A stretch of DNA of 64,000 nucleotides from Corythucha ciliata (taxonomy: Eukaryota; Arthropoda; Insecta; Hemiptera; Tingidae): NCBI GenBank assembly GCA_038030265.1, contig CM075943.1, positions 7,874,001 to 7,938,000 on the forward strand, read 5' to 3'. Within the stretch, counting starts at the first letter, position 1. Every line of letters begins with the position of its first letter. The notes beneath the pieces are model-generated. The model saw only the letters and a program-made list of their open reading frames with translations, ran no database searches and had not been told where the DNA came from. Shown here piece by piece: positions 1 to 64,000 of this stretch. The position numbers and the translations under genes are program-made.

Positions 1-1360
1 TCAAGATACCATAATGATGCTGACACCATACGCCAACTTTTCTGAAAAAAGGTCATCGTGGAAACCACTTGTTGCTGAGAAAATCGACTTCAAAACCTAG
101 TCTGCAAGAGTAATATTGTAAACAATTTAAAGTTTGACGCTGAATTTCTCAGCAGGAGTGGGAGAAATTCAAGAAAATAACACTAAACGACGTAGAAATA
201 AGTCTGTCCTTTCCAACGGTGCCATCAGATTTGACGTGACTCACCTGGTTGCTAAGGTACGGACGATTTTCTTCGAGAAAACAAGACCATTTTGAAAACT
301 ACTAAATCCGTGAATATCTCGGAAACTATTAGGAATCGTATTAGGGTCAATATTAATTTTTTTGACGCATTTGTGACGTAGAACCACCAGCCTAAATATT
401 GACATCCATTTCAGAAACACCCTATATATATATATAATATTCAGGTACCAAAATAGCATATTTCATTACTTTTAATTTTTATTATTTTTTTCTCTCTTCT
501 TTTTTTTCTTCTTCAATAGCTAGCAATTGTGAGACGCGATCTTCGTATAAATGCTTGTCTCTCTATTGATAAATGCTGCTAGGCCATTGCGTAGGAAGAG
601 TCACTTTCAGAGTAGCGAGGCGCGACCACAGACGTGCATTCAAGGCTGCAAAAATCAAGAACCACGATGCGAGCTGACAGTTTTGTTTCATGAGACAAAA
701 TCGCTTGGCTTAATAATGATTGTTCAGTCAATGTGATATCGTTGCGAACCTATTCGAAGATCTGCCATATGCTCTGAGCCTGAAGTCTCGGCTATCGGAC
801 GCTTAACTGAATTCCACCCGATCTTTTGAACTATTCCATCATATCAATAGATTTAAATGTTTTGGTTGTTAATATCATTATAATTATTATTATTATTATT
901 AATTATTATTTTTGGGTCTAACGAGGCCGTTAATTAGCCGTACATATTCATGTATGTATAGTAGCTTGAGTGACGTATAGGTCTCGTGTTGTATTGTTTC
1001 CTTGAGTTCCATCTAGCACATGTATCCTGTTTTAAAGTTTTCTTCTGCCTGATTCCCACGCAGTAGATACCTAGTTCTTCGAAGGCGTTCTTCTCTTAAC
1101 ATCAGATAAGTTCTGCTTTCATTCAGAATATCTATGGCATGATTCTTTGTGCTTGTTTTTCAGGGCTTTTGGGATCTATGATTGCGTATAAATTTCATGA
1201 TAGCGCCTACATTAGATGGTTCAAGAGCCTCTTCAAGTCTGTTGAAAATAGTACACCTACCGCACATCGAGAGCAGTGCAAATGAAAATGTTCAACTGTA
1301 TCAACTGTTGAACTCTCTCGTTATCGTTTTCGACGTCCGGCATCCTTTTTCTGCATCCCG

Positions 1361-1533
1361 GAAAAAACCGGGCCTTTTTTAAATTAAATAACTAACTATT
1401 ATAGTTCAGAAAATCAACGTTTTTCTATAATGAAATAAAATATTTATTATTATTCGCCTCTTATCTGAAAAAATTTTTTTTTGTATTTGGCGAGTTTTAG
1501 CCCTTCTTTTATCCCAACGGGAGCAAATGTTCC
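1361..1533 (+). repeat. diverged direct repeat, first copy (second at 2046-2235)
   Basis: Both copies run from an AAAAACCGGGCC-like start, through an AT-rich middle and a TTTGGCGAGTTTTAGCC-like phrase, to CAACGGGAGCAAAT. They lie in the same orientation about 690 bp apart and differ by many substitutions and small indels. They may be pieces of one unidentified dispersed repeat. No terminal repeats or ORF were seen. Confidence 0.6.
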
Positions 1534-2045
1534 TATACGTATTCGCTCCATCCCATAGCTTACTATAATAAGTGAAAGGAAGCCTACCCGCGTTACACAG
1601 GAGACACCATGAGGAGCTTGGCTGATTAGCCTCCCAAGGAGTTTGTTCTCCCCGCATATGTGGAAATTACGGTCGTCATATAATAGTAATGAAACTCAAT
1701 GTGGCAAAATCTGAAAAATTACGATTTTAACAACTTCTGTACATCTCTTTCATGCCCAACCTCATCATTCCTGAACGTATTGGCCCCTTATTCACAAGTT
1801 TTGTTTGTTTTACGGTGACCATATGCAAGTTTGCACTTGCATATTATGAGGAGCCGGAATCAATTTCGAATGAAAGGACTACATGGGAAGCGAAGGACGC
1901 AACTGATTTTTCCCTATTGGGTGTAATGTAAATGTTGAATAGTACATTAGTTTGCAACGACATGACACCGAGCCACAAAATTTTTTCTGGGTAGAGACGG
2001 GTCAGCAGCAATAAGGAGGGGGGACATTCTTTATCAGCATCTCTA

Positions 2046-2235
2046 CAAAAACCGGACCTCTTGAAACTGAATAAATAATTATTAGAGCCCAGCGAATTTA
2101 TAGTTTATTTCCTCTCCTTTACTGATTATTTTTATCAACATTATTGCTTGAACATTCGCCTCCTCTTCGAAAATATATTTTTTTGAATTTGGCGGGTTTT
2201 AGCCTTTTTATTATATCAACGGGAGCAAATTTCCC
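2046..2235 (+). repeat. diverged direct repeat, second copy
   Basis: This copy pairs with 1361-1533 in the same orientation. It shares the ACCGGACCT-like start, the ATTCGCCTC block, the GGCGGGTTTTAGCC phrase and the terminal CAACGGGAGCAAAT. The origin is unknown. Confidence 0.6.
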
Positions 2236-2717
2236 AACCCTCAAAAAAATTCACTTTTTTTTCGAGTCGAATAACTTGGTTTTCCATATGACTTTGACTG
2301 ACATGTAAAAAACGTTTCATGTCAGTTTTAAACATTTACTGTACAGTTTTCAAAAAACTGAAGCTATAAAGTACCAGGTTATGAAAAATTCAACTTATGG
2401 GCGTCTTACGAAGCAAGTAGCGCGAAAATGTACACCAAACGTTACTATTACCCACGCTCTGCCAGAACCACCACCCTCAAATCCCTTTTTGAGACGTCAA
2501 AAAAGTTGTATGTAAATATATGAAGGCTGATTTCATTTGAGGCAATCCGAAGAAAAACTCGTTATTCGCAGAGTATAGAAAAAGTTTTTTTCACAACATG
2601 CCTCCCTACTTTTTTTTTTGCACGCCCACTACGGATAACGTTTATCAAAACAGCCCTATTTATTATTCTTTGTTTCAAAACAGAATTTTAATTAAAAAAA
2701 CAAAACAAGGTCAGTTT

Positions 2718-4190
2718 CATGCGCGGATCCAGAGAGAGGCTCAGGGGGCTTGAGCTCCGTCCTTTGGGGCAGCACTCGATAGGTGTTCAGGGTCCCACGC
2801 CCATTAATGGTCCGTTTAGCCAGCTTCATACGGTTGGAATAGTCAACCAACCAAGTTTACAGCACGAAAGTTGTCAGTTTATACAGTCGACCTTAAGGTG
2901 CATGCAACCAATGCTATGGTGGGGGGAGGGGAGAAAGGTCGACTAGTCAGTAAAGTGAGGACGACCCATGGATCGGTTTATTAAAGGGCGTGAATAGCCA
3001 TGTTTGCCCATTTTTCGGTTGTATATAGCCACTTTGAAGGCGTGAATCGTCGTCTGTAGTCTCTGTAGGGGTTCAGTTTGAACATTTTTAGACCGCGTGG
3101 TGATTTCTTTGCCATATTTGCGGCGCTGAAAAGTACGCCAGTATGTAATTTTTAGGGCGTAAATAGCAAGTTCTACTATTTTTAGTACAGGAATCGGCTT
3201 TGTCGACTTTAGACATTTTAAAGGCGTGAAGGCTCAGTTTGGGCATTTGACGCGCAAAACGGTCGATTTCACCATTTTCTGGACAGGAATAATCTGCTTA
3301 GGGCTTTTCAAAACGAGAATCGTCAGTTTCAAACATTTATAGGCCGCATGTAGAGTTTAGCTTTACCAATCTTATAGGGCTTGAATAGCCAAAACGATAT
3401 TTTAAGTTCACGAAACCGTCAATTTAATCAATTTTAGAGTGCTTACCGTTAGTTCAACCATTTTGTATGGTTTTTGGAGCGAGAATTATTGTCAATATGG
3501 CTGTATTTAGGGAGAGAAATTGCCAGTTCAGAAATTTTCTACAGACGTTAATGGATCAGGCGCGAATCGTCAGTTTTGCCGATTTCATGGCTTAAGGCTT
3601 ATGGATATAATCAGTTTTGGGGGACGCTTATAGTCATGAGTTTTGTTATTTATGTGGCGCTAATAGCACGTTGTGCCATTTTTGGCACCCAAATGGTAGA
3701 TTTTGCCATTTTTAGGGCAGAAATAATCTAGTCGGGTGTTTTAAAAACGCGAATCGCCAATTTTTTTACTTTTAGGGCGCAATTAGTTCTGTCAAGCCAA
3801 GACGCAATTGATCAGTTGGGCCATTCTTGGAGCGCGAATAGAAGGTTTTTGCAGTTTTCAGGGCAGGAATGATCTGTTGAGGAATTTTCAGAGCGAAAAT
3901 CGTCAGCTAAGCCATTTTTATTACGACGATATTTTCAGAGCGGGATTTTTAGGGCTTTGTCGCGGACGGGCGTGAAGTCATTTTGACTGTTTTCGAATGG
4001 GATTTCCAGAGCACAAATAGTAGGTTTGGTCCTTTTCAAGGCGGGAATCGCCAGTTTTTCCATTTAGGGACGTAATTGTAGACGGTTTATCCGTTTTTAT
4101 GGCGGGAATAGCAGTGAATGGCTGTCAAACCGTCTTTAGTCAGAGCGAAGCACACAATCTCTCCATGAGCCAATCCTGGATCCTCGTCTG
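2718..4190. mobile_element. non-autonomous hAT-like element filled with ~30-bp degenerate phrases (family 1)
   Basis: The left end reads CATGCGCGGATCCAG and the right end reads CTGGATCCTCGTCTG, an imperfect terminal inverted repeat. GGCTCA follows at comparable depth on both arms. The flanking octamers are GTCAGTTT (2710-2717) and GTCTGTTT (4191-4198), a 7/8 match of the 8-bp size typical of hAT insertions. From about 2990 to 4110 the interior is a run of loosely repeated phrases of roughly 30-33 bp built on GGGCGNGAATCGTCAGTTT and GCCATTTTTAGG. There is no transposase ORF. The right-hand end sequence (GGCTGTCAAACC, then an AGAGCGAA block) recurs in inverted orientation near 15890-15945, so this is a family. 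The hAT assignment is inferred from TSD length and terminus style. Confidence 0.6.
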
Positions 4191-4379
4191 GTCTGTTTTA
4201 TGAGTTTGGGAATAGGGTGAATGTGGACACAAATTAATAAATTAATGCCTACTTTGATTTTGCCTACTTTGATACATTATCATGTTAAACTGGGACGTGG
4301 GATGAACGGCAAACGGCTTTGCAATGAACCACCTGAACGTTTCACCTCCAAAAAAACCTAATAATCTTCAAATTCCACC

Positions 4380-6240
4380 CAAAAAACTTATTTCCCACTT
4401 GAAAATCGTCGTTTTTGACAAGATTTGGTCCCCCAATCCAGGAGGTCAATGTTTGTCAATATTATGTGGACAAGGATAGGTTCAAACGAATTCAAGCATT
4501 TTATAGCGTTCTTACTAGATTGAGAACTGGACATTACATTAAAAATGGTCATTTTGCACCAAACCGATTCACAGGTAAGATTAAGAAAAACGCTGATTTG
4601 CGCCAAAAGTAACAAAATCGCTGATTCACAGCTAAAATTGATTTTAAAAAGCGATAAATTCAAAGCTAAAAGTAAAACATCGCCAATTTGAAACCAAAAT
4701 TGTGAAAATTGCTCGATTTTTTGCGGATAAAATTGAGAAGAAGCGGTAATTCACTCCTGAAATTGAGGGAAAACGCTCATTAGTAGCTAAAAATGAGAGA
4801 AATAGCCGCAAAATTATATAATTTGTTTCAATACTGTAAGTGTCGGGGTCTAAATATCCGCGAATTTTCAAATTTCCGGTTTTATCATAATTTCAAGCAG
4901 CTAGATATTCCTGGATTTAATTAGGCGAGTTTCACAGTTTAATTCAAGCGACATTGAAAAAGTTTTCAGGCAATTTTATTTTTTGTTTTTAGGCAGGCCG
5001 GTCCCGACTGCACCAATATACCATGGTGAATAGCCGTGTAATTGCAACATTATACAAGTGCCAAGCATTGACTTTTCATGTTTGGGACCTAAATTGAGTG
5101 AAATAACTGCTTTCCCGCTGACTGTCCGCAAAATTGCAAGTTTCGGCTCTTGGTGCTTCCATAAATGCAAGTTCCGTGTCTAATGTCAAGAAAATTGTAA
5201 GTTTAGGGTCTTAATTTCATGGAAATTGCAAGTTTTGGTGCAAATATCCGTGAATTTTTTTTGTTGGCTCACAACCAGACCCTGGTCTAGCCGGCTACGG
5301 CTGACGACGGCGCTGTGACGTAACCTGAGAAGAGTGACACGCCCCCTCACCAACCAACAAAATTGCAAAATTTGGCTCCAATAATCACTGAAAATTAGCG
5401 ATATTGCGAGTTTCACGTAATAATTTCAGTGAAATTGCAAGTTTCGACCCTTTTTACCATCACGTTCCCTTGAGTAAAGGAATTTAGTTGTTTTTTTTTT
5501 GTTTAGAATGGGTGGACCCAGCTGGACTATAGCAGACCCCCGACTGCGCCAATGCCATGACGAATAGCCGTGTAATTGTAACATTTACACATATAAGGTA
5601 TAATATATACAAGATTTGACGTTGTAATGCCTATATTATGGTTCCTGCAATAAAGTGAAATACATAAATAACTATTTGTGAGCTTGCAATTTCGGGTCTT
5701 TTCAGCGAAATTACTAGTTTCCTGGCTGAATAACCTTGCAACTCTGCGGCTAAAATAGAGAAAATACGCTGATTCCCAGTTTATTTAGGTCCTTTATCGG
5801 ATAAAATTGAGAAGGCGCACTAAAGAGCTGTTTTTGGATCAAGAACGCGGCGAAAAGTTTGGAAAAATCGCTAATAATCGTGGCTAAAACTACGAAAAAG
5901 CGCTCATTCGTGGTTTCTCGATGCAACTTCCAGACTAAGATGGAGAAACAAATCGCTGATTTGAGGTGTATAGAGAACATTTTACGGTGAAAAAACACAA
6001 TATAGAAAAATACGGTAACGTGCTGTTCATGGGCCATGCCTGCGGCTGAAATGAAGAACAAAAAACAACGCTAATTCAGGGCTAAAATTCAGAAAAATGG
6101 CTTAATCGCGGCTAAATGTGAGGAAAATTAAAACTTTTTAATTTCACGAATAAAGTGTACCTAGTGAAAGCTCTGATTCACAGCTAAAATTGATAAAATT
6201 CGAATTTGCGGCTGAAATTGAATATACGCCAATTTATGGT
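4380..6240. repeat. degenerate phrase arrays, families 2 and 5
   Basis: 4560-4810 and 5720-6240 consist of phrases such as GCTAAAATTGAGAAAA and AGCGCTAATTCG (family 2). 4830-5460 consists of phrases around GAAATTGCAAGTTTCGGGTC (family 5). Two related blocks containing CCCGACTGC, CACCAAT or GCCAATG, and GAATAGCCGTGTAATTG lie at about 4990-5050 and 5520-5580. The stretch 5880-5990 (GAAAAAGCGCTCATTCGTGG) is clearly related to 31387-31500. No ORF and no convincing element termini were found. Confidence 0.55.
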
Positions 6241-8205
6241 TTCTGGAGACAACTTGCGCGGATGCAGTCATAATTTGTTCAGCCAGCGTCATCGTCTAGT
6301 CACTCATTCCACATGTGAAGCATTTGAAGGTCAAATGAAATAATGGTTATTCATAGTAGGTACCAGCACGCCTTAAATATTTTTTCTTTTTATTCCCTTT
6401 CCTCGTCCCTTGGATAAAGTAAACGCTCATCCGTAAGTATTCCAACCGTGAATTATACGGGTGGCGTGAATACAGGAAAACCGAGTGTGAAAGAATGGTG
6501 GTGGGGGGGGGGAGTGCGAGGGGCATTAAAGGTCAGTAAAGATAGGTAAGGGAGACGCAGGTGAAACTTTGGCCAGGGTCACCCATATTTTCCTCGTTAT
6601 CTCGCCGCTCTCCTCCATGACCAAGAAGGTTGTACCTTATACAATTGCTTTATACAATCTCTCTCTCGTTCACTCCCTCTCTCTCTCTCTCTTTGCTATT
6701 GTTCACGTGAGCCGAACGATCGGTTATCGAAAAACCACTATCGTTGAATTGGTGACCATTCGATAGTCGAGAGAAACTTCAATGTTCGAAATTATCATAT
6801 TCAAATAAATAAGGGGGGAAATAAGGGTTTTAAGATGTAACCTTAACAGCAGCCAAAGGAACTGCTAAAATATTCTCATTCACAGTTAATTCCGCAGTAA
6901 CTTACAATGCTGATTGAAGTAACTTAATTTGTCGTTGAGAATGTAACTATTTTAGATTCTGATACTTATACGCGAACCTCTTCTGCTTATACGTTTCTCA
7001 TTCTGCGTCAAGAGTTATTGCAGAATAAAAAGAAACTCAGCGGCAAGAAAGAGAAAACTTGGATGCAGGGAGGGATTCAACCCTTGAGCATCTCTTAACA
7101 AAGAGCTCTGCTTTCGTATGGTCATTCAAGTGCATTCAACCCTTCTTTTGAAACTGAATAAACATGATACAGGATTATTCAATTTTTTTTTTCTTAGTAG
7201 CGAGGAATAGAATTTTCTATTCGACCCTTCCACTCTTATTCACCCAGGTGAATTTCTTTTCAAGGTAAAAGTACTCTCTGAGGGGTGGAGGGAATTGCGA
7301 CACTTTGCACTGTAGCCTTTGCAGTTGGACGGCTCAAGCGAATAATCCTATCAAAACGTGTGATACGATTGTACTTCAATTATTACACAGGGAGTTATCT
7401 TATTTTATCTTAACTGAAATATATCCCTAGAGCATCTACCGTACTCCCTCCTCGCTCGGTGTAAGAAAAGTTATACTAGTGGTGGATTTACAGGGTGGGT
7501 TTTGGGGGGTTTAACTCCCCCCCCCCGCCACTAAGAAGTCTACTATAATTTCAGATCGTCTTTCGAGAGATTTATTTTATCTTTTACCAAAAGGTCTGTA
7601 GAACGGAGAGCAGCACGGATTATTCGTCGACCCCCTCCAACGCAGCGATTTTGCATTCGGCACCAATCCTGAATTTAAAGGTCTCGTTTCAATCTCCAGG
7701 AAATGTTGTAAACGCAGCAGTATCCCATTTTTCAAATAAGTCTAAACACGTTCGTAGCTATAGCTAAAGAAAGAAAGATGTGGGCAGCTTTTTACACTCC
7801 GTCTTGAGCCATCGACCCGCCTCGATGTCGGACCTGTTCAGAGCTCATCGGCAGCCACAAACAAAAAAAAAAAAAAGTGGCACCAAAATACGTGCGATTT
7901 CTCCCCGAAATTACAACCCGAAACTTGCAATAACGCGGATATTCAGACAGGAAACTTCCAATTTCGTGTGTATTCGTCAGGCTTTTGGCGCTCTTTCGTC
8001 TAACCGGCTAGCCTAGCCTGCGGGTTCCGATGCCGCAGACAGTGGTGCCAAAACGATTTCAACGAGGTGTAGCAGATCTCGGAAAATGTACCAACCCTCC
8101 ACAAGTGATGTGCCTAAGGGTGGGGGTGGGGGAGGGTCTTCGCCCTTTAAATGGAAAAATAAATTTGTTTTTTCCCCCTAATTTTAGCCTCTATTTAACA
8201 CTTTG
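6241..8205. other. intergenic DNA with simple repeats, no gene seen
   Basis: I see a G-run at 6499-6512, a CT-rich microsatellite at 6656-6694, a C-run near 7518-7528, an A-run near 7860-7876 and a GTGGGG-rich patch near 8118-8135. The open frames here have no recognisable motifs. Confidence 0.55.
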
Positions 8206-8312
8206 TCTCCAATGTGTTTCACGAATTATTATTAATTTTAGCAGCGGTTTAATCAGCGACTTTTGTCAATTCCCGCACGAAACAAAAACGAAAATGTGAT
8301 AGATGGTCTTTG
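8206..8312 (-). pseudogene. Ty1/copia integrase fragment, downstream half
   Basis: Read on the minus strand from 8312 leftwards, this continues the copia integrase frame that stops at 12412 on the far side of the inserted gypsy element. The joined reading gives the conserved block after the first catalytic region (a KDHLSHFRF-like stretch, where copia elements have KDDYSHY-like residues). It is followed by a VRELTKVAD-like block and then stops. The continuity across a 5-bp target duplication supports the assignment. Further left I lose the similarity. Confidence 0.5.
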
Positions 8313-8317
8313 ATCAC

Positions 8318-8531
8318 TGTAAACCAATTGACTTTAAAATTAAGGGAAAACTGGGTTTTTATAATAATCGAGACCGATTCACGAACGGGGCTCTATTGAT
8401 ACAATGTTCTATTGAGAAATCAATAACCTCATTGTAACCTCGTAGGTACATCATAAAGTGTAAAAGAATAAGTTTCTTCTTGAAACTTATCCACTACTCC
8501 ACTGAGTAGTGGAGGTACCTAGTCCGTCACA
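8318..8531 (-). repeat. 3' LTR of the first gypsy element
   Basis: This is 214 bp, starting TGTAAACCAATTGACTTT and ending TAGTCCGTCACA on the plus strand. It differs from the 204-bp partner LTR by a few substitutions and by a replaced stretch near 8482-8505, where the partner has GGTGACGTCACA. Confidence 0.9.
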
Positions 8532-8544
8532 TCCCCCTTTCTTT
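8532..8544 (-). promoter_or_regulatory. polypurine tract of the first gypsy element
   Basis: On the minus strand AAAGAAAGGGGGA directly precedes the 3' LTR. This is the expected position and composition for the plus-strand DNA primer of a Ty3/gypsy element. Confidence 0.75.
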
Positions 8545-8556
8545 GAAAGCGCACTG

Positions 8557-9971
8557 TCAGTTGAATTGTAGACGTTGAGGAGGCTTCACCAGGCGTCCAC
8601 TGGCAGTGCGGACTTCTTTGGGCTTGAAGGCTGGAGGAAGCATTGTGGCAGTCGATGTCTGGATCAGGGCAGGAGGTGCAGTGCTGGTACGAGGACTGAT
8701 TTTGATCGGAGACCCACAGGATTTCTGTGTCTCTGACGTCACTCTGGGAGGCGAAGTCATGACTGATTTGTGGCTAGTCTGTGATTCAGGCTGCGGTGCT
8801 ACAAATTCCTTGTCATTAGGCTGTCGATCTAGTCGAGACTGTAGGAACCAGGAATTTCTTCGGTACTTTGCACCATCGGCTGTCTGGATCACATACGAGT
8901 TAGTGTCACTTAACTTTTGGATTACTTCCGCAGGCACCCAATGTCTCGGTGATTTTCTCCACAAGATGTGATCTCCGTTGGCAAAGAGCATTGGCGCGGA
9001 TTTTCCTCTGTCTGCGGCGGTTTTCTCCCTCTCATGCATCTTTTTTAGTGTTAGCCGTACCTCTTCTGGCTTGATCAAATGTGGGTTAAGAGTAGACTGC
9101 AGACATGGGAGAAGAGTTTTCGTTCTTCTACCCATGAGACGTTGCGCTGGTGAGCCGATGTTACCCCTTGGCGTATTACGCTGATTTCGGATCAGAGTTG
9201 TCGGTAAGGCGTTTTTTCAAAAGTAATTTGGCTTCTTGGACATAGCGCTCCGCTAACCCATTTGAACGTGCAAACTCTGGACTTGATATTCTGTGTCGAA
9301 TCTCCCAGGACTTGAGGAAGTCCTTGAACTCACTGCTGGAATATTGGGGACCACCGTCGGAGTTCACTTGGTCCGGGATTCCGAAGGTTGCAACCAACGC
9401 TTCAGGTTCTTGATAACCGCTGAGCTAGTGGTAGATGTTAATTCAACAAAGTCGTAAAATCCAGAGTAGCTGTCTGCTATGACGAGAAAGTCGCGGTGAT
9501 TGAGGTTGAAAAGGTCCTTTCTGGAATTTCACCTGTGGTAATCTGCTCCATTGGCTTATTTTTTTGGAGTTTTTGGCAGGTTGGGCAACTTTCCACATAA
9601 GATCTGATGTGTTGTGCCATTTTTGGCCAAAATACATTTTCTCTAGCCAATTTGGTGCAGCCTTCTATTCCTCTATGACTGCGGTGAATTTCCTTCAGTA
9701 GAATTTCCACCATTGTTTGAGGAATGACAATTTGTTCTCCTTTCACGATCAAATTGTTGTAAAGTCCCAGTTCTTCTCGAAAACTAAAATAAATTTGAAC
9801 CTGTTCAGGGAGGAGTTTTTTGTCATCCGGCCATCCGTTTAAAATAAAATTTTTAACTTCCTTCAGCGTCGGATCCTGCACAGTTGCTTCCTCAAGTTGT
9901 TCCAAACGCGATTTTGAGAATGGAATGGCAACATGAATAGTTATTTCCGGTGGTTGGTCAAATTCAGGCAA
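8557..9971 (-). pseudogene. gypsy integrase, broken
   Basis: Three minus-strand frames together cover integrase. 9477-9971 carries the zinc-binding region (IHRSHRGIEGCTKLA then SCPTCQKLQ), which recognises the viral DNA ends in this family. 9176-9397 carries the second catalytic block (VNSDGGPQYSS, with its Asp) and the catalytic Glu in NGLAERYVQEA. 8557-9135 is the basic, Pro/Ser-rich C-terminal tail with an ILWRKSPRHWVPAEV SH3-like stretch. The first catalytic Asp region, between the frames around 9440-9500, is frameshifted. The gaps at about 9136-9175 and 9398-9476 are frameshifts rather than introns. Non-functional as it stands. Confidence 0.8.
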
Positions 9972-10023
9972 ATTTTGTATGTCCCTACTGAGTGGGTCAG
10001 CGATAAAAAGCTCTTTTCCTTTT

Positions 10024-10977
10024 TTATAGACCGCTGTACGGCATTATCTCAAATAAAATTCGTTGGAGTCGAGCTGGAGCCTTGTGCAGTGGTTTTTTGA
10101 AAATATTCTCGAGCGGTTTGTGATCGCTCTCCACTACCAGGTGCGTGTTTCCCCAGACATGGGAATGGTATTTCTTGCAAGCAACCAAAATTGCTAAAGC
10201 CTCTTTTTCTATCTGGCTGTAGTTTCGTTCTGATTTGGTGAGTGCCTTTGAGCTGTAGGCTATGGGTTGATCATTCTGAATTAGACAGGCGCCAACAGAA
10301 TGTTCACTCGCATCTACGGAGAGAGTGACGGGCTCATTGGGGTTGTAGTGGCGAAGGACTGGAGCTTTCTTGATTTTTGACAACAGTAAATCAAATGCTG
10401 ACTGCTGTTCGGGACCCCAGTACCACTCTAACTCTTTATGTAGCAGCTGGCGTAGAGGCTGAGTCAAATCTGAGAGATTTTGTATGAATTTTGACAGGTA
10501 TGTAACCATGCCCAAAAATCTTTGAAGTTCATTGACATTCTCAGGTATTTCGAATTTTTCCAAACTTGCTACTTTTTCAGGGTCTGCCTCTATTCCTTTT
10601 TCAGAAATGACGTGTCCGAGGAAAACCACCTTCGGTGTATTGAAAATACATTTCTCTGGATTCAGCTTCAGTCAGGCTTTTTTCAGGGTGTTTAGGACAT
10701 CTTGAGTGATAATTTCCAGTTCTTCTTTGTTTCTTGCATGACAAAGAATATCATCCATTGCAACTTCCACGCCTTTTTTTCCTCCGAGCAGGGTCGACAT
10801 CCACGTCTGGAACACTTCAGGGGCCGAGCTTAAGCCAAACGGGAGTCTGAGAGTGCGAAATCTTCCCCATGGCGTCGAGAATGCCAAGTAATTTGACGTT
10901 CGGCGGGATACTTTTATTTGCCAAAATCCTCGAGTGCAGTCTAGTTTGGAATATATTTTGGAACCATGAAGAGCCAT
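10024..10977 (-). pseudogene. gypsy reverse transcriptase and RNase H, broken
   Basis: 10672-10977 holds the RT palm: SKLDCTRGFWQIKVS, the LPFGLSSAPEVFQ block and the catalytic box. Here the box reads AMDD instead of the usual YxDD, so the conserved Tyr is lost. 10024-10629 holds the RT thumb/connection (GHVISEKGIEADPEKV, LQRFLGMVTYLSKFI) and RNase H (SVDASEHSVGACL, IEKEALAI, ESDHKPLE). The two are separated by a frameshift near 10630-10675. Upstream, at about 10980-11045, an out-of-frame ICIDLTDVNKNIKRRQYP block marks the fingers region. About ten residues are missing just after it. Confidence 0.85.
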
Positions 10978-11020
10978 GGGTATTGGCGGCGCTTTATGTT
11001 TTTGTTAACGTCTGTAAGGT

Positions 11021-11215
11021 CTATGCAAATGAAATTAGCGATTTCACGATCGATTTGTTCACACGAAGCTTACATTTATTTACTTCGTTTATCGTGATTA
11101 TGTCACATTGCGCGCCGGTGTCCAATTTGAAGATTACCGAGTGATTTCCAGGAAATGTAATGGGCTCATTCCAATCCCCTTTCGCTGGAGATCGCCTTCT
11201 GAACCGATCCAACAT
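11021..11215 (-). pseudogene. gypsy aspartic protease, truncated
   Basis: The minus-strand frame contains SVIFKLDTGAQCDII, the DTGA catalytic motif of retroviral-type aspartic proteases. The C-terminal half, which should carry the ILG-like flap-helix motif, is absent, and the frame runs almost directly into RT fingers sequence. An internal deletion has therefore removed the end of protease and the start of RT. The same region recurs as a fragment at 27864-28409. Confidence 0.75.
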
Positions 11216-12081
11216 ACAAGTCCATTGTTGAGCCTAATTCCTCGAATGATTTCTCGCAAGTATTAACTGATTTTGAGAAACAAAATTGATCAAAATGGCC
11301 TCTAAAATGGCATTTTGTACATCGGTGTTTATATGAAGGACAGGATCGGCGCCCGTGTTCAGTTCCACACCGTCGACAATGGAATGTTTCATTTTTGGAT
11401 TTCTGCCTTTTCTGATCATTTTTCGATTTTTTAGTTTCGTGATGTTTTTTGTTAATCGCATTTATTTCCACCTGGTCTTTCCTTATGCCATTCATTTGCT
11501 TACACGCTAATTCCGCGGCTCTGCAAGCTGAGACGGCTTTGTCGTAATCAAGGTTGTCTGTTGACAGCAGCGATTTTCTGACCTCATCGTCAAGTATACC
11601 TACGACAATTTTATCACATAGAAATTCGTCTCTAAGGGTCCCGTATTGACATTTATTTGCCTGATTTATCGCTTCCGTAAGGAATTCGTCAAAGGGTTGA
11701 CCCGTTTTTTTGTGACAAGCGATTGAATAATAATCGCTCGTAGGTTTTATTTACCTTGGGTAGGAAGTACGCGTCAAACAGTGATTTGATGTGTTTCATT
11801 GATTTCTTCTGATCCTCGGTGAGTTTGAAGGTCTTATAAATCGTTATCGCTTCTGGACCCAACACCGTCATAAAAGTCGCGACCTGTTTTTGCGGGCTCT
11901 TTTTACTGAGGTTAATCGCTTCGGCGTACCAATCAAACGATTGAACCCATTCTTCCCACTGACCTGCGACATTTTGCTTATCCGCAAATTTGAACGGTGG
12001 CGGTGGTCGAAGATTTACGGCCTCGTCTTCCGACATATCGTAGAATTCCTGTAGGTTTATTCCAAACGCCGCAAACCACAA
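11166..12081 (-). pseudogene. gypsy gag, broken
   Basis: 11689-12081 encodes a capsid-like region beginning near the element start (ADKQNVAGQWEEWVQSFDWYAEA, KQVATFMTVLGPEA), typical of Ty3/gypsy gag. 11166-11495 encodes the nucleocapsid part with two zinc knuckles (HCRRCGTEHGRRSCP and CTKCHFRGHFDQFC) after a Lys/Asn-rich stretch. The segment 11496-11688 continues gag in another frame. Gag would form the particle that packages the element RNA. Several frameshifts separate the pieces. Confidence 0.8.
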
Positions 12082-12189
12082 CTCGTAGAAGGGGCTGCTC
12101 CTGGACGAACCGCTGCGCGTTTGGACGGGAATGGCTGCGACGGCGAAAAACTGACTAGGTACCTAACGAACGATCTCACTCACTACACT

Positions 12190-12202
12190 GGTTTCGGCAC
12201 CA
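12190..12202 (-). promoter_or_regulatory. primer-binding site, tRNA-Phe type
   Basis: On the minus strand TGGTGCCGAAACC directly follows the 5' LTR. It is complementary to the last 13 nt of eukaryotic tRNA-Phe including CCA (GGTTTCGGCACCA), recalled from the common tRNA-Phe sequence. Confidence 0.75.
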
Positions 12203-12406
12203 TGTAAACCAATTGACTTTAAAATTAAGGGAAAACTGGGTTTTTATAATAATCGAGACCGATTCACGAACGGGGCTCTATTGATACAATATTCTATTCA
12301 GAAATCAATAACCTCATTGTAACCTCTTAGGTACATCATAAAGTGTAAAAGAATAAGTTTCTTCTTGAGGTGACGTCACAGTAGTGGAGGTACCTAGTCC
12401 GTCACA
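12203..12406 (-). repeat. 5' LTR of the first gypsy element
   Basis: 204 bp, TG...CA on the plus strand, partner of 8318-8531. It is flanked on the right by ATCAC, which matches the left flank of the other LTR. As the 5' LTR it would have held the promoter. Confidence 0.9.
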
Positions 12407-12411
12407 ATCAC

Positions 12412-13170
12412 GATCAAATACCTGCGCCCATTGAATGATTTATCGAAAGGACCGCAGACGTCACCTGACATCAACTCTCCTGGTTTCGTCGTTGGAATCC
12501 TGGTAACAAATGGCAGCCGGTGTGCCTTTCCGAATTGACATGGACCACAGAGTTCTTTGCTAGGTTTGACCGCGATACCCAGCTCAGATTGCTGCTTTGC
12601 TCGAATATATTGTTTGTCCAGGTGTCCCCATCGCTCATGGTACAATTGCAAGGTATCGGTACCTACGACTTGATTGACACTCGGTTCATCAGGTTGAACC
12701 GGATGAAATGATGCTCGATACAAAGTTCCGTGCTGTTGTCTAGTTCCGGTAAAAACAACCTTTCTATATCGACGACGAATTTACATTCACAAGGATCCGA
12801 TTCGAATTTACTGGTAGGATTTATATCGTGCGCTGCCAGTACGGAGAAAAGATTCCGACAGCATTTTGCGGTCGCGCATATTGTGCTTTTGAGGATTTTG
12901 AGGTGGTACATTTTTGTGGTTGGAGCATTTCATGTGGTCAGAGGATTTGGAGGGTTAAACATTGTGGCATTGGATCCCATTGCCTTGGATTGGTCTCCCA
13001 AAAAACAGATTTCGTTGGTTTGTATATTCCAAGCTGGTGGATTAAAACCACCACGTCTCCTCGGATCGTTCAATAAACAAAAACTTGTTTCTAAACTTAC
13101 ATTTGAGTTTCTGGTCGGCTTACTCCTGCCGGAACCTGCTTGGGCTGGTCTGTTAAATAGGTTTTAAAGA
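12412..13170 (-). pseudogene. Ty1/copia gag-protease-integrase fragment
   Basis: Reading leftwards on the minus strand: a degenerate zinc-knuckle region near 12890-12965, a NLFSVLAAHDINP-like block (protease to integrase linker) in 12663-12911, then an integrase N-terminus in 12412-12723. The integrase part has LYHERWGHLDKQYI, CGPCQFGKAHRLPF and ELMSGDVCGPF, which are diagnostic of copia-type integrases (HHCC zinc motif and first catalytic Asp region). The frame is cut at 12412 by the gypsy insertion and resumes at 8312. No LTR of this copia element was recognised. Frameshifts and stops make it inactive. Confidence 0.75.
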
Positions 13171-13555
13171 CGACTCCAACTCCATGCAGTCAAGTTCTGC
13201 CTCGAAAACTAAAGCGCCCCATAGCACTATGCAATTGCCTGCAGGCCGTCGCCTCAAGAGGCGAACGTCAGACCAAATTTGCCGAGCAAAATACACTGTC
13301 AGTCAACGATCTCACGTCTGATCCTACGTCCACACACCTTCAGTTTTCACGTGACCTTCAGATTAACTGATAAAAGTGTGGGTAACCCCGATCGACGGCC
13401 TCACGATTGCCTTTAGTTAAACTGACAGTGTCTGGGGCGCTTAACATCATACCACTCTCCGCCACAAAATGATCACACGCTGACGTTCCCCATCACATCT
13501 TTTACTTAAAACGATTTTTTGTTAAAAGCTGCCATTGAAGAGCAACACCGTTTTT
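13171..13555. other. intergenic, nothing recognised
   Basis: No ORF with a family signature, no terminal repeats, no RNA gene. A CAGTTTAACT-like phrase near 13415-13430 recalls the MITE at 28877 but is too short to assign. Confidence 0.5.
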
Positions 13556-13556
13556 G

Positions 13557-14985
13557 AGCTTTAGCAACCATTTTATATTAGTAAAAGCAGTGTTTTTTTT
13601 TTTCTCCCTCGCATTTTTATCTCATGGAAATCCTCCGTAGCTATAAGGGCTAGGGAAATATTCCACTGCGTCTCGCCTACTCTGCATGCTTCTATCTATT
13701 GTCCTCCATTCCTCCTCGCCCTTCTCAACAGTGTGGTTGTTAGCCCGGGTGAGCGATAGTGTCTCATACACTCAATCCCCCCCCCCTCTCTCTCTCATCC
13801 ACAATCCTCCCCACCCTCATAAACTCCCGTTTCATTCTAAGCCAGGAACATTCTCGCAACCTCCCCACCGATGTGAAGCATTTCTTCCTCTTGACACTCC
13901 ATAACGAGAGGACGTATATAGAGGAGTAGAGGGATTGATGTAACTGGAATGTGCTGTCGTGAGAGAGTGTGAGGGGGGGGGGCATGGAAGTTTCATCCAA
14001 TATCGACGACACATTGCTCTGGTACATATGCGTATAATGTGGCCTCTTTAGCCGAACTGTGTCGCTCGAAAGAAAAACTTTGCTTTACGTGAAAAATGTT
14101 AGGAGGCATCTTTTTCTTTTTTTTTTTTTTTACATCAACGGCGGAAGTGCGCAATTGAGTTTACATAAAAGCTTAAATCATCGTTCCCTTGCTTCAAGAC
14201 AAAATAAAAAGAAAATAACAGAACAGAAAACAAAACTTTGCCAAAAAAAAAAAAAAAAAACTTCCACTTCACACTTTTTTTGGGCTTATTTCACTTTCTT
14301 CTTGTGGAAAGTATTGTTGCTTGTTTTAACTTGGTTTCAAGTTAAACTGTCAGTTCCAGAACCAACCCCCAGCGAGTATAATAGACCCGAAAAGGCCTTA
14401 ATAAAGTACTTCAACGGTTTATATCTCACGTTGTTGCTGGTATAGCACGTTATTTTGTACTAGCTGAAAACGATAAACAATTTTGCAGAAACAATAATGA
14501 CGATATTAGTGCATTTGTGTGCAGAAAAATCGAATTATTCTTTTACTTTATTTTTTACGCGGACTAGATATATGTATGATTTACGTAATCTCCAAGGGGG
14601 TAGAAAAGGGTATAATCGCAATATAAGCATCTGGGGGCCTTTGGCTATTTGGCAGAGCCTTGGCTTTAACGCCTCTATACTGCTCCCACGGGTACTACTA
14701 CAAAACTTGATATTTTCCTTTTTCCCAGTTTTTTCTCCCACCCGCGTCTGGCATATGTCTTTTTTTTTGAAAAGCATCGAAATGTTTACTCCCTCAAATC
14801 TAGTTTTTAAATGGAACGTTTTCTTTATTTGTTTATTCGGGTGTATAGGGCAATATTTTGCTTCTTTGAAGTTTATTCTTTCAACAGGGAACCGTATACC
14901 GAGGTATTGGCGAGGGGGGTGGACTGCCATGGTCCCCCTGAGTGCGTGGCTAAAGATTTTATTCAGCCCACGAAAGCGCTATTCT
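13557..14985. other. duplicated stretch without a recognised gene
   Basis: It contains a T-run at 13593, a C/CT microsatellite at 13778-13797, a G-run near 13973 and an A-run near 14246. The longest frame, 14497-15000, is rich in Phe/Leu and Ser and has no family motif. It is duplicated only because the whole block is, and it runs straight into non-coding phrase repeats, so I do not call it a gene. The matching region in copy B is about 29815-31240. Confidence 0.5.
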
Positions 14986-15383
14986 GAAGGCTCAAATTGA
15001 GAGAAATCTCACCTTCTGGAGCTAACTGCGCGGCTAGAATAGAGAAAATTACGCTGAACCTAAGTTGCTTTAGGCCTTTAAAGCTACTGTTACCACGTAC
15101 TGGGGCAAGTACGCGACAAAAAGTTTGTAAAACTGTGCAGTCACTGTGTCAAAAACCAGTGATTTTGTCACTTAAGTGACTACTGACGGCCTGTTCTATA
15201 GCTTTTTAATGTCACTATCACTGTTTGTTTCCACCCGTCCTCCCTATCAACATGTGATTTAAGGATATTCCTAGGAACCCTGAAATCTTACAGGACAGGC
15301 CCCCTGCTGTAGCAGTTTGTTTGAGCCGGTATATATGTGCGAATTTCATTCCACGACCCAAACAAAGCCTATTAATAGGGCAA
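14986..15383. repeat. family 2 phrases and truncated hAT-like end, copy A
   Basis: 14986-15130 shows family 2 phrases (GCGGCTAGAATAGAGAAAATTACGC-like) related to 5740-5800. At 15133-15134 copy A jumps to GTGCAGTCACTGTGTC, which in copy B lies 1.2 kb further on. 15135-15383 is therefore the left interior of the element that is complete at 32545-33698 in copy B. Confidence 0.5.
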
Positions 15384-16808
15384 ATGAGAGACACTTCGCA
15401 AATCAATTTTGTATGCATCGGTTATAAAAAAAAAGTATAATTCTTTTTCTAACTTTATCCGTGGAAAACTCCTATGAACGGCGAACCCACAGCCTCAAAT
15501 GCAAACATGAAGGTGAGTCATGGATCAAAAACGGCAATGCACGAATTTACTAGGAACATAGGCATAGCCAGAGGGGAGCAGGGCTAGGCAGCTGCCCTCC
15601 CCTAGACTCAAAAATGCAGATTCAGCGGGGCAGTTGCCCACCCCTAGATGCATTCTGATAGTAAAAATCTTTCAGGGTAATCACATTGTGCTTCGTCGGC
15701 GCTCACTAAAAAAATAACTTCACGGATTTCACTAATTAAAAAAATAAATTTCAACGGTTTTGTCGCTCACAAAACGGACATCGCAAGGGTGACATAATTC
15801 AAAGACCAAATTCACCGTTTTTGCGTCCTAGAATACCATTTTCGCAGACAGACGCGGATTCAGTATTTGCTCAAGAGAGGTGCTAGAGAAATGCTGTCGT
15901 GGTTCGCTCTACTAAAACTGGTTTGACAGCCTTTTCACTGCCTAAAAATAGTTAAAACTAGCTATTTACACTATAAAAACGGCTAAAGTAACTAAAGTCA
16001 CGCCCAAAAAAACAAAACTGTCGATTCGCAATTTGAAAATGGCTAAAACTGGACTTCACGCGCCCTAAAAATTGGTGGCGACTGGTGAACTTCTGAAAAT
16101 GCCTAAAAAGATCATGTCTACCGCCCGAAAGTAGCTAAATCGACCATTCGTGAGCTAAAATTGATCAGACTGGCCATTCTTGAGCCAAATATGACCATAA
16201 TGCGCGCTTTTGGCTTGAAAGACTAATCAAGCCCTGAAAACGACCAAAATGATTTCACGTGTCCTGGAAATGCCTAAAAAGATGATTCCTTCCCTGAAAA
16301 TTGCAAAATCGACAATTTGCGCACCAGGAATGGTCAAACTTCATGGCCTTGGCTTGATGGACTAGGTATTTGAGCCCTGAAAATGGCAAAACTGACGATT
16401 TGTGTCTTTAAAATGGCTAAAATTACTATATTTGAGCCCCAGAAATTGCCGAATTACTTTACGAGCTCTAGAAATGGATTACCCAACGAATCGAGCTCTA
16501 AGAATGCCCGAACAAGTGACTCCTGCCCTGAAAATTGCAAAATAGACTATTCGGAGCGCCGAAAACGGCCAACCCGGCTGTTCTCGCCTTGATTTGGGAC
16601 GTACTGTTCGCTCCTAGAACTGGAAAGACTGACTTTATGCGCCCTAAAAATGGCAATTATAGCTATTCCAGCCTTGAAATCGTCAAAACTTACTCTATGT
16701 CAAAATATCAATTTTGAAGTAAAATATTCAGTTTTGAGGTAAAGTGATATTTTTGGGGCGGAACCGCAAGTTTCAGGGTAAAATCTTTAGTTTAGGAACG
16801 TTTTTGGG
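15384..16808. mobile_element. copy-A-only segment with a family 1 phrase array
   Basis: This stretch is missing from copy B. The B junction (32831-32834) shares ATGA with both edges. Near 15587-15650 a GGCAGCTGCCC, CCCCTAGA motif is repeated after about 42 bp. From 15849 (CAGACGCGGATTCAG) an element end like the right end of 2718-4190 appears in inverted orientation. It is followed at 15950-16700 by phrases of GGCTAAAACTGACGATT and GCGCCCTGAAAA. The partner terminus was not found, so this may be a truncated copy. Confidence 0.55.
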
Positions 16809-17640
16809 ATGAAATCGTAAGTTTTGGAATTAAAACAGTCAGTTTTGGGGTAAAATGGCCAGTTTTGTATTAACGTCATCAGTTATGGGGCAACGCGTCA
16901 GCTTTGGCGTGAAATCTTCTGTTTTGGTATAAAATCGTCACATTTGCGATGAATTTGCCATTTTTTGTTGTGAAATCACCTGTTTTCAAGGCAGAATGGT
17001 CTAAAATCACCGGTTTTGAGGAAAACTTGAGTTAAAGTGTGACATTGTCAGTTTTGGAGTAAATTACAGTTTTGTGGTAGCATCTTCATTTTGAGAGGGG
17101 GGGGGGGCACGTCAGACATGGCCAGGAATTGTCGTTTTTTTTTTGTTTTGTTTTTTTTTTGTTTTACTAAAATCGCCAATTGAAGGATATAATCGGCAGT
17201 TTGTAGTACTGAGTGGTCTGTTAATTGTAATTAAGATCATTTTTTAAAACCCGTTTTGGGTTAAACCTGCCATTTTTAAGCGGAATTCACCAGTTTTTGG
17301 GGTAAATACTTGGATTTTAAAAGTTGTGCTGTGAAATGTTTAGTTTAGGCGTAAACACTTCGTCTTTGGCGTAGAAACGTCTGTTTTGAAGTAAAATATT
17401 CAGTTATACTATAGTGAAATATTCAGTTTTTTTGTTAAAAAACGTCGGTTTTGAGTTAAAACCTGTTATTGTTTGGTTAAAAAATGTTCAATTTTTACGT
17501 CTCTCAGACAAGACGTTGATGAAAAGACGGTCACCCCGTATATTTGAATGCTAAGTAACGATTTCCGGGGAAATCGAATTGTCTGTGTGTGTTGAATGTG
17601 GTCGTCACCGAAGCCAACAGTGACGGAGTAGTCACAGTGA
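16700..17640. repeat. family 4 degenerate phrase array (~21-bp period), copy A
   Basis: Phrases of the type GGGGTAAAATCGTCAGTTTT and TGAAATCTTCTGTTTTGG recur at roughly 20-22 bp with many changes. The array ends at a TGAC/GTCA-rich terminal region (17600-17680, CACAGTGAC repeats) that abuts LINE sequence. It is the interior of the hAT-like element seen whole in copy B (32545-33698). No ORF. Confidence 0.6.
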
Positions 17641-17679
17641 CAAAATCACCGACAGTGAAATCACACCTCACCTCTACAG

Positions 17680-19260
17680 AGGCTATACTTATGAACTGCA
17701 TAAAAGGGTGACCAAACCAGGGATGCGTATTCCAGCTTTGGCAAAACTAGCGCCTCGAAGAGAAGAGTGAGTACTCGAACGTCGGAGAACGCCTTGTTTG
17801 CCTTTTCAGAAATCCCAAAGCCCTCATGGCATCTCGCGAAACAGCAACTATGTGGTCAGAAAAAGTCAAGTAACTGTCAAGCAGCACTCCCAGGTCCTTC
17901 AACTTGTCCACCCTTTTTAGAGGAAGACCACCCAGGAAGTACTCCTGAATGAACATGTGTGTTGCGACCTGCTGAAAGAAATGACAGAGCTCTTCGAGGA
18001 ATTCAGATGAAAGCTGTTGCCTTGACACCATAACTCAAGCTCGTCGATTGACACCTGCAGCTCCCTGTAACTCGTCGGTGATTCTATGTGACGAAAAATT
18101 TTGAGATCATCCGCAAAAAGGAGACATCTGACGTTAGGACCTAAGGCCCGGACAACACTATTTATTCCCAACAAAAAACATGGTGGACCAACGTGACTGC
18201 CCTGAGGAACTCCAGAAGTAGCGGTAAACTGCGATGACAGGACTCCTTTCACGCGCACTGCTAGTTTCCTGTAACTAAGATACGATGAAATCCATTTCAA
18301 TAACGAACCATTAACTCCTAGTGAATCAAGCAGCAAGGTAAAGTGATGGTGGGAGAGTTTATCAAAGGCCTTTGCGAAATCTGTTGATATCAGGTCAGTT
18401 TGCCACCCTTGACGGAAACCTTCCATAATGAATTCCTGAAGTTGCAGCAGATTTGTCACTGTGGATCTACCCTGCACGAATCCATGTTACTCCTCAGCTA
18501 TGAATGAAGAAAATTCAAATGATAGGTGAATGACGACAAGCTTCTCAAGCACCTTGGGAATAGCAGACAATGAACAAACTGATTGGTAATTTGAGATGGA
18601 ACATCTATCGCCGCTCTTGTCGATAGGGGTTACAAAAGTCAGTTTCCATTTTCCGGGGAAAACACCAGACGCCTGTGACCTGTTGAACAGCACCGTCAGT
18701 GGCTACGCTAGGCTTGTCGAACACTCTTTCAGCAAAACACTGGGAACACCATTCGGACCCATACCCTTGGAAGAATCCAGCCTTGCCAACTCTTTAAGCA
18801 CATCGGCCTCTCTTACCAGAATGGAACCGATGGATACGACATTCTGAACGGGAAGATCTGGAAAAACGATGACTGGAGAGTCAAAAACAGACGAAAAATG
18901 ACAACGAAACAAATCCGCAATAGACTGTGGATCCGAGTCCCACTCAGTGCTCAGAAACATATCATCTGGCCACCCAGCCTATATCTATTGCCATCCTCCT
19001 TATAATTGAGAAAATTCCAGAAAGCCTTCAAATTGCTCGGTACAGAGCGCTGGACATCCGTGACGTACCCCGTGTAACGCACTTTCGATAGCCTCTTAAC
19101 GCTGGACGCGTTCTAGCAGCGCAGTATGCGTGGTTAAAAGTATGCGGTTCTATGACTCAGCCTGTCGCCTCGGATTCACTAGAGGGCAAATCTCTTCAAC
19201 GACCTGATGTCCTCACCAGTAAACCTGGGAAAAATATAACAGATCTTTTATCAGAATGTC
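17680..19260 (-). pseudogene. LINE (non-LTR) reverse transcriptase fragment, minus strand, copy A
   Basis: Minus-strand frames cover, in order: the linker before RT (18703-18960, VLKELARLDSSKGMGPNGVPSVLL), RT fingers (18487-18693, FPGKWKLTFVTPI, ISNYQSVCSLSAIPKVLEK), palm (17917-18477, TDFAKAFDKLSHH, GVPQGSHVGP and the catalytic LLFADDLKIF), and thumb (17747-18031, KDLGVLLDSYLTFSDHI). The family copies its RNA at a nicked target site. The clade is Jockey/CR1-like by motif style, not proven. A stop at 18484-18486 interrupts the frame just before HGFVQGRS, where copy B has a Gln codon. The RT C-terminus is missing here but survives in copy B. Confidence 0.85.
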
Positions 19261-19269
19261 CAGTGTATA

Positions 19270-20800
19270 AGGACTGGATTTTCGGAGCTTATGATTCTAG
19301 CAGCCACATCTAAATTTGGTGTGTTAAGCTTGGTGGAGACCTGGCTCAGACAGGAACAGCTTGAGCTTCATAGATTACCTGGTTACGTTGTAGCTCATGC
19401 GTATTGCCGCTCTTCTTCTCAGCATTGTGGTTGTTGTACTTTCGTGAAAGAGGGCGTAAACGGTCTAAGCATCAAGCGGGTTTTCTAGGTGTCTGCGTGT
19501 TTTCTAGAAGCGAGCAAACTCGCCATTTTGACTTTGTATCGTCATCCTTATTCGAGCGCTGCGAGGGAAACTTTTCTGGATCGACTTCAACAAGCTTTAT
19601 CTCTAGTTACCGTTGGAAAATAGAGCTGTAGTTATATGCGCTGATTTCAACGTGAATTTTCTTGTCCATAGTGTCATCAGACAGCGTCTTCTGCACTTGC
19701 TAGAATATTTTGGCCTCCGTATTGTTTTTAACAACGAAATTTCCCGCCTTTTTAGTGGCACCTGTCCTGACAACATAGCCACTTCTTTGTCAGTTTCTAA
19801 CACGTCGTGATCAATTTGTTCGGGTTTGTTTTCGGATCACCTCGCCTTGGAATTAAGTTGTTTTGGGCTAGTAGAGTCGTCAACTTCGCTAACCTTGCCG
19901 GTCATAAACCGATTTGTTTCCCCAAACGGAACTGTGGCACTGCGTGATTTCAAATGGCTTGAGTTTTACGGCGGCGAGCTATTTTTTCTGTGTGCTCAAG
20001 ATGTTTGAGGAGTCAAGTTTTCCACTGCGAGAATCACGTAAGTTACGTAAACGTAACGGCTTTCGACCTCGTTGACCAAGACCTCTTACTTCGAAAGTTG
20101 GAATTCTATGATTTTGAGTCTTCTGTTCTCGAGCTGATGGCATCGTATTTGCATGAACGTTATCAGTGCGTGGCTTATAATGGGGAATTCTCTGATTTTA
20201 GACTTGTCCTCTTGGGAGCCCCACAGGGTTCCGTCCTCGGTCCCCTTCTATTCATCGAATAGAAGAATCGGAATTCCGAATGACTCGGAATTCTGTTTTT
20301 CTCCTCATATAAAATGTTTTTTGTACGCCGACGATACTACTCTGACATATTCTAAAAATGGCAGTAGTGAAGAGTGCGTACGAGACTAGTCCCAAGTCAA
20401 TGGCCTCTGTTTTTGAATAACAATACAACACAGAGTCTTTAAGTGAGTTTGAAACGTTCGAACGGCCATTCTAATAATGTTGTTTGTGTCCTAGCAGGCT
20501 TCGCTTTGGGTTCTTCTAAGGATTGAGACCCTTATGTTGACGGTCTCTTGGCTAAACTGTCTCTCGCGGTCTTTTCATACTCCGTCGGCTAAAGTCTTCA
20601 CTGGATGAAATGGCTCTCCTTAAAGGTCTACTTCGCGTTTTTTTCATAGCCATGTTACACATGGAACAATATTGTGGGGAAACTTTGGGCATGCATTGAA
20701 AGTGTTTAAACTGCAGAAAAAGACTGTAAGGCTACTGAAAGGCTTTGGGTCGAGGGAGTCCTGTCGAGGTTCTTTTCGGGATCTACGCTTCAAGAAATAA
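19270..20800 (+). pseudogene. LINE endonuclease-RT fragment, plus strand, copy A
   Basis: 19291-19488 resembles the start of an APE-type endonuclease (LVETWLRQEQLELHRLPGYVV). 19613-19810 holds its ADFNVNFL catalytic block. After a large internal deletion near 20030 the RT palm follows (TAFDLVDQDLL, GAPQGSVLGPLLF, LYADDTTLTY). 20600-20790 holds the C-terminal block, including HGTILWGNFGHALKVFKLQKK and SRESC, in broken frames. The order EN-RT is that of Jockey/CR1-type LINEs. Multiple frameshifts make it inactive. It lies head to head with the minus-strand LINE piece. Confidence 0.8.
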
Positions 20801-22169
20801 ATAAATAATACCACCAATGAGTTCGAAGTCTGTGAAATTGCAAATTTTGGGTCTGAACATTCACGAAAGTGCCACTTCTGGTCTTTATGTACGTAAAATT
20901 GCAAGCCTTGGTGCTTTTTAGTTTTGTTTGTTTTTTTGTAAACACACGGATCCTGGGCCAACCCAGCTGCAATAGCACTCAAAGCATTGACGAATAGCCA
21001 CATCTAGCGATTTCCTAATCTTAACTACAAAATTGAAGTTTTCTCGCAGCTTAATTCGAATTCAATAGCGCAAATTAGATGTTAACATTGAGAAAAAGCG
21101 CTAAAATTAAGACAAATCAACGCGCAAATTCGTGTCTTCTGAAAGGTATACTTTATGAAGCTAAACCAGAAAGATGCCATATTGAAGGATGCGTTTAGGT
21201 CCGCCAGTGATCCGTAAAAAGATGGATATAATTACAGCTCTAATAGCTAGCTGGAAAACCTTATGACTATTTTGAAACAACAAGGAATTTTGGATTTTCT
21301 TCATGGCAAAAACCATAGCGTCTTGGGACTATAATCCGTAAGCGAAGAATAAAGTGAAATGAATTCAATGAAGGGGGAAAAAGTAGGGCATATTCTCTCT
21401 TTTTCCTTAAATCCTGGGCTATGTGAAACTGCCACAGGAATGACTTTAATGAAAATTCTTCCACGCTCTTTTAACCTATAGTATGAGGGTTGGTTCTAAC
21501 TGCACAAAGAGGTGGGAGAGGGGACGTTGCGGATTTGCCTATACTAGTAATAAGGTATGGTCGTATCTCCGCGAAAAAAACATGTTGGAGTTCATCTTGA
21601 GTGAGCCCTTGCTGCTATTTCATTATTCGTGCGCACGGTTTCTCTAATTATTACTAATTCTTAAGCAAGTATCCCAGAGTGCATTTGTTCGTGCAAGAAT
21701 GCATTCATGTTCTCAAAAAAGTATGATCTCTATGGTTGTTGATTGGATAGCATTATTATTATGCGCTTTTCAATAAACATTACCATACGCAAGGAAGTAA
21801 CAAGAAACTGAAGAATCGCTTGAAAAAACCTGTGAACTTGGATACGTAAAAGTTATTATTTTGTCAACAAAAGCACACAGGGAAAAAGTGAACACAGCAT
21901 TATCATTTATAATACGATACCTCGCCAATGCAAGGTAAATTTGAATTTGAAAAAAAAAACCGACCCACGGGCGAAATCGTTTGTTTGGCGCCATTTTTAG
22001 TCTTAATGGGGAGTCATTCCAAAAGGTTCACAATAAGCGTAAAAGTCAAATTTGGAGTTACAGTAGCCATACACGTTTCTGGGTGTGGCTAATGACGCTT
22101 TATCGGGGTGTGGAATTAGTACATTTCATAACAAGTGCGGTAAGTAAGAAATATCGTGCGAGTCTATAT
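20801..22169. other. phrase repeats then unassigned DNA, copy A
   Basis: 20820-20920 has family 5 phrases (GTGAAATTGCAAATTTTGGG) and 21010-21140 has family 2 phrases (GAGAAAAAGCGCTAAAATTA). 21140-22169 shows nothing I can identify. Copy B equivalent: about 36830-38198. Confidence 0.45.
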
Positions 22170-22695
22170 GTCTGTTCGCGAAAAAAAAGTTCAGTGTAGT
22201 GCAGGACAGGGCAGGGCAAGCTGGGGCAGCTGGGTGCAGGAGTGGGCAGGAGAATTTTCACGGGAACGCTTTCTCTTTCAGTGCAGGCTGGTGCAAATTC
22301 ATAACAGTCTAGTTGCCTTCTCTTTTTCTTGTTAAACAGATAAGACGGAGGCTCACCCGACACAACATACGGCATGCAACATACACATAGTTTTGATTAA
22401 CTCGAATTGAAGAAGTTTATTCAAATTACTACTACCGGCCTAAACGCCGAGATTGAATGAAGTGAACAAGAATGAGAAGGAAAGAAGGTAACGGGACCGT
22501 TACATTTATCAAAAAACTTGGAGTAACTTGGGGCAGGCTGGTGCAGCACAGAATTCATCGCGAACGTCCTACACTCGCTACACCAGCTGCCCCAGCTTGT
22601 CCAAGCCTGCACTCACTTCTCAGGAAAAGCATTTAGGTTGCTCTGGTGCGCACTAGTGCACCCTGGTGCGCCCCAGAGCAGGTTCGCGAACAGAC
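22170..22695. mobile_element. G-rich foldback/MITE with 13-bp terminal inverted repeats, copy A
   Basis: GTCTGTTCGCGAA at 22170-22182 is exactly inverted at 22683-22695. Inside, CAAGCTGGGGCAGCTGG (22217-22233) is exactly inverted at 22583-22599, and GCAGGCTGGTGCA occurs twice. No transposase and no clear target duplication. Copy B has the same element at 38199-38726. Confidence 0.7.
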
Positions 22696-23104
22696 CTTAT
22701 TACACGAGCACATATTTCACTTTCCGACGAGTAATGAACGACGTTTTTCGCACGACGATGGGGAATTTATAGGCAGGTACTCATTCTGGAAATGTTATGG
22801 AATTTACGTGAGAAACCCAAACACAGTGAACAAACCAACAGGCACAGACAGGAAGAGGAACAAACAAAAAAACAATAACAATAACGTCATATCACAGAAT
22901 ACAAGTTGAGACCTTCAAGAGAACATAATCTGTGGACAGCAAACATTGGTTAACTGTAAAAAAAGCCAAATCAGATGTTCTCCTAACACACACCCGTGCC
23001 TTTTTCGTTTTTTCCGCACGGGTTGACGAAAGCAGACACTTTCGAGGGAGGTTTTCAGTGCGGTTCTCTTCACTTCCCGTGCAACTCGTGCGAAAAATGC
23101 CTTT
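22696..23104. other. unassigned DNA, copy A
   Basis: AT-rich, with a CAATAACAATAACG patch near 22873. No gene or element ends recognised. Copy B equivalent: about 38727-39138. Confidence 0.4.
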
Positions 23105-23687
23105 ATGTGCCTTGAAAAAATAGCTAAACTGACGATTGGCGTCATAAAAATGTTTGAACTGCCGATTTCTACTCTGAAAATGGCAAAACCGTGCAATCGC
23201 GCTCTGAAAATGGTCATATAGACTGCTCCGCGCACACCATTCAAAATGACAAAACTGACAAGTCATGTCATAAAATAACCAAACGCCCAAAATGCCCTAA
23301 AAAATTTCAATCTTCAAAGTGTTTCGCTCAAAAATAGTAAGACTGGTCATTCGCGCCCTTTGGAAAGCGATTCGCCCCTTGAAAGTGGCTAAACTGACTG
23401 ATCTGCGCCAAAAAAGGCCATAGCAAAAGGCTGATGGCAAAAAAGGGCCATTGTGTCCTATACTAAGACCCTAAAAAAACTGACTGAACTGAGAGATCCA
23501 AGCCTTGAAAATACTTAAACAGACGATCGTGTGACCTCGAAGTGGCAAAAACGACCATTCGCGCTCCAAAAATGGCCTTGAAAATGGTTGAATTTTGTCC
23601 TATAAACTGTTAATAATTATCATCCTTGAAACTGTCAATTTCGACCTAGATACTATCAATTTACTCCTACATTACTGCCAATTTTTT
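23105..23687. repeat. family 1 degenerate phrase array interrupted by a hAT insertion, copy A
   Basis: Phrases of the type GCTAAACTGACGATTGGCG and GCGCTCTGAAAATGGTCA recur at about 30-31 bp. They are the reverse complement of the phrases at 2990-4110. The array stops at the octamer CTTACAAA (23688-23695). In copy B the corresponding array is 39140-39724, and after the large insertion similar phrases resume at 48596 (GTGCCAAAGTGGCCTGGAAACTG-like). Confidence 0.65.
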
Positions 23688-24139
23688 CTTACAAATAGGG
23701 ATGGAATCGGGCCGGGCCGGGCCGGGCTTCGACTCAAAATCGGCCCGGCCCGAGGCCAGACGTTTGCGGCCCGGCCCGAGTTTTTTACGCTTGCATAAAT
23801 AGAGCATAAATCTGCACTCAAATGCAATGGCTAAAAAGCCCGTATTCCACCAATCACATGTACTTCGAGAGCGAGGAAAAAACACCAAATATGTGAGGGA
23901 GAAGAATTTTTCACAAAAGCACGCCTTTGCCTTGAACAAACGCTCGCTGTGTGGCTGTTGAGCTTTTTCGGTTCACACACTCTGGTGGACATTTCTCCCA
24001 CAAGTCGACACCTTTAGCGCTACTGGGGGGGGGGGTTGGACTAGACTCACGGCTCCAAGGGTAGCACAATAAGCTACCTATAGGCTTCCTTGCTAAGGGG
24101 AAATTGCCCCCGCCCTCCAGATGAGATTGACCAGACGTA

Positions 24140-24499
24140 GACTTGAGCTTTTTGGTGAAAAGAGGTAATCTCTCCATGTTTAAAGAGTCTTTATTTCTTA
24201 ATTTGTGACCGTGGTTTCGGTCGACTATACCATCTTCAGATAAGGTTTAGGGCGTAAAAACCACTCTCGCCACATGACTTTTACTAAAACAAGCCGTGAT
24301 CACAGGCTACGCATGAGCCTGTCGGATTAGCCTGTGATCACTGCTCGTTTTACTGAAAATCGTGTGAAGAGGGTGGTTCTTACGCCCCAAACTTCGTCTG
24401 AAGATGGTCTAGCTCTAGTGGACCGAAACGATGGTCACGAATTAATAAAGACACTTCAAACGTGGAGAGATTAGCCTTTTTCACCAAAAAACTTGAGTC
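24140..24499. repeat. long foldback repeat, arms ~165 bp, copy A
   Basis: The left arm begins GACTTGAGCTTTTTGGTGAA and the right arm ends with its near reverse complement, TTCACCAAAAAACTTGAGTC. The inner tips are TGATCACAGGCT (24297-24308) and AGCCTGTGATCA (24329-24340), leaving a 20-nt loop. Each arm carries a CATCTTCAG...CGAAAC-type motif seen in insect dispersed repeats. A transcript would fold into an almost perfect hairpin. Confidence 0.8.
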
Positions 24500-24639
24500 A
24501 TCCAAACTGCACTATATCACCTCGCATCAATACAATGAGACGACCAATGGGATTGAAAAACGCTCGTCTCCAGGAAATTCCGCACTCGCGTATGATCTGG
24601 CTTTCCTAAATAAGTCGTCGAAAAAGCGAGAGTTTTCAA

Positions 24640-26392
24640 TAGTGACGAGCAAAAATGGTCTTGGTCTTCTCGCGAGACTCTTGCAGCAAGACCAAGACTA
24701 AGACGCAAGACCAAGACTCTCTAACGGCTGCAAGACCAAGACTTGAAATGCAAGACCAAGACTTTCTACAAGACCTTACGAACGAGTCTTGCGCGAGACC
24801 AAGACTGTGTTGCAAGAGTCTCGCGAGTCTTGCAAAAAGAAGTTCTGCTTTTAAAAACCGAATTTTGTGGATTTTGCTCTTCCAAGAACACATTTTGCTG
24901 ATTTGGCTCCTTTAAAACCTAGTTTTGGCGATTTTTGCATCATCAAAAACACATTTTCGTGGCTTTAGCTCTTTATTTGTTCTAGGAAGAAAAAGAAGAA
25001 ATGAAGGAGGGAAGAAGGTTTTCGGTTGGTTCCAAAAAGAACGACATTTTGTGATTTTGGATTTTTCTAACCCCAATTTCACCGGAAATTTTCAGTCTGC
25101 CATCACACAAGTCTCAGAATTGGCACCTTCAAAATCCTATTTCACAGATTCTTGCCATTTTGGACCCCGCAATTTCGCGAATTTACCCGTTATTAAACAC
25201 CAAATTACGTAGTTTTAGCTCATATTGAAATCAGTTTTTTACTGATTTGGCTCTTCAGAAAACTTATTTCGCTCTTTTCAAACCCCAAGTCCTGGATTTG
25301 GCTCAATTCAAACCCAAATATAAATGCCCCAATTTTTGTATATTTAAACTCTTTCAAAACGTAATTTCGTGAATTTGGCTCCTTCAAAAACTCATAGATG
25401 TTTGCCATGTAAAAACAAACGTGAGTTTAGCTCTTTCTGAAATTTGTTCCACGGGATCGGCCATTTATAAAAACTAAATTGTCGAAAAACGAAAAAAACA
25501 AATTTCGTGATTTTGGCGCTCAACCATATTTTCGCTTTTCCACAACCAAATGTCACCGATTTTGTCCCTTTGATACCAAACTTCACGGTTTTTAGCCATT
25601 TAAATTTCCAGCCATTCTAATTTCGCGCATTTTTATTATTTAAAAAAAAAAAAATCGATTTTTGTGGCCTTTGTTCTTTCTGGAATCAGTTATACAGATT
25701 TCGCTGTTTCGAAAACCAAATGTTGCTCTTCCAAAAAAGAAATTCACGGATTTGGCTGGTTCAAATACCAAATTTCGTCATTTCGGCCATCGGCTCTCAT
25801 ATACGTCAGTTTCGTGGATTTCCGCTCTTTCATAGTCAAATTTTGCGAATTTGGCTCCTAAAAACTCCAGTTTTTGGAAGTTTTGCTATTTCAAAAGCCA
25901 AATTCACATCCGCGCGTTAAAACCCAATTTCTTGGATTTGGCACCTTAAAACCAATTTCGGCGATTTACGCTTTATTAAAATCAGCTGTTCCTTACCAGA
26001 TGGACAGGTTTGGTTCGTTCAAAAAAGTAATTCAGCTCATTTGAAACCCAAATTTCGTTATTTTGGCCTTCTCTAACCACACATGGTTGCAGAAGGGTGG
26101 GGCAGGTTACATTTTTTTCATTATACGGCGAGACATGAAGGACAAATACGAAGAACATCAAAAAATATCGGAGGTGAGGATAAATGAATAAAACTGAAAA
26201 AAAAGAAATTTTTCATTTCATAAGTCCCGAACTAGGTTGTTTTTGAGTTGTTTTTTCGATATGCAATGCAATTGTTTTCTTCAAAAAGAACAACAAAAAC
26301 AAAAAACGAAAGACAGACCACTCGAAGTAAATACGAAAAAAATTAAATCAACAAAGCAAGACCAGCAAGACTCTTGCCTTTGCTCATTACTA
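24640..26392. mobile_element. non-autonomous hAT-like element filled with family 3 phrases, copy A
   Basis: Ends are TAGTGACGAGCAAA and, inverted, TAGTAATGAGCAAA. Flanking octamers are GTTTTCAA and ATTTTCAA, one mismatch; copy B has a perfect pair. Four exact copies of GCAAGACCAAGACT lie in the left subterminal region (24686, 24705, 24730, 24750), and related CAAGACC/AAGACTCTTGC words lie at the right end. The interior (24840-26080) is a ~30-bp phrase array. Confidence 0.75.
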
Positions 26393-26759
26393 ATTTTCAA
26401 GATAAAAGTTTATGTGGGTTTTACAGTTATTTCAGAGGTGAAACATGAAAAAAGATCGTACGCACGTGCAGAATTTCCTGGAGATTTAAATGAGGCCTTG
26501 ATATCCAGGATTGGTGCAGAAATACGGAATAATTTTACGGAGCCTACAATTTTCCGATTTTGCGTGGTGATAATTTACGTAATGCCGAGTAGGCGACGTA
26601 CGCTTGGAGGGGGTCCAGGAAACACACGTACAAGTCTCCCTTAACCGCGTACAGTTGAACAATTAACAGGGAATTTTGCGTCCTGTACCTCCACAAAAAC
26701 TGACAGCACAAACGACAGACCAAAGCAGTGGCGTTACGAACGATCCATGCGCTTGGGAT

Positions 26760-27863
26760 CAGGGGTGGGCAAAATACTTTGAAAATGTATTTTAAATACA
26801 AAGCCCAAAATACTTTCAAAAATGTATTTTAAATACTGAAATACAAATACTTTTTGAATTGTATTTTGAATCAAATACAAATACAATTTAAAATACTTTT
26901 CAAAAATTCGGTGTCGACGGCAGATAGTGCGAAAAACACGAAAAATAAATAATTCAAAAATATCAGGTCCTTCAATAGACAAGTTGACAAAATATAGCAG
27001 CGCGAAATGGCGCTGCGCCGCGATGCGCAAAGAAAAGTAGGCAATTTGTCACGAAGTAATTAGTACCGAACCGGCGAGCACTGGTGGATCGTGAGCTGAA
27101 AAGGAGGTGAGGTCACTCCCTAGGCCTTTTCCTAATTTTAGCCACGGCCTTTTCCATATATTGTAGGCAAATTACCGCTATTTCTACAGTCTATCCGCTA
27201 AACAGCGCTTATGCCAAGTTTAAACTGCGAATTTCTCCATTTTAGCCGCGAATGAGTGCTTTTAGTCAACTTTAACAGCAAATTAGCGCTTTTCGCCGCA
27301 AATTAGCAACTGATTAGCGGGGTAATCCCCCCCCCCCCCACAATAAATACATAATAATGCGCTTTTCCCCAAATTTAGCAGCAAAGTAGATTTGGTATTC
27401 TGTGAATCAGCGATGTTTCTTCAACTTTCCTCGAGTTGGCGTTTTCCACAATTTTAGCTGCAAATTAGCGATTTTTTCTAGCGGTTTACTTAGTATGAGC
27501 TGAAAATTACTCAACGTTTGAAGTGCTTCTCTGGAAAGGTCCGAGCTGTTTAATTGGTGTATGAGTTTTGATTTTAATAAAACTAAATGAATTTCGCTCG
27601 GTAGTAAGCCATGTCCGAAAGAGAATACGCTCCTTTGAGCATTGCCTGCGTCCGGGCGTTGATAGACAAGCAGTACGACAAGAGAAAGGCGGCGACTCTT
27701 GAGATTGAAAAAATGGTGAAAGAGTTTGTGGCCGTGAACAACACGGTTCAAATAAGGAAGCTCTTGAAAGTCTTGGGTACTGAATTCACCATGTCGCAAA
27801 ATCAGAACTACAAAAGAGGCGGACTCATGGGCTTGGCTGGCGTGGCGCTTGCTCTTGGCAAAG
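26760..27863. mobile_element. left part of the VAC14-bearing hAT-like element, copy A (truncated)
   Basis: Starts CAGGGGTGGGCAAAATACTT, preceded by CTTGGGAT (copy B has TTGGGGAT). It is followed by GTATTTTAAATAC-type repeats, family 2 phrases (27130-27500) and the first third of exon-less VAC14. It is cut at 27863. Confidence 0.75.
27611..27863 (+). pseudogene. VAC14: VAC14 retrocopy, N-terminal fragment, copy A
   Basis: The ATG at 27611 opens the same frame as 43636 in copy B and is identical to it for about 84 residues (APLSIACVRALIDKQYDKRK, NNTVQIRKLLKVLGTEF, GGLMGLAGVALALGK). These are the first HEAT repeats of VAC14. The match ends at GCAAAG, after which gypsy gag-protease sequence follows in antisense. 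The truncation comes from the duplication boundary. Confidence 0.9.
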
Positions 27864-28409
27864 CTTACATTTATTTACTTCGTTTATCGTGATTATGTCA
27901 CATTGCGCGCCGGTGTCCAATTTGAAGATTACCGAGTGATTTCCAGGAATGTAATGGGCTCATTCCAATCCCCTTCGCTGGAGATCGCCTTCTGAACCGA
28001 TCCAACATACAAGTCCATTGTTGAGCCTAATTCCTCGAATGATTTCTCGCAAGTATTAACTGATTTTGAGAAACAAAATTGATCAAAATGCCTCTAATTG
28101 GCATTTTGTACATCGGTGTTTATATGAAGGACAGGATCGGCGCCGTGTTCATTTCCACACCGTCGACAATGGAATGTTTCATTTTTGGATTTCTGCCTTT
28201 TCTGATCATTTTTCGATTTTTTAGTTTCGTGATGTTTTTTGTTAATCGGTCTTCCCTTATGCCAGTCATTTGCTTACACGCTAATTCCGCGGCTCTGCAA
28301 GCTGAGACGGCTTTGTCGTAATCAAGGTTGTCTGTTGACAGCAGCGATTTTCTGACCTCATCGTCAAGTATACCTACGACAATTTTATCACATAGAAATT
28401 CGTCTCTAA
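27864..28409 (-). pseudogene. gypsy gag-protease fragment (second copy of 11066-11635)
   Basis: The fragment is colinear with 11066-11635 of the first gypsy element and covers protease (antisense to 27870-28010) and gag zinc-knuckle/capsid sequence (28120-28409, FLCDKIVVGILDDEVRKSLL). It lacks about 20 bp present at 11459-11480 and has many single-base losses. It is joined to VAC14 on the left across a shared AAG and to unrelated DNA on the right after CGTCTCTAA. Confidence 0.8.
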
Positions 28410-28872
28410 AAGCTTGTACACACGGAGACATTTATGTCATGCCATGAAATTTTCAATATGTTCGTGTGATGGTACTGTGAAAAAGTATAAAAACCATATG
28501 CTTTCATGAAAAAGCCAGGAAACCGCTGGAAAATTGTCAATAATTTTCCCCTTTACCATCTCCATTGTAGAAACTAAGCCCAGAAATACCACACCGACAA
28601 GGAACAAGAAACCAGCTATTTAGCCGTGAAACCGTTAATTATGTCTGAAAATATGAATTTTCCTGTTCACAATTTAGTAGTGGGCACACTTTTTCCCCCG
28701 GCACGCTTTCATTCGATCAAGAAACAGAAAACGTTCCTGCTAGAATCACGTTTATCCGCCAAAATACTTGCACTTGAAGCTCAGAAAGACTATTTTGACT
28801 AAACTGTGGAAGGTAACGACGTTGTGAGCGTTCAATGGCTCTTGAAAATTAATTTTACCCAGGAAACCTAAA
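28410..28872. other. spacer DNA, nothing recognised
   Basis: Unique within the window. No ORF with motifs and no terminal repeats. Confidence 0.45.
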
Positions 28873-28876
28873 GCCC

Positions 28877-29245
28877 GCCACTCACGTGCAGCTTAGACTG
28901 TCAGTTTGAACTGTCCAGTTCAAATTATTTGAGGCATTTCGCCTCAGCTAAGGTGAACTGCACAGTTAAACTGTACAGTTCTCAGTTCAATTGCTAATAT
29001 CCGACGATTGTTTCCGCCGTTTCAACCATTCCTTGCACCACTGCCTGCGTCTTTAGGTTGGTTACTTTCCTGATGAATAACTGCACAAATTAAACCGAGA
29101 ACGGCAATGCGGTCCTGCTCATTGGAATCTATTATGTTAACTGAAGAATTGAACTGTACGTGTGTGGGGGACTGAACTGAACAGTCCAAACTGACAGTTT
29201 AAACTGTGCAGTTTGAACTGACAGTTCAAACTGCACGTGAGTGGC
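28877..29245. mobile_element. MITE with GCCACTCACGTGCAG terminal inverted repeats
   Basis: GCCACTCACGTGCAG (28877-28891) is exactly inverted at 29231-29245. The interior is packed with AACTGTACAGTT-like palindromic words (CAGTTTGAACTG, CTGTGCAGTTTGAACTG). About 369 bp, no coding capacity. The flanks AAAGCCC and CGGTTTAAAA do not give a secure target duplication, so I leave the superfamily open. Confidence 0.7.
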
Positions 29246-29249
29246 CGGT

Positions 29250-29813
29250 TTAAAACCCCAGAAGCTAAGTCATGAGTCATGACTGTGTGACTGCGTCCAT
29301 TTCCACCAAAAAGTCCGCTTGAAAACCTTACCATTCGGCTGCAAGAAACATGGCATTTGAAACTGAAAATTCAATCGCCCAATCAATTTGTATGGTAAAT
29401 AGATATAGCTTCTGAATCTGGAAAATTTGCTTGTTTAGTCCCTTTTAATAGCCCTGTGCCCAAAAGGGGTGATTTAGACCTACACCGCTACAAATTAATT
29501 TAGACTTGAAAAATGTTTCTATGGTGGTGGAGGGGGGGAGCCTAAAATACTACTTACTATCACGAAATCCAGTAAGAAAAGTCTCGAAATCCTGCATGAA
29601 CACATTGGAAATACCTCCCAGTAAATTATTATAAGGAGAAGAAGGGTGAGTGCCACGGATTTTTTGGGTTCCTCGTGGGTAATTCCTTAATTTTTCGTCC
29701 ATGTTTTTAAATAATTTTCAGTAGAAATACCATTGAACAATATCTTAAGTTTTACCCTCTCTCCCTCATCACAATAATACTCTGAGGCCACGAAACTTGC
29801 CGCAAAATGATTT
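29250..29813. other. spacer DNA, nothing recognised
   Basis: A G-run near 29534-29540. No gene or element ends seen. Confidence 0.4.
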
Positions 29814-31639
29814 AGCTTCAGCAACCATTTTATATTAGTAAAAGCAGTGTTTTTTTTTCTCCCTCGCATTTTTATCTCATGGAAATCCTCCGTAGCTATA
29901 AGGGCTAGGGAAATATTCCACTGCGTCTCGCCTACTCTGCATGCTTCTATCTATTGTCCTCCATTCCTCCTCGCCCTTCTCAACAGTGTGGTTGTTAGCC
30001 CGGGTGAGCGATAGTGTCTCATACACTCAATCCCCCCCCCCTCTCTCTCTCTCATCCACAATCCTCCCCACCCTCATAAACTCCCGTTTCATTCTAAGCC
30101 AGGAACATTCTCGCAACCTCCCCACCGATGTGAAGCATTTCTTCCTCTTGACACTCCATAACGAGAGGACGTATATAGAGGAGTAGAGGGATTGATGTAA
30201 CTGGAATGTGCTGTCGTGAGAGAGTGTGAGGGGGGGGGGCATGGAAGTTTCATCCAATATCGACGACACATTGCTCTGGTACATATGCGTATAATGTGGC
30301 CTCTTTAGCTGAACTGTGTCGCTCGAAAGAAAAACTTTGCTTTACGTGAAAAATGTTAGGAGGCATCTTTTTCTTTTTTTTTTTTTTACATCAACGGCGG
30401 AAGTGCGCAATTGAGTTTACATAAAAGCTTAAATCATCGTTCCCTTGCTTCAAGACAAAATAAAAAGAAAATAACAGAACAGAAAACAAAACTTTGCCAA
30501 AAAAAAAAAAAAAACTTCCACTTCACACTTTTTTGGGCTTATTTCACTTTCTTCTTGTGGAAAGTATTGTTGCTTGTTTTAACTTGGTTTCAAGTTAAAC
30601 TGTCAGTTCCAGAACCAACCCCCAGCGAGTATAATAGACCCGAAAAGGCCTTAATAAAGTACTTCAACGGTTTATATCTCACGTTGTTGCTGGTATAGCA
30701 CGTTATTTTGTACTAGCTGAAAACGATAAACAATTTTGCAGAAACAATAATGACGATATTAGTGCATTTGTGTGCAAAAAAATCGAATTATTCTTTTACT
30801 TTATTTTTTTACGCGGACTAGATATATGTATGATTTACGTAATCTCCAAGGGGGTAGAAAAGGGTATAATCGCAATATAAGCATCTGGGGGCCTTTGGCT
30901 ATTTGGCAGAGCCTTGGCTTTAACGCCTCTATACTGCTCCCACGGGTACTACTACAAAACTTGATATTTTCCTTTTTCCCAGTTTTTTCTCCCACCCGCG
31001 TCTGGCATATGTCTTTTTTTTTGAAAAGCATCGAAATGTTTACTCCCTCAAATCTAGTTTTTAAATGGAACGTTTTCTTTATTTGTTTATTCGGGTGTAT
31101 AGGGCAATATTTTGCTTCTTTGAAGTTTATTCTTTCAACAGGGAACCGTATACCGAGGTATTGGCGAGGGGGGTGGACTGCCATGGTCCCCCTGAGTGCG
31201 TGGCTAAAGATTTTATTCAGCCCACGAAAGCGCTATTCTGAAGGCTCAAATTGAGAGAAATCTCACCTTCTGGAGCTAACTGCGCGGCTAGAATAGAGAA
31301 AATTACGCTGAACCTAAGTTGCTTTAGGCCTTTAAAGCTACTGTTACCACGTACTGGGGCAAGTACGCGACAAAAAGTTTGTAAAACGAAAAAGCGCTCA
31401 TTCGTGGTTTTTCAATGCAATTTTCAGACCAAAGTTGATGAAAAATCGCTGTTTCGCGGTGTACAGATTCCCTTTTGTAGAAAAGTGACTGTGTTCTGTG
31501 TTCGGCCAACCTCGATAGCATGCTTGTTCGCTCGGTCTGTTTGTTCTTCCTCTGGGGGTAGTTTCGTTGTACTGCGTATACTAGTATTTTGGAGACTTTG
31601 TATTCGGAAAGACGAATCGGCCTTGCGAAAAGAATATTG

Positions 31640-32050
31640 AGTGTATATTATAAGCCCTAAGAGAGCGTTTAGGGACTATTTCCAGCCCTCAACAAAACAG
31701 TTGCAAACTTGTGAATTAGTGGATATTTAGCCCCGAAACTTGCGATTTAGTGGATATTTAGCCCCGAAACTTGCGAAATTCATTTATATCTTGCACCAAA
31801 TGATGCAATTTTGTGACCATTTATCACACTTTGGGTGCTCTAGGAACCAGCTGATGTGGAACGAAGTATGAGCATCCCGAAACTTGCAATTTCTTTTTTT
31901 TTATTTATTCATTTATATGCGAGCCCAATAACAAAAATTATAAGTTGAAATAAGTAGGTAGTGCACGTATATAAGAAAGGGGGGATACCGTGAACATAAA
32001 ATAACAATAGGTATTGTGAAATAATAACCAACGAAACTAGATAGAAACAG
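31640..32050. repeat. family 5 phrases with a 34-bp tandem pair, copy B only
   Basis: A 34-bp unit (TTAGTGGATATTTAGCCCCG plus AAACTTGCGA) occurs twice in tandem within about 31710-31785, and its start also overlaps a preceding AACTTGTGAATTAG. CCCGAAACTTGCAATTTC recurs at 31878. These phrases resemble those at 4830-5460. No gene. Confidence 0.5.
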
Positions 32051-32122
32051 ACGAAGGTGCTATCAAAGATTTTAAACGGCAAACGGTGTGAGAAAAAAAG
32101 TCAAATTCAGGGGACAGGCATA

Positions 32123-32242
32123 AAGGCCCGTTCTCAAGTTCTATGCAACCAAACACATTGTTTCCCTCGAAAAATGAAGCATTTTTATATGTTGCATAGA
32201 CCACCAAACAACGAAAACATAGAGCTTGTGAACGGGCCTTAA
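32123..32242. mobile_element. short MITE, ~120 bp
   Basis: AAGGCCCGTTCTCAAGTTC near the left edge is mirrored by GAGCTTGTGAACGGGCCTT at the right. This gives about 24-bp inverted repeats with a few mismatches. It interrupts or abuts the end of the LINE RT C-terminus. Confidence 0.55.
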
Positions 32243-32544
32243 ACGGGGAATCCTAATCAGTGGGCGGTTGGATAAATAATTCGTACGGCAAAAAGGAACA
32301 TGAAAGAGCAAAGGAGAACGTGTGGATATTCGAGGAACCAAGAGACCAATCTCCGATAACAAAGAAGAGCAGTTTATTTGACCGTTCATCAGTTTGTGGA
32401 AGAAAGAGAGATCGGCGAAGCAGCGTCTTTTTCCAGCGGAAGCAGGCCGCAAGTGGCTTGTAAGAACGAGTAGTCGACCTCACACTGAGGAATATTGAGC
32501 TTGAAGGCAATGAATCTCAAAAATTCATTTTGCACCCTCTCCAA
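32243..32544 (-). pseudogene. LINE RT C-terminal domain, copy B
   Basis: The minus-strand reading LERVQNEFLRFIAFKLNIP, followed in a shifted frame by FADLSFFHKLMNGQINCSSLL and VPFCRTNYLSNRPLIRIPR, is the C-terminal region found after RT in Jockey/CR1-like LINEs. It continues the minus-strand LINE that stops at 33699 (LEYASLVWSPFYAVHKYS); the two pieces are separated by a hAT-like insertion. Copy A lost this part. Confidence 0.75.
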
Positions 32545-33698
32545 TAGAGGTGTGACGTGACAGCTTTTGTCGGTCACAGTGACAACTAGCTCCGGTGACT
32601 GTGCAGTCACTGTGTCAAAAACCAGTGATTTTGTCACTTAAGGGACTACTGAGGGCCTGTTCTATAGCTTTTTAATGTCACTATCACTGTTTGTTTCCAC
32701 CGTCCTCCCCATCAACATGTGATTTAAGGATATTCCTAGGAACCCTGAAATCTTACAGGACAGGCCCCCTGTAGCAGTTTGTTGGGTGTGGTTGATTCCC
32801 AGACCCAAACAAAGCCTATTAATAGGGCAAATGAAATCGTAAGTTTTGGAATTAAAACAGTCAGTTTTGGGGGTAAAATGGGCCAGTTTTGTATTAACGT
32901 CATCAGTTATGGGGCAACGCGTCAGCTTTGGCGTGAAATCTTCTGTTTTGGTATAAAATCGTCACATTTGCGATGAATTTGCCATTTTTTGTTGTGAATC
33001 ACCTGTTTTCAAGCAGAATGGTCTAAAATCACCGGTTTTGAGGAAAACTTGAGTTAAAGTGTGACATTGTCAGTTTTGGAGTAAATTACAGTTTTGTGGT
33101 AGCATCTTCATTTTGAGAGGGGGGGGGGCACGTCAGACATGGCCAGGATTGTCGTTTTTTTTTTGTTTTGTTTTTTTTTTGTTTTACTAAAATCGCCAAT
33201 TGAAGGATATAGTCGGCAGTTTGTAGTACTGAGTGGTCTGTTAATTGTAATTAAGATCATTTTTTAAAACCCGTTTTGGGTGTTAAACCCGCCATTTTTA
33301 AGCGGAATTCACCAGTTTTTGGGGTAAATTACTTGGATTTTAAAAGTTGTGCTGTGAAATGTTAGTTAGGCGTAAACACTTCGTCTTTGGCGTAGAAACG
33401 TCTGTTTTTGGAAGTAAAATATTCAGTTATACTATAGTGAAATATTCAGTTTTTTTTTGTTAAAAAACGTCGGTTTGAGTTAAAACCTGTTATGTTTGGT
33501 TAAAAAATGTTCAATTTTTACGTCTCTCAGACAAGACGTTGATGAAAAGACGGTCACCCCGTATATTGAATGCTAAGTAACGATTTCCGGGGAAATCGAA
33601 TTGTCTGTGTGTGTTGAATGTGGTCGTCACCGAAGCCAACAGTGACGGAGTAGTCACAGTGACAAAATCACCGACAGTGAAATCACACCTCACCTCTA
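32545..33698. mobile_element. hAT-like element with family 4 phrases, inside a LINE (copy B)
   Basis: Both ends read TAGAGGTG in inverted orientation, followed by TGTGA and CACTG/CAGTGAC-rich subterminal sequence. The interior (32836-33510) is the ~21-bp GTAAAATCGTCAGTTTTGG array. The LINE protein reading is continuous on either side once it is removed. I could not see an 8-bp target duplication (flanks CTCTCCAA and CAGAGGCT), so the superfamily is tentative. Confidence 0.55.
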
Positions 33699-35285
33699 CA
33701 GAGGCTATACTTATGAACTGCATAAAAGGGTGACCAAACCAGGGATGCGTATTCCAGCTTTGGCAAAACTAGCGCCTCGAAGAGAAGAGTGAGTACTCGA
33801 ACGTCGGAGAACGCCTTGTTTGCCTTTTCAGAAATCCCAAAGCCCTCATGGCATCTCGCGAAACAGCAACTATGTGGTCAGAAAAAGTCAAGTAACTGTC
33901 AAGCAGCACTCCCAGGTCCTTCAACTTGTCCACCCTTTTTAGAGGAAGACCACCCAGGAAGTACTCCTGAATGAACATGTGTGTTGCGACCTGCTGAAAG
34001 AAATGACAGAGCTCTTCGAGGAATTCAGATGAAAGCTGTTGCCTTGACACCATAACTCAAGCTCGTCGATTGACACCTGCAGCTCCCTGTAACTCGTCGG
34101 TGATTCTATGTGACGAAAAATTTTGAGATCATCCGCAAAAAGGAGACATCTGACGTTAGGACCTAATGCCCGGACAACACTATTTATTCCAACAAAAAAC
34201 ATGGTGGACCAACGTGACTGCCCTGAGGAACTCCAGAAGTAGCGGTAAACTGCGATGACAGGACTCCTTTCACGCGCACTGCTAGTTTCCTGCGGAACTA
34301 AAATACGATGAAATCCATTTCAATAACGAACCATTAACTCCTAGTGAATCAAGCAGCAAGGTAAAGTGATGGTGGGAGAGTTTATCAAATGCCTTTGCGA
34401 AATCTGTTGATATCAGGTCAGTTTGCCACCCTTGACGGAAACCTTCCATAATGAATTCCTGAAGTTGCAGCAGATTTGTCACTGTGGATCTACCCTGCAC
34501 GAATCCATGTTGCTCCTCAGCTATGAATGAAGAAAATTCAAATGATAGGTGAACGACGACAAGCTTCTCAAGCACCTTGGGAATGGCAGAAAATGAACAA
34601 ACTGATCGGTAATTTGAGATGGAACATCTATCGCCGCTCTTAAGGATAGGGGTTACAAAAGCCAGTTTCCATTTTCCGGGGAAAACACCAGACGCCAGTG
34701 ACCTGTGGAACAGCACCGTCAGTGGCTACGCTAGGCTCGTCAAACACTCTTTCAGCAAAACACTGGGGACACCATTCGGACCCATACCCTTGGAAAAATC
34801 CAGCCTTGCCAACTCTTTAAGCACATCGGCCTCTCTTACCAGAATGGAACCGATGGATACGACATTCTGAACGGGAAGATCTGGAGAAACGATGACTGGA
34901 GGGTCAAAAACAGACGAAAAATGACAACGAAACAAATCCGCAATATACTGTGGATCCGAGTCCCACTCAGCGCCCAGAAACATATCATCTGACCACCTAG
35001 CCTATATCTATTGCCACCCTCCTTATAATTGAAAAAAATTCCAGAAAGCCTTCAAATTGCCGGTACAGAGCGCTGGACATCCGCGACGTACCCCGTGTAA
35101 CGCACTTTCGATAGCCTCTTAACGCTGGACGCGTTCTAGCAGCGCAGTATGCGTGGTTAAAAGTATGCGGTTCTATGACTCAGCCTGTCGCCTCGGATTG
35201 ACTAGAGGGCAAATCTCTTCAACGACCTGATGTCCTCACCAGCAAACCTGGGAAAAATATAACAGATCTTTTATCAGAATGTCCA
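33699..35285 (-). pseudogene. LINE reverse transcriptase fragment, minus strand, copy B
   Basis: Counterpart of 17680-19260. The frame 34282-34716 is open through AEEQHGFVQGRSTVT, where copy A has a stop, but is broken by a small insertion near 34293. 33939-34202 carries the FADD catalytic box and 33769-34053 the thumb. 34726-34983 is the pre-RT linker. Different lesions in A and B show that the copies have diverged independently. Confidence 0.85.
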
Positions 35286-35292
35286 GTGTATA

Positions 35293-36830
35293 AGGACTGG
35301 ATTTTCGGAGCTTATGATTCTAGCAGCCACATCTAAATTTGGTGTGTTAAGCTTGGTGGAGACCTGGCTCAGACAGGAACAGCTTGAGCTTTATAGATTA
35401 CCTGGTTACGTTGTAGCTCATGCGTATTGCCGCTCTTTTTCTCAGCATAGTGGTTGTTGTACTTTCGTGAAAGAGGGCGTAAACGGTCTAAGCATCAAGC
35501 GGGTTTTCTAGGTGTCTGCGTGTTTTCTAGAAGCGAGCAAACTCGCCATTTTGACTTTGTATCGTCATCCTTATTCGAGCGCTGCGAGGGAAACTTTTCT
35601 GGATCGACTTCAACAAGCTTTATCTCTAGTTACCGTTGGAAAATAGAGCTGTAGTTATATGCGCTGATTTCAACGTGAATTTTCTTGTCCATAGTGTCAT
35701 CAGACAGCGTCTTCTGCACTTGCTAGAATATTTTGGCCTCCGTATTGTTTTTAACAACGAAATTTCCCGCCTTTTTAGTGGCACCTGTCCTGACAACATA
35801 GCCACTTCTTTGTCAGTTTCTAACACGTCGTGATCAATTTGTTCGGGTTTGTTTTCGGATCACCTCGCCTTGGAATTAAGTTGTTTTGGGCTAGTAGAGT
35901 CGTCAACTTCGCTAACCTTGCCGGTCATAAACCGATTTGTTTCCCCAAAGGGAACTGTGGCACTGCGTGATTTCAAATGGCTTGAGTTTTACGGCGGCGA
36001 GCTATTTTTTCTGTGTGCTCAAGATGTTTGAGGAGTCAAGTTTTCCACTGCGAGAATCACGTAAGTTACGTAAACGTAACGGCTTTCGACCTCGTTGACC
36101 ATTACCTCTTACTTCGAATGTTGGAATTCTTTGATTTTGAGTCTTCTGTTCTCGAGCTGATGGCATCGTATTTGCATGAACGTTATCAGTGCGTGGCTTA
36201 TAATGGGGAATTCTCTGATTTTAGACTTGTCCTCTTGGGAGCCCCACAGGGTTCCGTCCTCGGTCCCCTTCTATTCATCGAATAGAAGAATCGGAATTCC
36301 GAATGACTCGGAATTCTGTTTTTCTCCTCACATAAAATGTTTTTTGTACGCCGACGATACTACTCTGACATATTCTAAAAATGGCAGCAGTGAAGAGTGC
36401 GTTAAAATCGTACGAGACTAGTGCCAAGTCAATGGCCTCTGTTTTTGAATAACAATACAACACAGAGTCTTTAAGTGAGTTTGAAACGTTCGAACGGCCA
36501 TTCTAATAATGTTGTTTGTGTCCTAGCAGGCTTCGCTTTGGGTTCTTCTAAGGATTGAGACCCTTATGTTGACGGTCTCTTGGCTAAACTGTCTCTCGCG
36601 GTCTTTTCATACTCCGTCGGCTAAAGTCTTCACTGGATGAAATGGCTCTCCTTAAAGGTCTACTTCGGGTTTTTTTCATAGCCATCTTACACATGGAACA
36701 ATATTGTGGGGAAACTTTGGGCATGCATTGAAAGTGTTTAAACTGCAGAAAAAGACTGTAAGGCTACTGAAAGGCTTTGGGTCGAGGGAGTCCTGTCGAG
36801 GTTCTTTTAGGGATCTACGCTTCAAGAAAT
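35293..36830 (+). pseudogene. LINE endonuclease-RT fragment, plus strand, copy B
   Basis: Counterpart of 19270-20800 with the same internal deletion and the same motif order (VETWLRQEQ, ADFNVNFL, GAPQGSVLGPLLF, YADD). It retains 10 bp near 36400 that copy A lost. Inactive. Confidence 0.8.
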
Positions 36831-38198
36831 AAATAAATAATACCACCAATGAGCTCGAAGTCTGTGAAATTGCAAATTTTGGGTCTGAACATTCACGAAA
36901 GTGCCACTTCTGGTCTTTATGTACGTAAAATTGCAAGCCTTGGTGCTTTTTAGTTTTGTTTTTTTTTGTAAACACACGGATCCTGGGCCAACCCAGCTGC
37001 AATAGCACTCAAAGCATTGACGAATAGCCACATCTAGCGATTTCCTAATCTTAACTACAAAATTGACGTTTTCTCGCAGCTTAATTCGAATTCAATAGCG
37101 CCAATTAGCTGTTAACATTGAGAAAAAGCGCTAAAATTAGGACAAATCAACGCGCAAATTCGTGTCTTCTGAAAGGTATACTTTATGAAGCTAAACCAGA
37201 AAGATGCCATATTGAAGGATGCGTGTAGGTCCGCCAGTGATCCGTAAAAAGACGGATATAATTACAGCTCTAATAGCTAGCTGGAAAACCTTATTACTAT
37301 TTTGAAACAACAAGGAATTTTGGATTTTCTTCATGGCAAAAACCATAGCGTCTTGGGACTATAATCCGTAAGCGAAGAATAAAGTGAAATGAATTCAATG
37401 AAGGGGGAAAAAGTAGGGCATATTCTCTCTTTTTCCTTAAATCCTGGGCTATGTGAAACTGCCACAGGAATGACTTTAATGAAAATTCTTCCACGCTCTT
37501 TTAACCTATAGTATGAGGGTTGGTCCTAACTGCACAAAGAGGTGGGAGAGGGAACGTTGCGGATTTGCCTATACTAGTAATAAGGTATGGTCGTATCTTC
37601 GCGAAAAAAACATGTTGGAGTTCATCTTGAGTGAGCCCTTGCTGCTATTTCATTATTCGTGCGCACGGTTTCTCTAATTATTACTAATTCTTAAGCAAGT
37701 ATCCCAGAGTGCATTTGTTCCTGCAAGAATGCATTCATGTTCTCAAAAAAGTATGATCTCTATGGTTGTTGATTGGATAGCATTATTATTATGCGCTTTT
37801 CAATAAACATTACCACACGCAAGGAAATAACAAGATACTGAAGAATCGCTTGAAAAAACCTGTGAACTTGGATACGTAAAAGTTATTATTTTGTCAACAA
37901 AAGCACACAGGGAAAAAGTGAACACAGCATTATCATTTATAATACGATACCTCGCCAATGCAAGGTAAATTTGAATTTGAAAAAAAAACCGACCCACGGG
38001 CGAAATCGTTTGTTTGGCGCCATTTTTAGTCTTAATGGGGAGTCATTCCAAAAGGTTCACAATAAGCGTAAAAGTCAAATTTGGAGTTACAGTAGCCATA
38101 CACGTTTCTGGGTGTGGCTAATGACGCTTTATCGGGGTGTGGAATTAGTACATTTCATAACAAGTGCGGAAAGTAAGAAATATCGTGCGAGTCTATAT

Positions 38199-38726
38199 GT
38201 CTGTTCGCGAAAAAAAAAGTTCAGTGTAGTGCAGGACAGGGCAGGGCAAGCTGGGGCAGCTGGGTGCAGGAGTGGGCAGGAGAATTTTCACGGGAACGCT
38301 TTCTCTTTCAGTGCAGGCTGGTGCAAATTCATAACAGTCTTGTTGCCTTCTCTTTTTCTTGTTAAACAGAATAAGACGTAGGCTCACCCGACACAACATA
38401 CTGCATACAACATACACATAGTTTTGATTAACTCGAATTGAAGAAGTTTATTCAAATTACTACTACCGGCCTAAACGCCGAGATTGAATGAAGTGAACAA
38501 GAATGAGAAGGAAAGAAGGTAACGGGACCGTTACATTTATCAAAAAACTTGGAGTAACTTGAGGCAGGCTGGTGCAGCACAGAATTCATCGCGAACGCCC
38601 TACACTCGCTACACCAGCTGCCCCAGCTTGTCCAAGCCTGCACTCACTTCTCAGGAAAAGCATTTAGGGTGCTCTGGTGCGCACTAGTGCACCCTGGTGC
38701 GCCCCAGAGCAGGTTCGCGAACAGAC
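38199..38726. mobile_element. G-rich foldback/MITE, copy B
   Basis: Same element as 22170-22695. GTCTGTTCGCGAA (38199-38211) is inverted at 38714-38726. Differs from copy A by a few bases. Confidence 0.7.
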
Positions 38727-39139
38727 CTTATTACACGAGCATATATTTCACTTTCCGACGAGTAATGAACGACGTTTTTCGCACGACGATGGGGAATTTA
38801 TAGGCAGGTACTCATTCTGGAAATGTTATGGTATTTACGTGAGAAACCCAAATACAGTGAACAAACCAACAGGCACAGACAGGAAGAGGAACAAACAAAA
38901 AACAATAACAATAACGTCATATCACAGAATACAAGTTGAGACCTTCAAGAGAACATAATCTGTGGACAGCAAACATTGGTTAACTGTAAAAAAAAAAAGA
39001 AAAGCCAAATCAGATGTTCTCCTAACACACACCCCCGTGCCTTTTTCGTTTTTTCCGCACGGGTTGACGAAAACAGACACTTTCGAGGGAGGTTTTCAGT
39101 GCGGTTCTCTTCACTTCCCGTGCAACTCGTGCGAAAAAT

Positions 39140-39724
39140 GCCTTTATGTGCCTTGAAAAAATAGCTAAACTGACGATTGGCGTCATAAAAATGTTTGAAC
39201 TGCCGATTTCTACTCTGAAAATGGCAAAACCGTGCAATCGCGCTCTGAAAATGGTCATATAGACTGCTCCGCGCACACCATTCAAAATGACAAAACTGAC
39301 AAGTCATGTCATAAAATAACCAAACGCCCAAAATGCCCTAAAAAATTTCAATCTTCAAAGTGTTTCGCTCAAAAATAGTAAGACTGGTCATTCGCGCCCT
39401 TTGGAAAGCGATTCGCCCCTTGAAAGTGGCTAAACTGACTGATCTGCGCCAAAAAAGGCCATAGCAAAAGGCTGATGGCAAAAAAGGGCCATTGTGTCTC
39501 ATACTAAGACCCTAAAAAAACTGACTGAACTGAGAGATCCAAGCCTTGAAAATACTTAAACAGACGATCATGTGACCTGGAAGTGGCAAAAACGACCATT
39601 CGCGCTCCAAAAATGGCCTTGAAAATGGTTGAATTTTGTCCTATAAACTGTTAATATCATCCTTGAAACTGTCAATTTCGACCTAGATACTATCAATTTA
39701 CTCCTACATTACTGCCAATTTTTT
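39140..39724. repeat. family 1 phrase array, copy B, left of the large insertion
   Basis: Same as 23105-23687. It is bounded on the right by the octamer CTTACAAA (39725-39732) and resumes after the second octamer at 48596. Confidence 0.65.
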
Positions 39725-40168
39725 CTTACAAATAGGGATGGAATCGGGCCGGGCCGGGCTTCGACTCAAAATCGGCCCGGCCCGAGGCCAGACGTTTGCG
39801 GCCCGGCCCGAAGCCCGGCCCGAGTTTTTTACGCTTGCATAAATAGAGCATAAATCTGCACTCAAATGCAATGGCTAAACAGCCCGCATTCCACCAATCA
39901 CATGTACTTCGAGAGCGAGGAAAAAACACCAAATATGTGAGGGAGAAGAATTTTTCACAAAAGCACGCCTTTGCCTTGAACAAACGCTCGCTGTGTGGCT
40001 GTTGAGCTTTTTCGATTCACACACTCTGGTGGACATTTCTCCCACAAGTCGGTGGGGGGGGGGATTGGACTAGACTCACGTCTCCAAGGGTAGCACAATA
40101 AGCTACCTATAGGCTTCCTTGCTAAGGGGAAATTGCCCCCGCCCACCAGATGAGATTGACCAGACGTA

Positions 40169-40528
40169 GACTTGAGCTTTTTGGTGAAAAGAGGTAATCT
40201 CTCCATGTTTAAAGAGTCTTTATTTCTTAATTTGTGACCGTGGTTTCGGTCGACTATACCATCTTCAGATAAGGTTTAGGGCGTAAAAACCACTCTCGCC
40301 ACATGACTTTTACTAAAACGAGCCGTGATCACAGGCTACACATGAGCCTGTCGGATTAGCCTGTGATCACTGCTCGTTTTACTGAAAGTCGTGTGAAGAG
40401 GGTGGTTCTTACGCCCCAAACTTTGTCTGAAGATGGTCTAGCTCTACTGGACCGAAACGATGGTCACGAATTAATAAAGACACTTCAAACGTGGAGAGAT
40501 TAGCCTTTTTCACCAAAAAACTTGAGTC
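40169..40528. repeat. long foldback repeat, copy B
   Basis: Same inverted arrangement as 24140-24499, with near-perfect arms of about 165 bp around a 20-nt loop. Confidence 0.8.
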
Positions 40529-40668
40529 ATCCAAACTGCACTATCTCACCTCGCATCAATACAATGAGACGATCAATGAGATTGAAAAACGCTCGTCTCC
40601 AGGAAATTCCGCACTCGCGTATGATCTTGCTTTCCTACATAAGTCGTCGAAAAAGCGAGAATTTTCAA

Positions 40669-42421
40669 TAGTGATGAGCAAAAATGGTCTTGGTCTTCTC
40701 GCGAGACTCTTGCAGCAAGACCAAGACTAAGACGCAAGACCAAGACTCTCTAACGGCTGCAAGACCAAGACTTGAAATGCAAGACCAAGACTTTCTACAA
40801 GACCTTACGAACATGTCTTGCGCGAGACCAAGACTGTGTTGCAAGAGTCTCGCGAGTCTTGCAAAAAGAAGTTCTGCTTTTAAAAACCGAATTTTGTGGA
40901 TTTTGCTCTTCCAAGAACACATTTTGCTGATTTGGCTCCTTTAAAACCTAGTTTTGGCGATTTTTGCATCATCGCAAAAACACATTTTCGTGGCTTTAGC
41001 TCTTTATTTATTCTAGGAAGAAAAAGAAGAAATGAAGGAGGGAAGAAGGTTTTCGGTTGGTTCCAAAAAGAACGACATTTTGTGATTTTGGATTTTTCTA
41101 ACCCCAATTTCACCGGAAATTTTCAGTCTGCCATCACAAAAGTCTCAGAATTGGCACCTACAAAATCCAATTTCACAGATTCTTGCCATTTTGGACTCCG
41201 CAATTTCGCGAATTTACCCGTTATTAAATACCAAATTACGTAGTTTTAGCTCTTATTGAAATCAGTTTTTTACAGATTTGGCTCTTCAGAAAACTTATTT
41301 AGCTCTTTTCAAACCCCAAGTTCTGGATTTGGCTCAATTCAAACCCAAATATAAATGCCCCAATTTTTGTATATTTAAACTCTTTCAAAACGTAATTTCG
41401 TGAATTTGGCTCCTTCAAAAACTCACAGATGTTTGCCATATAAAAACAAACGTGAGTTTGGCTCTTTCTGAAATCTGTTCCACGGGATCGGCTATTTATA
41501 AAAACTAAATAGTCGAAAAACGAAAAAAACTAATTTCGTGATTTTGGCGCTCAACCATATTTTCGCTCTTCCACAACCAAATGTCACTGATTTTGCCCCT
41601 TTGATACCAAACTTCACGGATTTTAGCCATTTAAATTTCCAGCCATTCTAATTTCGCGCATTTTTATTATTTAAAAAAAAAAAATCGATTTTTGTGGCCT
41701 TTGTTCTTTCTGGAATCAGTTATACAGATTTCGCTGTTTCGAAAACCAAATGTTGCTCTTCCAAAAAAGAAATTCACGGATTTGGCTGGTTCAAATACCA
41801 AATTTCGTCATTTCGGCCATCGGCTCTCATATACGTCAGTTTCGTGGATTTCCGCTCTTTCATAGTCAAATTTTGCGAATTTGGCTCCTAAAAACTCCAG
41901 TTTTTGGAAGTTTTGCTATTTCAAAAGCCAAATTCACATCCGCGCGTTAAAACCCAATTTCTTGGATTTGGCACCTTAAAACCAATTTCGGCGATTTACG
42001 CTTTATTAAAATCAGCTGTTCCTTACCAGATGGACAGGTTTGGTTCGTTCAAAAAAGTAATTCAGCTCATTTGAAACCCAAATTTCGTTATTTTGGCCTT
42101 CTCAAACCACACATGGTTGCAGAAGGGTGGGGCAGGTTACATTTTTTTCAGTATACGGCGAGATATGAAGGAAAAATACGAAGAACATCCAAAAATATCG
42201 GAGGTGGGGATAAATGAATAAAACTGAAAAAAAGAAATTTTTCATTTCATAAGTCCCGAACTAGGTTGTTTTTCAGTTGTTTTTTCGATATGCAATGCAA
42301 TTGTTTCCTTCAAAAAGAACAACAAAAACAAAAAACGAAAGACAGACCACTCGAAGTAAATACGAAAAAAATTGAATCAACAAAGCAAGACCAGCAAGAC
42401 TCTTGCCTTTCCTCATTACTA
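40669..42421. mobile_element. hAT-like element with family 3 phrase array (TSD ATTTTCAA)
   Basis: Ends TAGTGATGAGCAAAAATGG and, inverted, TAGTAATGAGGAAAGGC. Perfect octamers ATTTTCAA lie at 40661-40668 and 42422-42429. The left subterminal region has four exact GCAAGACCAAGACT words (40715, 40734, 40759, 40779) and an inverted TCGCGAGACTCTTGC pair. The right end has GCAAGACCAGCAAGACTCTT. 40870-42100 is an array of ~30-31-bp phrases (CCAAATTTCGTGGATTTGGC with a TTCAAAAA lead). There is no ORF of note. Confidence 0.8.
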
Positions 42422-42788
42422 ATTTTCAAGATAAAAGTTTATGTGGGTTTTACAGTTATTTCAGGAGTGAAACATGAAAAAAGATCGTACGCACGTGCAG
42501 AATCTCCTGGAGATTTAAATGAGGCCTTGATATCCAGGATTGGTGCAGAAATACGGAATAATTTTACGGAACCTACAATTTTCCGATTTTCGTGGTGATA
42601 TTTTACGTAATGCCGAGTAAGCGACGTATGCTTGGAGGGGGTCCCGGAAACACATGTACAAGTCTCCCTTAACCGCGTACAGTTGAACAATTAACAGGGA
42701 ATTTTGCGTCCTGTTCCTCCACAAAAACTGACAGCACAAACGACAGACCAAAGCAGTGGCGTTACGAACGATCCATGCGCTTGGGGAT
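42422..42788. other. interior DNA of the composite element
   Basis: Includes the right octamer of the nested element and ends with TTGGGGAT (42781-42788). A minus-strand frame at 42439-42690 ends in a Cys/His-containing stretch (SKHTSLTRHYVKYHHE) that loosely recalls a zinc finger. I do not consider that sufficient for a transposase call. Confidence 0.35.
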
Positions 42789-43140
42789 CAGGGGTGGGCA
42801 AAATACTTTGAAAATGTATTTTAAATACAAAGCCCAAAATACTTTCAAAAATGTATTTTAAATACTGAAATACAAATACTTTTTGAATTGTATTTTGAAT
42901 AAAATACAAATACAATTTAAAATACTTTTCAAAAATTCGATTTCGACGGCAGATAGTGCGAAAAACACGAAAAATAAATAATTCAAAAATATCAGGTCCT
43001 TCAATAGACAAGTTGACAAAATATAGCAGCGCGAAATGGCGCTGCGCCGCGATGCGCAAAGAAAAGTAGGCAATTTGTCACGAAGTAATTAGTACCGAAC
43101 CGGCGAGCACTGGTGGATCGTGAGCTGAAAAGGAGGTGAG

Positions 43141-43510
43141 GTCACTCCCTAGGCCTTTTCCTAATTTTAGCCACGGCCTTTTCCATATATTGTAGGCAAA
43201 TTACCGCTATTTCCACAGTCTATCCGCTAAACAGCGCTTATGCCAAGTTTAAACTGCGAATTTCTCCATTTTAGCCGCGAATGAGTGCTTTTAGTCAACT
43301 TTAACAGCAAATTAGCGCTTTTCGCCGCAAATTAGCAACTGATTAGCGGGGTAATCCCCCCCCCCCACAATAAATACATAATATGCGCTTTTCCCCAAAT
43401 TTAGCAGCAAAGTAGATTTGGTATCTGTGAATCAGCGATGTTTCTTCAACTTTCCTCGAGTTGGCGTTTTCCACAATTTTAGCTGCAAATTAGCGATTTT
43501 TTCTAGCGGT
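43141..43510. repeat. family 2 phrase array, left of VAC14
   Basis: Phrases like TTTTAGCCGCGAATGAGTGC and CAAATTAGCGCTTTTCGCCG at a period near 29 bp, with a C-run near 43356. The array stops where the VAC14 5' untranslated sequence begins, at about 43520-43545. Confidence 0.6.
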
Positions 43511-43635
43511 TTACTTAGTATGAGCTGAAAATTACTCAACGTTTGAAGTGCTTCTCTGGAAAGGTCCGAGCTGTTTAATTGGTGTATGAGTTTTGATTTT
43601 AATAAAACTAAATGAATTTCGCTCGGTAGTAAGCC

Positions 43636-45528
43636 ATGTCCGAAAGAGAATACGCTCCTTTGAGCATTGCCTGCGTCCGGGCGTTGATAGACAAGCAGTA
43701 CGACAAGAGAAAGGCGGCGACTCTTGAGATTGAAAAAATGGTGAAAGAGTTTGTGGCCGTGAACAACACGGTTCAAATAAGGAAGCTCTTGAAAGTCTTG
43801 GGTACTGAATTCACCATGTCGCAAAATCAGAACTACAAAAGAGGCGGACTCATGGGCTTGGCTGGCGTGGCGCTTGCTCTTGGCAAAGACTCAGCGGAAT
43901 ATACCGAAGATCTTATTCGACCCATTCTCGCCAATTTCACGGACAGCGAGGGTCGAATGCGTTATTTCGCTTGCGAGGCTCTTTTCAATGTGGTCAAAGT
44001 CGCTCGGGGAGCCGTCCTACCCTACTTCGCCGATATTTTTACAGGGTTGAGTCGCCTGGCTGCCGACAATGATCCAATGGTCAAGAACGCTTCGAACATC
44101 TCGATAGATTGATGAAAGACATCGTCACCGAAAACGCCACGTTTGATCTAGTCGGTTTTATGCCTTTGCTGAGGGAAAGGCTTTATTCTAAAAATACTTT
44201 CGCTCGTCAGTACATCATATCGTGGGTTTCTGTATTGTACGCTGTTCCAGACATACAGCTCATCCTCTTTTTGCCTGAAATTCTCGATGGATTGTTTGTC
44301 ATGCTACCTGACGCCAATGTCAAACTTATGTGTGAAAATGTTTTGTCGGAGTTTCTTAGAAGCATCAACAAACATCCTTCTCAAGTTGATTTTTCTAAAA
44401 TGATCAATATTTTAATTAGTCATTCGCAAAACTCTGATGAAACGTTACAGCTGACGGCTTTGACTTGGATCAATGATTTCTTACGTCTATCAGGAGAAAA
44501 CATGCTACCTCACACATCTGGCGTATTATCGGCAATTCTACCATGTTTAGCATATGAGAGTGACAGTAAAAGGAGTATTAAAGAATTAGCGAAGAGTGTA
44601 AATTCTAGTCTCATGGATCTAATTGTGCCTAGCCTGGATGACGCCAGTCAAGAAAAAAACTCTTTGGACCTTCCATCTGTAGTTAGTGTACTGGAAAAAC
44701 AGTTGAGTCATTTCTCAGTGAACACCAGAGTTGCTAGCCTAAAATGGATTCATCATTTGCATTCACGAGTCCCCCAAAGCATGCTTGGGGACGCTCTGTT
44801 TCCGTCCCTTCTAAACTCACTATCAGACAATGCTGACGAAGTTGTTCAACAGGCCTTAACTGTTCTGGCTCAGATAATATCGACGCCCCAGCTCTGCCAT
44901 CGTCCACTCAAAAAATGTCTCCTTATTTCGATAAATTCCTCGTTAGTTTAGTAAAATTATTTAGGGAGGATCGACAACTTCTTGAAGAGCGAGGCTCCTT
45001 CATTATTCGACAGTTGTGCACGCTATTGAGCGCGGAGGATGTGTATAAAAATGCTGCTGAAATCATCAGCTCCGAAAAGGATTTGAAATTCGCACGAGTT
45101 ATGATCGACACGCTCAACACTATTCTTTTCACATCCTCCGAACTGTACCACTTGCGCACAAAATTGAAAAATGAATCCAGTTCCGATCTATTTGAAAGCC
45201 TGTACCCTTCCTGGTGTCACAACTCCGTGGCGACAATTTCATTATGCCTTTTAACTCACAATTACCAACACGTTTGCGATCTCATTATGATACTAGCTGG
45301 CTATGAAGTTACCGTCGAATTCCTCGCCGAAATCGACAGATTGATCCAGTTGATCGAATCACCCATATTTATGTATTTACGCCTCAAAACTACTACCTCA
45401 TTCGGTCAATGTACAGCCTTCTCATGCTGATTCCGCAATCTGAGACGTTTCATCTCCTTCGCCAAAGGCTCGAATGCATTCCTAAAGTTCAAGACCTTGC
45501 CAATGATAATAAGGTAACGCCGAATTGA
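43636..45528 (+). pseudogene. VAC14: VAC14 retrocopy (PIKfyve/Fab1 complex scaffold), intronless, frameshifted
   Basis: VAC14 is the HEAT-repeat scaffold that binds the PIKfyve/Fab1 kinase and the FIG4 phosphatase on endosomes to control PI(3,5)P2. The ATG at 43636 opens 158 residues matching the family N-terminus (ALEIEKMVKEFVAVNNTVQI, ACEALFNVVKVARGAVLP). A one-base loss near 44085-44100 shifts to 44109-44951 (MKDIVTENATFDLVGFMPLL). A second shift near 44890 leads to 44915-45430 (GSFIIRQLCTLL, MIDTLNTILFTSSELYHLR, SPIFMYLRL). A third, with a small deletion near 45380, leads to YYLIRSMYSLLMLIPQSETF and a stop at 45526-45528. No introns over 1.9 kb and a poly(A) tract 170 bp downstream indicate a processed retrocopy. 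The usual far C-terminus is missing. Confidence 0.9.
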
Positions 45529-45720
45529 AACAAGTACGCTAGTATTGAATTTGACAATCTGAGGAAGCATTTCATTTCGATTCAAGAACTTCATAAAACG
45601 TCAATATAACAGTAATTAATTTCAAATTAAATTTGTACATTCCACGTTGTTAATTATTACACGGCAATCAATGGTTAAAAAAATGAAATCTCACCGTGAA
45701 AAAAAAAAAAAAAAAAAAAA
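45529..45720 (+). other. 3' untranslated sequence and poly(A) tail of the VAC14 retrocopy
   Basis: An A-run of about 22 bases (45699-45720) follows 170 bp of AT-rich sequence. No AATAAA is visible in the last 40 bases. Directly after the run, TATATTAGCCGTAAAATTC returns to family 2 phrases. Confidence 0.75.
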
Positions 45721-47340
45721 TATATTAGCCGTAAAATTCTCGAAATGTTTACCACAAATTAGCATTTTTTGTTCACCGTAACCTTCACTGCGGAATAGTG
45801 ATTTCATCTCAGTTTTAGCCGCGAATTTGCGAGTTTTTCACTCATAGCCGTAAATTAGCGCTTTTTCGTAATTTTAGCAGTGCAGTAGCTATTTCTAGCC
45901 CGTGTATTAGCGAATGTTGTTCATTTTAGCTACGAATTGGCGTTTTCCGATTATTTACTGCAAATCGGCAATTCTTCCATTTTTTACAGTGAATTAGCAC
46001 TTTTTGTTTCAATTTAGGCTGAAAATTAACTTTTCTCTTTATTCTAGCCAGAATAATTACTGATTTTCTCTATATTTGCCGCAAATTGGCACCGCATTAG
46101 TAATTTTTTTCAATTTTAATCATATGTAGAATAGGGCTTCATCTCAGTTCTAGCCGTGAATCAGTGTTTTTTCTTTTACTTACAACCATTGAATTTGCCG
46201 TTTACCTCAATTTTAGTCACAAAGTTGTTGTCAGAAGGCGGAATTAGTAATTCCAACACACTTTATCCGCGATTATTTTCCTCAATTTTAGCCGTAAATT
46301 CGCGTTTTTTTCAACTTTAGCTGCTTTGAAGCGTTTCTATAATCTGTGAATTCGCGAATTACCTTAGTTTTTCAGCCACGAATTTGTGATTCCCTCAAAT
46401 TTTAGCCGGGAATAACACTTTTTTCCAATTTGAGCTGAAAACGAGAGTTTTTATTTATTTATGACAGGCTAATTATAGTGAATTTTTCAATTTTAGCTTG
46501 GTATTTTTTACACTTCAGTCCCACGTTGGCATTTTTCCTTCAATTTTTGCTATGCATTAGCGTTTATTGTTTAGTTTTAGCCTCGAACAGAAGCTACGCA
46601 TTTGCGTTTTGTCAATTTTTCAAGGTTTAGTGATTTTGTGGGTCGCGCTCTCTTCGGTATACAAAATAACGGCCAACGAAAAATTTAGAGATCTTTTTTA
46701 TAACGACAATGAAAAATTGGGAAAATACGAACTCGCGATCAATCTGACTAATGTTGTTTTTTTGACATAATATTTGTTATTTTAAAAAATAAAAATTGAG
46801 GTTTGTTAGCTGTTGGCACGCTACAACTTTAACCAATTTTGGCCACGGGTTAGCGCTTTTAATCAATTTTAGCAGTGCAGTAGGGATTCTTTCGTTTGTT
46901 TGGCGATTTTCATCTGCAGTTTAGCCATTTTTTAGCAGCCAATTAGCACTTTTTTCTCAGTTTGTTGAGTTGAAAATTAGTGTTTTTCTTAAAGTTGGCC
47001 CCGCTAATTAATATTTTTGTCAATTCTAGCCGCGTAGTTTTTTTTATAGGTTTTAGCCCGCGTGAGCAATTTTTTTCTACGGATTAGCGCTGTATTTCTC
47101 AGTTTGAGCCTCGATTCTTTCAGAAGCTATACAGATTTTCGTTTTCTCAATTTCAGCCGCGAATTATTGATTTTTCTTCATTTCAGCTGTGAAATAGCGT
47201 TTTCTGATAATTTTGCAGCAAATTAGCACATTATCTATTCTCTTTTTTTTTGTTTATTAATAGGCGATTTTTCACCATTTGAGTTGTGAATTTGCCATTT
47301 TGGTCCAGTTTGAACTCGAATTAGCGTCGTTTTTCGCAAT
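45721..47340. repeat. family 2 degenerate phrase array, right of VAC14
   Basis: More than fifty loosely similar phrases (AATTTTAGCCGCGAATTAGC, GCGCTTTTTTC) at a period near 29-30 bp, none identical to its neighbours. The short open frame at 46567-46770 is part of this array and not a gene. Confidence 0.65.
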
Positions 47341-47771
47341 AATTGCCACGAGTTTTGTTTACTTGTACAGCTTTGTGCACTTGTAGGCTAGGGCTCTGTA
47401 TGTTCCATTTTTGTGCAAAGTTTCCATCCGCTAGCATCATTTTTGCGGCAGTTGTGCTAACAAGGAATTCGGAACTTCCACCTCCCACCATGACTACCCT
47501 TCCCTCTCCACTTTTTCGAAAAATGAAAACGTCAATCGAAGGCTGTTATTACACTGGGTTTTTGTGCCAAATATGTTGTCACTAAGTTAGGTTATACTGG
47601 TGAATGGTGGCGAAGAAGTGAAAACTAAAGAACGTTGAAATTAGAAGTATTTGTATTTGTATTTTCGTTGAGTGTGAAATACAAAATACTTTTGAAAATG
47701 TATTTCAAATACAAAGCCCAAAATACTTTCAAAAATGTATTTTAAATACTCAAGTATCTTGCCCACCCCTG

Positions 47772-48494
47772 TTGGGGATTGAGCGCTGGTTGTCGTATGC
47801 TCTGAGAAAACCCCTTGATTGTGAGTTTGAGGCTTCAACAGACAAAAAAGCAAGAACGTAGCGGGAACCCCCCCCCCCCCACCAATCATACCCCTACAAA
47901 GTAAGGACATGCATGCGAAATTTAATGTCCCCTCCCAAAAATGTTTTTTGGATCCGCTTCTGGGTAAACTGGAAAATTTCTCGTACCTTAGTTTCTACTA
48001 TTATAAAAAACTGGGGAAATTCGCGTCTATTAACCCCACGAAACATGTAATTTCATTTTTACGACGCCTGTTCGACCGAGAGATTACACTTGCCTCTTTA
48101 GTCTTCCTAACAACTGGAAAATTTTCCCTCATTATACATATAATCCATGGAACTGGTCTTTTAATGATTTTTTTATGGCGAAAATGAGCATTTGCGAGCT
48201 TGTGGCCTACCAAACTGGGCATTTTAACAACGCCCTTCCTATCGCGAAACTCCATCACTCATCTCTTTCATCATTCTATCAAACTCGTTTGACTACTAAA
48301 ATGGAGGAAAAAAGCGAAGTAACAAATAAAACGAGGCGAGTATAAAATGTGCATTGTTGTAGAATTACCCAAGAAAATTTAATATATTATTCATAATGGT
48401 ATAGTAAGTGAAGGTAGGACAAAAAAGAGGACGAGTTGACGTGAGGTAATGACCGACAAACGTGGGGGGGGGGGGTTGCAAAATTTCCGAGTCG
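47772..48494. other. interior DNA of the composite element, right side
   Basis: Starts with the TTGGGGAT octamer. It contains a C-run at 47869-47880, a TTGGATCCGCTTCTGGG word (47949-47965) like the ends of family 1 elements, and a G-run at 48464-48475. No gene recognised. Confidence 0.4.
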
Positions 48495-48595
48495 GGCTTC
48501 AGCTCTCAGCCCGGCCCGGCCCGAGAAATCTGCGGCCCGACCCGAGCCAGGAACCCTCGGCCCGGCCCGAGCCCGAGGCCATCCCTACTTACAAA

Positions 48596-48965
48596 GTGCC
48601 AAAGTGGCCTGGAAACTGATTTTTCCAAAGAAAAGTTAAACATGAACCTCCGGAGACCTAAAATATAGGAAAATTGGTGATTTTGTCGCGAGAAGTCGGC
48701 AAAAAAATTGAAAACTTTGTCCATAAATCTTGTTTTCGGCAAAAGTGAACTGCTAGTTGCCCCAAATCTCCCAATTAAAGCACAATAACTCACTTGGATT
48801 GGAACGGAATGGAAAAAAGTTGGCCTACAACCGTTGGTGGAGACAACATAGGGTTGAAGCAGGTGACCGCACCGTGACAATAAATAGTCGATCCGTGACG
48901 AAAATTGCCTTCTTATGTGGCTTAACTATGCTGTTTGCGACCTGATATTTGAGACACTGAGCTCG
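48596..48965. repeat. continuation of the family 1 array after the insertion, then unassigned DNA
   Basis: 48596-48760 has phrases such as GTGCCAAAGTGGCCTGGAA, GAGACCTAAAATATAGG and GGCAAAAAAATTGAAAAC, in the style of the array at 39140-39724. 48760-48965 shows nothing identifiable. Confidence 0.45.
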
Positions 48966-49189
48966 TTTTTGACAAAATTTGGTTCTCCGTGATCAGGAGA
49001 ATAGAATGTGCCAGAAGCTCGTCGTCGAAATGATTTTTGACGGAAGCCGAGCTTCCAGAACATTATATTCTCCTGCTATGAAAGATCAGAAATCGATGCA
49101 TTCCACAGGTAAAAAGAGGCAATATCTTTGTTTTTGACAAAATTTGTTCCCCTATGACCCGGAGAATAGAATGTGCCAGAAGCTCGTCG
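48966..49189. repeat. direct plus inverted repeat cluster
   Basis: GGAGAATAGAATGTGCCAGA with AGCTCGTCG occurs at 48996-49024 and 49161-49189, each preceded by TTTTGACAAAATTTG. Between them, GAGCTTCCAGAACATTATAT followed by TCTCCTG (49050-49075) is an inverted version. The origin is unknown. Confidence 0.6.
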
Positions 49190-49440
49190 AACAAGGAATT
49201 TTCGCAAATAAGTGACAATGTGAGCACGGTTTAATCGATTTTTAGCATTTTCTAGGGTACTAATCGGGTTGTGAGCTGGACATTTCCCGGAGTGCCTCAT
49301 GTCACTCTCAGGAGCAATTTGAGCCCATTTCAAAGGCTTAATAACGACGTGGGAATTTTAAGCACTTTTCGCCCAAAGCCACGTGGAGTATGTTTTTCGG
49401 GTTCCGAACCCACGCGTGGGGTCATTTTGCGTTGGACCTT

Positions 49441-49562
49441 ACACGAGTAAGTTTTTTGTTCAAAAATATGTTCAATCTGATCACAAACAGACGATTTGAT
49501 GCCGGGAACATCTGTTGAATTTTATTCAAAATGGCTACTTTGATCAAAAAACTTACTCGTGT
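49441..49562. mobile_element. small MITE or hairpin with 18-bp inverted repeats
   Basis: ACACGAGTAAGTTTTTTG (49441-49458) is exactly inverted at 49545-49562, with flanking CTT and AAAGG also partly mirrored. 122 bp, AT-rich centre, no coding capacity. Confidence 0.6.
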
Positions 49563-52500
49563 AAAAGGGGTTTTATATTTTTGGTGGTTTGAAAAAAATA
49601 ATGACGCTGCTCCACCTTGTTTCGTTAAATTATTGAAAATACCAACATTAAACTTATAGAGAGGGTAATAGGGCGAGGAGGGGGATGTTACTCACCCCCC
49701 TCCCGCATCCCCCGTGCCAAGTGAATGTTAAATTGTTTAGCCGTACTCTGCGAGAGTCTTTTGTTCTTGTACTTTTTTTTATTATTTGATTAATAATGCA
49801 GAGAGAGTAAAGTTTTAAGTAACTAATTTATTTATTTTTTTTCACTCTCCTTCTCTTTCTGACCCTTTGATCCATTCTATCTTTTTTCAGTTTAGTTCCA
49901 TACAAGTTAGCGTTGAAGGGCTTAAAAAAAAAAAAAAATTCATGCTCCGCTCAAAGTCAATAGCAATTTAATTTGTGTAAAGAGAAAGAAAAAAAATACT
50001 AGAGTGCTATGGATATTTGAATTTGTGATATTTTCGGAGAAATAAAAAGGACGTGCAATAAATATGTTATTTTGTGTGACGTCCTGGATTTGAATAGCTC
50101 CATATTTCGCGACCTCGCGAATCAGCATTTATTATACAGCGCAGTTCGTGTGTACAGTTAGAAAAGCCGAGTGTCATTTTAGATGAGGAATTTGGGTGCA
50201 TCACTTTTTGAAAATGTCCATATTTTCAGCTCGTTTTTAACCCGACTAACAGTATTTCCCGGTGACTAAGCCCTTTGGTGTAGTAGGCCAAAAGGATTCC
50301 GCGAGCCGTGCAACCCTTCCACCTGGAGTGAAATAACAAGAGGTGACGTTCAATTAGTGTTTGATAGCTGCGGCTTTAGCTCTCTTTAAGTGCCATTAAG
50401 GCGTAAATGGTTTCCCCTTCAGTAGTGCGGGAGGGGGAAGAGTTTGAGTATTAGCAACCTTTATATCCACCGTGATGTAGAGATGCGTCCATGGTAGTTT
50501 ACTATAGGAGGCTCTATACTAGCCTTATGCCTCCGCAACCCCTTAATTGTGTTCTTCTGACCGATCTCGTGGAAACTCAAAGGGAGACAATATGCCTACT
50601 CCACCCACAAGGGGTAGAGAAACGTCGGCTCACTTGTTTGTTCTTTGTTCCGGAGGAGCGAATTGTTCATAGTGTGTCTCTTTGCATGACGCTTCTAAAA
50701 CAAAAAGGGAATTGTGTGAAAGCCCTCGAAGGAGGAGGAACTATTTAAACAAGCTCGGTTGCTTTTAATAATGGAAAGAGGGTAACTCAAGTTCAATTAT
50801 GGGGGAGGGAACTGATTTTTCACTGACTTCTATTGAGTTATTAACTTGGTTCATCAAGCAACCCGATTGTTTATTTTTTTATCGAAGAAATGAGCCATCA
50901 GTTAATTAAAGTCAACAATCCAGAGGATCATTCGTTTCCAAATTCACAACTCATTGTAATTACAACGAATCCTTCTTACACGGAAAGAATATTAAATATG
51001 TTTTCCAGAACTCATTAAGATGGCTTTACTTTCAACAGAAAGAACGTGAGTAGAATCCACTGTGTTCTTTAACAATCGAGCAGCTTTTTCCACAATATTA
51101 AGGAGGAAATGTCGGATAAGAAAGGCAAACCGAAGGAATTGGGTAAAAAGAAGAAAGCTGTTCAGGAGAAAGCATTTTTATAAACTGATAAGTGTCAAAT
51201 ATTTTCTTGCTCCAAATCATGCAGGTAGAAACTTATTATTTTCCCTTCTAGGTCAACAAGTAACAAAAGTAGGTTGGTATGTGATAAATATGATATTTTA
51301 TAAAATGGTGAAACACGAGGCTTTACACGAGATAAAGAAGATTGACCGAACAAACTGTTTAGCTGGAGTTTAAAACCTCTGTTTTAAACGAGTTTCTCTT
51401 CTTCGTTTACTTCAAAATGAAACTCATTCGTATAATATAGTACAAAACTCCTTGAAAGGCAGAACTAAATCTTTACGGTCCTACGTCTCTGACTAATCCT
51501 GATGAGAAGCTCTGAAGATGAACTCTCTCGGCCCCTCTTCATCCTTCTAAAGCCTTCCGCTTGCCACAATTTTGGGAAGTTTAACCCCCGACCTCACTTT
51601 CTCCACTTTCATAATGATCTTCTAGACAAGGCTCAACTTATCGCTATTAAACTTTACCCTCAGAAAGGATTGAACTTGTATCGACGCATGGGGGCCTTCG
51701 GCGTGGCTAATGTATGGAAAGAGAGGCCGATATACCGGATGGTGACGAAAGCTGTGTTCGGGTTTATCGTCGTAATTTTAATAGGAGATCCTAAAATCTC
51801 TCCAATGAGGTGACTAAGTCTATTGTGTGTGCTGAGTCGATAAAAATTAGCCCCAAGTCCATGGGCTGATTACTTCTCGAGTTATAGCATAATTTGTTAC
51901 AAAAAACCGTTGTTTTTGGCTTGATTAGTTTATTAAAATCCTCACGCCCTACATTTGTCGGAGTCGGGTCTTATGTCGTTTCTAAAGTACAAATTCTCTA
52001 TTCTGATGAGCGCGCTGAAAGACAGTCGGAAAGTGGAAATTGGCCAAAATTTCCGCCCACCTAACCATGAGGCATTTTGGCGAAAATATAGAAATGGACG
52101 AGACCTCGTTTGGCTTTCTCATCACGGGGAAACGGAAAATCGATACAGATTTTCCATCGGACGAACCGTTGAAGTATAGTTCTCCCCGTGATTCCGGCCG
52201 CTTCGGCCCTTTTTCCGGGGCCGTACGAATTTTCCTGTGGGCGACGGCTACATCTGCCCGGAAGTCTTGGGAATAAAACCCTTGACGCAGGCGGACGTCG
52301 CTGGCTCACAGTGGAGCGGAGAAATAATGCGGAAACCAAGGACAACGCGAAACCCTCAGATGAAAAAACCCACGGACGATACGACCAGGGAGATCCTTTG
52401 CCCTAATTATACCTTATCGTTGATCCTACAAAAATCGGCTACATTGGCTTGGAGGAGTTTTTTACTATTCATTTCTTATAAGGACAGTTCTTTATAGACG

Positions 52501-53000
52501 GATAAAATTCCTCAAAAGAGAGAAAATTAGAGACGTGAACCGAAATACAACAGTGAATTTAATTGAAACAATAATTTAATTTTATCCTCTTTTTTCTTAG
52601 ATTCACATCAAAGCCATGTTCACTAATTGAGCCACGGTATTTTGTGCCGAACGATTAGTGAACTTCATTAACGCTCAATTCCCCAAAATTCAGTTGCACT
52701 CGAATAGATGGTAGCGCGTGGATGGGAATTAGCAAAATCACGACAAATCACAGTTCGAAAAGGAACTTTTAAACTAAAGATATCGTTTGAAATACATTCT
52801 TAGAATAGTATACAAAAATATTGAAGAATCCTCCAAATATTTAACTTTGAACTTGACCCCTTTTCAAAAGAAACCCAGCTATAATCGAAGTGACTTTACT
52901 TGAAACTATGAAAGTTATTATACATCTTAGAAAATGGAAAAATCCCTTTTTTCCCCTTCTCTGTTTTCCATCGGGCGGAAAACTTCACGGCCAATGCAAG
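49563..53000. other. unassigned DNA, no gene recognised
   Basis: Some 3.4 kb with only short frames. 51062-51373 (Lys/Arg-rich), 51502-51813 and the overlapping frames at 51955-52497 have no motif I know. An A-run lies near 49925. No element ends were found. Exons of a host gene or an older element cannot be excluded. Confidence 0.4.
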
Positions 53001-53370
53001 TATACTGTGAGAGAGCTTTCTTTCTCGAGTCAAATAAGGGCCTGTTAGATCAGTGTAATGGGGTTTCTCGAAAATTATTTTAAGAACTTTGAAGCGCGGG
53101 GAGCATCTAAATGGCAAAACAAAGTTTTTGAATTGCATTCAAACTTTTTTTTTTCCCCCTCGCCTAACGAAAGTTTTCCTGATGACGGCAGTTTTTCTTC
53201 CTTTACCAGCGCGAACTAAACGAAAGCATTATTCGCTCATGGTGTTAGGTGTGAGGAATAAATACAGAAAAGTCTACGAGGCAGAAGCTCGGATGGTTTG
53301 GGGGATCGGAAAGGTCTTCCCATGGTTTTATTTTGGAGAAAGATGAACAATTTAATACTTTGTTCAAGAA

Positions 53371-53664
53371 ATGTGGGGGGGCCACCGTATCAGCCATTCT
53401 GGGGTGAGACTGGAAGTCCCGGAAGATCGAAATGTACTCGGCGAGTTATCTGCGTTCTACCGATCTACCGATTTCGCGGACGTACTCTCTACCATTGCCT
53501 TGAGTCAAGAAGCGGGTATTTTCAAACTGCACACCGCATCTTCTTTCCGCATCATTGTAGATGAGAAGGATTTTGAGAAGGTCTCCGATCCGAATTTATG
53601 GCCTCATGGGTGTCTCCTCATGTCCTCATGTGTCATGGGTGTTGCCTTCGCAGCCGACAGCTGA
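53371..53664 (+). pseudogene. possible LINE ORF1 C-terminal part, upstream half of a split LINE
   Basis: The frame ends with a SSFRIIVDEKDFEKVSDPNLWPHG-type block, whose SF..V.......WP pattern resembles the C-terminus of several insect LINE ORF1 proteins. It lies 45 bp left of the gypsy insertion site. The endonuclease start of a LINE lies directly right of that element (62886), in the same orientation. I infer that both belong to one element. Recognition of the ORF1 block is tentative. Confidence 0.4.
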
Positions 53665-53714
53665 TCCCCCACTGAGTTCGCATGAATGACTATCAAATAA
53701 AACCGCAAGCCATT

Positions 53715-53825
53715 TGAATTATTGGAGCATGACAAGGTTCCAATTAACGTTGACGACGTAAGACAGACTCAATACTTTATTTATAATCACACTTAGTCAA
53801 TTATTCAACTCAACCATCATAATCA
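53715..53825 (-). repeat. 3' LTR of the second gypsy, first part
   Basis: 111 bp starting TGAATTATTGGAGCATGAC. It is interrupted at AATCA by the LINE and resumes at 58379. Confidence 0.95.
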
Positions 53826-54100
53826 GTTGATCACGAGCATTCAAGCAGTGAGGAGCTATTTATTCGTTCTGTGGACTCGAGATTGTTTGTTTCTATTCAA
53901 TTGGATTGTTTTCATTCAATTCCTATATTATTCGGTGCGTGTATGAGTGACAAAAGGAAAAATAAAATAGTACGCGTTGAAATAAATAATTGAAACTTTT
54001 GTGAGTTGACGGACATTGACCTTGGTGGAGTTTTGTGTTTTTCGCGTAGATTATAAACTTCATAAATAAATCTACGTTGAATACGGTTCGTATTAAAAAA

Positions 54101-55051
54101 ATGGACTGCAAAAAATGCTCACGCGATCTTTTCACGCCAACAAAAACTGCGAAGTGTGCAATTTGCGAATCCTCGTTTCATCCTTCATGCACTCGCATTA
54201 AAAATTTGGAAAGTTTCAAGAAGATGTCGAAAGAGGCAAAGGACCGCTGGAAATGTGATTCATGTAAAGAAGGAGGAGCAGGTGTAACTGATGGTACCGG
54301 GAGCGGCACCAATAAACAAACAGTCCGCGACACCGACGTTCTGAGAACAGAAGGAGAAGTGACCAAAAATGTTGAGAGTACTCTATTAGAGATGAATGCC
54401 AAGCTCAATAAGATTATTTCGATGGCAGAGGATGTCAAAGAGCTGAAAGAGGCTGTCACCTTTATGAGTGATCAGTTCGACGTATTTTCTGAGAAAGTTT
54501 CATCCTTGGAAGCGACCATTGAACATATGTCGAAGGAAAATAGGGAATTGAAATCAGTGGTAAATGAACTTCAATTCAAAGTCGACATACTTGAACAAAG
54601 CTCACGTAGCAATAATTTGGAATTGAACTGTGTCCCGGAAACTAGGAATGAAGACTGTACAGAAATTGTAAAAACTATGTCAAAAGTCTTAAACGTGCAG
54701 TGTGGTGAGGTTCGTGCAGCTTTCAGAGTGGGCGCGGTTCGCAAAGACCGTCCGCGGAAAATTTTGGCAGTGCTCAGTTCATCCGATGATGTAAATAAGT
54801 TGCTAAAAGCTGTCAAAACTGAAAAGAGCCTTTCTGCCCAGCAGTTATGTAAGGATTGGCCCAATGAAAGAATATACGTCAATGAGAACCTAACGTCTTT
54901 ACGGTCCGAGCTGTTGCGTCGGGCGAAAGCTAAGGCCAAGGAGAAAGGCTTTAAATACGTTTGGGTGAAGAACTGCATTGTACACGTAAGGAAAGACGAC
55001 GGCGAGAGGGTGTTCACAATAAAGTCTGCTGGTGACCTGGACCGTATGTAG
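54101..55051 (+). CDS. LINE ORF1 protein, PHD finger plus coiled coil
   Basis: I take the ATG at 54101, giving 316 residues; an upstream TTG at 54077 is in frame but unlikely. Residues 3-55 form a C4HC3 PHD-type zinc finger (Cys3, 6, 19, 22, His27, Cys30, 52, 55). Residues of about 95-175 are heptad-rich and should form a coiled coil (VTFMSDQFDVFSEKVSSLEA). The C-terminal third (RSNNLELNCVPE, AAFRVGAVRKDRPRKILAVL, KYVWVKNCIVHVRKDDGERV) matches the RNA-binding C-terminal region of insect LINE ORF1 proteins, which also resembles the baculovirus FP25K-type domain. It should coat the element RNA as a multimer. The stop lies 36 nt before ORF2. No internal lesion. Confidence 0.85.
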   Translation: MDCKKCSRDLFTPTKTAKCAICESSFHPSCTRIKNLESFKKMSKEAKDRWKCDSCKEGGAGVTDGTGSGTNKQTVRDTDVLRTEGEVTKNVESTLLEMNAKLNKIISMAEDVKELKEAVTFMSDQFDVFSEKVSSLEATIEHMSKENRELKSVVNELQFKVDILEQSSRSNNLELNCVPETRNEDCTEIVKTMSKVLNVQCGEVRAAFRVGAVRKDRPRKILAVLSSSDDVNKLLKAVKTEKSLSAQQLCKDWPNERIYVNENLTSLRSELLRRAKAKAKEKGFKYVWVKNCIVHVRKDDGERVFTIKSAGDLDRM

Positions 55052-55087
55052 TATTATTTACTATTATTTACTAAACTCTAAACAACG

Positions 55088-58066
55088 ATGAACACATTAC
55101 ACAATAACTTGGAATGGTTTGATGTAGTCACAGAAACTGAATGTTCTACTGTTAATGATTTGAACATAACTTTAAAGAATAATACAAGCTTCCTAATTTT
55201 GTGTACTAATATAAGAAGTATTCAAAAAAATTTTGATGAATTTATTATTAATTTACAACAAATAGGCAGAAAACCTGATTTTATTTGCTTAACGGAAACG
55301 TGGAACAGTTCTCAATCTATAATTCAGAGCATACCTGGCTACTGCTCTATATCAAGTTCTCTCTTCTACAATCAAAACTCAGGTGTTATTGTATTTTACA
55401 GGGACAGTTGTCGAAACGTCAACTCGACTGAAGTCCAATTAGAAGGAGGTAACTGTATTATTACGAATTTTGATTTCAGGGGTCATCCATTTAGAATTAT
55501 AGGGTTATATCGCTCTCCTTCGTCAAACGAAGTCGGAAAATTTGTGGATCAAATTGTGCAGTTGTGCGGCAACAAAGGGGTGAATACTATTGTGATGGGT
55601 GATACCAATATTGATACCTTAGACTCAGACCTAAACACAGCGAGTAAACTGATTCTGTTGAATGGTATGGCTGAAGTTGGTCTTACACCATACATCTCGC
55701 GCCCAACAAGGATACAAGGAGATAAAAAATCCTGTATTGATCAAATTTTCGCTCGGCCATCCAGGCATTTTGATGCTGAAGGTATAATCTGGCAATCTAC
55801 CGTAACGGATCACTTCACCTCTCTTCTGAAGCTGGCTTTTGAAACCAAAATCGAAAACTCCAATACAATTGGGCGTCCAGAAAGAATTGTAATTGACTAC
55901 AACCTGTTGGGGGACAAATTGGGCGACGAAAAATGGGAGCGTGTTCTTAACTCGTATGACGTAGACGAATGTGCGGAGGCGCTTCACAAGATTTTGCAAG
56001 ACTGTATCAACTCCTGTACTTCGAAAAAGCAACTGTTGTCACATAAGATGACCTCCTTGAAACCGTGGATCACACCTGGCTTACTGAAAAGTATCAGGAA
56101 AAAAGAAGTGTTATACAACAAAATCAGGAAGTCTCCTTTTGATCAGGCACTCCGCAAGCATTTCAATAAGTACCGTAATAAGTTGACCTCATTGATCAGA
56201 CAGGCCAAAAATTCGTATTATGAAGCTCGATTGGAGTCAGCAGGTAAGGATTCAAAGCAGGTATGGAATGTTGTGTCCGAAGTTGCTCCAACCTCCATGC
56301 GAGGCAAAAGAAGAATTGATTCATTGATCGACGATTCCACAGGAACTGTTGTAAAAGTTGAAGACGACCCTGTTGAAGTTGGGAATTTGTTAAATCGCCA
56401 CTTTACTACAGTCGGCGGGAAAATAGCTGGAACCATTGGTCAGTTATGTGATGGTGTTCAGCCAATGGATGATCACGAGGCACCTCCAGATTTCCTGTGT
56501 GACCCTTTCTTCACGGTGAGTTCCAGTGAAGTTTCAAAAATTATCGAGAGCTTAAGAGGTGGTTCTTGCCCTGGTTTCGATGGAGTGACAGTAGCCATGT
56601 TGAAAAGATTCAAAAGTCATTTAAGTGAGCCTCTAACATATTTAATAAATTTAAGCTTTGCGACCAAGAAGTTCCCCTCCCTTTACAAGGAAGCCATTGT
56701 AGCTCCACTGTTCAAAAATGGAGACCCCAGAAGAGCAGAAAACTATCGTCCCATTTCCCTTTTGTCAAATATTGCTAAGGTAATCGAGAAGGCTGTCAAA
56801 TTATACCTTACCCGTTTTGTAGAGGACGAAAAGCTGCTGAGTGAATTTCAATTTGGGTTTCAAGCTAACAAGTCAACTCAAGATGCTATCGCCTTTCTTT
56901 TCAGTCAAATTGAAAGCAGCCTCGATAAGGGTCGGAAAGCTATGGCAATATTTATGGATCTTACCAAAGCCTTCGACACGGTTTCACATAAAAAACTTGT
57001 CCAAGTCCTTCGAAATGTTAGTATGAATGAAAGTTTCCTTGAATGGGTAACCAGCTATCTCGACCTACGATTGCAACGCGTCAAAATTGGAAGTCATCTC
57101 AGCGACGCCCGAACTTTTCAGTATGGAATCCCGCAAGGAACTGTATTAGGGCCTATTCTCTTCGTACTTTATGTCAATGGATTATTTGGACTTAAACTAG
57201 AAGGACAACTGGTTTGCTTCGCTGACGACATAGCTCTTATACTCTGCAACGACGCTTGGGATCGCCTTCTGCGAGCGGCTTCTTCTGATCTCAATAAGAT
57301 AAACGCATGGTTTTCCGAACATGGGCTGAAGTTGAACTATACCAAGACAAATTTCATGGCGTTCGCGTTCAGACCGAACGATGTCCCTGTGATCGGAAAC
57401 TTGGCCGTACATTCGAACGCTTGTCAGCAATCTCTCACTGTAAATTGTACGTGTCCCTCCGTCAAACAAGTTGCTGAAACAAAGTATTTGGGAATGTTGA
57501 TAGATCAGAATTTAAATTGGACTGCTCATGTTAATTTCCTCAATTCTAAACTGAGGAAGCTTATACCAATGTGTTATGAAATTAGAAATTTCCTTAACTT
57601 CAAAGCAAAAAAAATGGTCTATTATGGTCTTGTACAATCGCTAATTGTATATTGTTCCGCAATTTGGGGCTGTGCCTGGCCGACAACCCTCAAAACAATT
57701 GAAGTTTCACAGAAAACGCTAATTAAAATCCTCTGGAGAAAGCCTCGGCGATACCATTCTGAAAAACTTTTCAAGGAAATCAATGTGCTTTCTTCCAATG
57801 ATTTAATTGATAAAATTTCAATAATTCAAGTTTTTAAAATGAAAAAAAATATTAGTAAGTTTGAAATAGTTGATGGACCTACGCGATCTTCAAACAAAAT
57901 GCTACTAAAACTGCCTTTCAAAAACACTTCTACCTGCCAAAAATCCCTAGATTATAGAGGAGTTAAATTGTTTAATGAGATACCAGAAAATATAAGAAAA
58001 ATAACCGAACTGTCAAAATTTAAGAGTGCCTTAAAAATTTACTTTGCGACTAGAATGAGCCTATAA
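55088..58066 (+). CDS. LINE ORF2 protein, APE endonuclease and reverse transcriptase
   Basis: 992 residues, uninterrupted. The endonuclease occupies about residues 35-250: LTETW with Glu70, GLYRSP at 139, GDTNID at 171-176 and TDHF with the catalytic His242. It nicks the target so that its 3' end primes cDNA synthesis. RT lies at about 500-790: ENYRPISLLSNIAKVIEK, FMDLTKAFD (622-630), GIPQGTVLGPILF, the catalytic FADD (711-714) and the KYLGMLID thumb block. The C-terminal part ends in the usual LFNEIPENIRK and FKSALKIYF blocks. All catalytic residues I can check are present, so the element may be able to move. Confidence 0.92.
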   Translation: MNTLHNNLEWFDVVTETECSTVNDLNITLKNNTSFLILCTNIRSIQKNFDEFIINLQQIGRKPDFICLTETWNSSQSIIQSIPGYCSISSSLFYNQNSGVIVFYRDSCRNVNSTEVQLEGGNCIITNFDFRGHPFRIIGLYRSPSSNEVGKFVDQIVQLCGNKGVNTIVMGDTNIDTLDSDLNTASKLILLNGMAEVGLTPYISRPTRIQGDKKSCIDQIFARPSRHFDAEGIIWQSTVTDHFTSLLKLAFETKIENSNTIGRPERIVIDYNLLGDKLGDEKWERVLNSYDVDECAEALHKILQDCINSCTSKKQLLSHKMTSLKPWITPGLLKSIRKKEVLYNKIRKSPFDQALRKHFNKYRNKLTSLIRQAKNSYYEARLESAGKDSKQVWNVVSEVAPTSMRGKRRIDSLIDDSTGTVVKVEDDPVEVGNLLNRHFTTVGGKIAGTIGQLCDGVQPMDDHEAPPDFLCDPFFTVSSSEVSKIIESLRGGSCPGFDGVTVAMLKRFKSHLSEPLTYLINLSFATKKFPSLYKEAIVAPLFKNGDPRRAENYRPISLLSNIAKVIEKAVKLYLTRFVEDEKLLSEFQFGFQANKSTQDAIAFLFSQIESSLDKGRKAMAIFMDLTKAFDTVSHKKLVQVLRNVSMNESFLEWVTSYLDLRLQRVKIGSHLSDARTFQYGIPQGTVLGPILFVLYVNGLFGLKLEGQLVCFADDIALILCNDAWDRLLRAASSDLNKINAWFSEHGLKLNYTKTNFMAFAFRPNDVPVIGNLAVHSNACQQSLTVNCTCPSVKQVAETKYLGMLIDQNLNWTAHVNFLNSKLRKLIPMCYEIRNFLNFKAKKMVYYGLVQSLIVYCSAIWGCAWPTTLKTIEVSQKTLIKILWRKPRRYHSEKLFKEINVLSSNDLIDKISIIQVFKMKKNISKFEIVDGPTRSSNKMLLKLPFKNTSTCQKSLDYRGVKLFNEIPENIRKITELSKFKSALKIYFATRMSL

Positions 58067-58357
58067 TTTATGATGTTATGTTTATATAAGTAATGTAATG
58101 TTTTAATTTATTCATTTCTATTTTTTGTGTTTTATAGCGCAAATATCTCTCTCTCACTCTTTTTCTCTCTCTTGCATTTTGATGTGCTTTAGGTCTTGTG
58201 TTTAACTCATCACCCCTTGCGCGAGTATTAAGCTCTTTGGGGGTGATTAGCGTTAAGAAGAATAACAATTTAATTTATCTTTTTTTTATTTTATTTTTTT
58301 ATTATTTTTTTTTTTTATTTCCCTGTAACATGTTTCTTTAATTTCTAGATAAACGCC
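58067..58357 (+). other. LINE 3' untranslated region
   Basis: AT-rich, with a CT-rich run near 58146-58172 and T-runs at 58278-58316. It ends at the A-run. No AATAAA was seen close to the tail. Confidence 0.7.
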
Positions 58358-58378
58358 AAAAAAAAAAAAAAAAAATCA

Positions 58379-58427
58379 CACGCCCCAAAAACCTCCCCTC
58401 CAACGAAACCTCCCTGGCGCGTCTTCA
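58379..58427 (-). repeat. 3' LTR of the second gypsy, second part
   Basis: 49 bp, CACGCCCCAAAAACC to GCGCGTCTTCA, completing the 160-bp LTR begun at 53715. Confidence 0.95.
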
Positions 58428-58429
58428 CG

Positions 58430-58439
58430 CCCTCCCCTT
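58430..58439 (-). promoter_or_regulatory. polypurine tract of the second gypsy
   Basis: On the minus strand AAGGGGAGGG lies two bases before the 3' LTR, the expected plus-strand primer. Confidence 0.7.
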
Positions 58440-58647
58440 AAAAAAAATTGATAATCACAATGACGAATAATAAATTCAGTTGAACCAAACAAAAATAGAA
58501 GATGAAAACTATACTAGAGATAATAGAACGAACTACAACAACTGATGGAGGATGCAGAGCGGGAAAGACCGAGGCACATCACTCTGGATGGAATTCGTCA
58601 AATAGCTTATATGAAAAACAAAACAAAACAAAAAATAATAATAATAA

Positions 58648-61464
58648 TCATGGACGAAGGTCATAGTCACAAAATCGAGAGGGAAGTGTGATTTTACGAG
58701 TGGACGATCGGGATGGAAGGGGAAGAGTCGAGGATCGGACAGCAGGAGAATCAGGTGATGAATCCGGAAAAGTTACAAGCTGAGGAGTTGAGGTTGTTGG
58801 AGCAGAGCTTCCATCGTTGCGCAAGCGGATTTGAGTTTGATGAACTCTATGTTCCCGGCCTAGGTCAGACGTCACCAACTGGATTGCGGGCGAAAGGACC
58901 TCTGATACGAAACCCTTGAACCACTGCGGATGTTTTTCGTGCGGTCGCGGCATAAACCAGACTTTGGTGCCGACAGCGAAAGGAGCGTCTTTTTCTGTTT
59001 TGTGGTCTAGCGGCGGAACCGGAGCGATAGAAAGATGTGTCCTCGGAGGAAAATTGAAAATGAGTGACATTGGAGAAGATGACACCGAGGTAGGCACGGC
59101 ATGCTGGACAGACATGAAGTGTAACGATCTATCGAGCCAAGAAGATCCAGGCATATCACGGGCGGCTTTCCGGAGTCCTTGTTTGGCTCTATGAACTGCT
59201 GCTTCTGCCCTCCCATTACTTTGAGGGTTGTATGGTGCTGTTGATTCGTGCCGGATATTCCGTGACGCCAAATACGACTTGAACTCCTCTGAATTGAAAG
59301 GAGGCCCGTTGTCAGTCACAATGGTATGGATTAATCCAAATGTTGACATGAAACGCTTTAGGAACGTAATAACTTTAGATGCTACCGTTGAAGCCATCTC
59401 TTCGATTTGGATCCAATGAGAGAATGCGTCAACCGCCAGTAAAAACGTTTGGCCCTCGAGTTCAAAGAAATCCGTGTGCATTCTTTCCCAAGGAAAGGAC
59501 GGTTCAGGGCGAGGTATTCTGTTAGGAGCGTCAGGTTTCCGCGAGGCGTGGACGTTACACAGATCGCACGTCGAAGACAGTTGCACCAGATCAGCGTTAA
59601 GATTCGGCCACCAAACTAACGATTTGGACGCTTCCCTCATTCGGGAGAGGCCCACACGACCTTCATGCAGGGTCTGGAGTACGTGTGCCCGGAGCTTTTG
59701 TGGGACCACCACCCGTCCATTCATTTCAAGGACGCCATCTTCGCATTCTAATTGATCTCGTACTGTGAAGTATCTTGATAGTTCCTTGTCTGCCGGTTGT
59801 GAACCCCACGAGGCGGGAAGCAATGATATAACCTTCTGCAAAAGTTCATCACTTTGAGTTGCACTTTTGATGATGTCATGGCTCAAGAGGGGTGACGCAT
59901 CGTGAACGAAGGCGACATGGATAACTTTGCTATCCACGGCGGCAGGTAAGCGAGATAACGCATCTGCGTATGGTATGGCATTTCCGGGTTTATATTGCAA
60001 CGTATAGTTGTACGCAGAAAGAATTTCCGCCCACCTAATTAACCGAAAGGCCGCTGTAACAGGAATGCCTTTATCGGGAGGTAAAATAGTTTTCAAAGGT
60101 TGATGATCGCATTCAATAATGAAGGGTCGGCCAAACAGATAGCGGTGGAACTTCTGAAGACCAAAAATGATGGCAAGGGCCTCTTTATGAAGTTGAGAGT
60201 ACCGGCGTTGAGCGGGGTTCAGGGTCGCAGACTCAAAAGCCAGAGGTCGAACGACACCATTTTTACGTTGGCTTAAAACGGCGCCGACACCATATGCAGA
60301 GGAATCAGTTGTTAAAATGAGTTCGGCTGAAGGGTCGTAGATGACAAGAGATGTGGCCTGAGCTAACAAGTTTTTGCATTTTTCAAAAATAAGTTGGCAA
60401 GATTGAGACCAGTTCCATTGAACGTTTTTTCGTAATAGTTCATGGAGCGGCTCCAAGGCCGAAGATAGATTTCCGATAAAAGAACGGTAGAAGTTCATCA
60501 TACCCAAAAAAGATTTGAGCTCGGACTGATTTCGCGGAGAGGGCATTTGCATGATGGATAAAACTTTCTCTGGGTCCGGAGATTTGCCAGTTTCCGACAA
60601 TACTATGCCAAGAAATCGAACCGTGCTAGTGAACCATGATGACTTCGAGACGTTAATTTTTATGTTGTAATGATCCAAACGGCGGAGCACTTCGAGAACA
60701 TTGGCTGAACATTCCGAGTACGACTTCCCCCCCACGAGGATATCATCAAGGTACGCGCGGCAAAAAGGGATACCCGACAAAACACGGTCCATGATCGCTT
60801 GAAAAATAGCTGGAGCTGAGCTTAATCCGAAGGCTAGACGGGAAAATCGAAAAAGCCCGACATGGGTGTTCACCGTGAGAAGATGTTGACTAGAGGGGTG
60901 TACCTCCAGCTGCAAATATGCTGACGTAAGGTCGATCTTGCAGAAAATTTTACAATCAGTGAAATCATTAAATAAGTCGTCCGGCAGGGGTGGGGGATAA
61001 ATGTCGGTTCGAATATTAGGATTTACCGAGCGTTTGAAATCGGCGCAAACACGAATGCCCCCGTCATTTTTTTTTACGATAACCAAGGGGCTCGCTCACT
61101 CTGAATGGGATACAGGGAAAAGCACACCATCTTTTTGAAGTTTCTGAAGGGCTACTTCAACATCGGCACGAAGCGCAAGAGGAACCATCCGAGCTTTTTG
61201 AAAAACCGGAATAGCATCTGTTTTCAAATTGATGTGAGCCGAAAAGAATTTAATTGGCTTATCATTGTCAACTATGCCAAAGGCACGAGGGAAGTGTGAC
61301 GTGAATGACTCAAGGGGGCTTTCCGGTACAGTTGTCAAGCCCGTTTTATTTTCGATTGTCGGAAAGGCTGCCACTTGAAGGCCAGAGCGTGGAGACGGTT
61401 GACAGGAAGTGCCCAGCATGATCCTCCAATCGGGAACAAATTTATCTAACAAATCACGTCCCAA
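58648..61464 (-). pseudogene. gypsy RT, RNase H and integrase, one in-frame stop
   Basis: A single minus-strand frame runs from 61464 to 58648, broken only by TGA at 61096-61098, just before ASPLVIVKK where the family usually has Trp. RT shows VCADFKRSVNP, KIDLTSAYLQLEV, FGLSSAPAIFQ and the catalytic YLDD (near 60740). RNase H shows LTTDSSAYGVGAVL, LHKEALAI and ECDHQPLK. Integrase shows HVLQTLHEG with CDLCNVH (zinc site), HTDFFEL, VTDNGPPF and GRAEAAVHRAK, so all three acidic catalytic residues are present. The C-terminal tail carries a VGTKVWFMPRPHEKHPQW block. Everything else looks intact, so decay is recent. Confidence 0.92.
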
Positions 61465-61496
61465 AATTGCCCTCGGGTAGAGTCTCTTGACGATAA

Positions 61497-61925
61497 TTAT
61501 GGTCGCGTCAACAACAGTGGAGTGTTGCCATTGGACAACTTCCCGAGCAAGTGGATGGGTAAGCCATTAGCGGCGGATATGTTTCCAGAAAAGGGGATTA
61601 GCTTCGAAAACTGAAAATTTTCTGGAAGCAACGACGAATCTAGTAGCGAAATACTAGCGCCCGTATCAACGATGAATTGCAAGGGCACAGTAAAGTACGG
61701 GCAGCGGATTGGAACAACAAGTGGGTTGTTTAATGGGTACGGTTCATAGGGTCGAACTACAGGGATCACATATGAAAAGGTCGAACTGTTAGGCATGTGG
61801 CTTACCGTGACGTTTGCAGCCGCTGTCGTGATCATTTGGGTGTCGTTCCCAGGAAGATCCGGTTCATGTTCAATCCGCGCAATTATCGGAGATGTCACAG
61901 AGTTGGCTCGACAGACCTCAGCCAA
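61497..61925 (-). pseudogene. gypsy aspartic protease
   Basis: A minus-strand frame with LQFIVDTGASISLLD (DTGA catalytic motif) and the following SAANGLPIHLLGK flap-like region. It is in the same frame as the gag zinc-knuckle segment but in a different frame from RT. Either a normal programmed shift or a lesion lies near 61465-61500. Confidence 0.8.
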
Positions 61926-62644
61926 GTGTCCAGTTTTCCCACACCTCTTACAATTTAAGGTCTTCGCTTTGCACTAGGAAGGGGTGTGGTCAGCAAAACA
62001 ATTCTTGCAGCGCTTGTAGCCACGGGGCCTTGTGCTGCGTGAAAAAACTTGCTTGGAGCGATCATAAGTGAATTTGTGTTCGCCTTGAGCATGAACAGGA
62101 GCGATCGGCGACATGGGAACCAAGGAAGAATTTTCTTTAATTGCCTGCGCTTCGACAGCAGCTTTCACCATGTCGTTGAATGAAGTATTGATCGGGAGCT
62201 TGAGCAGCTCTTCAATAATATGAGGTTGAGAAAACGAAGTTAAGAACTTGAGTTGTTGAGTGGCCTCATCCCCAGACAATTTGCCCCACTGACCTTTTGT
62301 AACCATACTAGTTACCTGATCAGCGTATTCCTGGATATCTTGTCCCGGAGAATACTACAATATTCTAGTAGAGTTGTCAACTTCAGGCGGCTGCGGATAA
62401 CATCACTCGAATCCAACTTCTTGACGACTGCTTCGATGTCCTCCCAAGTCACGTCGTCAATTTCTTTCGGAAGCATCGCTTGGTGGAAGCGAGCGTACTC
62501 ATCGTTCGCAAGACCAACGAGAAACTCGTAGCATTTTCGACGATTATTGGTCAGTTTTCGAATTTCGAAAGCGATAGTGGCACGCTTAAAGTATGCAGGA
62601 ATCGTTTCGCAGGGAAACTTCACAAGCTTCTCGGAAGAACACAT
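61926..62644 (-). pseudogene. gypsy gag, frameshifted and with a stop
   Basis: 62312-62644 covers capsid (FPCETIPAYFKRATIAFEIRK, CYEFLVGLANDEYA). A one-base shift near 62345 leads to 61974-62306 (FLTSFSQPHIIEELLKLPI, VKAAVEAQAI), ending in a partial zinc knuckle (CKNCFADH). A TAG at 61974-61976 is followed in the same frame by CKRCGKTGHLAEVC, a complete CX2CX4HX4C knuckle. No upstream ATG is obvious, and the gag start is close to the primer-binding site. Confidence 0.8.
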
Positions 62645-62695
62645 ATTATTTTATGAGAATACTAGGCCCGGAGCACTTTGAAAAAGAAATGTTTA

Positions 62696-62708
62696 ATCCT
62701 CGTCGCCA
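62696..62708 (-). promoter_or_regulatory. primer-binding site, tRNA-Ser type
   Basis: On the minus strand TGGCGACGAGGAT starts one base after the 5' LTR. It is complementary to the last 13 nt of tRNA-Ser(GCT) including CCA (ATCCTCGTCGCCA), from the commonly known tRNA sequence. Confidence 0.75.
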
Positions 62709-62709
62709 C

Positions 62710-62869
62710 TGAATTATTGGAGCATGACAAGGTTCCAATTAACGTTGACTACGTAAGACAAACTCAATACTTTATTTATAATCACACTTAGTCAATTATT
62801 CAACTCAACCATCATAATCACACGCCCCAAAAACCTCCCCTCCAACGAAACCTCCCTGGCGCGTCTTCA
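62710..62869 (-). repeat. 5' LTR of the second gypsy
   Basis: 160 bp, TGAATTATTGG to GCGCGTCTTCA on the plus strand, complete. It is followed by the target duplication CCATT at 62870-62874. Confidence 0.95.
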
Positions 62870-62885
62870 CCATTGTACCTAAAAC

Positions 62886-64000
62886 TTGACCTTAATTCAT
62901 TCCAACATGCAAAGCCTTTCGAACAAATTACTTGAACTTGAAGGATTTACTCTTGCAAGATCCGACGTAACTGTTCTTTGTCTTACGGACCACTGGCTCA
63001 GGGATGATGCCGTAAATTTATATGTACCTCAGGGGCTCTATTGCGCCTCCAGTTTTTGCCGAACCTCAACTAAGAATGGTGGATTGGCTATTTTCCTGAA
63101 ATCCAACCTTCTATCTACCAGTCTCGATCGATTAAAAGAAATCTCTGCTGAGCTTGTCTTGGAAATCTCTGCAACACGTATTTTGAATCCAGAGCTCTTA
63201 GTTACTGTGGTCTACCGACCGCCGGCTTCTCCTTTTCGTCAGTTTATGAGCATTTGCGCCGAACTCCACTCCGCTTTAACGAATTTTAACGCTCCTACTG
63301 TCATCCTCGGTGACTTCAACATCCACTTTGAGAATCTTGAGGACGGAGAGTGCTTGGATTTCCAAGCATTGATCAATAGCTTTGGTTTTAGAGCAACGGT
63401 CTCCGAATACACGAGGGTCAGTCCGACTGGAAAGAGTTCCATCTATAACAAATATCCACAACAACTGGTTCGCCGTAAAAAGGTGTGAACATACTTTTTC
63501 TGATCATTTCGCCCAAGAAATCGTGGTTCGCAGCCCGTCGCCTCAATTGCACGGTAGGACACCTCTCGGTCATCAAAGACGTCAGTCTCATGATCGGAAT
63601 CTTCTGCATATACGGTCTCTCCTGCAACAGCCTGGACTTTGGTTTCCCATTTACAGTAGGGTTTCCTCCAACGAAGCGGCTCAACTGTTTATCGATGTTT
63701 TGATTAGCATTAGCGACGCGGCTTAACCCTGGACTTTAATTACAGCTAAACAGCAGTCTCGACACAAGTGGTTTACTTCAGATCTCAGAAGAATGCGAGA
63801 CCACTATATGTCTCTTTTACACAGGTCACGTTTGTTGCTGACCCTCCCTCTGGTACTCGAGAGTCCTTTGTCTCAGCGAGGAAGAAGTATCGATCCTTTT
63901 TGAAAGCCGCCAAGATCAGCTTCAATGACAATCTTATTGAGTCTTCAGCCAATAGGACAAAAGTAGCTTGGAAAGTGGTACAATTTGAGATAAAAAGCCC
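62886..64000 (+). pseudogene. LINE ORF2 endonuclease and start of linker, runs off the window
   Basis: 62886-63450 encodes an APE-type endonuclease: IHSNMQSLSNKLLELE, CLTDHWL (in place of the usual TETW), VTVVYRPPASPF, VILGDFNIHF. The last part (about 63500-63700, with the catalytic SDHF block) is frameshifted. 63760-64000 continues with KWFTSDLRRMRDHYMSLLHR and KKYRSFLKAAKISFNDNLIE, typical of the linker before RT. The start codon at 62886 is not an ATG; this is the middle of an ORF cut by the gypsy insertion. It probably pairs with 53371-53664. Confidence 0.8.

Follow-up and report, generated by a model that had tools for sequence, protein, structure and literature searches.

Organization of the locus

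The DNA analysed here (the window) comprises 64,000 nucleotides of Corythucha ciliata contig CM075943.1, and all coordinates count from its first nucleotide. It holds three non-autonomous hAT-like elements (E1, E2 and E3) and several arrays of short, degenerate phrases. An earlier note on this sequence had placed E2 and E3 inside E1, where both are indeed located, and the matching ends and perfect 8-bp target-site duplications (TSDs) that it gave for the three elements are exact at every position. The features are listed below, with the strand in brackets; TSDs and the inverted repeat are unstranded.

2718..4190 (+): further element, inverted ends CATGCGCGGATCCAG / CAGACGAGGATCCAG, TSD with one mismatch
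2981-4115 (+): 30-bp phrase array inside the 2718..4190 element
32545..33698 (+): further element-like unit, TAGAGGTG ends, no matching 8-bp TSD
32832-33518 (+): 20-bp phrase array inside the 32545..33698 unit
39130..39658 (-): array of the 2981-4115 phrase family, lying upstream of E1
39725..39732: E1 left TSD CTTACAAA, exact 8 bp
39733..48587 (+): E1, outer hAT-like non-autonomous element, ends TAGGGATGG, subterminal words GGGCCGGGCC
40178..40528: imperfect inverted repeat (~79%) in the E1 left part
40661..40668: E2 left TSD ATTTTCAA, exact 8 bp
40669..42421 (+): E2, hAT-like non-autonomous element, ends TAGTRATGAG, subterminal words CAAGACCAAGACT
40869..42123 (+): E2 phrase array, ~44 units of 30 bp, consensus TCTTTCAAAAACCAATTTCGCGGATTTGGC
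42422..42429: E2 right TSD ATTTTCAA, exact 8 bp
42781..42788: E3 left TSD TTGGGGAT, exact 8 bp
42789..47771 (+): E3, hAT-like non-autonomous element, ends CAGGGGTGGGCAA, subterminal words AAATACTTT/GTATTT
43156..43503 (+): E3 phrase array, left part
43540..45720 (+): Vac14 copy without introns, inserted in the E3 array; broken reading frame, poly-A at 45699-45720
45722..47378 (+): E3 phrase array, right part, ~56 units of 29 bp, consensus TTTTTCTCAATTTTAGCCGCGAATTAGCG
47772..47779: E3 right TSD TTGGGGAT, exact 8 bp
48588..48595: E1 right TSD CTTACAAA, exact 8 bp

Similar arrays with element ends had also been proposed at 2718-4190 and 32545-33698: the first does show inverted ends and a TSD with a single mismatch, while the second has the TAGAGGTG ends but lacks matching flanking octamers. 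A 16-kb tandem duplication in the window had escaped the first reading.

Pairs of exact 8-bp TSDs and 12-bp inverted ends are not rare in themselves, since a scan for them returned 15 pairs in the window and 5-16 in ten simulated windows; E1, E2 and E3 stand out because their ends are of hAT type and because other copies in the genome confirm them. Terminal inverted repeats of hAT elements begin with C/T-A-G-N-G, and the ends of E1, E2 and E3 follow this pattern. The 8-bp TSDs typical of the superfamily are perfect in E1, E2, E3 and a further E3 copy (L042), and mobility is documented by multiple copies in different targets and by empty sites. Inverted ends, TSDs, dispersed copies and empty sites together support the identification as non-autonomous hAT-like elements.

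No transposase domain was detected in the 20 of 59 interior open frames that were scanned (frames of at least 55 aa), where the best weak match was to Reprolysin (E 0.0041, below the curated cut-offs), and on these 20 frames the idea that the interiors are decayed transposase was rejected. Within the window there was no RNA-family match at gathering threshold. Elsewhere in the genome, all 150 scored PF05699 places (655 candidates) were above the cut-off, and among those 150 none was tied to E1, E2 or E3 ends. One PF05699 place on C6 follows an E2 left end at a distance of 4.3 kb downstream and is a candidate autonomous partner of E2; the fetched stretch showed no E2 right end that would link the two.

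Spread of the E1-E2 composite

Excluding the nested elements, E1 has ~2.1 kb of sequence of its own. The phrase array that had been attributed to it is not found there: its three non-nested pieces gave no ~30-bp signal except at lag 32 (z 3.5) in the right piece. It had also been described as interrupting an array, which is clear upstream (39130-39658) but at chance level downstream, with a score of 23.3 against a null maximum of 24.0. Of the 20 fetched E1 loci, nine have the E1 right end; the TSDs of these nine copies all differ from one another, seven being perfect and two having one mismatch. The search for other copies that the earlier note had proposed produced E1 copies whose TSDs are different, sites empty of E2 and of E3, and many copies of E3.

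In all 12 fetched E2 loci, among them the window and its own duplicate, E2 lies directly after the E1 left part; the E2 site is empty in 2 of the 36 loci scanned, a count in which the site is not covered by every locus. The shared site and the empty sites show that E2 entered an ancestral E1 a single time, before the composite spread, and that the composite was amplified afterwards. The nest does not stem from three local events, E3 being the element that entered the window's own E1 copy.

The E2 array is collinear with that of the window in 15 of the 20 fetched E1 loci (z 15-49). Its divergence, for which 15 of 20 loci were used, was 3.1%, compared with 1.6-3.2% for the E1 parts of the same copies. 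Positions in A/T runs diverge as much as G/C positions within the array (2.7% and 2.8%) and faster than A/T-run positions in the E1 parts (0.7-1.8%). Since it diverges no more slowly than its flanks, the E2 array is a neutral passenger that drifts like the rest of the composite, a statement on neutrality that applies to E2 only.

E3 and a mobilized Vac14 retrocopy

The E3 site in E1 is empty in 12 of 36 loci scanned, with the same incomplete coverage of the site. The right array of E3 was found in at least 40 places at 89-100% (window included; the other 39 at 89-98%), and 26 of the 40 matches listed run from position 127 or less to 1921. Among listed matches, 7 of 40 E3 left ends lie at most 7 kb from one of 40 right arrays, a pairing that does not itself test a link, both sets being the best 40 listed. 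One of three further left ends read onward (L051) continues into other sequence, with no array in its first 1 kb.

The insertion in the E3 array of a processed copy of Vac14 mRNA had not been noticed before. In three differently flanked E3 copies (the window, L046 and L047) the Vac14 copy occupies one and the same junction, and the site is uninterrupted in three others, L042 (2832 bp, perfect TSD CTTAGGAC), L052 and L053; both E3 ends were seen for the window and L042 only, and one end each for L046 and L047. An intron-bearing parental gene lies elsewhere, on C4; its fetched part has 11 inferred introns, of which 7 are removed exactly in the copy and 4 have uncertain edges. Fragments of the copy match arthropod proteins (Timema, Nesidiocoris, Araneus), full-length relatives being outside the length range of the search. 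The lack of introns and the poly-A do not fit capture by gap repair of genomic DNA.

An E3 loaded in this way is what inserted into the window's E1 copy. The uninterrupted sites and the single shared junction show that, in an animal, a cut-and-paste element has multiplied a spliced gene copy, with two copying systems acting in series. Compared with the window, L046 and L047 have 28 and 37 mismatches in the right array and 14 and 24 in 2100 positions of the Vac14 part; arrays that differ more than the adjoining gene copy give no sign of selection on the phrases.

Structure and abundance of the phrase arrays

The arrays of ~30-bp phrases are real and, among E1-E3, are carried by E2 and E3 only. 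Wrap-around profiles scored 582 for E2, 602 for the right part of E3 and 537 for 2960-4110, whereas nine simulated controls, three per array, scored 113-183. Each element had been credited with a different phrase family; that of E2 is indeed not clearly related to the rest, but those of E3, 2718-4190 and 32545-33698 are related to each other and on the same strand, and E1 has none.

As in minisatellites, a single phrase is repeated in head-to-tail units, here ~70% identical to their consensus. Unit divergence is star-like, without excess likeness between neighbours, in 7 of 9 arrays, a small excess being present in the L016 and L023:6495 arrays. In 259,838 bases, no array with a 15-35-bp unit reached both 85% matches and 4 copies. 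The nearest to a young array were a 31-bp, 4-copy, 84% stretch in L016, a 130-bp, 2.1-copy, 94% duplication within the L028 array and a 31-bp, 2.4-copy, 92% stretch at 31705-31777. Judged by neighbour likeness and by young arrays, the homogenization characteristic of satellite DNA was not observed. Outside E1-E3, phrase arrays account for 19,424 of 141,408 unmasked bases (13.7%), a share that refers to E1 neighbourhoods.

Origin and dispersal of the arrays

We consider it probable that non-autonomous hAT-like elements disperse old, helically phased minisatellite arrays as cargo. Old, mostly star-like minisatellites of ~30 bp would have entered the ancestors of E2 and E3 and have since travelled as cargo of both, the travelling itself being directly observed. 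E1, E2 and E3 may have been mobilized in trans, by hAT transposases that their own genome encodes. E2 inserted once in an ancestral E1, the composite was amplified as a unit and the Vac14-loaded E3 reached the window's E1 copy. With similar arrays widespread in the sampled parts of the genome, hAT transposition would be one dispersal route.

A possible though less probable explanation is that every array is the interior of one in a succession of array-carrying DNA transposons that have lost their ends to decay, the phrases descending in element lineages. Elements that differ in their ends do contain related phrases, and the array at 2718-4190 is flanked by element ends. Next to the L044 copy of E3 lies an array collinear with that of E3 (74-75% over ~1.1 kb), and L022 and L023 contain strongly diverged arrays, at 56-61% (z 5.7-8.1), that remain collinear with E3 or with the 2981-4115 array. 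Collinearity in these three loci would fit descent from older array-carrying elements and not the capture of free arrays. However, most outside arrays share the phrase without its order, and a scan of 54 arrays for strict ends plus an exact 8-bp TSD gave 4 of 54, all of the E2 lineage, against 0-1 for random intervals; under relaxed settings the figures were 6 of 54, again all E2 lineage, and 2-4 of 54. Arrays as general hAT interiors were accordingly rejected for these 54, there being no excess of ends with TSDs beyond the E2 lineage; the scan misses E3 and 2718-4190 themselves and is therefore conservative.

Selection on the phrases for DNA shape, with A/T runs at each helical turn setting chromatin much like the Periodic An/Tn Clusters of C. 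elegans and with their carriers escaping germline silencing, appears doubtful to us. In its favour is the phasing itself: the AA/TT power peak at 10.25 bp averaged 8.3 in 26 non-redundant arrays of the 54 and 1.7 in 260 control pieces, with 18 of the 26 above the 95th percentile of the controls. A 10-bp harmonic was present in all seven phrase profiles tested (p 0.0008-0.0144; several from one phrase family), periods cluster at 29-31 and ~20, and the star-like divergence of the units would also be in line with it. Under a stricter column-permutation control the phasing stood out for E2 (4/500) and the 2981-4115 array (5/500), whereas E3 (33/500) and the 20-bp array (69/500) fell short of significance, and the E2 array diverges as fast as neighbouring E1, its A/T-run positions being no slower. 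We are equally hesitant about a broader version, in which 20-/30-bp phrases would be a large non-coding class, arising degenerate or kept for their A/T runs and loaded on hAT elements as chromatin cargo that avoids silencing; the phrases are two or three helical turns long, and long young arrays were never seen in the sample.

hAT elements have repeated subterminal words, as do E1, E2 and E3, and the earlier note had suggested expansion of such binding words within the elements as one origin of the arrays. This is very improbable: subterminal 8-mers are rarer in the interiors than in simulations for E2 (12 vs 26.5) and E3 (20 vs 42.6), the only excess being in E1 (34 vs 16.1), which has no array; in addition, the same phrases occur outside E1-E3 and the E2 array shows no constraint. 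Least credible of all is that the arrays were pre-existing targets with hAT ends inserted by chance on both sides. Arrays are common near E1-E3, but the occurrence of the same array between or beside the same ends amid different flanks contradicts it both for E2 (15 of 20 E1 loci, all through E1 transposition) and for E3 (L042, L046, L047, L052 and L053, plus the seven left-end/array pairs).

Comparison with known systems

Tandem repeats inside DNA transposons are already known; what is found here is two or more families with different ends filled by degenerate phrase arrays that also fill much of the surrounding DNA. In apparent age the arrays studied are alike, and they have a common helical period; whether they are simply very old satellites spread by transposons or have a role through their DNA shape thereby becomes testable.

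The elements resemble Ds-like and MITE-like non-autonomous hAT elements in their 8-bp TSDs, short CAGGG/TAGNG inverted ends, subterminal repeats, many dispersed copies and no transposase found, and differ from them in that a degenerate ~30-bp array takes up most of the interior of E2 and of E3, and the window's E3 has a nearly complete gene copy. CgHINE of oyster and the DINEs of Drosophila are Helentron/Helitron elements with central tandem repeats (PMC9659126). As described there, they too are non-autonomous DNA transposons that disperse tandem repeats. Helitrons are not known to have TSDs or inverted ends, unlike E1-E3, which do not belong among them; the phrase units are, moreover, only ~70% like their consensus, with no homogenized long array in the sample.

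Tetris and Galileo are foldback elements with internal tandem repeats that have been linked to the origin of satellites (PMC4079207, PMC4168063). They are likewise DNA transposons with tandem repeats inside, as opposed to the family of related short phrases found here, which is abundant outside elements too. They belong to another superfamily than E1-E3 and have another type of repeat. Periodic An/Tn Clusters make up 6-10% of the C. elegans genome (PMC7725773) and are, as described there, non-coding DNA with phased A/T runs. The phasing in our case, which exceeds that of non-array controls but withstands column permutation in only some of the arrays, lies in tandem 20-/30-bp phrases, some in transposons, and the E2 array shows no constraint.

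Among animal Pack-TIRs, hAT-N8_XT of frog has moved host gene sequence to several sites with distinct TSDs, and an ARF6 retrogene lies in MER20 (PMC8277862). E3 shares with these cases, as presented there, host gene sequence in a hAT element spread to several sites, and has the gene between transposon ends together with gene-free copies. It differs in that its insert is intronless and polyadenylated and sits at one junction in three copies, the gene-free copies being uninterrupted.

Nested insertion and spread of E1, E2 and E3

The nested elements of the window inserted in hAT fashion, E1 with E2 inside it spread as a composite, and phrase arrays (tandem degenerate units of ~30 or 20 bp) and a gene copy were transposed together with them. 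The features concerned are:
39733..48587, E1, non-autonomous hAT-like element
40669..42421, E2, a second such element within E1
42789..47771, E3, a third, also within E1
40869..42123, phrase array of E2
45722..47378, right phrase array of E3
43540..45720, intronless Vac14 copy within the E3 array

The exact target site duplications (TSDs) with matching ends that the earlier note described were present for all three elements: CTTACAAA for E1 (39725/48588, adjoining inverted ends TAGGGATGG), ATTTTCAA for E2 (40661/42422, TAGTRATGAG) and TTGGGGAT for E3 (42781/47772, CAGGGGTGGGCAA). Since pairs of exact TSDs and inverted ends are not rare by chance (15 in the window versus 5-16 per simulated window, n=10 simulated), the case for E1-E3 is based on their hAT-type ends and on other copies. 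These were sought in the 400.9-Mb genome (57 contigs, the window lying on contig C7). A 168-bp query from the left end of E1 yielded 191 first-look candidates, of which the best 40 were scored, with 49 matches. The right end was located in 9 of the 20 fetched E1 loci, and the 8-bp TSDs of these nine copies were all mutually different (seven perfect, two with one mismatch); the remaining 11 loci had no right end within the fetched stretch, only 1 kb long in the case of L010. E2 lay directly 3' of the E1 left part in all 12 fetched E2 loci, which were the best 12 by score and included the window and its own duplicate. Among 36 loci scanned, some of which fall short of the sites, the E2 site was empty in two (L016 and L036) and the E3 site in 12, so that the dispersed copies with TSDs and the empty sites proposed beforehand as a check were both found. 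The position of E2 at one E1 site, along with the empty sites, indicates that E2 entered E1 once, that the composite then spread, and that the E3 insertion is specific to the E1 copy in the window. An E3 without the gene (L042, 2832 bp) has a perfect TSD, CTTAGGAC. On contig C6, an E2 left end differs from that of the window in both flanks and interior, and thus E2-like ends are present outside E1 too.

Phrase arrays as cargo

Arrays were scored with a wrap-around profile fitted to each one, which gave 582 for E2, 602 for the right array of E3 and 537 for 2960-4110, versus 113-183 in nine simulated sequences. The proposal that such arrays fill the element interiors was thus upheld for E2 and E3 but not for E1, whose own pieces lacked a ~30-bp signal except in the right piece, where z reached 3.5 at lag 32; the left part of E1 holds a 350-bp inverted repeat (about 79%).

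The E3 right part (1921 bp) was 89-100% identical across the best 40 scored places of 4608 candidates, window included, and 26 of the 40 matches span position 127 or less to 1921. Of the 40 places scored for the E3 left end (162 bp; best 40 of 1192 candidates, window included), 33 matched it at 100% identity, and among the matches listed seven of the 40 left ends were within 7 kb of a scored right array (best 40 each). Three copies whose left end is 100% identical were read further: the adjoining 196 bp were 93-97% identical in all of them, and in two the E3 array comes next. In L051, the third, a different sequence takes over inside some 300 bp, and the fetched 1 kb showed no array. The E2 array was collinear with that of the window in 15 of the 20 fetched E1 loci (z 15-49). 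This recurrence of the E3 right part and of collinear E2 arrays across loci points to cargo rather than growth in place. Expansion of subterminal binding words, given in the earlier note as one possible origin, was not supported for E2 and E3.

Once matches below 88% identity or 60 bp were left out, the E2 array had diverged by 3.1% (506/16,269 sites, 15 of 20 E1 loci), and in the same loci the parts of E1's own sequence by 3.2% (E1m and E1R) and 2.6% (E1L), and the inverted repeat by 1.6%. This similarity to E1 parts, and the fact that A/T runs were not slower (2.7% of A/T-run sites versus 2.8% of G/C sites), mean that the array of E2 drifts as a neutral passenger would.

Arrays outside the elements

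In the E1 neighborhoods (L009-L028 only), 19,424 of 141,408 bases outside the E1-E3 mask (13.7%) scored as array. Most of these arrays have the phrase in common, with a unit order unlike that of E2, E3 or 2981-4115. Clear collinear exceptions were found in L022 (z 5.9) and L023 (z 8.1 at 6495, z 5.7 at 3860), with weaker cases at L021:4074 (z 3.9) and L023:3428 (z 3.4); in L044, an array next to an E3 copy is collinear with that of E3 (74-75% over about 1.1 kb). As for element ends elsewhere, there was no excess of ends with 8-bp TSDs around arrays outside the E2 lineage; 2718-4190 is nonetheless bounded by inverted ends and by a TSD in which a single position mismatches. The duplicate copies 15132-16809 and 31387-32834 differ by kilobase indels in and around phrase arrays.

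Related profiles on the same strand were found for E3, 2981-4115, 15903-16717, 39130-39658, 4567-4806 and the 20-bp array 32831-33520 (0/40 column permutations reached the observed value, except for the pair 4567-4806/20-bp array, with 3/40); E3 versus 2981-4115 scored 15.7, the null maximum being 11.8 in 40 column permutations. The E2 profile showed no clear relation to the others (4-13 of 40 permutations), barring 39130-39658 (0 of 40). The idea of a different phrase family in each element is therefore only partly upheld.

Apparent age and possible helical phasing of the units

Units were 68-77% alike to their consensus in nine arrays, and in seven of the nine adjacent units were no more alike than distant ones, with a small neighbor excess in L016 (0/300 permutations) and L023:6495 (10/300). 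Across 48 arrays, E2 copies counted in, identity to the array's own consensus was 0.59-0.83, and 259,838 bases contained no array of 15-35-bp units that reached both 85% matches and four copies. Some later turnover is evident in L016 (31-bp unit, 4 copies, 84%), within the L028 array (130-bp duplication, 2.1 copies, 94%) and in the window (31-bp unit, 2.4 copies, 92%). With no phrase model, a strong period appeared in 40 of 818 600-bp windows, E2 copies being counted repeatedly, versus none when shuffled; the lag was 29-31 bp in 31 of them, 20 bp in three and another value (13, 17, 18 or 36) in six. In 26 arrays (54 minus copies and short ones), AA/TT power had its maximum at 10.25 bp, with a mean of 8.3 versus 1.7 in 260 control pieces, and exceeded the control 95th percentile in 18. 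Under column permutation within arrays this peak stayed significant for E2 (4/500) and 2981-4115 (5/500), and lost significance for E3 (33/500) and the 20-bp array (69/500).

The arrays are most likely old minisatellites with phased A/T runs turned cargo of hAT elements; the phrases are probably old, the arrays would have entered the elements, and transposase would be supplied in trans.

A Vac14 retrocopy inside E3

Vac14 domains were recognized in open frames at 43636-45430, the reading frame being broken, and the copy is terminated by poly-A. The parental gene (contig C4, in L048) has 11 inferred introns in the part fetched, seven of which are exactly missing from the copy, the edges of the other four being uncertain; over about 1800 exon bases the two differ by 9 mismatches and 10 gaps, exon edges counted. 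The junction in the E3 array is identical in the window, L046 and L047, and the site is uninterrupted in L042, L052 and L053. Flanks differ among the three loaded copies, although L046 showed its left end alone and L047 its right end alone. No clear TSD was found for the retroposition of Vac14 itself. Compared with the window, L046 and L047 had 1 and 5 mismatches in the left flank, 14 and 24 in 2100 of the Vac14 part, and 28 and 37 (about 1.9%) in the right array, whose larger difference may reflect exchange with other E3 arrays.

Processed copies were observed in the window (43540-45720), L046, L047 and L045, the first three inside E3 elements; that of L045 (contig C5), the fourth intronless one, is rearranged. 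A 668-aa open frame was noted at C3:48.985 Mb. The Vac14 copy also contains the junction of a ~16-kb head-to-tail duplication (11066-27862/27863-43888, 97.9% over 11 kb), which may be genuine or may reflect two haplotypes that overlap in the assembly.

Transposase, literature and other contents of the window

All 150 places scored for PF05699 were above the cut-off, so that the genome holds at least 150, and none of those scored was linked to E1-E3. At C6:3895327-3899838, a hAT dimerization domain follows 4.3 kb downstream, on the same strand, of the E2 left end whose interior differs, which makes this a possible autonomous relative.

Among the open-licence literature matches listed (Repbase and subscription literature being outside this scope), there was no report of hAT elements full of degenerate phrase arrays. 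Published work describes animal Pack-TIRs, among them a hAT example found with three distinct TSDs and a retrogene of ARF6 within MER20 (PMC8277862), Helentrons that propagate tandem repeats (PMC9659126), and PATCs making up 6-10% of C. elegans (PMC7725773).

Three further features of the window lie at 55088-58066, 58648-61086 and 17917-18477:
992-aa open frame for a LINE-type reverse transcriptase and endonuclease
gypsy-like polyprotein, 812-aa frame
further apparent reverse-transcriptase fragment, recognized by eye
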